A stretch of 64,000 nt of DNA, taken from NCBI GenBank assembly GCA_020152595.1, contig JAIGNY010000323.1, positions 18,812 through 82,811 of the forward strand, read 5' to 3'. The notes beneath the pieces were generated by a model, which searched no databases, was not told the origin of the DNA, and saw only the letters and a program-made list of their open reading frames with translations. Position numbers and translations under genes: made by a program. This DNA comes from Chiridota heheva. Lineage: Eukaryota; Echinodermata; Holothuroidea; Apodida; Chiridotidae. This document shows, piece by piece, positions 1-64,000 of the stretch (positions are counted from its first letter, which is position 1; the number at the start of each line of letters is the position of its first letter).

Positions 1-136
1 TACTATTATATATTCCAGTACAAATTTAAAACATTTGTAAAAAGGAAAAAGTACATGCATATACATATTAAAGCACATAGCAGAAAATAAAAGAATATGA
101 ATAAATAAATAAGGAGAAAAATTAAAGATAAAAGGT

Positions 137-442
137 TTAAAACAGTAATTCTAACTCTCCTGTCTGTAAGTAAATTGCCGCACGGTAAATGAATGAATTT
201 TTGTAGACGTGTATTCTGTATTTTGGCACTATGTTAGGGTTTCGAAGGTTTCTGTTTGAACGTGCTAGATGACTTTGTAATGTATTGTGTAAATGGTGGT
301 TTTGTTCTTTGTTGATTTTTGTCGCCATTGCAATGAATTCCGATTTCGCCCTGTCATTTAAATTTCCAATAAGCATGGGATAATGTAGGTTAAGAATCTT
401 TGAAGTATACTTTAAAAACAACAGCAGAATGCTTCGAGGCAA
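137..442 (-). pseudogene. Possible decayed retroelement C-terminal fragment
   Basis: A 101-codon frame whose last 40 residues include LRNPNI and YKNSFIYRAA. This loosely resembles the segment near the C-terminus of non-LTR retrotransposon polymerases, where a Ser-Phe-x-Tyr-Arg-x-Ala stretch normally precedes Trp-Asn-x-Leu-Pro. The expected Trp-Asn is absent (the frame reads IYLQTG), so any relationship implies decay. There is no neighbouring reverse transcriptase. It could equally be a chance ORF in AT-rich DNA. Confidence 0.22.
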
Positions 443-1735
443 AATTGGCCAATCAGAAGCGGTGTCTCACTAGCTGGACAAAATTTGCCAATGAGATAAT
501 AATTTTTCACCAGGATAGTTATGTTAAAGATTAAAACTATCGAAATGGCATGAAAATAACGAGGAACGTGGTGGAATTATTTTAACCAGGAATGTTTTAC
601 CAAAATTGTTCCTAGTGTGCTCACGCTATCTGACTATGCGCGCGCGTTCTAGATTGCGTGGAGTCCATATGTCGAAGCCCCCGCTTCTTAAGATTTGTTG
701 TTTTTGATGTCTCAAAATGGTTGAAATAAAAAACATTCAATCCATGAAAAGAATACAATTTTCATATTCTTAATTAAAGGATATATGGGTCATGAAGCAA
801 CTAAAATGGTTGAAAGTGTACCAAAAGTACACATTGCGATCCTAAGGGCGCATTAAACATGTGTCCCAAACACCCGACCATTAACATAAAATTGGTCGGG
901 TGATCATATTTCGTACCCCCGCTTCCGAGTTGCATTACTTCCTTACCTATTAAATTACACGATAAATTTCCAAGCTCATGACGCAATTCGCATCGTAAAC
1001 AAATTTCTTTTATTACATGTATTCATACGCCATGAGTTGACCTTCTGGACAACGGGCCAGGCTTATTGCACAAACATCCTTTCCATTTCAAATTAATTTA
1101 CTTCTTCTTTACTTATGGAAATGACCAGAGGCAGATAAACTAGTTGTTTAGAAAGTAGACTCAGTAAGAAATAAACCAATATTCAATGTTTTTGTTCCAA
1201 ATTATTACAATTTATTTTGGCCTACATTTTCTTGCGCGGTCTACAAATCGAGTAAATCAGTGTTTACACATACGCATATGTTACTGTTCAGTAAAAGTTT
1301 ATTGATAGTTAAATTGAGACGAACTTCCTAACGTACATGTGCGCAACACGTCCATGAGATGATGGAATAAGTTCTCTCTGAAGGAAGTTTGGGAAGCAAT
1401 TAAATGGCTAATAATTTAAGATTTAAAAATACAAAATCTGAATAAGATATTCGGTAGGTGGGAGCAAGTAAAAATATTCAAACAAACCGAGCCTTGATGT
1501 CCCGTCCCTCAATTTGCATGATACTGATAATATGGTAATGTTTGAAAGAATAATACAAGTGGTGATAGGATCCGAGGGATAGGGGCCATGGCCAAGGGTG
1601 TCGGAAGGAACTTGGGCAAGGGAGGGGAGACAGTAATTGAGGGGCACTTTTGATTAAAAACAGGAAACTTTTGTCAGTTTTCGGAAAAGTGAGGAAACGC
1701 CCCTGGTGCCCGGTTCCTACACATAGGCTAGGCCT
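443..1735. other. Non-coding AT-rich stretch, no gene seen
   Basis: No ORF with recognisable protein character and no convincing exon with splice sites on either strand. The only structure noted is the short hairpin at 871-902. A motif CCCCCGCTTC occurs at about 679 and 915, which may mark one dispersed repeat. Confidence 0.5.
871..902. repeat. Perfect 10-bp hairpin
   Basis: CACCCGACCA at 871-880 is the exact reverse complement of TGGTCGGGTG at 893-902, with a 12-nt AT-rich loop between. It may be the core of a small inverted-repeat element. No longer termini were identified. Confidence 0.6.
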
Positions 1736-1915
1736 ATGGTTTGAGCGTAAGCTGGATTTAAGAAGCAAGGAGCACTTGCCCCACCCCAACTATTTTCCAA
1801 AATGTATACTGTTGCATGGTGATTTATTTTGCATCTTTTCGTGATTTTGTGACCCCCCAAAAAAAAAATAGAAAAAATAAAGAACACACATACTTTTGAC
1901 TCCACCCCCACAAAT
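1736..1915 (+). repeat. Interspersed repeat family 1, copy a
   Basis: This diverged copy shares ordered blocks with 48331-48510: GGTTTGAGC near the start, CGTGATTTTGT in the middle, and ACTTTTGACT followed by a C-run near the end. It is also similar to the reverse complement of 2531-2720. The terminal inverted repeat visible in the 48.3 kb copy is degraded here. Confidence 0.6.
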
Positions 1916-2530
1916 TCTGGACGGGCATACGAAAACAATTTGAACAGATTACGTGTTCTCCTCTCTCATTAGCTGACCTAGTTTGAACCCATCCAAAGAT
2001 ATTTACCTGCACGAGCCGAGAAAATAAGGATTTGCCAAACGCTTGAGATTATTGACACCAATGCCATCCTTTAAATCATGTTTCAACTGTCTAAAATAAA
2101 CAATAATAAATCATAAGGATAAGTTCCCGATAAACTTTGTAAATTTTGTTTAATATTTGCCATGACACTTTCAAACAGTGAACCACCCAATGCATATACT
2201 GATATTGGGACTGATATACTGATATATGAAAAAGGAGCTGCTTTGATTCAGCCTGATTCGCCGGGCCATGAAGGAAGGAAATTAAAAGAGTAGGATTCCA
2301 GCTTGGTCAAATCTTCTGATAATGTTTTTTCTTCAATATGTACAACTGAAACAAAGCATACCATGGCAGCATTTTTTTCGGTATTTTATTTTAAATCTTT
2401 ACCCAATTAGGGGGAGGTTTTCAACCTCTCCCACACATTTTACGGTACGTCTTCTCCTTATGACTTTTACCTATTCGCCCGGTGGTCAATTGCCAACATA
2501 TTCGCCCTGGCTTCCTAATCTCAAAGGAGA
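1916..2530. other. Non-coding AT-rich stretch, no gene seen
   Basis: Only short frames without protein-like composition. No RNA gene or tandem array is visible. Confidence 0.5.
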
Positions 2531-2720
2531 CAGGATTTGCCAACCGAAAGTGGGGAAAAATCTAAAAGTGTGTGTGTGAAAGGGGAGGGTGTAAAGGAAA
2601 GGGGAGGTGGGGGGTGGGGGAGAAATACAAAAATCACGCTAAGATGCAAAATATCACCATACAAAAGTAGACATTTGGAAAAGAGGGTGGGACAAAAAAA
2701 ATCCCACCTATGCTCAAACA
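2531..2720 (-). repeat. Interspersed repeat family 1, copy b (inverted)
   Basis: On the minus strand this contains TGAGCATAGGTGGGA, then a GTGATATTTTGC-like block, then CCCCACTTTCGGTTGG, matching the order of blocks at 48331-48510. It includes a short hairpin (GGTGGGA near 2685 with TCCCACC near 2702) and a G-rich tract at about 2581-2625. Confidence 0.65.
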
Positions 2721-2919
2721 GTATGTGTAGGAAACGGGGCCCCAACTCTAGAGAAAAAAAAATAGTTGGCCAATTCCAATGTTCACTATTTGTCGGGAAA
2801 AACCATGGTATTGAAGAAACATTTATGGTCATACCTGTTTTTGTTTCTTCGCAAAACACACATTTCATTTATTTTCATTTTCATATCATTTATTTGTTTA
2901 TCCACAACTTGACATTACA

Positions 2920-3098
2920 TAACATTAAATAAGAGGAAAAATCACAAAATAATTAACAATAAAGAATATGCATAAACGTAAAGATAGATTAACAGACTGT
3001 CATATATGATAAATTATATCAAAAGTCCTCAAAAAGAAATATTTCCACTGAAGATGCTAATCAATGACAATTAATATCATAAATGACTGATATATATC
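2920..3098 (+). repeat. Left terminal inverted repeat of the 1.2-kb element
   Basis: About 179 bp, reverse complementary to 3962-4140 by direct reading. One visible difference is the length of an A/T run near 3035 against 4027. High identity between the arms points to recent origin or arm-to-arm gene conversion. Confidence 0.85.
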
Positions 3099-3145
3099 AT
3101 ATGATCACATACTTTACTTTACTCCTCATACTTTTGTTGTATATG

Positions 3146-3273
<128 letters not shown>

Positions 3274-3317
3274 CAGTATATATACATACAGTATGTGATC
3301 CATATGATCACACGAGT

Positions 3318-3660
3318 CCCTTAATTTCTTCTCTCAACTTACTCAAGTTACCAGATCTTATTAGCCTAAGTATTGCTTCAGTTGTGTTTAGATGGATGAT
3401 AAGTAGTATACCCCACAAGTTTAACACTTTTTTACACCCAAAATAGCCAGATTCACAGCTGCACTACTCGACAACGAAATGAATTTCACTCTTTTCCCTG
3501 CAATAGTAACAATGCATGCCCAAAAGAGCTTAAGAAACCAATCAGTAAATGTCTGGAATTCCCTGCAATTACATGATAAAACATTTCGTTCTATATCCCA
3601 TTTAAAGTATTATCTTAAGATGTACTTCATAAGCACATATTCTTTTTCCTTATTTCTTTT
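3318..3660 (+). pseudogene. Decayed non-LTR retrotransposon RT C-terminal fragment
   Basis: Three successive frames give pieces typical of the region after the reverse transcriptase of CR1/L2/jockey-like LINEs. First comes a Leu-rich stretch with [20 protein letters not shown], ending in a stop at about 3444. Next comes a HSCTTRQRNEF-like piece, matching the His-x-x-x-Thr-Arg motif. Last comes QKSLRNQSVNVWNSLQ, matching the conserved Trp-Asn-Ser-Leu block, followed by SHLKYYLK. At least two frameshifts and a stop separate them, so it is a dead remnant. It lies entirely between the inverted repeats of the 1.2-kb element. The clade assignment is tentative. Confidence 0.7.
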
Positions 3661-3804
3661 TAGGGTTGTGTTACTGGTGTAGGGTTGGGGTGAATGTGTG
3701 TGGGGCGGGTAGGGGCTATGGAGCCTCCTAGCTTAATTTAATTTATAATTTGTATTTTTTAAATTAGTAGTTGTGTTTAATGGAAACTGGGCGGTGTGGG
3801 TGAG

Positions 3805-3826
3805 GGTGTGTGTGTGTGTGTGTGTG
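3805..3826. repeat. (GT)n microsatellite
   Basis: About 11 GT dinucleotides inside the 1.2-kb inverted-repeat element. Confidence 0.9.
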
Positions 3827-3961
3827 GGGTAGTTACTATATCCGGTAGCTTAGTAACTTGTAACCACCGTATGTATGTGGCTTGCTTCCTCTATAGCCAG
3901 GGGAGTGATTGCCACGTTAAGCTCACTAGAGTTTTTGCAATCACTCAATATCCAAAATTGC

Positions 3962-4140
3962 ATATATATCAGTCATTTATGATATTAATTGTCATTGATT
4001 AGCATCTTCAGTGGAAATATTTCTTTTTTGAGGACTTTTGATATAATTTATCATATATGACAGTCTGTTAATCTATCTTTACGTTTATGCATATTCTTTA
4101 TTGTTAATTATTTTGTGATTTTTCCTCTTATTTAATGTTA
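3962..4140 (-). repeat. Right terminal inverted repeat of the 1.2-kb element
   Basis: The reverse complement of 2920-3098. Homology stops abruptly after 4140, where the flanks diverge (left flank CTTGACATTACA, right flank TCTTTAAAGG). Confidence 0.85.
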
Positions 4141-4143
4141 TCT

Positions 4144-4250
4144 TTAAAGGAATAAGACTTTTGAATGCTTTCTTCACCACGTTGTTTCTTTTGAAATCCT
4201 CTTTCACATAAGATGGACATGCTTGAACACTGAACTAATCTTTTAAAGGT
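4144..4250 (+). repeat. Interspersed repeat family 2, copy a
   Basis: Contains GGAATAAGAC, TTTTGAATGCTT, TCCTCTTTCACATAAGAT and CTGAACTAATCTTTTAAAG in an order shared with 56200-56306. Part of it is also seen at 48645-48705. It has no coding content, and it immediately abuts the right inverted repeat of the 1.2-kb element. Confidence 0.7.
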
Positions 4251-4343
4251 CTATGGACAATTTCTATATCTTGTTTGAAAGACTATTAAAATCAGAGAAT
4301 ATCAACTTTTGAATTATGAATTTAGGTTGATCAAAGTCTAATT

Positions 4344-4925
4344 TGTGAGACGTGTGACTGGCGGATATCTTAATGCAGCTCTTTAAATGTCTGATATGTG
4401 AGATGTGTGACTGGGCGGATATCTTAATGCAGCTCTTTAAATGTCTGATATGTGAGATGTGTGACTGGGCGGATATCTTTATGCAGCTCTTTAAATGACT
4501 GATATGTGAGATGTGTGACTGGCGGATATCTTAATGCAGCTCTTTAAATGTCTGATATGTGAGATGTGTGACTGGGCGGATATCTTAATGCAGCTCTTTA
4601 AATGTCTGATATGTGAGATGTGTGACTGGCGGATATCTTAATGCAGCTCTTTAAATGTCTGATATGTGAGATGTGTGACTGGGCGGATATCTTAATGCAG
4701 CTCTTTAAATGTCTGATATGTGAGATGTGTGACTGGCGGATATCTTAATGCAGCTCTTTAAATGTCTGATATGTGAGATGTGTGACTGGGCGGATATCTT
4801 AATGCAGCTCTTTAAATGTCTGATATGTGAGATGTGTGACTGGGCGGATATCTTAATGCAGCTCTTTAAATGTCTGATATGTGAGATGTGTGACTGGCGG
4901 ATATCTTTATGCAGCTCTTTAAATG
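4344..4925 (+). repeat. 54-bp minisatellite, ~11 copies
   Basis: The unit runs from GTGAGATGTGTGACTGG through CGGATATCTTAATGCAGC to TCTTTAAATGTCTGATAT and is 53-54 bp. Copies differ mainly by GGCGG against GGGCGG at one site, in a mosaic order. Because 54 is a multiple of three, short ORFs run through adjacent 54-bp copies. They are not genes. Confidence 0.95.
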
Positions 4926-7900
4926 TATTTCTTTCATCTAAAAGTCACTGACAAAGCTACGATCATATATTGCTGCTATTGTCTGTATTGGGAAATGGCA
5001 AAGATTCAAAACTGTTTTTATTTTTTAAAACATAGACCATCTCCAGATCTCCATTTCGGTAAGAATTTCTTCAACACTGAATTATGACTTTTCACAAACA
5101 TTTGGAAAAAAGGATTTTTAAAAGACAATATACGTCACATATCACAATGTAAGACTTCAATTTATATTTTATTTTTTATAGGAAACAACAGAAAAGAAAG
5201 CCCTATTCCATTAAAGGTGTATGGACAAATGGGAGCAATATTACCCACAATATAGGTACAGTATAGCCCATCACAAACCACGTTAATTCCAAATGTTCAA
5301 TCAACATGTAGTCAAAATTGAGCCTGGTTTACAGCCATTTCAATTTGCAGGTGGAATTGTAGAAATGTTATGTAAAATAATGTATATTGTATTCATAAGA
5401 GTTCAGGCTATTTTTCAACAGGACTTTTGTAGAACTGAGCCCAATGATTTTGAACAGTAGCAACAGGTTGCCGGGGATCTTTATCATACCCACAATCAAC
5501 ACCTAACTAAAATTTATCATCAATGACTGAAATTAAAAAGAGAATAAATGAGCTAGCTGTCTTCCCATTGATCCATCACGTGCATACTGTAAAACATAAA
5601 CTTAAAACTGAAGAATGTAACATTATGTTTTATCGACATTTAGAGATTTATAGACAGGTGAAGACAACGTAGAAGTCCAGTAAAAAGCATCAAACACCAA
5701 CAATTATAACAAAACCAGAAAAATAAGAAAATAACAATTAAATTGTAATAGTAGAAATGCTAGAAAGTGAAATATTTGTTTATAATAATGTGAAAAGAAT
5801 TATAATGCAATACAATTAAACTTTTCAACGGAAGTGACGTACTGGTATGTTACATATTTCATAGTGCTGTGTCAAGCAATTTACTTGTGACAAGTGTTCC
5901 TCTTGAAATATAGCTATAGTATTATCATTAGACATGGATGACGTGAGTGAATGCTACCATTCTGATAAATGTGAAAATACTGGTTTTGTTTAAAATATAA
6001 GATAAAACTACTGCTAGCACATTTAACAATCAAGTACACCTTCGAAATCTGACACCATTCCCCTATGCATGCACACATTTTGCATTGGCACTAAATTCTC
6101 CCATCCTTTAGACGAACGTTTGGCGCCCACCAACACAAGGGGCAAATAAAAGTGACGCCAGGGCACCTTGAGGTTTGTGATATAATTGTAGAGATTACGC
6201 ATCTTCCATTGTTTTTCCTCTCTCCCCACAATATCTTGCTAAGTGGAATGCTTGCCAACAATTCTCCACCTTACAGCAGTAATTCATGTATTAGATCTTT
6301 TTTTATCAGCCATAACTATAAAAAAAATGTTCAGAAAAAGACTGCCCTCAAAAATGTAATGCTTTATCTTTTTGAAAAACAAACAAGAACATTATGTATA
6401 TCTGTCCAAATTGCTGCAAAAAGTAGCAAATTATATTGGTAATCAATAAGCCAGGATACAATTGGAATTGAAGAGACTTAGATTCAATTTACATTCTTAC
6501 AAGCTTTGAGAACAATTATGTCACCCCCTCTCCCTTCCCCGTTCCTCCAACAACAATTTATAAGCTTTTATATGTCCGAAAATTAATAGTTACCGTATTT
6601 CTAAATTTGCAGACACACACAATTTTGTGTCATGTTTAATTTAGATCAGGATTCGGGATGATTTTATACCATGATCTAAAATATGAGAAATTTATAGATA
6701 TAAATCGACTGAACCTACAAGATTTAGATCATAATGATTATATTGATCAGATTCGGAATACTTAAGATCCCAAACAAATGTTAAAATCAAATAAGGGTTC
6801 CGTATAGAACTAAGGAATGGTTCAGAAGGAATTCCATTGTCTACTCAGCTGAATCAAATTAAGTAAACTCGGTATATCAGTGTGCTAAGACAATATAGCC
6901 CAAACTCACACACAGTTGTCAGCGAGTCAGTGGCAAGGCCCACATTTGTTCTCTCCAGACCCCAATTTAAAGATGCCCCACTACTGAAATTTCCACAAGC
7001 AATGTTTGTGTTCCTTTCCAAATTTGTCAATAAAAATTATAAGACATAATAAAGCCGGAACCTGTCTTTATTACTTGAGAGAATACTCCAGTTTCATCTA
7101 TGTCACTAACGGTGCACCCTTTGAACTTTACAAGGGTGGGGAGGACAAGGGCTTGAAACCACGTCGAAAGTTTTACTTAGGCCCCATTTCAATGAGTCCC
7201 CACTCCTAAAATTTGGGGTGGTTCGCACATTACAGAAGGGCCCTATTTTAAATAGGACCTTTCTAGTTAGGGTCTTATTTTAAAATGGGAAATTAAACGT
7301 AAGCAGATGTGAATATTTTTTCCTAGGAAGACAAGTCTAATGAGGGATGTTTGGCCATCAAATTTGTCTTTAGGGGAAATTATAAATATATTATGTGCGC
7401 GAAAATTCAAAATTTTAGTGTTTCCTTCTATGAGAAAGGGCACTTGTCTTCTCTGAAAAGGGCACTTCTTTTACTGAGAGATGGCACTATTCCTCTATGA
7501 AAAAGGCACTTTTTGAACTTTCACAACTTCTGACGAAAGTGGGGGTCACGTGGCCCCTGTATCCCTCGGTTCCGCCGCTCTGGTTCAGTATCCAGGTATT
7601 TTATGCATGAAGAAGAGCAGATGAGACCTCATCGAGGGGTAGTATTGGCGAGCATTGTTGTCCACAATCTCTAAAAAAAAGGGCAACATGGTGAAATTTA
7701 AACCTTTGTTGCCTTTGTAACAGGGAATGCGAGCAGAAGGAAATATTAATTTGTAGGCTCATTTCACCGGCGTAGAAAGTTTCATCCTGTACAATATAAA
7801 CGATAGGAAGGAAGACTCAAGTATGTCAGCTCCTTCCTCTTCAAAGTTGTCAGAATGTTTCCTTGTCCATTCTAATTCCCTTATTACTCCCCTACGAGTG

Positions 7901-8546
7901 GCAAAAATATTTCATCCAATAAAGATAAATAATATAAAATAAATCTAATTTGCGAGCTTCCTCTCCTAAATGTTTGGACCATTCTGACATTGTATTGCTT
8001 TCCTAATAATATTTTGATAGGTCAGATTTTCCAGTGCTGCGAAATCCTGCCTCATACCCATCTTTACAATACTCGACATGATCATAGTATTATTGTTTGT
8101 TCAAAAAAATAAGAATCACCATTTCTTCCTAGATATGAGCGACACAGTGCGTTTACCTTGATCATTTTGCTTACTAATATGTAGCAAAGGTTGTTCATCA
8201 AACTGATAATTAACTGTTTTCTTTGCCAACACGTATTTGATCAAAATAGTTATCACGGACTCTAATATTAGATAAAGAAAATGATAGGTTTCGTTTTCAC
8301 ACTTGTAATTGTTATAAATAACATTTTCAAGTGTGTTAGGATTGAATGATTGTATTTTTGTACCAAATTGTTTTCGAAGCGGGTGAACGGGAGGGGATGG
8401 GGGTAGGTTCACGCAATCATTCTTTAAAAGATATCAACATAGGCTGATAGGTAAATAAGGATATCGAATATTGAATAATTCATTAGAGCTCAAAATAACA
8501 CACAATCATGAAAAAGGCTTCATTTTTGAGTAAAATAAATTGTGTC
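4926..8546. other. Long non-coding stretch, no gene seen
   Basis: AT-rich sequence with only short frames of no recognisable family. I saw no paired splice signals enclosing a protein-like exon, no tRNA and no large tandem array. A small inverted and direct repetition of CTATTTTAAATAGGACC-like sequence lies near 7240-7290. Confidence 0.45.
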
Positions 8547-8569
8547 ATAATAATAATAATAATAATAAA
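8547..8569. repeat. (TAA)n microsatellite with adjacent hairpin
   Basis: About seven TAA units. They are followed at 8583-8590 by TGCGCTTT, the reverse complement of AAAGCGCA at 8604-8611. An ATT-type microsatellite beside a GCGC hairpin suggests a short dispersed element with a microsatellite tail. Confidence 0.6.
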
Positions 8570-8786
8570 GAACATTTGCTATTGCGCTTTTACCAGAGGA
8601 TACAAAGCGCATTACAACAATAACATGTACAAATTAACAAAGAAATACAGTCAACAGAATATGATGTGTATGAGCAAGCAATTGTTCAGGCAGAGTTTGA
8701 AAATAAGAATGTCTTTAGATTCTTTCTAAAAGACAGAGAAGAAGTACAGTTCCTTAAGTCCATTGGAAGAGCATTCCAGAATCCAT

Positions 8787-8846
8787 CATCCATCCATCCA
8801 TCCATCCATCCATCCATCCATCCATCCATCCATCCATCCATCCATC
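8787..8846. repeat. (CATC)15 microsatellite
   Basis: Fifteen perfect or near-perfect CATC units. The Ser-Ile-His-Pro peptide readings across it are repeat artefacts. Confidence 0.95.
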
Positions 8847-9756
8847 TATTCACAGGGTGACCTGTTCAGCAACAGTGCTGGTCTTCCACAAGGCCCTGCT
8901 GTATACACAAAAAGCTTAAAGTACAGAAAATATAAAACATCGGAACTTAAAGATGAGCAAGCATAGGCTAATACTTAGTATGAATAAAATAATGGTAGTG
9001 ACATTCAAAGGAAATTAAAAAGAAAAATATTAGCAAAATTGCTAAAAAAATGTTTTTATTTAAAGCATATCAAACAAATGAAAAAGTAATACAAATGGCA
9101 TAAAAAGAAAACAACATATTAGAAACTAGTAAAATTGTAACCAATACATGAAAAAGTATATATATATATATATTTTTTAAAGGAAAATTAAAAATAAAGA
9201 TGTTTGTGTGTTACAAAGCAAAACATGCAGTAGGATGTTGGAGATCATTGGGCCATTACTAAATGTTCTCTTAAAGATTCCATGGCACATCAAATAGGAC
9301 ATTTGCCTCTGCGCAGTGCTTCATATTGCTTCATGTGTATCATGTCTATATGGCATGGCAATATATGTACCTACAAGTTCGCCAAAGTTCAGGGCTTACG
9401 AGTCTTAACCTTGTATCTTGCTGTTGTCCTGGATTATCGGGGACCTCCAAAAGGAGTTTTGAAAAATGTGTTACATTAACATTGACCTTACTGTGCACCG
9501 TAATGTTACACATGGCAAGCTTCATTCTTCAAAATTAGATCAAACTACATCAACTTGATCCAGATTCGTTCTCATTTTTTGTACTATTAAGATAAATTGA
9601 TTTTTGCTCATCGAATGTTCCCTACAGTTAAAATGATAAAGCTTCGCAAAAAACATTGGGATATTATTTCATTCATATTTTTATATTTTTGGTTCCACAA
9701 TTAAGTCATACGATAATCTGTTATTCTTTTTTTATTTCTTATCATTGATGAAATGT
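8847..9756. other. Non-coding stretch, no gene seen
   Basis: AT-rich, with a short (TA)n run near 9158-9172. Small frames at 9282-9538 show no recognisable domain. Confidence 0.5.
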
Positions 9757-10993
9757 ATTTGTAGCGTGACACTTAGCGCCCGGAATGTCGCAAACTAAAG
9801 ACAGTACTTGTAGCGTGACACTTAGCGCCCGGAATGTCGCAAACTAAAGACAGTACTTGTAGCGTGACACTTAGCTGCCGAGATGTCACAAACTAAAGAC
9901 AGTACTTGTAGCGTGACACTTAGTTGCCGGAATGCCACAAACTAAAGACAGTACTTGTAGCGTGACACTTAGCTGCCGAGACGTCGCAAACTAAAGATTG
10001 TACTTGTAGCGTGACACTTAGCTGCCGAGATGTCGCAAAATAAAGATAGTACTTGTAGCGTGACACTTAGCTGCCGAGATGTCGCAAACTAAAGATAGTA
10101 CTTGTAGCGTGACTCTTAGTTGCCGGAATGTCACAAACTAAAGATAGTACTTGTAGCGTGACACTTAGCTGCCGGAATGCCACAAACTAAAGATAGTACT
10201 TGTAGCGTGACACTTAGCTGCCGAGATGTCGCAAACTAAAGTTAGTACTTGTAGCGTGACACTTAGCTACCGGAATGTCGCAAACTAAAGATAGTACTTG
10301 TAGCGTGACACTTAGCTGCCGGAATGTCGCAAACTAAAGATAGTACTTGTAGCGTGACACTTAGCTGCCGGAATGTCGCAAACTAAAGATAGTACTTGTA
10401 GCGTGACACTTAGCTGCCGGAATGTCGCAAACTAAAGATAGTACTTGTAGCGTGACACTTAGCTGCCGGAATGTCGCAAACTAAAGATAGTACTTGTAGC
10501 GTGACACTTAGCTGCCGGAATGTCGCAAACTAAAGATAGTACTTGTAGCGTGACACTTAGCTGCCGGAATGTCGCAAACTAAAGATAGTACTTGTAGCGT
10601 GACACTTAGCTGCCGGAATGTCGCAAACTAAAGATAGTACTTGTAGCGTGACACTTAGTTGCCGGAATGTCGCAAACTAAAGATAGTACTTGTAGTGTAA
10701 TGTATACATACACACTTAGCTGCCGGAATGTCGCAAACTAAAGATAGTACTTGTAGCGTGACACTTAGCTGCCGGAATGTCGCAAATTAAAGATAGTACT
10801 TGTAGCGTGACACTTAGCTGCCGGAATGTCGCAAACTAAAGATAGTACTTGTAGCGTAACACTTAGCTGCCGGAATGTCGCAAACTAAAGATAGTACTTG
10901 TAGCGTGACACCTAGCTGCCGGAATGTCGCAAGCTAAAGATAGTACTTGTAGCGTGACACTTAGCTGCCGGAATGTCGCAAACTAAAGATAGT
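9757..10993 (+). repeat. 49-bp minisatellite, ~25 copies
   Basis: The unit ACTTGTAGCGTGACACTTAG, then CTGCCGGAATGTCGCAAACT, then AAAGATAGT is repeated head to tail at 49 bp. The left six to eight copies vary (AGCGCC, AGTTGCC, GAGATGTC, GACAGT). Many copies to the right of about 10260 are nearly identical. One unit near 10690-10715 carries an insertion containing TGTATACATACA. There are no unique spacers, so this is not a CRISPR. Confidence 0.97.
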
Positions 10994-11477
10994 GATCCTT
11001 TATTGGGAGGGGATCGGAACATTTGATCACCATACACTGTATTTGATTCTTTGCTTAAATGTCAAGTTATACATTTTTGTTAGGTAAATAATCTAATAAA
11101 ATCAACGGCAATAACATGATAGGTGAATTGCTCACAAACTTTTTGCATGTCAAAATCAAGCAGAAGAAATCTACCATTAGATGACAGTGAGAAATGTTAT
11201 CATGGGTTGACTGCAGGGTAAATGGACATTTATCTTAATAAGCAAACAAATTGGTACCAAAGGAACTTGATAACTATGTTCATAGTCCAACAGGTTTGTT
11301 TTTCAGATTGTGTTTGTACCCTTGTAACCTACAATAATTTTAGGTTATTATATGAGTGATAAAATCTTGCAGCCTGGTATTAGAAGGGTAAGCCGTAATC
11401 ATAAGCATAGTCTCCACATTTCTGTATTTTTTCATTTTATTTTACACAAGGAGGCATGTACATTTGCAAGTGGGGTT
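10994..11477. other. Non-coding stretch, no gene seen
   Basis: AT-rich unique sequence between tandem arrays, with no ORF or RNA signal. Confidence 0.5.
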
Positions 11478-11705
11478 AGTTCTAAAACCCCGACAACCTC
11501 CACAACCCACAAGTAAATGTTGTGGGTGTGGGGTTATAGAGATATTACACCATCTGACCATGCTTGATTTAAAAAAACACATAACCCACAGTTTATGGTT
11601 ATTGCACTTAAGAATAAAATGTTGTGGATGTGGGTTTTTTAGAAATTACACCATGCCTGATTTCAAATATGACTCATTTCTAAAACCCTCACAACCCACA
11701 GGTTA
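11478..11705. repeat. Cluster of direct and inverted GTTGTGGGT repeats
   Basis: AAATGTTGTGGGTGTGGGGT followed by ATTACACCAT and TTGATTT (from 11515) recurs as AAATGTTGTGGATGTGGG with ATTACACCAT and CTGATTT (from 11617). Inverted forms TTCTAAAACCC and ACAACCCACA lie at about 11480-11510 and 11677-11702. This looks like nested copies of a small inverted-repeat element. Confidence 0.7.
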
Positions 11706-11873
11706 TGCCAGTATTGCAGTTAATGAATATTGGGGAGGGGGGAAGATTACATCAATTGCAATTGATATGTACTATATGTTCCAGCCTGGATGTGTTTGAA
11801 CTGTTTAACTGGCTTGTTTTTTGCAATGCACCATGAGCGCCTTTTGGCGGATATCGACGCTTTATCAAGTATA

Positions 11874-12847
<974 letters not shown>

Positions 12848-13045
12848 CAGGTATCAAAAATCCAATCGCTCATACTGCTGGTCTCAAAAAAATTGCATAT
12901 TTTCATACCACAGGTATCAAAAATCACTTATTTTTGTACTGCAGGTATCAAAAATCACCTATTTTTGTACCGTAGGTATCAGAAATTACCTATTTTTGTA
13001 CTGCAGGTATCAAAAATATATATCATTTTTATCATACTGCAGTCC
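12848..13045 (+). repeat. 31-bp minisatellite, ~6 copies
   Basis: CAGGTATCAAAAATCACC followed by TATTTTTGTACTG recurs at 31-bp spacing, with starts at 12848, about 12879, 12911, 12942, 12973 and 13004. The outer copies are diverged (CTGGTCTCAAAAA, CTGCAGTCC). Confidence 0.9.
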
Positions 13046-13382
13046 AATTTTGAAATTCTGGGTGACACATACCTACCACTTTAATATGGAAGTTCCCCCA
13101 CCTCCCCCCATCCCGGATCACAGCAGTATAGCGGATCTTGGATGTTTCATGGGAGAGAGACCATTTGACCTTACATTTCACAACCTGAATTCCCCATCCC
13201 TCTTCCCCTCCTTCCACAAAAGCTATGTTGTAACTGTCTATAATGAAGATGGTTAAGTTAAGTTTCAACATTCCTGGTTCCTGGTATAACTGAACTCTAA
13301 CTATCTAAGACCGATTGCTTCATGACGATAAATCCAACATCCTGAATTTCTGTCGAGGGGGCAGTCTAAGGGGAATTCTATA
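13046..13382. other. Non-coding stretch, no gene seen
   Basis: Unique sequence with short overlapping frames on both strands that lack any recognisable motif. Confidence 0.5.
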
Positions 13383-16300
13383 TTCTCCTTACCGAAACAC
13401 ACTCACACTTAAGCTATAATATTGTATCTGCTCCTTCCCAAACACACTCACACTTAAGCTATAATATTGTATCTGCTCCTTCCCAAACACACTCACACTT
13501 AAGCTATAATATTGTATCTGCTCCTTCCCAAACACACTCACACTTCAGCTATAATATTGTATCTGCTCCTTACCCAAACACACTCACACTTAAGCTATAA
13601 TATTTGATCTGCTCCTTACCCAAACACAGTCACACTTAAGCTATAATATTGTATCTGCTCCTTCCCAAACACACTCACACTTAAGCTATAATATTTGATC
13701 TGGTCCTTCCCAAACACACTCACACTTAAGCTATAATATTTGATCTGCTCCTTCCCCAAACACACTCACACTTAAGCTATAATATTTGATCTGGTCCTTC
13801 CCCAAACACACTCACACTTAAGCTATAATATTTGATCTGCTCCTTCCCAAACACACTCACACTTAAGCTATAATATTTGATCTGGTTCCTCCCCAAACAC
13901 ACTCACACTTAAGCTATAATATTGTATCTGCTCCTTCCCCAAACACACTCACACTTAAGCTATAATATTTGATCTGCTCCTTCCCAAACACACTCACACT
14001 TAAGCTATAATATTGTATCTGCTCCTTCCCCAAACACACTCACACTTAAGCTATAATATTTGATCTGGTCCTTCCCCAAACACACTCACACTTAAGCTAT
14101 AATATTTGATCTGCTCCTTCCCCAAACACACTCACACTTAAGCTATAATATTTGATCTGCTCCTTCCCAAACACACTCACACTTAAGCTATAATATTTGA
14201 TCTGGTCCTTCCCTAAAAACACACCACAAAGCTATAATACATCTGGTCCTTCCCAAACACACTCACACTTAAGCTATAATATTTGATCTGTCCTTCCCCA
14301 AACACACTCACACTTAAGCTATAATATTTATCTGGTCCTTAAACACACTCACAGCTATAATATTTGATCTGCTCCTTAATATTTGATCTGGTCCTTCCCC
14401 AAACACACTCACATAGCTATAATATTTGATCTGGTCCTTCCCCAAACACACTCACACTTAAGCTATAATATTTGTATCTGTCCTTCTTCCCAAACACACT
14501 CACACTTAAGCTATAATATTTGATCTGCTCCTTCCCCAAACACACTCACACTTAAGCTATAATATTTTATCTGCTCCTTCCCAAACACACTCACACTTAA
14601 GCTATAATATTTATCTGCTCCTTCCCAAACACACTCACACTTAAGCTATAATATTTATCTGCTCCTTCCCAAACACACTCACACTTAAGCTATAATATTT
14701 GTATCTGCTCCTTCCCAAACACACTCACACTTAAGCTATAATATTTGATCTGCTCCTTCCCAAACACACTCACACTTCCCCAAACAGCTATAATATTGTA
14801 TCTGCTCCTTCCCCAAACACACTCACACTTAAGCTATAATATTGTATCTGCTCCTTCCCAAACACACTCACACTTAAGCTATAATATTTGATCTGTCCTT
14901 CCCCAAACACACTCACACTTAAGCTATAATATTGATCTGTCCTTCCCAAACACACTCACACAGCTATAATATTTGATCTGCTCCTTCCCCAAAACACACT
15001 CACACTTAAGCTATAATATTTGAAGCAAACACATTGTATCTGCTCCTTCCCAAACACACTCACACTTAAGCTATAATATTGTATCTGCTCCTTCCCAAAC
15101 ACACTCACACTTAAGCTATAATATTGTATCTGCTCCTTCCCCAAACACACTCACACTTAAGCTATAATATTGTATCTGCTCCTTCCCAAACACACTCACA
15201 CTTAAGCTATAATATTCTATCTGCTCCTTCCCCAAACACACTCACACTTCAGCTATAATATTGTATCTGCTCCTTCCCAAACACACTCACACTTAAGCTA
15301 TAATATTGTATCTGCTCCTTCCCCAAACACACTCACACTTAAGCTATAATATTGTATCTGCTCCTTCTAAAACACACTCACACTTAAGCTATAATATTTG
15401 ATCTGCTCCTTCCCCAAACACACTCACACTTCAGCTATAATATTTGATCTGCTCCTTCCCCAAACACACTCACACTATAAGCTATAATATTTGATCTGCT
15501 CCTTCCCAAACACACTCACACTTAAGCTATAATATTTGATCTGCTCCTTCCCAAACACACCCACACTTAAGCTATAATATTGTATCTGCTCCCTCCCCAA
15601 ACACACCCACACTTAAGCTATAATATTGTATCTGCTCCTTCCCCAAACACACCCACACTTAAGCTATAATATTGTATCTGCTCCTTCCCAAACACACTCA
15701 CACTTAAGCTATAATATTGTATCTGCTCCTTCCCAAACACACTCACACTTAAGCTATAATATTTGATCTGCTCCTTCCCCAAACACACTCACACTTAAGC
15801 TATAATATTGTATCTGCTCCTTCCCAAACACACTCACACTTAAGCTATAATATTGTATCTGCTCCTTCCCAAACACACTCACACTTAAGCTATAATATTG
15901 TATCTGCTCCTTCCCAAACACACTCACACTAAGCTATAATATTTGTATCTGCTCCTTCCCAAACACACTCACACTTAAGCTATAATATTGTATCTGCTCC
16001 TTCCCCAAACACACTCACACTTAAGCTATAATATTGTATCTGCTCCTTACCAAACACACCCACACTTAAGCTATAATATTTGATCTGCTCCTTCCCAAAC
16101 ACACTCACATTAGCTATAATATTGATCTGGTCCTTCCCAAACACACTCACACTTAAGCTATAATATTTGATCTGCTCCTTCCCAAACACACTCACACTTA
16201 AGCTATAATATTTATCTGTCCTTCCCAAAACACACTCACACTTAAGCTATAATATTGATCTGTCCTTCCCCAAACACACACTCACACTTAAGCTATAATA

Positions 16301-18447
16301 TTTGATCTGGTCCTTCCCTCCCAAACACACTCACACTTAAGCTATAATATTTGATCTGGTCCTTCCCAAAACACACTCACACTTAAGCTATAATATTTGA
16401 TCTGGTCCTTCCCTAAACACACTCACACTTAAGCTATAATATTGTATCTGCTCCTTCCCCAAACACACTCACACTTAAGCTATACTATTTGATCTGGTCC
16501 TTCCCCAAACACACTCACACTTAAGCTATAATGTTGTATCTGCTCCTTCCCCAAACACACTCACACTTAAGCTATAATATTTGATCTGGTCCTTCCCTAA
16601 ACACACTCACACTTAAGCTATAATATTTGATCTGGTCCTTCCCTAAACACACTCACAGCTTAGCTATAATTTTATCTGCTCCTTCCCAAACACACTCACA
16701 CTTAAGCTATAATATTGTATCTGCTCCTTCCCAAACACACTCACACTTAAGCTATAATATTTGATCTATAATATTTGTCCTTCCCAAACACACTCACACT
16801 TAAGCTATAATATTTGTATCTGTCCTTCCCCAAAACACACTCACACTTAAGCTATAATATTGTATCTGCTCCTTCCCAAACACACTCACACTTAAGCTAT
16901 AATATTGTATCTGCTCCTTCCCCAAACACACTCACACTTAAGCTATAATATTGTATCTGCTCCTTCCCAAACACACTCACACTTAAGCTATAATATTGTA
17001 TCTGCTCCTTCCCAAACACACTCACAAACACACTCACATATTGCTATCTATTCCTTTCCCAAACACACTCACACTTAAGCTATAATATTGTATCTGCTCC
17101 TTCCCAAACACACTCACACTTAAGCTATAATATTTGTATCTGTCCTTCCTTCCTGGTCCTTCCCAAACACACTCACACTTAAGCTATAATATTTGTATCT
17201 GCTCCTTCCCAAACACACTCACACTTAAGCTATAATATTTATCTCCCCAAACTCCTTATTTGATCTGCTCCCCAAACACACTCACACTTAAGCTATAATA
17301 TTTGATCTGGTCCTTCCTCCCCAAACACACTCACACAGCTATAATATTGTATCTGGTCCTTCCCAAACACACTCACACTTAAGCTATAATATTTGATCTG
17401 GTCCTCCCAAACACACTCACACATTTGATCTGCTCCTCCCAAACAGCTATAATATTTGTATCTGCTCCTTCCCAAACACACTCACACTTAAGCTATAATA
17501 TTTGATCTGCTCCTTCCCAAACACACTCACACTTAAGCTATAATATTTATCTGCTCCTTCCCAAACACACTCACACTTAAGCTATAATATTTATCTGCTC
17601 CTCCCCAAACACACTCACACTTAAGCTATAATATTTATCTGTCCTTCCCAAACACACTCACACTTAAGCTATAATATTGTATCTGCTCCTTCCCAAACAC
17701 ACTCACACTTCAGCTATAATATTGTATCTGCTCCTTCCCAAACACACTCACACTTCAGCTATAATATTGTATCTGCTCCTTCCCAAACACACTCACACTT
17801 AAGCTATAATATTTGATCTGGTCCTTCCCCAAACACACTCACACTTAAGCTATAATATTTGATCTGGTCCTTCCCCAAACACACTCACACTTAAGCTATA
17901 ATATTTGATCTGGTCCTTCCCCAAACACACTCACACTTAAGCTATAATATTTGATCTGCTCCTTCCCAAACACACTCACACTTAAGCTATAATATTTGAT
18001 CTGGTCCTTCCCCAAACACACTCACACTTAAGCTATAATATTGTATCTGCTCCTTCCCCAAACACACTCACACTTAAGCTATAATATTTATCTGCTCCTT
18101 CCCAAACACACTCACACTTAAGCTATAATATTTATCTGTCCTTCCCAAACACACTCACACTTAAGCTATAATATTGTATCTGCTCCTCCCCAAACACACT
18201 CACACTTCAGCTATAATATTGTATCTGCTCCTTCCCAAACACACTCAGACTTCAGCTATAATATTCTATCTGCTCCTTCCCAAACACACTCACACTTAAG
18301 CTATAATATTCTATCTGCTCCTTCCCAAACACACTCACACTTAAGCTATAATATTCTATCTGCTCCTTCCCCAAACACACTCACACTTAAGCTATAATAT
18401 TGTATCTGCTCCTTCCCAAACACACTCACACTTAAGCTATAATATTG
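13383..18447 (+). repeat. ~46-bp satellite array, ~110 copies (5 kb)
   Basis: The unit reads AAACACACTCACACTTAAGC, then TATAATATT, then either GTATCTGCTCC or TGATCTGGTCC, then TTCCC(C). Length varies between 45 and 47 bp. Two monomer types (GTATCTGC and TGATCTGG) are intermixed. The flanks are regular. The inner zones at about 14200-14480 and 16640-17480 contain truncated, fused and slipped units. Minus-strand frames such as SVFGKEQIQYYSLSV are repeat translations. Confidence 0.97.
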
Positions 18448-19576
18448 CTTCTTTATTCAATTCATTATTGTTTTTTATTTTAAAATTCGTTTTATTATCT
18501 ATGACATTTTAGTAATGTTGCCTTAGAAATTTCAAACCGCTGCGAATTGCAATAAACAATGGACAGCTTTTGCCGTAGTTCCCACCAGCCAACGCCGCAA
18601 GATAATTTGCGGACGAGGCGATATTTTAGTCGCTGGAGGAGTCCAATTCTATTCTGTCTGCCGGCAAAGGGATGCAAAGGAAAGCTGTAATTCCATGAAA
18701 ATGTCCATGCATACGTCTCATATTTGAAATCAACGAAAAACATGAGAAAAGAGTCAAGTAAAAGATGCAATATTTTGCTTTAAAAATGTTTAAATCTAAC
18801 ATAGAACACAGAGACTAAGTAAAGAAAATATCTTCCTTATGAAAATATATAATAACCCTCAATAATGTATCGATAATTTGACGATGTCCAACAGGAGGGT
18901 GTGTCCCCTCTAGTCCAATCATTTTGCAACACCAACTTCAGAACCATGAAAAGAAGTATTATTTCATGTAACACAAGTTGACAGGACATAGTTCCTCCTT
19001 GGTCTGATATGGAAATAACTTCTTCTTTGAAATTAAAAATAAATTTACATAACAAAAGACTGAAACAATTTGTATTTTCATGTCAATATGGAATCTGTCT
19101 GTCTGGAAGTTGGAAAATAGTTGCATGGCTTACCGGTGTTAACCTGTTAACTTTATATTTAAATGAGGTCTTTTCTTCGTGCAATCAAAATGTAATGTCA
19201 GTAAAAGTATATTTCCTGTACATTGTCAGATTGTACCGAAACAAGAAAATCTCCCAAACCCAAAATTATAGAAAGCATACTGAGCATATTTGAATAAGCA
19301 ATGAAAAAGTCATTTAGGAGTCAAAACGCGATTCTGCGCGGGAGAATACACGATAGCTTTTTGAAGGATAATTCTAACATGTCTAACATTCTAAAGTATA
19401 TGTAGATAATTCAACAATATTTTAAGCTATTTTTTATTTATATATTCCATCGTGCTATTGTATTCCCATATCTTTTGATTTTAATGATTTCAAAATAAGT
19501 TGAGGGTGCCCCTAAAGTTCTTTGACACCTTTTCAATCTTCATGTATTCCGCTGCCCCTTGTTTCATCTCATACTC
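18448..19576. other. Non-coding stretch between arrays, no gene seen
   Basis: AT-rich unique sequence. Small frames at 18495-18770 (-) and 19009-19293 (+) show no known domain and no supporting splice context. Confidence 0.5.
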
Positions 19577-19708
19577 TTTCAACAGTCCGGTCCACGCAGT
19601 CAATCGGGAGAGCTATTTTAATTTGGAAAGATGCATTATGGGTTATAATGACAAAAATCTCTTGATCGGGAGATCTCCCGTTCGGGAGCGTGGACCGGAC
19701 TGGTTGAA
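19577..19708. mobile_element. CAGTCCGGT-ended MITE, copy A
   Basis: CAGTCCGGTCCACGC at 19583-19597 is the exact inverse of GCGTGGACCGGACTG ending at 19702. The inversion extends outward through TTCAA(C). Internal ATCGGGAG and CTCCCG blocks are also inverted. The inner GATGCATTATGGG block matches GATGCATTGTGG at 61430, linking it to copy C. The length of ~130 bp leaves no room for a transposase. Confidence 0.85.
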
Positions 19709-19866
19709 GTTACACCATTTTAGAGTCTTGAAAGGATTAAAATGTACCCGTAAACCGTCCACTGCCTTCACCCAGGGAGTGTCTATGCAGCTTTTTGGAT
19801 TTTGTTTTTGTAGGGGAGGTGGGGAGAAGGGGGAATTGAATCCTTAAATATACATCTTTTTCAAAC

Positions 19867-20040
19867 AGCCACCTCCATACCTTGGTCCAAAATTGAAGGT
19901 TTGTGATCCTTAGTTATTGATTTTGGTTCAAACTTTAATATCTTTGGCTCTCAATTTTAAATGTTGGTCCAAAAGTTGAGGTTTCGGGTTCAAAAATTGA
20001 AGATTATTGGTCCAAAATGGAAGAAAAATTGAACAGTTTT
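19867..20040. repeat. Degenerate ~30-bp repeats (GGTCCAAAATTGAAG-like)
   Basis: GGTCCAAAATTGAAGG and GGTTCAAAAATTGAAG-type motifs recur about every 30-33 bp with heavy divergence, the remains of an old minisatellite. Confidence 0.5.
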
Positions 20041-20103
20041 GATACATTTTCGATGCAATTTCGTGACAAGTTCTGTTTATTTGGGGGGGAATTTGTCTCT
20101 TTC

Positions 20104-20152
20104 TAACCCCCCTGCCCTTTCCCCCTCCCCTTCCCCTCCCCTCCCTCCTTCA
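20104..20152. repeat. C-rich tract (G-quadruplex potential on minus strand)
   Basis: Contains runs CCCCCC, CCC, CCCCC, CCCC, CCCC and CCCC separated by one to seven bases, enough for a minus-strand G-quadruplex. Confidence 0.6.
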
Positions 20153-20361
20153 CCTCACTCACTTACTTTTTGGACAAGAGCCCATGTCCTCACACTTACC
20201 AAATACAATTTACGACCGTAGATGTGACATAGCGGCTAGTTTAATTTCAGTCGTGAAGAAACTGGAAGTAAGGGAATAAGATTTTGAAATTTCTTTACAA
20301 TATTGTTTATTTTAAAGTTCTTAAGATGAACTGACCACTTAACTAATCCTTTCAGGAACGT

Positions 20362-20429
20362 GCGCTCACTTTAAGGACCCTGGCATGGACAGGATGCGCT
20401 CACTTTAAGGACCCTGGCATGGACAGGAT
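20362..20429 (+). repeat. Perfect 34-bp tandem duplication
   Basis: GCGCTCACTTTAAGGACCCT plus GGCATGGACAGGAT occurs twice in a row (20362-20395 and 20396-20429). A related GCTCTCACTTTAAGTTCCCT appears near 50870, so the block may be part of a dispersed repeat. Confidence 0.9.
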
Positions 20430-20774
20430 TATACGATTCTGTTTGATGTTTTGCTCTTCATTGAATGCTGTTTTTACACTAAGCTGATAAGTGTCACAGC
20501 CTACACTGATTAAAGTGTTTCAAAACATAGAGAAGGGACCTACAATACCCATTGCTGGAACTCCAACGCGTAATTATTCTTAGCACCACCCGCTACAGAC
20601 TGACAGATTTGGGCTGTTTGGCCTGTTTAGCATGTTTGGCTCTGCGTTGCTCTGTTTGGCTCTGTCTGGCTCTGTTTGGCATGTTTAGCATATTTGGCTC
20701 TGTCTTGCTCCGTTTGGTTCTGTCTGGCTCTGTTTGGCATGTGTAGCATGTTTGGTTCTGTCTGGCTCTGTTTG

Positions 20775-23700
20775 GCATGTTTAGCATATTTGGCTCTGTC
20801 TTGCTCCGTTTGGTTCTGTCTGGCTCTGTTTGGCATGTTTAGCATGTTTGGTTCTGTCTGGCTCTGTTTGGCATGTTTAGCATGTTTGGCTCTGTCTTGC
20901 TCCGTTTGGTTCTGTCTGGCTCTGTTTGGCATGTGTAGCATGTTTGGTTCTGTCTGGCTCTGTTTGGCATGTTTGGCTCTGTCTTGCTCTGTTTGGCATG
21001 TTTAGCATGTTTGGCTCTGTCTTGCTCTGTCTGGCTCTGTTTGGTATGTTTAGCATGTTTGGCTCTGTCTTGCTCTGTTTGGCTCTGTCTTGCTCTGTTT
21101 GGTTCTGTCTGGCTCTGTTTGGCATGTTTAGCATGTTTGGCTCTGTCTTGCTCCGTTTGGTTCTGTCTGGCTCTGTTTGGCATGTTTAGCATGTTTGGCT
21201 CTGTCTTGCTCTGTTTGGTTCTGTCTGGCTCTGTTTGGCATGTTTAGCATGTTTGGCTCTGTCTTGCTCCGTTTGGTTCTGTCTGGCTTTGTTTGGCATG
21301 TTTAGCATGTTTGGCTCTGTCTTGCTCCGTTTGGTTCTGTCTGGCTCTGTTTGGCATGTTTAGCATGTTTGGCTCTGTCTTGCTCTGTATGGTTCTGTTT
21401 GGCATGTTTAGCATGTTTGGCTCTGTCTTGCTCCGTTTGGTTCTGTCTGGCTCTGTCTGGCTCTGTTTGGCATGTTTAGCATGTTTAGCATGTTTGGCTC
21501 TGTCTTGCTCCGTTTGGTTCTGTCTGGCTCTGTTTGGCATGTTTAGCATGTTTGGTTCTGTCTTGCTCTGTATGGTTCTGTTTGGCATGTTTATCATGTT
21601 TGGCTCTGTTTTGCTCCGTTTGGTTCTGTCTGGCACTGTTTGGTTCTGTCTGGCTCTGTTTGGCTCTGTCTGGCTCTGTTTAGCATGTTTGGTTCTGTCT
21701 TGCTCTGTTTGGTTCTGTCTGGCTCTGTTTGGCTCTGTCTGGCTCTGTTTGGTTCTGTCTGGCTCTGTTTGGTATGTTTAGCATGTTTGGTTCTGTCTTG
21801 CTCTGTTTGGTTCTGTCTGGCTCTGTTTGGCTCTGTCTGGTTCTGTTTGGCTTGTTTAGCATGTTTGGCTCTGTCTTGCACCGTTTGGTTCTGTCTGGCT
21901 CTGTTTGGTATGTTTAGCATGTTTCGCTCTGTCTTGCTCCGTTTGGTTCTGTCTGGCTCTGTTTGCCATGTTTAGCATGTTTGGTTCTGTCTTGCTCTGT
22001 TTGGTTCTGTCTGGCTCTGTTTTGTTTGCTCTGTCTGGCTCTGTTTAGCATGTTTGGCTCTGTCTTGCTCTGTTTGGTTCTGTCTGGCTCTGTTTAGCAT
22101 GTTTGGTTCTGTCTGACTCTGTTTGGAATGTTTAGCATGTTTGGCTCTGTCTTTCTCCGTTTGGTTCTGTCTGGCTCTGTTTGGTATGTTTAGCATGTTT
22201 GGTTCTGTCTGGCTCTGTTTGGCTTGTTTAGCATGTTTGGTTCTGTTTTGCTCCGTTTGGTTCTGTCTGGCTCTGTTTGGCATGTTTAGCATGTTTGGTT
22301 CTGTCTTGCTCTGTCTGGCTCTGTTTGGCAGGTTTAGCATGTTTGGTTATGTCTTGCTCTGTCTAGCTCTGTTTGGCATGTTTAGCATGTTTGGCTCTGT
22401 CTTGCTCCTCTGTCTGGCTCTGTTTGGCTTGTTTAGCATGTTTGGCTCTGTCTTGCTCTGTTTGGCTCTGTTTGGCTTGTTTAGCATGTTTGGCTCTGTC
22501 TGGCTCTGTTTGGCTCTGTCTGGCTCTGTTTGGCTTGTTTAGCATGTTTGGCTCTCTTTTGCTTTGTTTGGCTCTGTCTGGCTCTGTTTGGTATGTTTAG
22601 CATGTTTGGCTCTGTCTTGCTCTGTTTGGTTCTGTCTTGCTCTGTTTGGCATGTTTAGCATGTTTGGCTCTGTCTTGCTCTGTTTGGTTCTGTCTGGCTC
22701 TGTTTGGCTTGTCGAGCATGTTTGGCTCTGTCTTGCTCTGTTTGGTTCTGTCTGGCTCTGTTTGGTATGTTTAGTATGTTTGGCTCTGTCTTGCTCTGTT
22801 TGGTTCTGTCTGGCTCTGTTTGGCTTGTCGAGCATGTTTGGCTCTGTCTTGCTCTGTTTGGTTCTGTCTGGCTCTGATTAGCATGTTTGGCTCTGTCTTG
22901 CTCTGTTTGGTTCTGTCTGGCTCTGTTTGGTTATGTTTGGCTCTGTTTGGTATGTTTAGCATGTTTGGCTCTGTCTTGCTCTGTTTGGTTCTGTCTTGCT
23001 CAGTTTGGTTCTGTCTGGCTCTGTTTGGTATGTTTAGCATGTTTGGTTCTGTCTTGCTCTGTTTGGTATGTTTAGCATGTTTGGTTCTGTCTGGCTCTGT
23101 TTGGCATGTTTAGCATGTTTGGCTCTGTCTTGCTATGTTTGGTTCTGTCTTGCTCAGCTTGGTTCTGTCTGGCTCTGTTTGGTATGTTTAGCATGTTTGG
23201 TTCTGTCTGGCTCTGTTTGGTATGTTTAGCATGTTTGGCTCTGTGTTGCTCTGTTTGGTTCTGTCTGGCTCTGCTTGGTATGTTTAGCATGTTTGGCTCT
23301 GTCGTGCTCTGTTTGGTTCTGTCTGGCTCTGTTTGGCTCTGTCTGGCTCTGTTTGGTATGTTTAGCATGTTTGGTTCTGTCTTGCTCTGTTTGGTATGTT
23401 TAGCATGTTTGGTTCTGTCTGGCTCTGTTTGGCATGTTTAGCATGTTTGGCTCTGTCTTGCTATGTTTGGTTCTGTCTTGCTCAGCTTGGTTCTGTCTGG
23501 CTCTGTTTGGTATGTTTAGCATGTTTGGTTCTGTCTGGCTCTGTTTGGTATGTTTAGCATGTTTGGCTCTGTGTTGCTCTGTTTGGTTCTGTCTGGCTCT
23601 GCTTGGTATGTTTAGCATGTTTGGCTCTGTCGTGCTCTGTTTGGTTCTGTCTGGCTCTGTTTGGCTCTGTCTGGCTCTGTTTGGTATGTTTAGCTTGTTT

Positions 23701-24183
23701 GACTCTGTCTTGCTCTGTTTGGTTCTGTCTGGCTCTGTTTGGCATGTTTAGCATGTTTGGCTCTGTCTTGCTCTGTTTGGTTCTGTCTGGCTCTGTTTGG
23801 CATGTTTAGCATGTTTGGCTCTGTCTTGCTCTGTTTGGTTCTGTTTGGCATGTTTAGCATGTTTAGCATGTTTGGTTCTGTCTTGCTCCGTTTGGATCTG
23901 TCTGGCTCTGTTTAGCATGTTTGGCTCTGTCTTGCTCCGTTTGGTTCTGTCTGGCTCTGTTTGGCATGTGTAGCATGTTTGGTTCTGTCTTGCTCTGTAT
24001 GGTTCTGTTTGGTATGTTTAGCATGTTTGGCTCTGTGTTGCTCTGTTTGGTTCTGTCTGGCTCTGCTTGGCATGTTTAGCATGTCTGACTCTGTCTTACT
24101 CCGTTTGGTTCTGTCTGGCTCTGTTTGGCATGTGTAGCATGTTTGGCTCTGTCTTGCTGCGCTTGGATCTGTCTGGCTCTGTT
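20775..24183 (+). repeat. 3.41-kb higher-order duplication, first copy
   Basis: Distinctive variants in this block recur 3408-3411 bp downstream. Examples are GCTTGTCGAGCATG at about 22707 and 26116, CTTGCTCAGCTTGG at about 23147 and 26556, and ATGTCTGACTCTGTCTTACT at 24081 and 27489. Only sparse substitutions and small indels separate the copies. Confidence 0.88.
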
Positions 24184-27100
24184 TGGCATGTTTAGCATAT
24201 TTGGCTCTGTCTTGCTCCGTTTGGTTCTGTCTGGCTCTGTTTGGCATGTTTAGCATGTTTGGTTCTGTCTGGCTCTGTTTGGCATGTTTAGCATGTTTGG
24301 CTCTGTCTTGCTCCGTTTGGTTCTGTCTGGCTCTGTTTGGCATGTGTAGCATGTTTGGTTCTGTCTGGCTCTGTTTGGCATGTTTGGCTCTGTCTTGCTC
24401 TGTTTGGCATGTTTAGCATGTTTGGCTCTGTCTTGCTCTGTCTGGCTCTGTTTGGTATGTTTAGCATGTTTCGCTCTGTCTTGCTCTGTTTGGCTCTGTC
24501 TTGCTCTGTTTGGTTCTGTCTGGCTCTGTTTGGTATGTTTAGCATGTTTGGCTCTGTCTTGCTCCGTTTGGTTCTGTCTGGCTCTGTTTGGCATGTTTAG
24601 CATGTTTGGCTCTGTCTTGCTCTGTTTGGTTCTGTCTGGCTCTGTTTGGCATGTTTGGCATGTTTGGCTCTGTCTTGCTCCGTTTGGTTCTGTCTGGCTT
24701 TGTTTGGCATGTTTAGCATGTTTGGCTCTGTCTTGCTCCGTTTGGTTCTGTCTGGCTCTGTTTGGCATGTTTAGCATGTTTGGCTCTGTCTTGCTCTGCA
24801 TGGTTCTGTTTGGCATGTTTAACATGTTTGGCTCTGTCTTGCTCCGTTTGGTTCTGTCTGGCTCTGTCTGGCTCTGTTTGGCATGTTTAGCATGTTTAGC
24901 ATGTTTGGCTCTGTCTTGCTCCGTTTGGTTCTGTCTGGCTCTGTTTGGCATGTTTAGCATGTTTGGTTCTGTCTTGCTCTGTATGGTTCTGTTTGGCATG
25001 TTTATCATGTTTGGCTCTGTTTTGCTCCGTTTGGTTCTGTCTGGCACTGTTTGGTTCTGTCTGGCTCTGTTTGGCTCTGTCTGGCTCTGTTTAGCATGTT
25101 TGGTTCTGTCTTGCTCTGTTTGGTTCTGTCTGGCTCTGTTTGGCTCTGTCTGGCTCTGTTTGGTTCTGTCTGGCTCTGTTTGGTATGTTTAGCATGTTTG
25201 GTTCTGTCTTGCTCTGTTTGGTTCTGTCTGGCTCTGTTTGGCTCTGTCTGGTTCTGTTTGGTTCTGTCTGGCTCTGTTTGGCTCTGTCTTGCACCGTTTG
25301 GTTCTGTCTGGCTCTGTTTGGTATGTTTAGCATGTTTCGCTCTGTCTTGCTCCGTTTGGTTCTGTCTGGCTCTGTTTGCCATGTTTAGCATGTTTGGTTC
25401 TGTCTTGCTCTGTTTGGTTCTGTCTGGCTCTGTTTTGCTCTGTCTGGCTCTGTTTAGCATGTTTGGCTCTGTCTTGCTCTGTTTGGTTCTGTCTGGCTCT
25501 GTTTAGCATGTTTGGTTCTGTCTGACTCTGTTTGGAATGTTTAGCATGTTTGGCTCTGTCTTTCTCCGTTTGGTTCTGTCTGGCTCTGTTTGGTATGTTT
25601 AGCATGTTTGGTTCTGTCTGGCTCTGTTTGGCTTGTTTAGCATGTTTGGTTCTGTTTTGCTCCGTTTGGTTCTGTCTGGCTCTGTTTGGCATGTTTAGCA
25701 TGTTTGGTTCTGTCTTGCTCTGTCTGGCTCTGTTTGGCATGTTTAGCATGTTTGGTTATGTCTTGCTCTGTCTAGCTCTGTTTGGCATGTTTAGCATGTT
25801 TGGCTCTGTCTTGCTCCTCTGTCTGGCTCTGTTTGGCTTGTTTAGCATGTTTGGCTCTGTCTTGCTCTGTTTGGCTCTGTTTGGCTTGTTTAGCATGTTT
25901 GGCTCTGTCTGGCTCTGTTTGGCTCTGTCTGGCTCTGTTTGGCTTGTTTAGCATGTTTGGCTCTCTTTTGCTTTGTTTGGCTCTGTCTGGCTCTGTTTGG
26001 TATGTTTAGCATGTTTGGCTCTGTCTTGCTCTGTTTGGTTCTGTCTTGCTCTGTTTGGCATGTTTAGCATGTTTGGCTCTGTCTTGCTCTGTTTGGTTCT
26101 GTCTGGCTCTGTTTGGCTTGTCGAGCATGTTTGGCTCTGTCTTGCTCTGTTTGGTTCTGTCTGGCTCTGTTTGGTATGTTTAGTATGTTTGGCTCTGTCT
26201 TGCTCTGTTTGGTTCTGTCTGGCTCTGTTTGGCTTGTCGAGCATGTTTGGCTCTGTCTTGCTCTGTTTGGTTCTGTCTGGCTCTGATTAGCATGTTTGGC
26301 TCTGTCTTGCTCTGTTTGGTTCTGTCTGGCTCTGTTTGGTTATGTTTGGCTCTGTTTGGTATGTTTAGCATGTTTGGCTCTGTCTTGCTCTGTTTGGTTC
26401 TGTCTTGCTCAGTTTGGTTCTGTCTGGCTCTGTTTGGTATGTTTAGCATGTTTGGTTCTGTCTTGCTCTGTTTGGTATGTTTAGCATGTTTGGTTCTGTC
26501 TGGCTCTGTTTGGCATGTTTAGCATGTTTGGCTCTGTCTTGCTATGTTTGGTTCTGTCTTGCTCAGCTTGGTTCTGTCTGGCTCTGTTTGGTATGTTTAG
26601 CATGTTTGGTTCTGTCTGGCTCTGTTTGGTATGTTTAGCATGTTTGGCTCTGTGTTGCTCTGTTTGGTTCTGTCTGGCTCTGCTTGGTATGTTTAGCATG
26701 TTTGGCTCTGTCGTGCTCTGTTTGGTTCTGTCTGGCTCTGTTTGGCTCTGTCTGGCTCTGTTTGGTATGTTTAGCATGTTTGGTTCTGTCTTGCTCTGTT
26801 TGGTATGTTTAGCATGTTTGGTTCTGTCTGGCTCTGTTTGGCATGTTTAGCATGTTTGGCTCTGTCTTGCTATGTTTGGTTCTGTCTTGCTCAGCTTGGT
26901 TCTGTCTGGCTCTGTTTGGTATGTTTAGCATGTTTGGTTCTGTCTGGCTCTGTTTGGTATGTTTAGCATGTTTGGCTCTGTGTTGCTCTGTTTGGTTCTG
27001 TCTGGCTCTGCTTGGTATGTTTAGCATGTTTGGCTCTGTCGTGCTCTGTTTGTTCTGTCTGGCTCTGTTTGGCTCTGTCTGGCTCTGTTTGGTATGTTTA

Positions 27101-27592
27101 GCTTGTTTGACTCTGTCTTGCTCTGTTTGGTTCTGTCTGGCTCTGTTTGGCATGTTTAGCATGTTTGGCTCTGTCTTGCTCTGTTTGGTTCTGTCTGGCT
27201 CTGTTTGGCATGTTTAGCATGTTTGGCTCTGTCTTGCTCTGTTTGGTTCTGTTTGGCATGTTTAGCATGTTTAGCATGTTTAGTTCTGTCTTGCTCCGTT
27301 TGGATCTGTCTGGCTCTGTTTAGCATGTTTGGCTCTGTCTTGCTCCGTTTGGTTCTGTCTGGCTCTGTTTGGCATGTGTAGCATGTTTGGTTCTGTCTTG
27401 CTCTGTATGGTTCTGTTTGGTATGTTTAGCATGTTTGGCTCTGTGTTGCTCTGTTTGGTTCTGTCTGGCTCTGCTTGGCATGTTTAGCATGTCTGACTCT
27501 GTCTTACTCCGTTTGGTTCTGTCTGGCTCTTTTTGGCATGTGTAGCATGTTTGGCTCTGTCTTGCTGCGCTTGGATCTGTCTGGCTCTGTTT
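24184..27592 (+). repeat. 3.41-kb higher-order duplication, second copy
   Basis: Collinear with 20775-24183. Differences seen by eye include GGCAGGTTTAGC against GGCATGTTTAGC (22329 and 25738) and loss of one G pair near 27050. Such low divergence indicates a recent event or an assembly duplication. Confidence 0.88.
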
Positions 27593-30500
27593 GGCATGTG
27601 TAGCATGTTTGGTTCTGTCTGGCTCTGTTTGGCATGTTTAGCATGTTTGGTTCTGTCTTGCTCTGTATGGTTCTGTTTGGCATGTGTAGCATGTTTGGTT
27701 CTGTTTGGCTCTCTTTGGAATGTTTAGCATGTTTGGCTCTGTCTTGCTCTGTTTGGTTCGGTCTGGCTCTGTTTGGCATGTTTAGCATGTTTAGCATGTT
27801 TGGCTCTGTCTTGCTCCGTTTGGTTCTGTCTGGCTCTGTTTGGTATGTTTAGCATGTTTGGCTCTGTCTTGCTCTGTTTGGTTCTGTCAGGCTCTGTTTG
27901 GCATGTGTAGCATGTTTGGTTCTCTCTGGCTCTGTTTGGCATGTTTAGCATGTTTGGTTCTGTCTTGCTCCGTTTGGTTCTGTCTGGCTCTGTTTGGTAT
28001 GTTTAGCAAGTTTGGCTCTGTCTTGCTCTGTTTGGTTCTGTCTGGCTCTTTTTGGCTCTGTCTGGCTCTGTTTGGTATGTTTAGCATGTTTGGCTCTGTC
28101 TTGCTCTGTTTGGTTCTGTCTGGCTCTTTTTGGTTCTGTCTGGCTCTGTGTGGCATGTTTAGCATGTTTGGTTCTGTCTTGCTCTGTATGGTTCTGTTTG
28201 GCATGTTTAGCATGTTTGGCTCTGCTTTGCTCCGTTTGGTTCTGTCTGGCACTGTTTGGTTCTGTCTGGCTCTGTTTGGCTCTGTCTGGCTCTGTTTGGT
28301 ATGTTTAGCATGTTTGGCTCTGTCTTGCTCTGTTTGGTTCCGTCTGGCTCTGTTTGGCTCTGTCTGGCTCTGTTTGGTATGTTTAGCATGTTTGGCTCTG
28401 TCTTGCTCTGTTTGGTTCTGTTTGGTTCTGTCTGGCTCTGTTTAGCATGTTTGGCTCTGTCTTGCTCCGTTTGGTTCTGTCTGGCTCTATTTGGCATGTT
28501 TAGCATGTTTAGCATGTTTGGTTCTGTCTTGCTCCGTTTGGTTCTGTCTGGCTCTGTTTAGCATGTTTGGTTCTGTCTTGCTCTGTATGGTTCTGTTTGG
28601 CATGTTTAGCATGTTTGGCTCTGTTTTGCTCCGTTTGGTTCTGTCTGGCACTGTTTGGTTCTGTCTGGCTCTGTTTGGCTCTGTCTGGCTCTGTTTAGCA
28701 TGTTTGGCTCTCTCTTGCTCTGTTTGGTTCTGTTTGGCTCTGTCTTGCTCTGTTTGGTTCTGTCTGGCTCTGTTTGGTATGTTTAGCATGTTTGGTTCTG
28801 TCTTGCTCTGTTTGGTTCTGTCTGGCTCTGTTTGGCATGTTTAGCATGTTTGGCTTTGTCTTGCTCCGTTTGGTTCTGTCTGGCTCTGTTTGGTATGTTT
28901 AGCATGTTTGGCTCTGTCTTGCTCCGTTTGGTTCTGTCTGGCTCTGTTTGGTATGTTTAGCATGTTTGGCTCTGTCTTGCTCTGTTTGGTTCTGTCTGGC
29001 TCTGTTTGGCATGTTTAGCATATTTGGTTCTGTCTTGCTCCGTTTGGTTCTGTCTGGCTCTGTTTGGTATGTTTAGCATGTTTGGCTTTGTCTTGCTCCG
29101 TTTGGTTCTGTCTGGCTCTGTTTGGTATGTTTAGCATGTTTGGCTTTGTCTTGCTCCGTTTGGTTCTGTCTGGCTCTGTTTGGTATGTTTAGCATGTTTG
29201 GCTCTGTCTTGCTCTGTTTGGTTCTGTCTGGTTCTGTTTGGCTCTGTCTGGCTCTGTTTGGTTCTGTCTTGCTCTGTTTGGTATGTTTAGCATGTTTGGC
29301 TCTGTCTTGCTCCGTTTGGTTCTGTCTTGCTCTGTTTGGTATGTTTAGCATGTTTGACTCTGTCTTGCCCTGTTTGGTTCTGTGTGGCTCTGTTTGGCTC
29401 TGTCTGGCTCTGTTTGGTATGTTTAGCATGTTTGGCTCTGTCTTGCTCTGTTTGGTTCTGTCTGGCTCTGTCTGGCTCTGTTTGGTATGTTTAGCATGTT
29501 TGGCTCTGTCTTGCTCTGTTTGGTTCTGTCTGGCTCTGTCTGGCTCTGTTTAGCATGTTTGGCTCTGTCTTGCTCCGTTTGGTTCTGTCTGGCTCTGTTT
29601 GGCATGTTTAGCATGTTTAGCATGTTTGGTTCTGTCTTGCTCCGTTTGGTTCTGTCTGGCTCTGTTTGGCATGTTTAGCATGTTTGGTTCTGTCTTGCTC
29701 TGTATGGTTCTGTTTTACATGTTTAGCATGTTTGGCTCTGTTTTGCTCCGTTTGGTTCTGTCTGGCACTGTTTGGTTCTGTCTGGCTCTGTTTGGCTCTG
29801 TCTGGCTCTGTTTGGTATGTTTAGCATGTTTGGCTCTGTCTTGCTCTGTTTGGTTCCGTCTGGCTCTGTTTGGCTCTGTCTGGCTCTGTTTGGTATGTTT
29901 AGCATGTTTGGCTCTGTCTTGCTCTGTTTGGTTCTGTCTGGCTCTGTTTGGCATGTTTAGCATGTTTGGCTCTGTCTTGCTCCGTTTGGTTCTGTCTTGC
30001 TCTGTTTGGCATGTTTAGCATGTTTAGCATGTTTGGTTCTGTCTTGCTCCGTTTGGTTCTGTCTGGCTCTGTTTGGCATGTTTGGTTCTGTCTTGCTCTG
30101 TATGGTTCTGTTTGGCATGTTTAGCATGTTTGGCTCTGTTTTGCTCCGTTTGGTTCTGTCTGGCACTGTTTGGTTCTGTCTGGCTCTGTGTGGCTCTGTC
30201 TGGCTCTGTTTAGCATGTTTGGCTCTGTCTTGCTCTGTTTGGTTCTGTTTGGCTCTGTCTTGCTCTGTTTGGTTCTGTCTGGCTCTGTTTGGTATGTTTA
30301 GCATGTTTGGCTCTGTCTTGCTCTGTTTGGTTCTGTCTTGCTCAGTTTGGTTCTGTCTGGCTCTGTTTGGTATGTTTAGCATGTTTGGTTCTGTCTTGCT
30401 CTGTTTGGTATGTTTAGCATGTTTGGCTCTGTCTTGCTATGTTTGGTTCTGTCTTGCTCAGTTTGGTTCTGTCTGGCTCTGTTTGGTATGTTTAGCATGT

Positions 30501-33025
30501 TTGGTTCTGTCTGGCTCTGTTTGGTATGTTTAGCATGTTTGGCTCTGTGTTGCTCTGTTTGGTTCTGTCTGGCTCTGTTTGGCTCTGTCTGGCTCTGTTT
30601 GGTATGTTTAGCATGTTTGGCTCTGTCTTGCTCTGTTTGGTTCTGTCTGGCTCTGTTTGGCATGTTTAGCTCTGTCTTGCTCTGTTTGGTTCTGTCTGGC
30701 TCTGTTTGGCATGTTTAGCATGTTTGGCTCTGTCTTGCTCTGTTTGGTTCTGTCTGGCTCTGTTTGGCATGTTTAGCATGTTTAGCATGTTTGGTTCTGT
30801 CTTGCTCCGTTTGGTTCTGTCTGGCTCTGTTTGGTATGTTTAGCATGTTTGGCTCTGTCTTGCTCCGTTTGGTTCTGTCTTGCTCTGTTTGGTTCTGTCT
30901 GGCTCTGTTTGGTTCTGTCTGGCTCTGTTTAGCATGATTGGCTCTGTCTTGCTCCGTTTGGTTCTGTCGGGCTCTGTTTGGCATGTGTAGCATGTTTGGT
31001 TCTGTCTGGCTCTGTTTGGCATGTTTAGCATGTTTGGTTCTGTCTTGCTCTGTATGGTTCTGTTTGGTATGTTTAGCATGTTTGGCTCTGTGTTGCTCTG
31101 TTTGGTTCTGTCTGGCTCTGTTGGCATGTTTAGCATGTCTGACTGTGTCTTGCTCCGTTTGGTTCTGTTTGGCATGTGTAGCATGTTTGGCTCTGTCTTG
31201 CTGCGCTTGGTTCTGTCTGGCTCTGTTTAGCATGTTTGGCTCTGTCTTGCTCTGTTTGGTTCTGTCTTGCTCAGTTTGGTTCTGTCTGGCTCTGTTTGGT
31301 ATGTTTAGCATGTTTGGTTCTGTCTTGCTCTGTTTGGTATGTTTAGCATGTTTGGCTCTGTCTTGCTATGTTTGGTTCTGTCTTGCTCAGTTTGGTTCTG
31401 TCTGGCTCTGTTTGGTATGTTTAGCATGTTTGGTTCTGTCTGGCTCTGTTTGGTATGTTTAGCATGTTTGGCTCTGTGTTGCTCTGTTTGGTTCTGTCTG
31501 GCTCTGCTTGGTATGTTTAGCATGTTTGGCTCTGTCTTGCTCTGTTTGGTTCTGTCTGGCTCTGTTTGGCTCTGTCTGGCTCTGTCTGGCTCTGTTTGGT
31601 ATGTTTAGCATGTTTGGCTCTGTCTTGCTCTGTTTGGTTCTGTCTGGCTCTGTTTGGCATGTTTAGCATGTTTGGCTCTGTCTTGCTCTGTTTGGTTCTG
31701 TCTGGCTCTGTTTGGCATGTTTAGCATGTTTGGCTCTGTCTTGCTCTGTTTGGTTCTGTCTGGCTCTGTTTGGCATGTTTGGCATGTTTAGCATGTTTGG
31801 CTCTGTCTTGCTCTGTTTGGTTCTGTCTGGCTCTGTTTGGCTCTGTCTGGCTCTGTTTGGTTCTGTCTGGCTCTGTTTGGCTCTGTCTGGCTCTGTTTGG
31901 TTCTGTCTGGCTCTGTTTAGCATGTTTGGCTCTGTCTTGCTCCGTTTGGTTCTGTCGGGCTCTGTTTGGCATGTGTAGCATGTTTGGTTCTGTCTGGCTC
32001 TGTTTGGCATGTTTGGTTCTGTCTTGCTCTGTATGGTTCTGTTTGGTATGTTTAGCATGTTTGGCTCTGTGTTGCTCTGTTTGGTTCTGTCTGGCTCTGC
32101 TTGGCATGTTTAGCATGTCTGACTGTGTCTTGCTCCGTTTGGTTCTGTTTGGCATGTGTAGCATGTTTGGCTCTGTCTTGCTGCGCTTGGTTCTGTCTGG
32201 CTCTGTTTAGCATGTTTGGCTCTGTCTTGCTCCGTTTGGTTCTGTCTGGCTCTGTTTGGCATGTGTAGCATGCTTGGTTCTGTCTGGCTCTGTTTGGCAT
32301 GTTTAGCATGTTTGGTTCTGTCTTGCTCTGTATGGTTCTGTTTGGCATGTGTAGCATGTATGGTTCTGTCTGGCTCTGTTTGGAATGTTTAGCATGTTTG
32401 GCTCTGTCTTGCTCTGTTTGGTTCGGTCTGGCTCTGTTTGGCATGTTTAGCATGTTTAGCATGTTTGGTTCTGTCTGGCTCCGTTTGGTTCTGTCCGGCT
32501 CTGTTTGGTATGTTTAGCATGTTTGGCTCTGTCTTGCTCTGTTTGGTTCTGTCAGGCTCTGTTTGGCTCTGTTTGGCATGTGTAGCATGTTTGGTTCTCT
32601 CTGGCTCTGTTTGGCATGTTTAGCATGTTTGGTTCTGTCTGGCTCTGTTTGGTATGTTTAGCATGTTTGGTTCTGTCTTGCTCCGTTTGGTCCTGTCTGG
32701 CTCTGTTTGGTATGTTTAGCATGTTTGGCTCTGTCTTGCTCTGTTTGGTTCTGTCTGGCTCTTTTTGGCTCTGTCTGGCTCTGTTTGGTATGTTTAGCAT
32801 GTTTGGCTCTGTCTTGCTCTGTTTGGTTCTGTCTGGCTCTGTTTGGCATGTTTAGCATGTTTGGCTCTGTCTTGCTCTGTTTGGTTCTGTCTGGCTCTGT
32901 TTGGCATGTTTAGCATGTTTGGCTTTGTCTTGCTCCGTTTGGTTCTGTCTGGGTCTGTTTGGTATGTTTAGCATGTTTGGCTCTGTCTTGCTCCGTTTGG
33001 TTCTGTCTGGCTCTGTTTGGTATGT

Positions 33026-33960
33026 TTAGCATGTTTGGCTCTGTCTTGCTCTGTTTGGTTCTGTCTGGCTCTGTTTGGCATGTTTAGCATGTTTGGTTTT
33101 GTCTTGCTCCGTTTGGTTCTGTCTGGCTCTGTTTGGTATGTTTAGCATGTTTGGATCTGTCTTGCTCTGTTTGGTTCTGTCTGGCTCTGTTTGGCTCTGT
33201 CTGGCTCTGTTTGGTTCTGTCTTGCTCTGTTTGGTATGTTTAGCATGTTTGGCTCTGTCTTGCTCCGTTTGGTTCTGTCTTGCTCTGTTTGGTATGTTTA
33301 GCATGTTTGGCTCTGTATTGCCCTGTTTGGTTCTGTCTGGCTCTGTTTGGCTCTGTCTGGCTCTGTTTGGTATGTTTAGCATGTTTGGCTCTGTCTTGCT
33401 CTGTTTGGTTCTGTCTGGCTCTGTTTGGCTCTGTCTGGCTCTGTTTGGTATGTTTAGCATGTTTGGCTCTGTCTTGCTCTGTTTGGTTCTGTCTGGCTCT
33501 GCTTAGCATGTTTGGCTCTGTCTTGCTCCGTTTGGTTCTGTCTGGCTCTGTTTGGCATGTTTAGCATGTTTGGTTCTGTCTTGCTCCGTTTGGTTCTGTC
33601 TGGCTCTGTTTAGCATGTTTGTTTCTGTCTTGCTCTGTATGGTTCTGTTTGGCATGTTTAGCATGTTTGGCTCTGTTTTGCTCCGTTTGGTTTTGTCTGG
33701 CACTGTTTGGTTCTGTCTGGCTCTGTTTGGCTCTGTCTGGCTCTGTTTGGTATGTTTAGCATGTTTGGCTCTGTCTTGCTCTGTTTGGTTCCGTCTGGCT
33801 CTGTTTGGCTCTGTCTGGCTCTGTTTGGTATGTTTAGCATGTTTGGCTCTGTCTGGCTCTGTTTGGTTCTGTCTGGCTCTGTTTGGCATGTTTAGCATGT
33901 TTGGCTCTGTCTTGCTCCGTTTGGTTCTGTCTGGCTCTGTTTGGCATGTTTAGCATGTTT
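33026..33960 (+). repeat. ~1-kb higher-order duplication, first copy
   Basis: Monomer-variant order matches 34017-34960 at an offset of 991 bp that grows to 1000 bp, including GTATTGCCCTGTTTGG (33316 and 34307) and CATGTTTGTTTCTG (about 33615 and 34615). Confidence 0.85.
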
Positions 33961-34016
33961 AGCATGTTTGGCTCTGTCTTGCTCCGTTTGGTTCTGTCTG
34001 GCTCTGTTTGGTATGT

Positions 34017-34960
34017 TTAGCATGTTTGGCTCTGTCTTGCTCTGTTTGGTTCTGTCTGGCTCTGTTTGGCATGTTTAGCATGTTTGGTTTTGTCTTGCTC
34101 CGTTTGGTTCTGTCTGGCTCTGTTTGGTATGTTTAGCATGTTTGGCTCTGTCTTGCTCTGTTTGGTTCTGTCTGGCTCTGTTTGGCTCTGTCTGGCTCTG
34201 TTTGGTTCTGTCTTGCTCTGTTTGGTATGTTTAGCATGTTTGGCTCTGTCTTGCTCCGTTTGGTTCTGTCTTGCTCTGTTTGGTATGTTTAGCATGTTTG
34301 GCTCTGTATTGCCCTGTTTGGTTCTGTCTGGCTCTGTTTGGCTCTGTCTGGCTCTGTTTGGTATGTTTAGCATGTTTGGCTCTGTCTTGCTCTGTTTGGT
34401 TCTGTCTGGCTCTGTTTGGCTCTGTCTGGCTCTGTTTGGTATGTTTAGCATGTTTGGCTCTGTCTTGCTCTGTTTGGTTCTGTCTGGCTCTGTTTGGCAT
34501 GTTTAGCATGTTTGGCTCTGTCTTGCTCCGTTTGGTTCTGTCTGGCTCTGTTTGGCATGTTTAGCATGTTTGGTTCTGTCTTGCTCCGTTTGGTTCTGTC
34601 TGGCTCTGTTTAGCATGTTTGTTTCTGTCTTGCTCTGTATGGTTCTGTTTGGCATGTTTAGCATGTTTGGCTCTGTTTTGCTCCGTTTGGTTTTGTCTGG
34701 CACTGTTTGGTTCTGTCTGGCTCTGTTTGGCTCTGTCTGGCTCTGTTTGGTATGTTTAGCATGTTTGGCTCTGTCTTGCTCTGTTTGGTTCCGTCTGGCT
34801 CTGTTTGGCTCTGTCTGGCTCTGTTTGGTATGTTTAGCATGTTTGGCTCTGTCTTGCTCCGTTTGGTTCTGTCTGGCTCTGTTTGGCATGTTTAGCATGT
34901 TTAGCATGTTTGGTTCTGTCTTGCTCCGTTTGGTTCTGTCTGGCTCTGTTTGGCATGTTT
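34017..34960 (+). repeat. ~1-kb higher-order duplication, second copy
   Basis: Collinear partner of 33026-33960. The offset change from 991 to 1000 bp reflects a small decamer-scale indel near 33500 and 34495. Confidence 0.85.
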
Positions 34961-35482
34961 AGCATGTTTGGTTCTGTCTTGCTCTGTATGGTTCTGTTTG
35001 GCATGTTTAGCATGTTTGGCTCTGTTTTGCTCCGCTTGGTTCTGTCTGGCACTGTTTGGTTCTGTCTGGCTCTTTTTGGCTCTGTCTGGCTCTGTTTAGC
35101 ATGTTTGGCTCTGTCTTGCTCTGTTTGGTTCTGTCTGGCTCTGTTTGGCTTGTTTAGCATGTTTGGCTCTGTCTTGCTATGTTTGGTTCTGTCTGGCTCT
35201 GTTTAGCATGTCTGGCTCTGTCTTGCTCTGTTTGGTTCTGTCTGGCTCTGTTTGGCATGTTTAGCATGTTTGGCTCTGTCTTGCTCCGTTTGGTTCTGTC
35301 TGGCTCTGTTGGAATGTTTAGCATGTTTGGCTCTGTCTTGCTCTGTTTGGTTCTGTCTGGCTCTGTTTGGAATGTTTAGCATGTTTGGCTCTGTCTTGCT
35401 CTGCTTGGTTCTGTCTGGCTCTGTTTGGAATGTTTAGCATGTTTGGCTCTGTCTTGCTCAGTTTGGTTCTGTCTGGCTCTGT

Positions 35483-36284
35483 TTGGCATGTTTAGCATGT
35501 TTGGCTCTGTCTTGCTCTGTTTGGTTCTGTCTGGCTCTGTTTGGCATGTTTAGCATGTTTGGCTCTGTCTTGCTCCGTTTGGTTCTGTCTGGCTCTGTTG
35601 GAATGTATAGCATGTTTGGCTCTGTCTTGCTCTGTTTGGTTCTGTCTGGCTCTGTTTGGAATGTTTAGCATGTTTGGCTCTGTCTTGCTCTGTTTGGTTC
35701 TGTCTGGCTCTGTTTGGAATGTTTAGCATGTTTGGCTCTGTCTTGCTCTGTTTGGTTCTGTCTGGCTCTGTTTGGCTTGTCGAGCATGTTTGGCTCTGTC
35801 TTGCTCTGTTTGGTTCTGTCTTGCTCTGTTTGGCATGTTTAGCATGTTTGGCTCTGTCTTGCTCTGTTTGGTTCTGTCTGGCTCTGTTTGGCATGTTTAG
35901 CATGTTTGGCTCTGTCTTGCTCCGTTTGGTTCTGTCTGGCTCTGTTTGGAATGTATAGCATGTTTGGCTCTGTCTTGCTCTGTTTGGTTCTGTCTGGCTC
36001 TGTTTGGAATGTTTAGCATGTTTGGCTCTGTCTTGCTCTGTTTGGTTCTGTCTGGCTCTGTTTAGCATGTTTGGCTCTGTCTTGCTCCGTTTGGTTCTGT
36101 CTGGCTCTGTTGGAATGTTTAGCATGTTTGGCTCTGTCTTGCTCTGTTTGGTTCTGTCTTGCTCAGTTTGGTTCTGTCTGGCTCTGTTTGGTATGTTTAG
36201 CATGTTTGGTTCTGTCTGGCTCTGGTTGGTATGTTTAGCATGTTTGGCTCTGTCTTGCTCAGTTTGGTTCTGTCTGGCTCTGTT
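35483..36284 (+). repeat. ~0.8-kb higher-order duplication within the 58-bp array
   Basis: Variant order (GTTGGAATGT, CTTGTCGAGCATG and neighbours) recurs 801 bp downstream in 36284-36800. Confidence 0.75.
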
Positions 36285-37545
36285 TGGCATGTTTAGCATG
36301 TTTGGCTCTGTCTTGCTCTGTTTGGTTCTGTCTGGCTCTGTTTGGCATGTTTAGCATGTTTGGCGCTGTCTTGCTCCGTTTGGTTCTGTCTGGCTCTGTT
36401 GGAATGTTTAGCATGTTTGGCTCTGTCTTGCTCTGTTTGGTTCTGTCTGGCTCTGTTTGGAATGTTTAGCATGTTTGGCTCTGTCTTGCTCTGTTTGGTT
36501 CTGTCTGGCTCTGTTTGGAATGTTTAGCATGTTTGGCTCTGTCTTGCTCTGTTTGGTTCTGTCTGGCTCTGTTTGGCTTGTCGAGCATGTTTGGCTCTGT
36601 CTTGCTCTGTTTGGTTCTGTCTTGCTCTGTTTGGCATGTTTAGCATGTTTGGCTCTGTCTTGCTCTGTTTGGTTCTGTCTGGCTCTGTTTGGCATGTTTA
36701 GCATGTTTGGCTCTGTCTTGCTCCGTTTGGTTCTGTCTGGCTCTGTTTGGAATGTTTAGCATGTTTGGCTCTGTCTTGCTCTGTTTGGTTCTGTCTGGCT
36801 CTGTTTGGCTTGTCGAGCATGTTTGGCTCTGTCTTGCTCTGTTTGGTTCTGTCTGGCTCTGTTTGGCATGTTTAGCATGTTTGGCTCTGTCTTGCTCTGT
36901 TTGGTTCTGTCTGGCTCTGTTTGGTTCTGTCTGGCTCTGTTTGGCATGTTTAGCATGTTTGGCTCTGTCTTGCTCTGTTTGGTTCTGTCTTGCTCAGTTT
37001 GGTTCTGTCTGGCTCTGTTTGGTATGTTTAGCATGTTTGGTTCTGTCTGGCTCTGGTTGGTATGTTTAGCATGTTTGGCTCTGTGTTGCTCTGTTTGGTT
37101 CTGTCTGGCTCTGTTTGGTTCTGTCTTGCTCTGTTTGGCTCTGTGTTGCTCTGTTTGGTTCTGTCTGGCTCTGTTTGGTTCTGTCTGGCTCTGTTTGGTA
37201 TGTTTAGCATGTTTGGTTCTGTCTTGCTCCGTTTGGTTCTGTCTGGCTCTGTTTGGTATGTTTAGCATGTTTGGCTCTGTCTTGCTCTGTTTGGTTCTGT
37301 CTGGCTCTGTTTGGCATGTCTAGCATGTTTGGTTCTGTCTCGCTCTGTTTGGCATGTTTAACATGTTTGGTTCTGTCTGGCTCTGTTTGGTTCTGTCTGG
37401 CTCTGTTTGGCATGTTTAGCATGTTTGGTTCTGTCTGGCTCTGTTTGGCATGTTTAGCATGTTTGGCTCTGTCTTGCTCTGTTTGGTTCTGTCTGGTTCT
37501 GTTTGGTTCTGTCTGACTCTGTCTGGCTCTGTTTGGTTGTGTCCA

Positions 37546-38295
37546 TGTTTTACAAATATCCTTAGACCGGGAGAGACGTGTTAAGATAATAATGACACAA
37601 CTGAGCATTGCATAAAGTACCCCTTGAAAGTGATTTTCCCTACAAACCATACTGTTATACCCGCAGTACACTATTTTTGTTTAATCGCCGCCCTCATGAT
37701 GTACAAACTAACTTTAATTGTTCAGGCTTATTAACCTGTTAGCGTCTATTAATTGCAAAGCCTTCAATACAATCAAACTAACATATTTTTGAGTCGCAAA
37801 AGGCGGGAATGACGCACATGTAGGCCTTCATAATATGAAAGCATAAAAGGTGACAAAATTTTAGATGAACAACATTTCAAAAAAGGCGCCCGTAAGTCGG
37901 CACATAATTTCAGCTTCAGGGGGCGTGAGACTTAACGCAAACAGAAGAACAAAGACGCTGCCTTCGAAGTCAAACAAGGAAATTAATACGCATCTTCTTC
38001 ATACAGTGGTCTTTTTAACCATCAAAACAGAACAACTTTTGTTATCAAATTTTTCCCATATACTAAGCAGATTGCGTGCAAAGTTAACATTTTACATTTT
38101 CCAAAACATTGACAGGCTATATACAACAATATAGAGCCCAAAGTATGTAACGTTGTACGTCCAAAGAACTGCTGTGTACAGGTGTAGTAGTTCCTTGGTG
38201 CATCCATGGAAGGAAGGCCGGAAGGGCTTCAAATAGCCGATTGATATATGGTAACACTCATCAGGGTTGGTATATTGGCTTTTCATGATATTTCA
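37546..38295. other. Non-coding stretch, no gene seen
   Basis: Unique sequence after the 17-kb array. The small frame at 37865-38134 has no recognisable domain. Confidence 0.5.
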
Positions 38296-38425
38296 AAGCC
38301 AATCTTGAAAAAAGCGTTATCTTGAAAAAAGTATCTTGAAAAAAGCGTCATCTTGAAAAAAGCGTCATATTGAAAAAAAGCGTCATCTTGAAAAAAGCGT
38401 CATCTTGAAAAAAATCGGCTTCTTG
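38296..38425 (+). repeat. 17-bp minisatellite, ~7 copies
   Basis: ATCTTGAAAAAAGCGTC repeats at 17 bp with small variations (ATATTG, an extra A, a lost GCGTC). Confidence 0.9.
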
Positions 38426-39674
38426 AAACTTGTTTGGCTGCAAAAAAAAGTTATTTTGCTAAATTGGCTTTTTTAACTGATAATTTGGTTTGGAGGGCTT
38501 TTTTGAGCACAAAAACTTATTTGACCACAACAAATCTCATTTGGTTCATCTTTGGCTTTTTCACAAAAATTTTCAAGGAAAATAAATAGAAAGTAAAACA
38601 TTAATTTTTTAATGACATTCGTGCCACGTGATAAAGAAGAAAAGTGTTCCCAAATTAAAGGAGATTTTCCTATAAGCAGTGACGTCATTGATACTTGTGC
38701 CCCCTCCGCCCCACCGAAAGGTGATCCTTCGTATCCACCTGTCTAACACTATGTGTACCAAATATAGCTAGAAGTTAGTGTGCAGGGTTTAGGCGCCTTT
38801 TATTTTCGCCATTTACTGATTCAGCCCCCTCCCCTTCAAATTTTTTTCCGCATTCCCTGGTTGTGGTGCATGAAAAGAGGACGGCTCAAAATCTTTAATG
38901 CAATTTTTTTTTATTCTGTCCTAAATTTCAGTCACTGAAATTCATTAGACTTTTTTTCTCCTGCTAATCTGCTAATATTTAATCTGTTAATGGAAGGTAT
39001 GAAATCTCCTTGTCATTTTCAACTGCTCCCATTCAAAGAACAGTGGTTAAGAACAATAGGTAAAGATAAGGAATTCCATGAGATTTCTTGTTTGGGTGTC
39101 ACAAAAATAGGCTCTAAAATTCAAATGCTGTTAATTGGTCCATTTGAAACCGATGATGACACTTTTGCTATTTTCATAGTTTATTTTCTTCTAATGAAGC
39201 TCAAGTTGTTGCAAACTGCCCATGTATCGTTAAATAAAAATACACTAACGAAGAACATATGTAGATGCGACACGATGCATTCTATAAGTTATATCTTCAA
39301 AAATGTGTTATTTTAAAGATCGCACTTTGATAAGAGAATGAACATGAAGTTCGGGGTCCTTTTTGTACCAGAACGTGTTACATTTGGGATACATTTCGTG
39401 ATCTTTACTGAAAAGTAGGCCTACTATCTAAAATTTCTCGGATAGTTTCTTTGGGTTTCCCCGGAGTTTTTTTTAGGGCAAAGTGAAAATTTTGCATGGC
39501 GATGGAACATTAATTGATTAATGCAAATTATAATCTCTAACAATTTACCACTTTTATATACTTGTGTGAACATTGGAGGGACGCTTATTCAAAATGAACA
39601 TTATTTTGTAGAAATGTGAAAATGGCATGCATTATAATTGTTCGTTACTGGCGCAAGATTCATACCATGACACC
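38426..39674. other. Non-coding stretch, no gene seen
   Basis: AT-rich unique sequence. A 108-codon frame at 38990-39316 has no domain I can recognise and no splice or promoter support, so I treat it as chance. Confidence 0.45.
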
Positions 39675-42600
39675 AAATGAGATACGGCACAATGCATGTA
39701 AATGTAAATGAGATACAGCACTGACAATGCATGTAATGTAAAATACGGCACACTGCATGTAATATAAATGAGATATGACACAATGCATGTGATATAAATG
39801 AGATACGGCACAATGCATGTAATGTAAAATACGGCACACTGCATGTAATATAAATGAGATATGACACAATGCATGTGATATAAATGAGATACGGCACAAT
39901 GCATGTAATGTAAATGAGATACGGCACAATGCATGTAATGTAAATGAGATATGACACAATGCATGTGATGTAAATGAGATACGGCACAATGCATGAAATG
40001 TAAATGAGATAGAAACAATGAATGTAATGTAAATGAGATACGGCACAATGCATGTAATGTAAATGAGATACAGCACAATGCATGTATTGTAAATGAGATA
40101 CAGAACAATGCATATAATGTAAATGAGATACAGCACAATGCATGTAATGTAAATGAGATACAAGACAATGCATGTAATGTAAATGAGATACATCACATTG
40201 CATGTAATATAAATGAGATACAGCACAATGCATGTAATGTACATGAGATACGGCACAATGCATGTAATGTAAATGAGATACAGCACAATGCATGTAAAGT
40301 AAATGAGATATATCACATTGCATGTAATGTAAATGAGATAAGACAATGCATGTAATGTAAATGAGACACAGCACAATGCATGTAATGTAAATGAGATACA
40401 GCACAATGCATGTAAAGTAAATGAGATATATCACATTGCATGTAATGTAAATGAGATAAGACACAATGCATGTAATGTAAATGAGACACAGCACAATGCA
40501 TGTATTGTAAATGAGACACAGAACAATGCATGTAATGTAAATGAGATACAGCACAATGCATGTAATGTAAATGAGATACATCACATTGCATGTAAATTAG
40601 ATACGACACAATGCATGTAATGTAAATGAGATACAGCACAATGCATGTAATGTAAATGAGATACATCACATTGCATGTAATGTAAATGAGATACAGCACA
40701 ATGCATGTAATGTAAATGAGATACATCACATTGCATGTAATGTAAATGAGATACGACACAATGCATGTAATGTAAATGAGATACAGCACAATGCATGTAA
40801 TGTAAATGAGATACATCACATTGCATGTAATGCAAATGAGATACGACACAATGCATGTAATGTAAATGAGATACATCACATTGCATGTAATGTAAATGAG
40901 ATACGACACAATGCATGTAATGTAAATGAGATACAGTCCAATGCATGTAATGTAAATGAGATACGACACAATGCATGTAATGTAAATGAGATACAGCACA
41001 ATGCATATAATGTAAATGAGATACATCATTGCATGTAATGTAAATGAGATACAGCACAATGCATGTAATGTAAATGAGATACATCACATTGCATGTAATG
41101 TAAATGAGATACGACACAATGCATGTAATGTAAATGAGATACAGCACAATGCATGTAATGTAAATGAGATACGACACAATGCATGTAATGTAAATGAGAT
41201 ACAGTCCAATGCATATAATGTAAATGAGATACATCACATTGCATATAATGTAAATGAGATACGACACAATGCATGTAATGTAAATGAGATACAGCACAAT
41301 GCATATAATGTAAATGAGATACGGCACAATGCATGTAATGTAAATGAGATACGGCACAATGCATGTAATGTAAATGAGATATGACACAATGCATGTGATG
41401 TAAATGAGATACGGCACAATGCATGAAATGTAAATGAGATAGAAACAATGAATGTAATGTAAATGAGATACGGCACAATGCATGTAATGTAAATGAGATA
41501 CAGCACAATGCATGAATTGTAAATGAGATACAGAACAATGCATATAATGTAAATGAGATACAGCACAATGCATGTAATGTAAATGAGATACAAGACAATG
41601 CATGTAATGTAAATGAGATACATCACATTGCATGTAATATAAATGAGATACAGCACAATGCATGTAATGTACATGAGATACGGCACAATGCATGTAATGT
41701 AAATGAGATACAGCACAATGCATGTAAAGTAAATGAGATATATCACATTGCATGTAATGTAAATGAGATAAGACACAATGCATGTAATGTAAATGAGACA
41801 CAGCACAATGCATGTATTGTAAATGAGACACAGAACAATGCATGTAATGTAAATGAGATACAGCACAATGCATGTAATGTAAATGAGATACATCACATTG
41901 CATGTAAATTAGATACGACACAATGCATGTAATGTAAATGAGATACAGCACAATGCATGTAATGTAAATGAGATACATCACATTGCATGTAATGTAAATG
42001 AGATACAGCACAATGCATGTAATGTAAATGAGATACATCACATTGCATGTGATGTAAATGAGATACGACACAATGCATGTAATGTAAATGAGATACAGCA
42101 CAATGCATGTAATGTAAATGAGATACATCACATTGCATGTAATGCAAATGAGATACGACACAATGCATGTAATGTAAATGAGATACATCACATTGCATGT
42201 AATGTAAATGAGATACGACACAATGCATGTAATGTAAATGAGATACAGTCCAATGCATGTAATGTAAATGAGATAAGACACAATGCATGTAATGTAAATG
42301 AGATACAGCACAATGCATATAATGTAAATGAGATACATCACATTGCATGTAATGTAAATGAGATACAGCACAATGCATGTAATGTAAATGAGATACATCA
42401 CATTGCATGTAATGTAAATGAGATACAGCACAATGCATGTAATGTAAATGAGATACATCACATTGCATGTAATGTAAATGAGATACGACACAATGCATGT
42501 AATGTAAATGAGATACGACACAATGCATGTAATGTAAATGAGATACGACACAATGCATGTAATGTAAATGAGATACAGCACAATGCATATAATGTAAATG

Positions 42601-43313
42601 AGATACATCACATTGCATGTAATGTAAATGAGATACAGCACAATGCATGTAATGTAAATGAGATACATCACATTGCATGTAATGTAAATGAGATACGACA
42701 CAATGCATGTAATGTAAATGAGATACAGTCCAATGCATATAATGTAAATGAGATACATCACATTGCATATAATGTAAATGAGATACAGCACAATGCATGT
42801 AATGTAAATGAGATACATCACATTGCATGTAATGTAAATGAGATACAGCACAATGCATGTAATGTAAATGAGATACGACACAATGCATGTAATGTAAATG
42901 AGATACAGCACGATGCATATAATGTAAATGAGATACATCACATTGCATGTAATGTAAATGAGATACAGCACAATGCATGTAATGTAAATGAGATACATCA
43001 CATTGCATGTAATGTAAATGAGATACGACACAATGCATGTAATGTAAATGAGATACAGTCCAATGCATATAATGTAAATGAGATACATCACATTGCATAT
43101 AATGTAAATGAGATACGACACAATGCATGTAATGTAAATGAGATACGACACAATGCATGTAATGTAAATGAGATACAGCACAATGCATGTAATGTAAATG
43201 AGATACAGCACAATGCATGTAATGTAAATGAGATACAGCACAATGCATATAATGTAAATGAGATACATCACATTGCATGTAATGTAAATGAGATACAGCA
43301 CAATGCATGTAAT
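39675..43313 (+). repeat. 30-bp satellite array, ~121 copies (3.6 kb)
   Basis: The unit GCATGTAATGTAAATGAGAT plus ACAGCACAAT is kept at 30 bp with few indels. The last 10 bp come in recurring types: ACAGCACAAT, ACATCACATT, ACGACACAAT, ACAGTCCAAT and ACGGCACAAT. Because 30 is divisible by three and the unit lacks stops in all three minus frames and one plus frame, very long ORFs result (up to 925 codons, 40581-43358 minus, a decapeptide repeat containing YLIYITCIVL). A block with TAGAAACAATGAATG occurs at 40009 and 41439, marking a 1430-bp internal duplication. Confidence 0.97.
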
Positions 43314-43494
43314 GACCTCCGTGGTGTAGTGGTTAATGCTTTGTCCTCTCACCTGCACGTCTCAGGTTCGTATCCCGGTGGTCTGCAACTAGTGAGTTCA
43401 CAACTGGTTATCAAATGCCGTGGCCGTTTTGATATAATGTCCAACACTGGATGCTTTCGGGACGTTAAACCTTGCTCAGTATGCTATGCTATGC
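43314..43494 (+). mobile_element. tRNA-Glu-derived SINE
   Basis: The first ~72 bp fold as a tRNA-like head. GACCTCC (43314-43320) pairs with GGTGGTC (43377-43383) with one mismatch. The A box is TGGTGTAGTGG (43322-43332) and the B box is GGTTCGTATCC (43365-43375). CCTCTCACC places a CTC (Glu) anticodon in the expected loop. A body follows with GGGACGTTAAACC, a motif seen in many invertebrate SINEs, and then an (ATGCT)3 tail. TAATG at 43310-43314 and 43495-43499 is a possible target duplication. The long non-tRNA body argues against a functional tRNA gene. Confidence 0.85.
43322..43375 (+). promoter_or_regulatory. Internal RNA polymerase III promoter (A and B boxes) of the SINE
   Basis: TGGTGTAGTGG at 43322 and GGTTCGTATCC at 43365 agree closely with the A-box and B-box consensus and have normal tRNA spacing. 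The B box has one mismatch to GGTTCGAATCC. Confidence 0.75.
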
Positions 43495-43517
43495 TAATGT
43501 AAAATGTCTTTAAAGGA

Positions 43518-43759
43518 AAGGTATCATCCCATGAATAAATTCACAAGTGAACGGTTTCCGGTTTTCAATTTTTCATAATCATTGCGAAAAATCTGCGATG
43601 TTATCAATCACACATTCGCCGGACCCAACCATAGAGGCCTACATTTGTTATAGAACACATGACAGATTTTTCGCAATCAATAAGGGAAATTGAGAACCGG
43701 AAGTGACGTTACCAGAACGGCGGCGTTCACTTCCAAATGTATTTATGAGACGATACCTT
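43518..43759. mobile_element. Palindromic ~240-bp MITE
   Basis: The left arm (AAGGTATCATCCC, ATAAATTCACAAGTGAAC, CCGGTTTTCAATTT, TTGCGAAAAATCTG) is matched in inverted order by the right arm (CAGATTTTTCGCAA, AAATTGAGAACCGG, GTTCACTTCC, ATTTATGAGACGATACCTT). Only a loop of about 80 bp is unpaired. No ORF. Confidence 0.8.
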
Positions 43760-45297
43760 GCCAATCAAAAAGGAAATTACAAATCAAATCTAAGCACCAC
43801 TATCTTATTTTAAGTGAATATTAAAATGATAAGGTCAAAAATAAACCCATTCAAATAATAAATTGCACATGGCAATGCACTGTTTAATAAATCATGCGCT
43901 GGCACCAATATATTGTTGTATGGTTATAAGAGAAGGACAGTGTGAATGCATACAAGTGGCGAAATATTTTACTTCAACTGTAAGCCACGTCTTTTTTCCA
44001 TCTTGTAAACACCCCTCTTTTGCTAAGTGGCTCTCTGTCCGTTAGGGCTTTAATTTAAAGCTGCTTTTTAATTTGTTCAATTCGCCAATGCCCAGATCAT
44101 GTCATAAAAGTTGAAAATTGATCATAACTTTAATAAAAATGACAAACCTAATGAAAACCACAATTCCCCGCTCAGTCAATCATAATGCTATTAATATACA
44201 AAACAGTTTTCTTTCTAAATCATTTAAATGCTGACGCCTTACAGCCTTACAAACCACTTGCGTGCATTCATGATTATGCTTTCGTGTCTGCTTTGGAGTT
44301 TTCGCACACTACGCAATAGTTCCTGTATGATTGCATGCATTCAGTCGGAAACAAGACCTCCGAGTCGATTGATCCGAATTCGAGTGATGAATTTCCAGAG
44401 TCAGGGCAATTTGCTCTAAAACCGAAAAACCCATATTTATCGTATGGATACACGATAAAAGATACGATTTTTAAAAATTAACGACTTCGTTTTATGTCAC
44501 AATGTGAGCACTACTTTTTGCACAACAGGCTATGAAAGATAAAAAACCGTAATAAAATTGACAACCGACCGATACGAAAAATAATGAAAATCACGAAAAA
44601 AAACAACTTACCAATTCGTGAAGTAAAACCAAATGTTGTTTAAACTATGAAAAAAATAATTTCAAATTCATCTTAGGGCAAATCACAAACCAAGAGCCTA
44701 AGAAAAGTTCTATTACATTTCGATGTCGGCTTGAATTGGACGCCATAATTATAGCGCATGCGCATTGAGTGTATTTCCGTAAAACAGATGTACAACACCA
44801 ATAGACGATCTACAGCGCTCCTGCCTCTCAAGAACAATTGATGTTATTGGAGGGGAAATTAAAAGCTCGAGGTTTACAAAATACTCTTAGATTCGATTGT
44901 ATATCAAGAGAAAGAGTTTATTTTGTGATTTATAAGAGTAATTTTATACCTAATTTCGAGATGTATACCCGTCATATCAGCTTTAGCGTTTGAAAAGCTA
45001 GATACCTCCCAGTTTTTCTAACTGTCAAGTTTAGAAAGATAAGTAGGCCCCATAAGTATTTTACGGACCCAATTTACCTCATTTAATAATATGAGGCAAC
45101 ATTTATCACAAATTTGGTCAGTTTTTTTTATTCCTATCAGCCAACGATTAAACAAAATTTTCTGAAATTTATTGAGAGGGGCTCTGGGGCTCCCCAAAAC
45201 CGTGACAGCTTTCATATCTCGCCTGGAAAATGAGTCAATTGTATATCTATTACTTTTTTTCATATACATAGCATGGGACTTCAACATGCTCTGTAGT
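43760..45297. other. Non-coding stretch, no gene seen
   Basis: AT-rich sequence. Short frames (for example 43863-44045 and 44228-44419) have no known motifs. Confidence 0.45.
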
Positions 45298-45494
45298 TAG
45301 TGGTGTAGCCACGGGGTGAATGGGGGTTGGGAATCCCCTTTTCACATGAAATTTTCAAAACTTGGGATAATCTTGGTTTATATATATATATATATTTCGG
45401 TTTTCAAAATTGCCTTCAGAATCGGGCTAAATTTGAACACTTGTCTTTGGAGGTGGTCTTGGACACCTCACTTTTTGAATGTTGGCTACACCAC
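45298..45494 (+). mobile_element. GTGGYGTAGCCA-ended MITE, copy A
   Basis: GTGGTGTAGCCA near 45300 is inverted as TGGCTACACCAC at 45483-45494. The interior shares AAATTTGAACACTTG and CTCACTTTTT blocks, in the same order, with 60664-60872. Non-autonomous. The termini recall hAT-type MITEs of other invertebrates, but no 8-bp target duplication is evident. Confidence 0.8.
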
Positions 45495-48330
45495 AATCAG
45501 TGGTGCAGCTGTTGTCCATGGGGGATACTGTGTTCGGGATCCTTGTCCAAGTAATTGCAATATGACATTGCTTGAGGGGCTTACATTTACGTTGATATGT
45601 ATGCTTGAATTTAATTACACTGCCAGAGTATGGAGGTTTACCCATTAGAAGTGGTACCTCATTGGTTATAAACCCTGGGAATAGAAGCACAAACCTGATA
45701 TGCTGGCACTTTTACCTCCAAGTCACTTGTGTCTCCTTACCAAGAACGTCGCTGGGGTATTCTGATTGGGCTCAGGGTCTTCTGAATGGTGATGGTAGGG
45801 GGTGGTTAAGGCATCAGTCTTCCAACTGGGTGGATTTATGAGGGTTCCCCGAAGAGGAACGGTTGTATTTTCAACTGCCATGTTAATTTCCCAACTGGGG
45901 TCCCATCTTTTTTTTTTTTTTTTTTTTTGGGAGACACCTCAACCCCACCCTGATAGTGACGTCTCTGTACCAACCATGTTGTTACACACCTGGTAGGAAT
46001 GTTTACCTCTGAAACTTTTATAACTCACCTTCGTAACATGGAACTCCAGACTTGATTAAATTAACATTCCAGCTTTAAATAAGTTTGTCCATTTGTCATG
46101 AATTCAAGTGGTTCTTGTTCTGTGCAATGTGGGGCAAATTGTCAGTTGGGAGTGAATAGGGTGAGATATGAAGGGAACTGTTACTAAGCAATCCATTGGA
46201 GAATATAACTCTTGACTCTTAATTATGAATAGTTGCAAGGAAGGGTTAACTATAATATAAAAGCACTATTATGAGGGCTGGGGCAACCTATCGCAAACAA
46301 TCATGGGAAAGGCCTGAGACGAGTAAAATGATAAGGAAATCAATAAGGCATACAAAGGGCTTGCTGCGTCTCCTTGCTACTAACTGTCAGTCTGTCAATG
46401 TTGTGATACTGTTTTCATCTGGATGTGCTTGAAGATAATCTGAATGATCAAAGGTGCTTCCAAGTTCCAAACAGAAATCGAGTTATTTTAAGTCACTGCA
46501 AATTTTCCATTCACCGAATTCCATCCCCCGAATTCCATCCCCTCTTCTGTGTGAATGAACCGTTTTCAGGAAAGGCTGAATGTTTAATACAGGGTCTTAT
46601 CTCAGGCTTCACATGAGTGGTATAAACCAATAAATAACCAAATGTGGCACCACCACAGTACTAGAGAGTCCCAAACCCAATGAGCATATCTAAACTAAGA
46701 TCATAATAGCAATTGTTTTTATTTTAAGGGAAAATGTACCTCTGTAACAGACATACATCAATGTTTGAATGAAGGGTGACTTTAACACACTGGTTTTCCT
46801 TCCCCCCTGGAAAATCTGCCTCACACTTTTCAATTAAATCATTGTAGCACTTTTTGTTTGTTCAATTCCAATTAAATTTTACAATTGATGGTGTATTACT
46901 CTTTTCCCATTATTTATTAAATAATTTCAAGAATAAGCATTTCAAAATTGGGCATAACTTTTCTCTGGGCTGTCAGATTGCATAGAAAATCTTTTCAATA
47001 TTACTTTTATACTTTCCATCCTTGCTTCTGACAAAAATGAATATATAAAATATTGGATTGGTTCAGTGTTAAACAACACATTACTTTGCGAATGCAGGAC
47101 ATTCATGTATACCTTTAGGTCTGTTACAATAAGCCCGTCTGCTATTTCAGTTAAAAAAGTGGCTCCATCAGATCTACAGTAACCTAAAACACAAAATACA
47201 TACAAAACTGGTATGTCTATCCTTGTTTGAGGCAAACGAATTTATAGATTAATAATTAAAGGATAAATGGTACACAAATACAAACATCCACATGACACTT
47301 AAGAACAATCAAAGAAAATACTTTATTATCAAATGATAATTGATTTATCTCTTTTGGTTCAAATGTCTTGTTTCAACTTCATCACAAATAAGCAATGCAT
47401 TAAACCCTTCATTTGTATATTGCTTCTTTAAAGATTATATATGGATGTGTAGACCATACCCCTTAACTTCTAGGCTTCTAGGCATACATGGTATTTAAGG
47501 CATGGCCATGATATAGGCCTTATGTCTCTCTCATGCACCTTCATATGCCTACTCTGTACTCATCAATCATGAAAATGGACTTTTTTACATAACAATTTTG
47601 TCCGACTTCGCTAAGGTGGGTAACAAATTCGGGTCATACTACAGTAATAGGCACTAGGCTAGTAGTAGTAGGCCTTAGTATTAGACCTAACGTTAGTATG
47701 CCTACTACCAGTGCCACTAAGGATAGGGACTAAATATTCGGTGCATAAACAGATCGTTCTTTGGAAACCCTAAACCTATTACCAGCAAATTCAAAATTAA
47801 TTCAAATTAATTTTATTTTGCATAATTCCGTCCTATGTCTCAATGCATTGCCATAATAATAACCTAGTGTTACAGAAAACCACATCTTATCACGTTAGGA
47901 AGAAAATTAGGTCCAAGAAGTGAGAATTTGGACTGCCTGAGAATTTTCATCTACTAAAAGTACTTAAAAGTGGCTTAAATTTGACGACACTAATAGTTTA
48001 CTTTATAAAAGCATATTGAACCTAATAAAAAGTTGTCTGCTATGAGGAAAAGTGACTTACACAGATCAGAAAAACGAGTGACGAATCTTACCTTTTCAAA
48101 GATCATCACAAAATGGGCCACGGAAATTTTTTATTTTGGGAACTTTACCGTGACTGAAAATGCTCGGATCCTGTAACCAATGGTTGACCCATGCTAACAT
48201 TAACGTTAACCTAACCGTTGGGCCTACTGCATAACTACAAGCACCCAACCAAAAGCTTACATTTTAACAACGAAAACTCATCGTAAACTGCCATGGCCCA
48301 ACCAAATTGTGCTATCTGGTTTATACTGTG
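45495..48330. other. Non-coding stretch, no gene seen
   Basis: Includes a 21-base T run at 45908-45928 and a short tandem of CGAATTCCATCCCC near 46515. No exon-like ORF with splice context was recognised on either strand. Confidence 0.45.
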
Positions 48331-48510
48331 GTTTGAGCATAGCTGCATAGGCGGGATTTGACGGGAGAAAAGGAGTACTTTCTTCTCCCTCACTTCTTGT
48401 CCAACTGAATAATTTTCTATAGTGATGTGTTGTATTTTAACGTGATTTTGTAATTTCCCAACACACACAGACTTTTGACTTTCCCCCCACTTTCGGTAGT
48501 CAAATCCCGC
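48331..48510 (+). mobile_element. Interspersed repeat family 1, copy c (MITE-like)
   Basis: GCGGGATTTGAC at 48351-48362 is exactly inverted as GTCAAATCCCGC at 48499-48510, giving a ~160-bp MITE-like element. A preceding GGTTTGAGCATAGCTGC block is shared with 1736-1915 and, inverted, with 2531-2720. No coding capacity. Confidence 0.75.
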
Positions 48511-48639
48511 TAATATATTAGCCATCTTTTGAGCAAATAAATAATTATCGCAATTAATGAATCACAATTAATCAATGCTAGTATCACACAAATACACTTC
48601 CAAGTGGCAATCATTATACGAAATATAACCCAACAGATC

Positions 48640-48715
48640 TATTTTGAAGTTCTCTTTCATATAAGATGGACTTAGTTGACACCTGAATTAATTCTTTAAT
48701 ACACCTATCACATAC
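48640..48715 (+). repeat. Interspersed repeat family 2, copy b (partial)
   Basis: GTTCTCTTTCATATAAGAT, then GACACCTGAATTAATTCTTT, matches blocks at 4144-4250 and 56200-56306. Confidence 0.65.
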
Positions 48716-51700
48716 TAGAACATCGGTGATGTAGGGCCTGATTGAAGATCAATCTGTCAGTGTAAGAAGCAGTAGCCGAAAGAAATCTATGTTCATTCGA
48801 TATAAGGTCTAAAACTTCAATTTGTATAGTAGTTTACATCTTAGAGGAAAATCATACAGACATAGAGAAGCCCAAACTGTAGAATCCATGATCAGATGAT
48901 AGGCCTTTCTTAATTACTCTAAAGGAAAGATTAATTAAAGAGATGGGTAGAAAATAAACGTAACCGCCCCCATTTTGAAGGATCTACAGATTGAAACATT
49001 CTAAGCCCGCTCTAAATCTTGCAAACTTTCATGTTTTGGGTATAAAATTAAGAAGAAATCGATCAAATCTGGAAAAAAGTGGGTGAAAGGAATGAAAATT
49101 TGAAACAATTTCCATGCATAAAGCTTTTTTTATTTTTATATATTTTTTTAGGGGGGTGAGTGGGGTGAGTGTGGGTGAAGATATTCAGAGTCAAACCACA
49201 ATGGCACAGCCCCATTGAGTGCATGTACGTGGTGACATCACAGCTTTACAGTCCTTGTAAATTTATATGAATTTCTTCATAGAAAAATTAATTTAAAATT
49301 CTTGACAAAATCGAGTATCCTCAATTAAAAGCGAAGTTAATGTAAGAAATGAACTTCGACAAGCAAGGCACAAACATGGGTCAAATATCACCCACCGAGT
49401 TTTTGCAGCACAGTAATGATGCTTTATGGTGGTGAGAGTTAGGTATACTAGAGCCCTGGGGCCACAGGTTCCTAGTTGATTGGCCTTTCTGCCCAATTCT
49501 CAAGGAAATTGTTTCTGAATGTCCCGTATACGACACATATGAAATCGCCCATCAATGATGCTGAAGCATTGATTTTTTGTATCAATAATGATTCCACCCT
49601 CATGTTATATCGTGCATACACGTTATGGTAATGCTGCATTGTTTACAACTGAAAACTGAATAAAATTTGAATTCCAAAAATAAGTATGACATTTTCTATT
49701 TTGTTTCGGATTTTAAATGATGAAATATATTTATTTATTTAAGGAATGATTGAATTTTTTATTTTTTTGCTTTTCAAAATTTTCAGATGCCAGTGAAGTA
49801 AAATTTTCTGGCAATATACCTGTCACCCTCTAATTAAAGTTCAGCTCTTACGCCCATGAGTACTGTAATGTTATTAGAAGTATAAACAGATAGTGATTAT
49901 GAAACTCTTTATGTAAGATGGAATTGCATCAATAATTCTGGCATCGTTTCCATGCATGTAACTTTGTCAAAGAAAAATGAATGATTTCAAAGAGTCCCCA
50001 AATTTATGAATTTTTCAAAGGAAAGTATATAGTAAAATTATAGATAGATATGCAGGTATGCAACAGAATTTCATTTGAAATAATAGAATGTTATATACTT
50101 GAAGCAATATATTTTGAAGGGCTTTTAAATTATTTCTGAATTTCGTAAATAATATTTATAAAATGCTTAATATTGTAGAAATTTTTGATTTTTTGGTGCA
50201 AAATAAGCCCTAATTGAAAGATCTTTTCACATTCTTTAAAATTGCACGTTTTCATCTCAAAGAAAATGGAAGTTACCATCAATGCTTTTGCTACTAGGAT
50301 GTTACCGTATCATGCTGAGCATAAGGACAGATCATATCAAAAATGAGGCAATTGGCCCGGATCGATTTCAGGAATACTAAAATTAACATATTTACCAATA
50401 ATTTAACAAACATCTTCTAGCATTGAAAGAGCGTATTTATAACGACACAACAGAAGAATATTTAATACTGCGAATTACAGACAATAAGTTGTACTTTCAG
50501 ACCGTCTGCAAAATAAAGTATAAACGAAATACAATTTTACGTTCTCACGCTAAAGTATGTCATTTACATCATATGTCGAATCTATTAATATATTTCTTTG
50601 CCAAGGCTAAAAACAACCCAAACAAACATGATTACTCGAATACCAAGACGCACAGAACCGGGACATTTTCGGGTAGACGACGTCTACACGAATAAGAAAA
50701 AAACGAGCATCGGAACGAACGAAGATTCGTTTTCTCATTTAGATTGCAATAGGCTGATTGTTCAATGAGGCTAATAACCTATTTTACGCATCATTCAGTT
50801 ATTAGACTTTCCTGTACGCAAACAAAAGAAGTTATTGTGCTGTTGTTAAGATAGATTTACTGCAGCGAGCTCTCACTTTAAGTTCCCTGGGTATTAACAC
50901 TTTGGTGATATTAAAGGCACTGAAATTGTATAGCCTGTGTTATCCAATTGTATTATTAGGACATATAGCACATTAAGGTATTCTAGTTTTAAATCTTTAG
51001 TTTTGAAACGTAAGTTATAGCCCAAATAACCTATCAACGACGAGTGATACTCCAATTTGGCTACAGTGTGGGACAAATCTCAAACGGAATATTATACCCC
51101 AATTGGCACATGAAAACAGCGTTCTCTATCCTCCGAATATGTTCGCTGGCCCTTCCGAGTCCTCTGTTATTTATATGCTAAATTCATCATGCGGATGGCA
51201 CCCAGCAAAAACCGATTTTTGGAGTCATTTATAGTGAGATTTGGAATGCAAAATTCTTTTAATATACGCATGGATCAATATATGTAAAGCAAACATGACA
51301 ACGCAGCAAAATGTCGAGTAAACGCTTAGGATTAGATAAACGCTGCAAAAATTCGAACGTATCTGAACGAAAATTTGGACTTTGGCTTGCGGATGGCTAA
51401 GCTCAAAATTCTTGAAAGGAATGTTGAGCTAAAAAAGACGGAACCTAAATGAAATTGCAGCAATATTGGCTAACAACAAATTATGTTTTCCGACTTCCTA
51501 TTGTTAAGGATTAAATTGTTTAAAGTTGGACCGGGGAAATGTACGAAGGATATTTTCGAGTGGAGGCTTTGTTCAGCGTAGGACAAAAATTGTCCTCAGC
51601 CAGTACGGCATGTAAGGAGCCAAACCTGAAATTCAGCCCAAAATACATAAGGAATGAATATCTTGAAAAGAAAAGTGTTTTGAAATGGGTAACAGCATTT

Positions 51701-52255
51701 TGTTTTGCTCTTCAATATTTTCGATCCCTTTCACAGCTTTTTGACCCGAGTATGTCCAATGGAAGTTTTCTCAATTTTCAGAAGAAATGTTGGTGGCCCA
51801 AATGCTTATCTAAGATGATTAGAATTCAAAATATACTATATTATGTAATGTGATTTTATACACAGTGTATATCGTTTATCTATTTATAAATAAGTCCGAC
51901 AATTGGAAATTTTGGGTGGGCAAATTTGTCTTACACCCTCAGAATTCAAAGTCAAATTACACCGCCTGGGGGGGGGGGTGGGATGGCGGAGGGCAGTCCG
52001 TGTTCGTTTTTGTATAATGACCTGAAATATGCACGGCAGCCAGTATCATTCTTTATTCAGGGTATATATTAATTTGAAACACATTATAACTTTATAAGCA
52101 CACAAGCCCCAACACTACCCATACACATCTAATGTTTTCGCATCAATAAAACCTAAAGACATACATACAACAGGATAAACACGCCTCGGATGTAAACCTG
52201 ACACAGGGACAGATTTCGGAGCGGAAGGGCGACCAGACACAATGGAAAAGTACCA
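48716..52255. other. Non-coding stretch, no gene seen
   Basis: AT-rich. The frames at 50423-50695 (+) and 51539-51853 (+) lack recognisable domains or flanking splice signals that would support exons. A CTCTCACTTTAAGTTCCC block near 50870 resembles the duplicated block at 20362. Confidence 0.4.
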
Positions 52256-52575
52256 CCCTGATACCTTGGTACATGAATTTGTGTCGTGTAGAATCCGGGG
52301 CCAAAAGGTCACAGAGCTAATGACTTGACCATTATTCCCTATAGTTATGGAATGGTAAGTGTGACGTGAGCATGACTGGTGTCATACTGTAGGGTACGAT
52401 AAATGTGAACTATTTTAGCAGTTATGTGATTTTAGGCGTAATTATGTACTAATTTGTACATTTTTGCGCCATTTTTAACTCAAAAAGTACACGACCTATA
52501 CCAACCCTATGTTGTACCACGATACCTTGGTACATGAATCTGTATCCTGAGACTCTGGGGTCAAAAAATCAAAGG
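52256..52575 (+). repeat. Duplicated ~65-bp module
   Basis: GATACCTTGGTACATGAAT, then TGT, then CGGGGCCAAAAGGTCA (52256-52320) recurs as GATACCTTGGTACATGAAT, then TGT, then CTGGGGTCAAAAAATCA (52519-52575). The intervening sequence is unrelated. Confidence 0.7.
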
Positions 52576-53109
52576 TCTGTTTGTACTCGCATGGTCAGTA
52601 CAATCCATCAACCTGCCTAAAGAAAGATAGCCAAGCCTGTCTCAACATCTGCTTGTACTCCAGCTCGCATGCGCAGTGCAATCCATCAAAAGTCACAGAG
52701 CTATAGTGACCCTGATAGCTATTTTCCCCACGATGCTGTACGCCTAACAGCTTAGGCTAGGGTGATAAGATCAGTAACTCCGTGGATTGCTTTCTTGTTT
52801 CCATAGGTTTGCTGGGAATAAAATGTATCAGCATCAAGCCGTTAAAGAGAAAAACATCAAATGATAAATTGGGGGGTCACATAAAATTCAAAATCCCTTT
52901 ATACAGTTAGAAAACTTTCAAATGTATTTTTTCTGTCACAAAGTTTTCTTTCTCTTAGAAAACCACAAGTATATGTTGCAAAAATAAAAATAGAAAAAAT
53001 AAAAAAATCATTTAAATACATAAATAAATCAATGATGTATAAGGTACATCACAGCGAATAAAAGAACCAATCATTAGAGCTACTATGTTGTTCAATACAA
53101 AATATCGAG

Positions 53110-53800
53110 AAACGCAGGCAGTGGCGTATACGCAGTGGGGTTACACCGGTGCAGAACCTGGGGCTACCAACCTCAAGGGAGCCTCCTCCAGCAAAATAAA
53201 TCGAAAAAAAATGTTCAGAACATTATGAAAATAAATTAAATTCCCAACTAACTAAACAAATCTAAAAGAGATAGACAGAAGAAGTTCTCGATAATTTAAC
53301 CTGAGCCCCTTGATGTTTTCGTTAAGGAGATAAACGGGCCCCAAGCCACGGTTCCACTGCCACTGATCCATACCCCGGGCAGTGGGGTAGCCACAGAGGG
53401 CAGAGGCAATGCCCCCATTTACACATTCTCCCCCTCCTCCAATTGTCGAGTGATATATATTCAAAATGATGATTCCATGCCTCCCAACAATATAAAAATA
53501 ACTTAATTTCCCAAAGAACTGACATTTTTATTTATCATCCAGTCGAGACCCTCTAAGTTTTCAATAATTTTACCTGAGACCCCTTGACCAAAACAAATAT
53601 GTCCATTATCGCTTGCTTTGACTGGGGCTTCAGTCAGTCTAAACAGACGACAAGAGTCGAAATAGCCTGAGGCCCCTATGCCCAAACATAATATCCGAAA
53701 TACGGGGATATAGAAGCTGGGGCCCGCGATAAATACCAATGCTCCTCAGCTTGTCGTCTGTTTTGATTGATCACCCAGTCTAAGCAGACGACGAGTGATC
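53110..53800. repeat. Patchwork of shared repeat modules
   Basis: CAGTGGCGTATACGC (53119) and GTGGGGTAGCCAC (53381) resemble the GTGGYGTAGCCA termini. A TAATTTTACCTGAG-ACCCCTTGA block occurs twice (about 53290 and 53565). CAGACGAC recurs at about 53643 and 53778. This is probably several nested or decayed MITE copies. No gene. Confidence 0.5.
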
Positions 53801-54214
53801 GATAATTGGAGGGTCTTGTCATTTGTGCGTTTACGTTGGGCCTTTGAAAGCAGCAGGACCGAAAAATTAATGGTCAAAACACATTTTCGATATAGCTGAA
53901 TTTTCTCTTGAAAAAAAATGAGAATTCAATTTTTTCATGGAATTGTTTAAAAATATTGTGAGAAACTTAAAAATGTAAGTCCACAAATTGCATAATAATA
54001 CCTTCAAATTGTTATTATTAATGTCTTTGAAATCCAATTTTACAACCTATAAATTGTTGAAATCGGGCAAAATTCAAAGTGGATATCCAACTTAGCCTTT
54101 AATAGACTGATAGAACAGAAAAGTGATCAAGTTTCAGACTCTATTATGTATGTAAAAGAACTTTCCAGAACCCCTATCCCAATATTTATTTTGTATATTA
54201 TTATTATATGTAAA

Positions 54215-54545
54215 TCTCACCGTAAATATGGGAAATGTTTGGGAAATTTCAATCAATGTTTGGTCAATTTCCTTAATTTTTGGAAAATCTCCTTTATTTT
54301 GGGGCAATTTGTCTTCAATTTTCGGTAAATTTTCTTCAATTTGGGGGAAATTTACTTCAATGTTTGGAACATTTCTTTCAATCATTGGAAAATTTCTTTC
54401 ATTCGCGTGCAATTTTCTGAAAGTTTCCTTCATTTTGGGGTATATTTGTTCGATTTTCGGTAAATTTTCCTCAATTTTTGGGAAATTTCTTTCTATGTTT
54501 GAGTTATGTATTTCAATGTTTGTGAAATTTCTTTCATTCTCGCGC
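54215..54545. repeat. Degenerate 21-bp minisatellite
   Basis: GGAAATTTCTTTCAAT-like motifs recur about every 21 bp over ~330 bp. On the minus strand they give a 137-codon frame with a heptapeptide pattern (ERNFPKI, EENLPKI). In-frame maintenance follows from the period of 21, and composition is low-complexity, so I call a repeat, not a gene. A coding origin is not excluded. Confidence 0.65.
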
Positions 54546-54689
54546 AATTTAAAGAGGCGAAATCGTCACATGTGCACAATATTTAGAATTCCTTTCAAAT
54601 TTTTTGATTGGTTGAAATTTTGCTGCGCGATGCGTTATCTCGTATTGCAAGGTATATAGTTATTTAAAACGCCTTAAAGGTCACTATAC

Positions 54690-54790
54690 GAGTTAGCCCA
54701 GTAGGTTACGGCGATCGGAAGCAATTTTTTCTTCTTCTTATCAACAGTCGTGAGTTCGAGCCCCGGTAGAATCGTTTATTGCGACTTTTG
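54690..54790 (+). mobile_element. Candidate tRNA-derived SINE head
   Basis: TAGCCCAGTAGG at 54694-54705 resembles an A box. GAGTTCGAGCCC at 54752-54763 is a good B box in a tRNA T-arm context (CGTGAGTTCGAGCCCCGG). The region between is T-rich and does not form a clear anticodon arm, so this is a decayed tRNA-like promoter, not a tRNA gene. Confidence 0.5.
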
Positions 54791-56060
54791 CTTTCATCTT
54801 CTTCTTTTTTTTCTCAGTAATTTTCATTTGGTGATTTTCATTTTTCATTTTTATAGTATTGTAATACTAATCTTTCACTTTCTGACAAACGCATTAAAAA
54901 ACAAACAAGTTTCTCGTCACAGTAACGTAATGCGCTGTGTATGTAACTCGGTACACACAACGTACATGCTAGTGTCTGGCTGTACAAACCATGGAGTTCT
55001 CTTCGAACTCCATATACAAACAGACAGTGGATCGGATCTTGCGTCCACAACCAGAAGTGACGTCAAAATATCGCATCCTCCAATTTTAACGTATTTTAAT
55101 GAGACGAGCCTGCCTCTTTAATGTTTTCACAATCGAAAAAGAAAAAAATGCAAAGGGAAGGTGAGATCATTTCAAGGAGTACCTTTCTCTCTGCTCCCCG
55201 CTTATAAAACTGCACCCTTGTCCCAATATGTTCCATTAATCATGAAAAACTGCTCATACAGTACAACACGATACCACATCATTCCTGGTTTGGATTGGCT
55301 TGCCCGCCATCTTGGTACTCACTTGTTGAGACTCACCTGCTAGACATGTTCATGCTGCTGTTGATAAGGTGTGTTTACAAAGTGGCCCGGCTGCGCCCTT
55401 GTTTTCTGGCAGCTAAATGATTCATGCTTTTTATTGACATTCATGATTGGTAAACAATGTTGAATCCGTTTTCCGAATGCAGATTTAGACTTTGCTACTT
55501 TAAAAAATGTATTATCCAGTTAGATCTCACTCGTGATATTATATATCAAAAGGCTGAGGGATCAGAGGTACGCTAATTAGCCAACTGGTCGACAACGTAA
55601 AACAACCTGTTCTTTAAATATATTGGTATCACAATATCCATATAAATTGCAGGTAAGTCAGAACATGTTTTAAGTATAAAGATGGCTTAGCTTAATTGTC
55701 TTTGTAAAAATATTTTTGTAAAGTATATGAAAAGTTAATCTTACTTCTCAGTAATTGATCATTTTCCGAGTCGAACGGGACATTTGGCATGCCACATGGG
55801 ATAAATCCTATACCAGTATACGCCGTGTGTTATGCTAGAGTACATTTGATTGCTGATATTGTTGTAATTAGAGAATGATCATTTACATCTGATGCAAACA
55901 TTAAGATTTCACATCCTCATTATGACAAACTTAAATCCAGTGGCGTAGCTAGACATTTTCCCAGTGTGGGTAAGTAGTGCAAAAGTAATATGCCTGGAGG
56001 TTTTAATTCTGGCCAATGCACCGTTGTTTTACCACAGTTGCGTATCTAGACTTTTTCCAA
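54791..56060. other. Non-coding stretch, no gene seen
   Basis: No supported coding region. AGTGGCGTAGCTAGAC at about 55939 marks another probable MITE terminus. Confidence 0.4.
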
Positions 56061-56125
56061 GGGGAGGGGATGAAGGAGGGGAGGGGGGGATGGGAGTGGA
56101 GGGAGGGGAGGGGGTGAACGGGGGA
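56061..56125 (+). repeat. G-rich tract with quadruplex potential
   Basis: Several GGGG runs separated by one to nine bases. It follows GTTGCGTATCTAGACTTTTT, a variant of the MITE terminus at 55939. Confidence 0.7.
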
Positions 56126-56199
56126 ACTACCGCTGAACGGCTGATTTCAGTCGTTTCTACACAAATGATACCAAATTTTAAACGTAGATATCTCCTTAA

Positions 56200-56306
56200 C
56201 GGAATAAGATTTTTGAACGCTTAATTTCTTCATTATTTTGTTTCCTTTGGAGTCCTCTTTCATATAAGATTAACTTTTTTGACCCCTGAACTAATCTTTT
56301 AAAGTT
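56200..56306 (+). repeat. Interspersed repeat family 2, copy c
   Basis: GGAATAAGATTTTTGAACGC, TCCTCTTTCATATAAGAT and CTGAACTAATCTTTTAAAG occur in the same order as at 4144-4250. Confidence 0.75.
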
Positions 56307-57639
56307 AGCGATGCTAGCTACGGAAGAAAAATACTTTCTTATATCATCTACTTACGGACATGACATATGCTTTAAATCTCACTCACGTAACCTGGTGCTA
56401 AAATTGTACACAAAACAGTTTTTTATACGAGTTCTAGTGTCGAATCTCTGTAAAATCTTTGTAATATTTTTCTCCGCAAATGAACCATTTGCAATGCAAC
56501 GTTATATGTATAGGCCTAGCTTTTTCTGTATGCAGTATATAGAGCCTTGTTAGCTCCGTGAGGCCGGCCAATCAATAAACGTCAGCGATCACTAACTAAA
56601 TAGAAAAGTGTTGAAATAAATATTATTCCATGTTAAAATGACCCAATTCATAGTCAAAATTGACATGGAATTTCTGGTAATTTTTACCTGGAAAAATTGC
56701 TATCAATTCTAACTGGAATTTCACATCTAAAATAGCCAGGAGTATGTAGGTTAGTATAGCACATATTTCCGGATTTAAATTTTCCTGGTGAAATTTCACC
56801 TTTTTGTTTTTAGAGTGTAAGTTTTGATACTAGTGGCGTGTATAAGGGGTCACAATGTAAGAGGATCATATGTATTAACTAGTTTGATGTTTTACCTAAC
56901 CTTAATCAGTTAATCTAAAGGTATTTGTTTATACTATACATGGAAGAAAGCAAAAATGTTGGTGATTGAAGCCATGGACAACGTTCATGCTATACATATA
57001 TCAAATTTTCCCACCGTTCCTAGTTGTTTCACTGCAAGTTTGTTTTGTGAAGGGTGTGAAAATGGTATACTAAGAAATGTGACTTTTAGTTTGAATAATT
57101 TTCGAAAAGCTACAGCAAAGTCAGATTTTTAGATGGATCTGAAGAGCAAGTTGATGACAGGATGGCGGCACACTCATAAAATGCAGCATGTTTAGCATGG
57201 TGAGGGAATTTGAGCCTTGGCACCCCCAGATTGGTGATATAAGCCCGCCGTAAGTCAAAGGCAGGTGATAATAACATAATTAAATGATTAAAAACAATAC
57301 ATGTTAGCGGCTGAAGCCTTTTAACAATTTCAGACACATCTTTTTGCATGGCACGGCAAATACATTAAAAGTTTAAACATGTATTTTCACTAATTTCGAA
57401 AAGCTAAGGGCAAATGGCAAACTTTTTGATACATCTTCTACCAATTTACCAATATTACATATATTTCATTAATCATTTCCAAACGTTTCCACTATTCTCT
57501 GATCTGGAGAAGCAACTACAAAATATTGTCAAATTATAGACCTGTATTTTATTAAGTGTTGCTCCTTTCATCCACTTTAACGCACCCTGTTAAAATAGGG
57601 CAAATGCAGATAACAGTTGTGAAGACTTCCCAATTTCTC
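56307..57639. other. Non-coding stretch, no gene seen
   Basis: AT-rich sequence with only short frames and no recognisable feature. Confidence 0.45.
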
Positions 57640-58960
57640 ACAAGTTCAATGTGATAATTGAATCTGATATTAGGTTGGTAATTGGTGGGTTGATGGAAGG
57701 TGATGTAGGGTTATGTCCCGCACAAAATGGGACAGAATGTTTAAAGGTCAAGCGTCAGAGGTCAAATGGTTTATCTAAAAGGGTAAATTTTGGTCGGTCG
57801 CGTGTTTTGGCAAAACCGTGGGTGCAATTGGGTTACTACTTCGTGGGTTAATGAAGGATGATGTAAAGTTGTGGCTCGGAAAAGATGTGACGTGTCTTTT
57901 AAAGGTCAGAGATCAAATAATAATGGTAAATTTGGGGCTGAATTTCATTGGAAAAACGTAATTGCTATTTTATTGATTCTTGATGGGCTGGTGTCCTGTT
58001 TGTTACTTAGTTGGTTGGTGTAGGGTGATGCAAGTGAATGCAACGGTTGTATCCAGGGAATGCCTTTACAAAACTTACTCTAATTTAACACATTTTCTCA
58101 ACGGTTTATCGTATATGTATTATTTATAATTTTTTCTGTATTTTTAGATATATACTTTTTATGTTTTCTCATTTTTATGTATCATACATATATTTTTACC
58201 TTTTGTCCTATCTATAGATAGATTTTTATATATATATTTACACTGGATTTTTATGAAACTTAAAACAAATTTTGTCTCCCACATAATAGGAAATCTCATT
58301 CAAAGGTCAGAGGTCAAATAATTGATTTAAAATTGGTAAATTTTGTGTAATTAACCATTGTTGGATATCCATAAGTGATATTGGGTTGGTACTTGGTGGA
58401 AAATAATGTTGGGTTATGTACTGCAGAAAATGGGACAGGTTATTTACAGGTCAGATGTCAAATTATTGATTTAAAATGGTAAATTTTGGTTGTTTGCCTG
58501 TTATGCATATACCTCAAGTGCAATTGGATTGTAACTTGGTGGGTTGAAGAAGGATGATGACAAATTGTGTTTTAGAAAAAATGTGACATGTCGCGTATAG
58601 GTCAAAGGTCACATGTCAATAATAATGGCACATTTTGTGTTGCATTTTGTTGAAAAAACGTAATTGTTATTGTATTCATACTTGGTTGATTGATGGAATT
58701 TGTTTTACTTGGTTGGTGGAGGGTGATGCAGGATTATGTCCCACATATAACGGGATATGCCACTTAAAAGGTCAAAGGTGAGAGGTCAAATAATTGATAA
58801 GAATACTATATTTTATTTTGCGCTTAAAACCATAAGTGATTTAGGGTTGGCACTTAGCGGGTAATGTTACTTGGTGGGTTGGTGGAAGGTGATGAAGTGT
58901 TGCGTCTCGCACATAATGGAACATATCATTAAAAGTGAAAGGTCATACGTCAAGTAATTG
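57640..58960 (+). repeat. Degenerate ~150-170-bp tandem array carrying DR1 motifs
   Basis: The blocks TTGGTGGGTTGATGGAAGG, GGGTTATGTCCC-ACA, AAATGGGACA, AGGTCA-N-AGGTCA and AATTGAT-AAATGGTAAATTTTG recur in order about every 150-170 bp. AGGTCA half-sites with a second half-site one base later begin at 57745, 57903, 58304, 58448, 58599, 58769 and 58940. Two are perfect DR1 sequences (AGGTCAGAGGTCA at 58304 and AGGTCAAAGGTCA at 58599). The gap between 57903 and 58304 includes an AT-rich stretch near 58080-58260. Confidence 0.75.
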
Positions 58961-59174
58961 ATAGGAAAGGATATATTTTATGGCATGATTTCTAGAAAAA
59001 ACATTTGATCATTTTACAAATTATATGTGGCAGAGACGATACGATCAGCAACTCCGTGGATTGCTATCTCAATAACCAGTTTCGCGGCAAATAACCTTAT
59101 TAGCTGGTAAACATCCGTGAACGTCTTTTGTCAACTTATATCGAGTCACCTAGATATTACAATGACTGTACGAT

Positions 59175-59792
59175 CAGTCCGGTTCGTACCCCCGATCAGG
59201 AAAACAGTTTTGTTCTCCCGATCAGGGGATCCTTTACAGAAGTATCCCACAATGCATCTATCCAAATTCAAAGTTTGTATAGGAATAACATAAGAATCAG
59301 ACATATTTCGAGCGCAGGGAACTCAACCACTGTGAAGGGTTCAAATTTTTCCTCACGATTTGAAATAATGGCATATGAATGATCTTTTCACGGTGCGCTT
59401 TTAAAATTCACCGTGCGGTTTTCGAGAAATTTGAAGAAAAGTGATGAATTCTTTTCATGTGTTACCGTTAGGCAGTCGCGCTTTAACAAGGTTTTCTGAA
59501 ATTATGAGAAATAACTTGGGGATTTGTGAAAACTATTTAGCAATAACCGTGTGATAGTAACGAAGTTATTTTACTTTCGCGAAATTGAACATGAACAAAT
59601 CAAACTTTGTTACAAACCTTAAATGAAACGACTGATAAGCGTCTATGACTGAAACTTCACAGTAAAAATGGCGGCTTCCATATATCACTGTAAGCTCAGT
59701 GCGCATGCTTGAGTCTTCGGATCGGGTGACTTATTGAGTCCCCCAATCGGGGGACTTATTGAGTCCTCCGATCGGAGGTACGAACCGAACTG
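59175..59792. mobile_element. CAGTCCGGT-ended MITE, copy B (~618 bp)
   Basis: CAGTCCGGTTCGTACC at 59175 is inverted as GGTACGAACCGAACTG ending at 59792 (one mismatch). Next inward are CGATCAGG and CGATCGG blocks. ACGAT directly precedes the left end and directly follows the right end, a candidate 5-bp target duplication. The block AACAGTTTTG-TCTCCC-GATCCTTTACAGAAG is shared with copy C. No transposase. Confidence 0.85.
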
Positions 59793-59989
59793 ACGATTCT
59801 AGTAGTGGTTTAACTTTATCGCAGCTACCAAAAAATGCTCGAGTTTCAGAACACAACTGTCAAAAATACATCACGGCCGAATTTCATATTGTTACCAATC
59901 AAACTATTTTTAAGTGGGTAATTAACTTTCATAAAACAAAATGTGCTATATTCTACGAAAGCCCATTAAGGCCACTGAAAATAATATCA

Positions 59990-60070
59990 ATTTGTAATTT
60001 ACAAATCATTTATTTGTTATTATAAATTATTATTTTGTAATTACAAATTATTATTTTGTATTTAATAGGA
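59990..60070. repeat. AT-rich palindromic repeats (TTTGTAATTACAAAT)
   Basis: Several overlapping copies of the near-palindrome TTTGTAATTACAAAT with AATTATTA spacers. The same motif cluster is present at 61570-61665. Confidence 0.7.
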
Positions 60071-60663
60071 TACTAGGTCTAGGATAGGTCTAGGATACGT
60101 GCCACCACTTAAAAAAGTTCCCTCAATTACTGTCACAGAGTGCCCTCATTTGACTTTCCGCCTCCTTGACCCGAGTTCCTTGCGACCCCCCTGAGCGCAG
60201 CATGCATAATTCGTTCACAACTGATCTCTATTTGATTGGTTCAAGCTTGAATGTAGTAACGTCAAATAGAACTACGAGCTAGTTTATTTGCGTTGTTACG
60301 AACAAGTGTATTGACCAGTTGACTAAGATTGGAAGATTTGGTTTTGCATGAGTGACATATTTTGTAAATGAATGCACACTTACCCCATGCGATAATGCTG
60401 CCCCTCTCATCATCCTCATCCCACCCCTGTTTCATGCCAAGGGGGAACGATTGGTAGAAAGGGCGCACAATTGTTGTGAGCCAGTAGGGTTTTGCCTCAA
60501 AATTAAGCAAATATGTGACCAAATTTGAGCTTCATGATATGATTTTTATTATTTCAAAAGGGAGAAAAATTGCCATTTGAGCCAGCCAGCGGAGGGATTT
60601 TACCCCTGCGTTCTCGTGGCTACCTCATTCGTTCTCATTCTGAGGAAATAAAATAGGTTACGT

Positions 60664-60872
60664 GTGGCGTAGCCACGGGTGGTGGAGGGCGCCCCACAAG
60701 CACAAGTTTTGCAGAAAATTGTCAAAAAATGGGATTGCTTTGTTTTTAACATAGTTTTTGCTTTTCAAAAAAAAAAAAAAACCCAGAAGATTAAATTTGA
60801 ACACTTGGTATTGGGAGAGGGGGAGGGGTGATATCCTTTAGTCTTCTCACTTTTTAAAAGCTAGCTACACCG
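60664..60872 (+). mobile_element. GTGGYGTAGCCA-ended MITE, copy B
   Basis: GTGGCGTAGCCACGGG near 60664 and AGCTACACC ending at 60871 form the termini. The internal blocks AAATTTGAACACTTG and CTCACTTTTTAAAAG are shared with 45298-45494. An internal A15 run lies near 60766. A third terminus, AGTGGCGTAGCTAAA, begins at about 60889. Confidence 0.78.
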
Positions 60873-60939
60873 ATGAACAAGTGTGTGTAGTGGCGTAGCT
60901 AAAAGGTAAGAGTGGGGAAGCAGGGGAAGCAGGGACAAT

Positions 60940-61345
60940 TTCCCTGGCCGGAAAATTTCGGAATCTTTACACAATTGAAATTCAAAATTTCCGACATTTT
61001 CATCAAAATTTCCAAATATCCGACTGGTTTTTCCTTAAAATACCGGACTTAACTGCTTAAAATTTCTCAATATTTTCGACGGTTTTGCTCAAAATATCCA
61101 GTTTTTCCTCCAAATATCCGACATGTTTTTCCTCAAAATTTCCGATGCCTTAATTTCTGAATATTCACGAAGTTTTTCTTCAAAATATCCAACAATTTCC
61201 AAACAAATTTCAAAGTTTTTCCTCAAATTGTCTTACTTTCTTAATAGTTTTGAAGGTTTTGCTCAAAATATCTAGTCTTTCTTCAAAATTTTCAAGGTTT
61301 TTCTTCAAAATTACCGACTTTTTCTTTAAAATTTCCAGTAACAGG
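60940..61345. repeat. Degenerate TTTTTCCTCAAAATTTCCGAC repeats
   Basis: Variants of TTTTTCCTCAAAAT followed by TTCCGAC or ATCCGAC recur roughly every 25-35 bp over 400 bp, an old, strongly diverged minisatellite. Confidence 0.65.
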
Positions 61346-61427
61346 GGGAGAGGGAGAGGGGAGTAGGGGTAGCTTGGATTCAGATTGTTTTATGATTTTT
61401 GTTAATGTTTTTTTATTTATTTGGATA

Positions 61428-61517
61428 GATGCATTGTGGAATACTTCTGTAAAGGATCTCCCTATTGGGAGACCAAAACTGTTCTCTCAATCTGGAGTGC
61501 GAACCGGTTACGACTGG
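61428..61517 (-). mobile_element. CAGTCCGGT-ended MITE, copy C (partial, inverted)
   Basis: Read on the minus strand, CAGTCGTAACCGGTTCGCAC leads into AACAGTTTTGGTCTCCC, GGATCCTTTACAGAAGTA-like and CCACAATGCATC blocks. These match the left end of copy B (59175-59265) in order. The other terminus was not found. Confidence 0.75.
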
Positions 61518-61569
61518 AGTACGACTGGTTAGTGCTTGGAATGAGCATCATATTCAATCAATTTGTGCT

Positions 61570-61665
61570 TGCAAATTATTTAATTTGAAAATGAAAATTA
61601 TTAATTTGTAATTACAAATGATTAATTTGTATTTACAAATAATTAATTTGTAATTCAGGATATAA
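61570..61665. repeat. AT-rich palindromic repeats (TTTGTAATTACAAAT), second cluster
   Basis: AATTTGTAATTACAAAT and AATTTGTATTTACAAAT alternate with GATTAA or AATTAA spacers at about 22-24 bp. Same motif as 59990-60070. Confidence 0.75.
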
Positions 61666-62517
61666 TTCAAAATCAATCAAATTAGACTATATTTTCATTG
61701 CTTGATTCCTTACGTAGCTGTATGCTAAGACGAATATGGCGAGGATGGAGAATATTTAACGTTCAGCTACTCATGTGGTTACAAATTGACACTTATGCAT
61801 AAAGAATTGTCCTTTCACATGTACGTCCGTACGTGCAGTGGATACAATTCCTTTGACTTTTGATACAACAGCACTAATCATTGAAAATCATAATCATTTC
61901 AAAGGTTGAAAGTAGGTTGTTGACATTTCCCTCATATATTTTCCCAGTTCTTTATATTTACTAACCCATTTGACGTTGCACTTATAACACACCATAATCC
62001 TGCTACGGATAGTCTTACATATGCATTCAGAGTCTTTTTGATTTATTATTAAGTCAAGGTTCAATGACAAAAGAAGGAGAGACAGTAAATCTTCATTGCA
62101 AGATTGATAAGACAATGGCGTGTACAAGTTTAAATGGTTTCACGCTTTTAAAGTAATACGGGGTTGACGGTCAAAAAGTTTTGGACCGAATATTTCCACG
62201 GAGTTCAATTTAGCTGACGCTGCTGATAAACATTGTCGTGCGATGGATAAAATCTCATATTTGCTGTTTGCCAATAACCTTTGATTACAATAGTCGACTT
62301 ACCAAACTCACCCATTTGGCATTAGAGATACGAAATTATCATGACAAGTCATGCAGACCAGAAATCAATATATTTTCTTTAATAATTTATTTATTAATAA
62401 TAATAGCCTTTATTTATTGAAGTACTTATGTTCATATCATATTTCCTTTACTCACTTGCATCATTCAGATGTATGACTGATTTGTTAACTATATGTTTAA
62501 TTTCATTGTGTTTGTAG
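61666..62517. other. Upstream region of the Ig gene, no coding feature seen
   Basis: AT-rich sequence preceding the probable splice acceptor at 62516-62517. It may be promoter or 5' intron. No convincing TATA box or initiator could be singled out. Confidence 0.4.
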
Positions 62518-62531
62518 GAATGGTCTCGTAA
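62516..62531 (+). promoter_or_regulatory. Probable 3' splice site and four-codon upstream ORF before the Ig start
   Basis: TTCATTGTGTTTGTAG followed by GAATGG resembles a splice acceptor (AG at 62516-62517), suggesting a 5' noncoding exon boundary. The ATG at 62520 opens a minimal frame (ATG GTC TCG TAA) ending at 62531, with one base separating it from the main ATG at 62533. Use of the acceptor is inferred. Confidence 0.5.
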
Positions 62532-62532
62532 A

Positions 62533-62581
62533 ATGGATTGGTATTATTTCCGTTGTTTGCTGACATTGACACTGCTCACAG
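62533..62581 (+). CDS. Ig-superfamily protein, signal-peptide exon (exon with start codon)
   Basis: Encodes the N-terminus of a secreted or membrane Ig-domain protein. The ATG at 62533 (context AAAATGG, a strong purine at -3 and G at +4) begins MDWYYFRCLLTLTLLT, 16 codons plus one base. Its hydrophobic core, residues 8-16, fits a signal peptide whose cleavage should fall near the exon junction. The exon ends at CACAG|GTACAG, a good donor in phase 1. A separate signal-peptide exon joined in phase 1 to an Ig exon is the standard layout of animal Ig-superfamily genes. Reading on past the donor gives a short frame of no protein character, so splicing is favoured. The intron spans 62582-63401 (820 bp). 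The transcription start and any upstream exons were not identified. Confidence 0.85.
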
Positions 62582-63401
62582 GTACAGATACAAAATTTGT
62601 TTTGATCATAATACATAAATCTATATATTTCATATCCAGCACACCGTTATCTTGTCACGCTACACTTTACATCTCCGGCCATCTCTCCAGCACTTCACCA
62701 CCAGAACACATATAAATTAATGTTTTCTGGTACATATAAATGTTAATCATTGCCTTGTCCTGGTTAAGTTAAATCTTGTTGAATAGTTGGAAATGAGATG
62801 AAAATAGGCATGGATTTTTTAACTCCATGATATAGGTAGGTAGTTTGTTTTGTTTTCCTTTGGTATGTTTCGTGAATCACCGTGCCCCAGGTGATTCAAT
62901 TTCGCAATAGTTTTTTCCAGTTAGCCGTATTGAGAAGCCTATAGCGATGATAGGTAAACCCACGATAAGCGTATACAATAACCACCTCTGTGTGATTACT
63001 TCAACCAAGGATCTGCAATCACTTCTTAACACTGTTCAAATTTTCTTTCTTCGTTATTCTGATACATTTCTACATTTTTATAAAAAAAATAATTTGTCTG
63101 ATATAGATTTTATCCTTGCCCGATCAGGCCGATGGGTATTGTTATCACCATGTCTGTCTGTCCGTCTATGTACAATATAGTTCAGCGCAATAGCTCATGA
63201 AATCTTGAAGTTATACATCCATGAAATTGACACGTTTTGTCCAGGTGTGAAAAACTTTCTTTCTATAGCTGTAATGTATCAGTTCTTTTACAGTGATTGT
63301 CTTATACTCATGCATAATTTCAAAACAATTTTCTTTTATTTTGTTTTCTTTTAACGATGCAACTATGGGAAATTTCAAAATTACACTGTTCATTCATACA
63401 G
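62582..63401 (+). other. Phase-1 intron of the Ig gene
   Basis: Starts GTACAG and ends CATTCATACAG. The 820-bp interior contains a perfect hairpin (GAATCACC at 62874-62881 against GGTGATTC at 62890-62897, 8-nt loop). It also contains a GGGTATTGTTATCACCATG-TCTGTCTGTCCGTCT stretch (about 63135-63170), typical of dispersed repeats. Short ORFs in it are not exons. Confidence 0.75.
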
Positions 63402-63725
63402 GTGGTATGCTTTCGTCTCTCAGAGTTGATGTGATACCTCATGCATACCTTAGTACTGGCGAAACAGCAAGTATCCCGTGTGTATTCAAAGGTGACATTC
63501 TCTTTATAGCTTGGAAAAGGAGAATTTCATCAACAGTTTCAGTACCTGTTGCATCATATCATTCTGCTAACGGACTTATACAGGACAGCCATGGCTATAG
63601 TATATCGGAAGATGGAACACTGATAATTAAACAAATGTCTTCAGAAGTAGAGGGACAATACATTTGTGAAGTTTTTAATTCAGATCAACAAAAAGGAACA
63701 AATGAAACACAAATTATACTACTTG
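63402..63725 (+). CDS. Ig-superfamily protein, V-type Ig domain exon
   Basis: The acceptor TTCATACAG|GTGG and donor CTTG|GTGAGT bound a 324-bp exon that is phase 1 at both ends, as usual for single Ig domains. In the spliced product it supplies residues 17-124. The canonical Cys is at 43 (SIPCVFKG), the core Trp at 54 (IAWKR), a strand E-like DGTLIIKQM at 87-95, and the EGQYIC motif with the second Cys at 105. The Cys-Cys spacing of 62 residues fits V- or I-set domains. A glycosylation sequon (Asn-Glu-Thr) lies at 117-119. Later exons are beyond the window, so the number of domains, any membrane anchor and the function are unknown. It could belong to an immune-type or adhesion family. No specific orthologue is claimed. 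Confidence 0.9.
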
Positions 63726-64000
63726 GTGAGTTCAATTTCCTTTCCCCTTTTCTAAAATACAAACGTATTCAGAATTGATAAATACTACTAGTCTTAACTA
63801 ACCTTTAGTTTCAAATTGGTATCTATTGAAATTATTCTATTTTATGAAGTTTAAATGCTCTCGTAATCTTTATGCAAATTTCATTGTATAGTTATACTCT
63901 GGACATATGGGGAAGGACAGACTATATTGTTACTGGTTGAATTTTACAAGCGGGCAGAAAAACATTTTCACATCTACACAAAAACAAAGCAGCTTCGTTT
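63726..64000 (+). other. Start of the next Ig-gene intron, runs off the window
   Basis: Begins GTGAGT, a consensus donor, in phase 1. No further Ig-like exon is visible before the window ends. Confidence 0.7.

What the first reader, a model, noticed from the sequence alone, without database searches (positions are those of the whole stretch)
20611..37545. 17-kb array with three nested repeat scales
Visible in the sequence: a ~10-bp subunit (TCTGTYTKGY) builds a ~58-bp unit bounded by CATGTTTAGCATG, and these units sit inside duplicated blocks of 0.33, 0.8, 1.0, 1.5 and 3.4 kb. A pure decamer origin followed by segmental amplification would explain this. Satellite evolution at so many scales in one array is uncommon.
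Basis: seen in the sequence. Interest (0 to 1): 0.7.

Follow-up and report, generated by a model that had tools for sequence, protein, structure and literature searches.

The report
Satellite array grown from transposon end
The 17-kb repeat is real and looks like an overgrown copy of the short 10-base repeats at the end of a jumping-gene family; other copies in the same genome hold the same site with about 3, 5, 30, 160 and 1,750 repeats, so the growth of a satellite can be followed step by step.

Summary
The array (20614-37536) is real: 1,747 subunits of 9-10 bp, a 58-bp unit made of six of them, and duplicated blocks at offsets of 0.33, 0.8, 1.0, 1.5, 3.4 and about 3.95 kb, beyond unit-shuffle controls. 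The large offsets are one-off duplications, not periodic higher-order repeats.

The new part is the origin. The window lies in an unnamed 1.1-Gb genome. The array sits just inside the right terminus (37541-37561) of a dispersed element. That terminus recurs at 87 places, 0 in the reversed control; neighbouring copies mostly face outward (9 of 13 pairs) and 7 of 12 pairings show a 9-bp target-site duplication. This is the anatomy of a foldback-type DNA transposon with decamers in its inverted ends.

The same site elsewhere holds about 3, 3, 5, 9, 30, 30, 44, 149 and 162 units. Other copies built other units (10, 20, 30, 33 bp). The 58-bp form is confined to the window, C1029 and C2772 (support 0.999), apart from pieces of it in C374.

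'Decamer origin, then segmental amplification' is supported; 'uncommon' is not (mouse major satellite). Most likely no function beyond the decamers' original role in the transposon end.

The parts
20394..20610 (+). inner flank of the element (inner domain of the end), directly left of the array
   Evidence: recurs next to decamer arrays at C2772, C1029, C477, C1512, C1478 (two copies) and C3431
20614..37536 (+). decamer/58-bp array, the overgrown tandem-repeat domain of the element end
   Evidence: Tandem Repeats Finder; 1,747 subunits, 131 full hexamers
20757..24191 (+). 3.41-kb tandem duplication, copy 1
   Evidence: offset 3408-3411, pieces 99.5-99.9% identical
24168..27599 (+). 3.41-kb tandem duplication, copy 2 (overlaps copy 1 by 24 bp)
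22947..23723 (+). 328-bp duplication, also present in copy 2 of the 3.41-kb block
28129..30338 (+). pair of about 0.7-kb blocks at offset 1515-1516 (28129-28823, 29645-30338)
   Evidence: 98.4-98.6% identity
28789..34011 (+). pair of blocks at offset about 3.95 kb (28789-30076, 32742-34011)
   Evidence: 96.4 and 98.3% identity in two pieces
32964..34902 (+). 1.0-kb tandem duplication (32964-33902, 33955-34902)
   Evidence: 99.5-99.8% identity in two pieces
35405..36864 (+). pair of 0.66-kb blocks at offset 801 (35405-36063, 36206-36864)
   Evidence: 98.6% identity
37541..37561 (+). right terminus of the element (GTCCATGTTTTACAAATATCC)
   Evidence: 2 substitutions from the common form; terminus found at 87 places with at most 2 mismatches, 0 in the control (the window's own copy is listed)
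37562..37651 (+). piece of a second dispersed repeat abutting the element; homology with the other copies of the segment ends here

Best explanation
The array is the subterminal tandem repeat of one end of a foldback-type DNA transposon, overgrown in place. Shown: a dispersed element ends in (GG)TCCATGTTTTACAAAYGCCC, has inverted termini and 9-bp target-site duplications, and in the copies examined carries decamers of the TTTGGSTCNG type just inside a terminus. In the subfamily with the inner flank 20394-20610 the decamer number at that site runs from about 3 to about 1,750. Inferred: the decamers began as a few repeats in the inverted end (by analogy, accessory transposase-binding sites) and grew by slippage and in-register unequal exchange. 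In one lineage (window, C1029, C2772) a six-subunit stretch of 58 bp became the amplified unit. In the window copy the array then grew about tenfold, by exchange over longer homology, leaving duplicated blocks of different ages, with the 3.41-kb duplication among the youngest. The window copy is a one-ended remnant in a larger duplicated segment, most likely immobile and without a coding role.
For: Terminus at 87 places, 0 in the reversed control; outward orientation in 9 of 13 adjacent pairs; 9-bp duplications of 7/9 or better in 7 of 12 pairings, 2.4% in mismatched flanks, and in 5 of the 10 pairings whose flanks I had not inspected before. Complete 560-bp copy C875 with a 50-bp inverted repeat, 86% identical, and 7.6-kb copy C1926 with decamer arrays at both ends. 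Series of unit numbers at one site. Different higher units on the same decamer: 20 bp in C875 and C3594, 30 bp in C1926, 58 bp here, and a 33-bp unit across the right edge in C1576. Flank tree grouping window, C1029 and C2772 (support 0.999). Whole-subunit length steps. Simulations in which one in-register duplication/deletion process gives similar block statistics in some runs.
Against: The tree is rooted only by C1478 (223 columns); C374 has mixed units and only 100 columns. Five of 12 pairings lack a convincing target-site duplication (6, 5, 4, 4, 2 of 9). One adjacent pair faces inward and three lie on one strand. No transposase was found: the MULE model PF10551 has 2 matches, neither in an element pair, and five middle-region frames of C1478 have no Pfam match above cut-off. 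The window copy has only one terminus, so its own target-site duplication cannot be tested. C1029 and C2772 have indels in 14-15% of subunits against 0.6% in the window; this is unexplained and could reflect sequence quality. No simulation run matches block statistics, number of variants and hexamer retention together.
Confidence: 0.78

Rival explanations
1. Contraction rather than growth: the ancestral element end carried a long 58-bp array, and the short decamer-only copies are collapsed remnants.
For: The short copies could in principle be deletion products; C374 has mixed units and its contig ends inside the array.
Against: The typical nonamer is absent from the decamer-only copies (0 matches within 1 edit in C586, C1417, C477, C1478a), copies with unrelated inner flanks also have plain decamers (C1594, C1926, C875, C3594), and the most distant copy by flank is decamer-only.
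Confidence: 0.1
2. The array is an ordinary satellite that arose independently, and its place next to the terminus motif is a chance insertion or hitch-hiking.
For: In the window only one terminus is present, and the whole region is a duplicated segment.
Against: The same edge joins decamers to the terminus at many unlinked loci, with different inner flanks, and complete copies with inverted ends contain decamers.
Confidence: 0.05
3. The length and the 3.41-kb pair are assembly artefacts.
For: C326 is a short contig of 82,811 bases; near-identical tandem copies are a classic place for errors; no reads are available.
Against: The copies differ by substitutions and small indels, and older blocks of 96-99% identity could not come from simple read duplication.
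Confidence: 0.05
4. The array has a sequence-based function of its own, for example coding or a regulatory or structural RNA.
For: Very low indel load within subunits in the window.
Against: 58 is not a multiple of 3, the longest listed frame in the array is 270 aa with no Pfam match, no Rfam match, and array length differs about 300-fold or more between copies.
Confidence: 0.02

Closest known systems
Tetris, a foldback transposon of Drosophila virilis that seeded a satellite (PMC4079207; abstract part and passages seen)
   Same: Inverted ends with an outer flanking domain, a tandem-repeat domain of variable copy number and an inner domain; repeats also form kb-size satellite-like arrays.
   Different: Repeat unit about 220 bp there, 10 bp here; no sequence comparison was made.
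Tm1, a Mutator/foldback family of root-knot nematodes (PMC3169594; abstract part and passages seen)
   Same: Composite inverted ends with a variable number of 13-15-bp tandem repeats just inside a short terminal motif, and 9-bp target-site duplications (45 of 53 complete elements have 8-10 bp there).
   Different: Some Tm1 copies encode a transposase; none was found here. No long array is mentioned in the passages seen. No sequence comparison was made.
Galileo of Drosophila willistoni (PMC4168063; passages seen)
   Same: Long inverted ends extended by internal direct tandem repeats that differ between copies.
   Different: About 140-bp repeats; P superfamily.
Mouse major satellite (PMC3218096; passages seen)
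   Same: Ladder of scales: 7-11-bp subunits, 58-60-bp unit, larger units.
   Different: A pericentromeric satellite with a true 234-bp unit; no transposon end is mentioned in the passages seen.
HINE elements (non-autonomous Helentrons) of the Pacific oyster (PMC7492417; abstract and one Results section read)
   Same: Transposons that spread satellite-like arrays as central repeats.
   Different: Subterminal inverted repeats, a 5' microsatellite and a 3' palindrome; the element here has terminal inverted repeats and 9-bp target-site duplications.

Membership tests
foldback-type DNA transposon | terminal inverted repeats | tested here: met
   9 of 13 adjacent terminus pairs face outward; C875 50 bp at 86%; C1926 array ends inverted
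foldback-type DNA transposon | short tandem repeats of variable number inside the inverted ends | tested here: met
   both ends in C1926 (167 and 24 decamer-like units) and C1478 (42 and 9); in C875 mainly at one end
foldback-type DNA transposon | target-site duplication | tested here: met
   9 bp, 7/9 or better in 7 of 12 pairings from 11 loci, null 97 of 4000
foldback-type DNA transposon | both ends present in the window copy itself | tested here: not met
   only the right terminus at 37541-37561; two weak 5-edit matches elsewhere; the window copy is a remnant
Mutator superfamily | 9-bp target-site duplication | tested here: met
   that this length is typical of Mutator-like elements is from recall and from the Tm1 paper
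Mutator superfamily | MULE-type transposase in the element | tested here: inconclusive
Helentron/HINE | rolling-circle type ends without target-site duplication | tested here: not met
   9-bp duplications and inverted termini; absence of duplications in Helentrons is from recall
satellite with higher-order repeats | a multi-monomer unit repeated periodically many times | tested here: inconclusive
   met for the 58-bp hexamer of decamers (292 copies by TRF; 105 of 255 units exactly 58 bp); not met for 0.8-3.4 kb, which occur mainly as pairs
satellite with higher-order repeats | chromosomal location and lineage distribution | not testable with these tools
   unnamed contigs, no relatives held

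The most novel reading that the evidence does not exclude
The decamers are transposase-binding sites, and breaks made there by the element's transposase, or another regional source of instability, drive array growth. The window's copy of the segment would be a hot locus: two unrelated minisatellites in it are hugely grown compared with its relatives, the 58-bp array about tenfold over C1029 and C2772, and a 45-bp unit from a single copy (in C1029, C2772 and C586) to more than 100.
Probability: 0.15. Interest if true: 0.7.

Novelty: new member of a known kind. Interest (0 to 1): 0.48.

Why it matters
How satellites start is usually inferred from mature arrays. Here one genome holds the same site in the same element with about 3, 5, 9, 30, 44, 150-160 and 1,750 units, and with several different higher units built on one decamer. 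That allows models of slippage, unequal exchange and required homology length to be tested against a graded natural series. It also adds a 10-bp case to the transposons whose inverted ends seed satellites.

Tried and rejected
Coding origin: frames broken, no Pfam hit for the one array frame tested. RNA families or tRNA in the window: none. The 28-bp array pattern in viral or prokaryote contigs: 0; first 7.4 kb of the array in plasmids: none. Those collections do not hold animal genomes, so this says nothing about lineage restriction. Four array strings in the paper library: 0 papers; the terminus was not searched there, so this does not show that the element is unpublished. Seed for the array in the window's own flanks: none above 20 shuffles; short versions were found in other copies instead. 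Gene context: an Ig V-set frame at 63275-63778 passes its cut-off; of the 111 frames listed I scanned 56 (7 only, 49, the Ig frame in both), and no other of these had a hit below 0.001. Kind of organism: not identified; 'animal-type' is inference from the Ig frame. Helentron reading: considered first, dropped after the target-site test. C3350 was tried with two left ends; one fits (8/9), the other not (5/9); both are in the 12, and the null may contain the true C3350 pairing, so 2.4% is probably too high. C875 and C1926 had been inspected; without them 5 of 10 pairings reach 7/9. The 70 places include clusters inside tandem arrays of C378 and C1576. Simulations (searches runs) have free parameters and scattered outcomes; they show that one process can suffice, not that it did. 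Seven 3-kb stretches were used only to separate the second dispersed repeat. A whole-array self BLAST printed no usable plus-strand rows and was replaced.
Full report
WHAT IS THERE. The window is AT-rich (GC 29-39% in 2-kb steps outside the array). It is contig C326:18812-82811 of an unnamed 1.1-Gb genome of 3,744 contigs; the contig is 82,811 bases long, so the window reaches its end. The array at 20614-37536 was confirmed by Tandem Repeats Finder, autocorrelation and a segment search. A parse into subunits gives 1,748 units, all but one exactly 10 or 9 bp. The order is close to a grammar: TTTGG-type decamers alternate with TCTKG-type decamers, and the second nonamer follows the first. The 58-bp unit is six subunits, including the 'boundary' motif. 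Exact 58-bp units are 105 of 255; most others differ by whole subunits.

BLOCKS. Ungapped searches give direct duplications at offsets 328, 801, 991-1000, 1515-1516, 3408-3411 and about 3,935-3,953 bp; a tiling search gives the same map and no inverted match. Identities run from about 96% to 99.9%, so the blocks differ in age. The 328-bp duplication lies in both copies of the 3.41-kb one and is therefore older. Eight shuffles of unit order never gave a block of 25 subunits; the array has 11. The large offsets are mainly pairs, so they are segmental duplications.

ORIGIN. A genome search with a piece of the array found other arrays. Fetched loci showed that the window, C1029 and C2772 share their left flank (about 87% by BLAST; 92-93% over projected columns that leave out insertions), and that C586, C1417, C374 and C477 are further copies. 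The sequence just after the array is shared by all seven. A larger stretch to the left (5000-9750) also has many copies, on C477, C1205, C580, C491, C2772, C3037, C1029, C943 and other contigs (40 of 1309 candidates scored). Array sizes differ greatly: 5 subunits in C477; 30 each in C586 and C1417 with no typical nonamer; at least 30 with mixed units in C374, whose contig ends in the array; 149 and 162 in C1029 and C2772 with 9 and 10 full hexamers; 1,747 with 131 hexamers in the window. A search with the inner flank found C1512, C1478 (two copies), C3431 and C3621 (C3621 not fetched). C1512 and C3431 have 3 decamer-like units each, C1478 has 44 (42 by pattern) and 9. C1512, C3431 and one C1478 copy also have the right edge; the other C1478 copy does not. 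Arrays with other flanks but the same right edge are pure decamer in C1594, 30-bp in C1926 and 33-bp in C1576.

THE ELEMENT. The right-edge motif occurs at 70 places with at most 3 mismatches, some of them clustered in tandem arrays, and the terminus in a shorter form at 87 places with at most 2; both reversed controls gave 0. Of 13 adjacent pairs within 10 kb on one contig, 9 face outward, 1 inward and 3 lie on the same strand. The flanks of 12 pairings from 11 loci show a 9-bp repeat at zero offset with 9/9 (C2539), 8/9 (C2774, C2496 and one of two pairings in C3350) or 7/9 (C3594, C875, C1926); the other five have 6, 5, 4, 4 and 2 matches. C875 is a complete 560-bp copy and C1926 a 7.6-kb copy with arrays at both ends. 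C1478 has two inner flanks facing each other about 4.7 kb apart. This is the domain order described for foldback transposons: terminus, tandem repeats, inner domain, middle (PMC4079207, passages). The window copy has only the right terminus and abuts a second dispersed repeat at 37562-37651, where homology with the other copies ends.

POLARITY. On projected flanks the window, C1029 and C2772 separate from C586, C1417, C374, C477 and C1478 with support 0.999, and C1029 with C2772 with 1.000. C374 has 100 columns and C1478 has 223, so the root is weak. Together with plain decamers in copies with other inner flanks, the simplest reading is decamers first, hexamer later, blocks last.

MECHANISM. 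Shown: length steps are mostly whole subunits; the large duplications are direct, and the two 3.41-kb copies overlap by 24 bp. Inferred: slippage and unequal exchange. A simulation of in-register duplication and deletion comes near the block statistics in some of 54 runs (37 segments, 4 large offsets, 100 variants in one; 27, 5 and 94 in another; observed 29, 4 and 94). It keeps almost none of the hexamer when one matching subunit suffices (18 of 20 runs at 0.02 or less, the others 0.37 and 0.33; observed 0.44). With six matching subunits and rare out-of-register events 6 of 10 runs keep 0.47-0.89 and 4 keep none. No run matched all measures.

A SECOND ARRAY. The 45-bp array at 13385-18447 (106 units by pattern) is a single unit in C1029, C2772 and C586, and no unit was found in C1417. 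So two unrelated minisatellites have grown in the window's copy of the segment. This is the basis of the novel case.

COMPARISON. Nearest in kind are Tetris, Tm1 and Galileo (inverted ends with tandem repeats), oyster HINE elements, and, for the ladder of units, mouse major satellite. A review names growth of tandem repeats inside transposons as a route to satellites (PMC12628747, passages). That the Drosophila FB element has about 10-bp repeats in its ends, that sea-urchin TU elements have 15-bp repeats, and that Rehavkus elements have 9-bp duplications and repeat-rich ends is recalled; the searches made for these and the one paper checked for Rehavkus did not confirm it. The finding is a new member of a known kind, with an unusually complete series of stages.

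Noticed in passing
13385-18447: 45-bp array (about 110 copies by TRF, 106 by pattern) that is a single 45-bp unit at the homologous place in C1029, C2772 and C586; none found in C1417.
   Followed up: partly
39675-43314: 30-bp array outside the shared segment; 30 is a multiple of 3, so long open frames appear (925 aa on the minus strand) and one scores as a pentapeptide-repeat protein, probably an artefact of the repeat. It also has long duplicated blocks (offsets 1312 and 1430).
   Followed up: no
L021 4684-5312 (C1576): 33-bp tandem unit that spans the array's right edge and the terminus itself, so here the junction was amplified.
   Followed up: no
C853:178598, 181777, 184957: Three same-strand copies of the terminus at 3.18-kb spacing, suggesting a tandem array of 3.18-kb units.
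   Followed up: no
37562-37651 and L045-L051: A second dispersed repeat, with more than 30 further matches in the genome (40 of 90 candidates scored), into or next to which the element was placed in all seven copies.
   Followed up: partly
5000-9750 and to 13424, 18399-20610: The left half of the window belongs to a larger duplicated segment found on many, mostly short, contigs at about 84-92% identity.
   Followed up: partly
L009 4570-6013 and L010 4384-5953: Indels in 14-15% of subunits, against 0.6% in the window; real decay or sequence quality.
   Followed up: no
63275-63778: Open frame with an immunoglobulin V-set domain above Pfam's cut-off.
   Followed up: no
4336-4926, 9755-10993, 11875-12452: Further tandem arrays of 54, 49 and 3 bp; together with the 45-, 58- and 30-bp arrays they make up a large part of the window.
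   Followed up: partly
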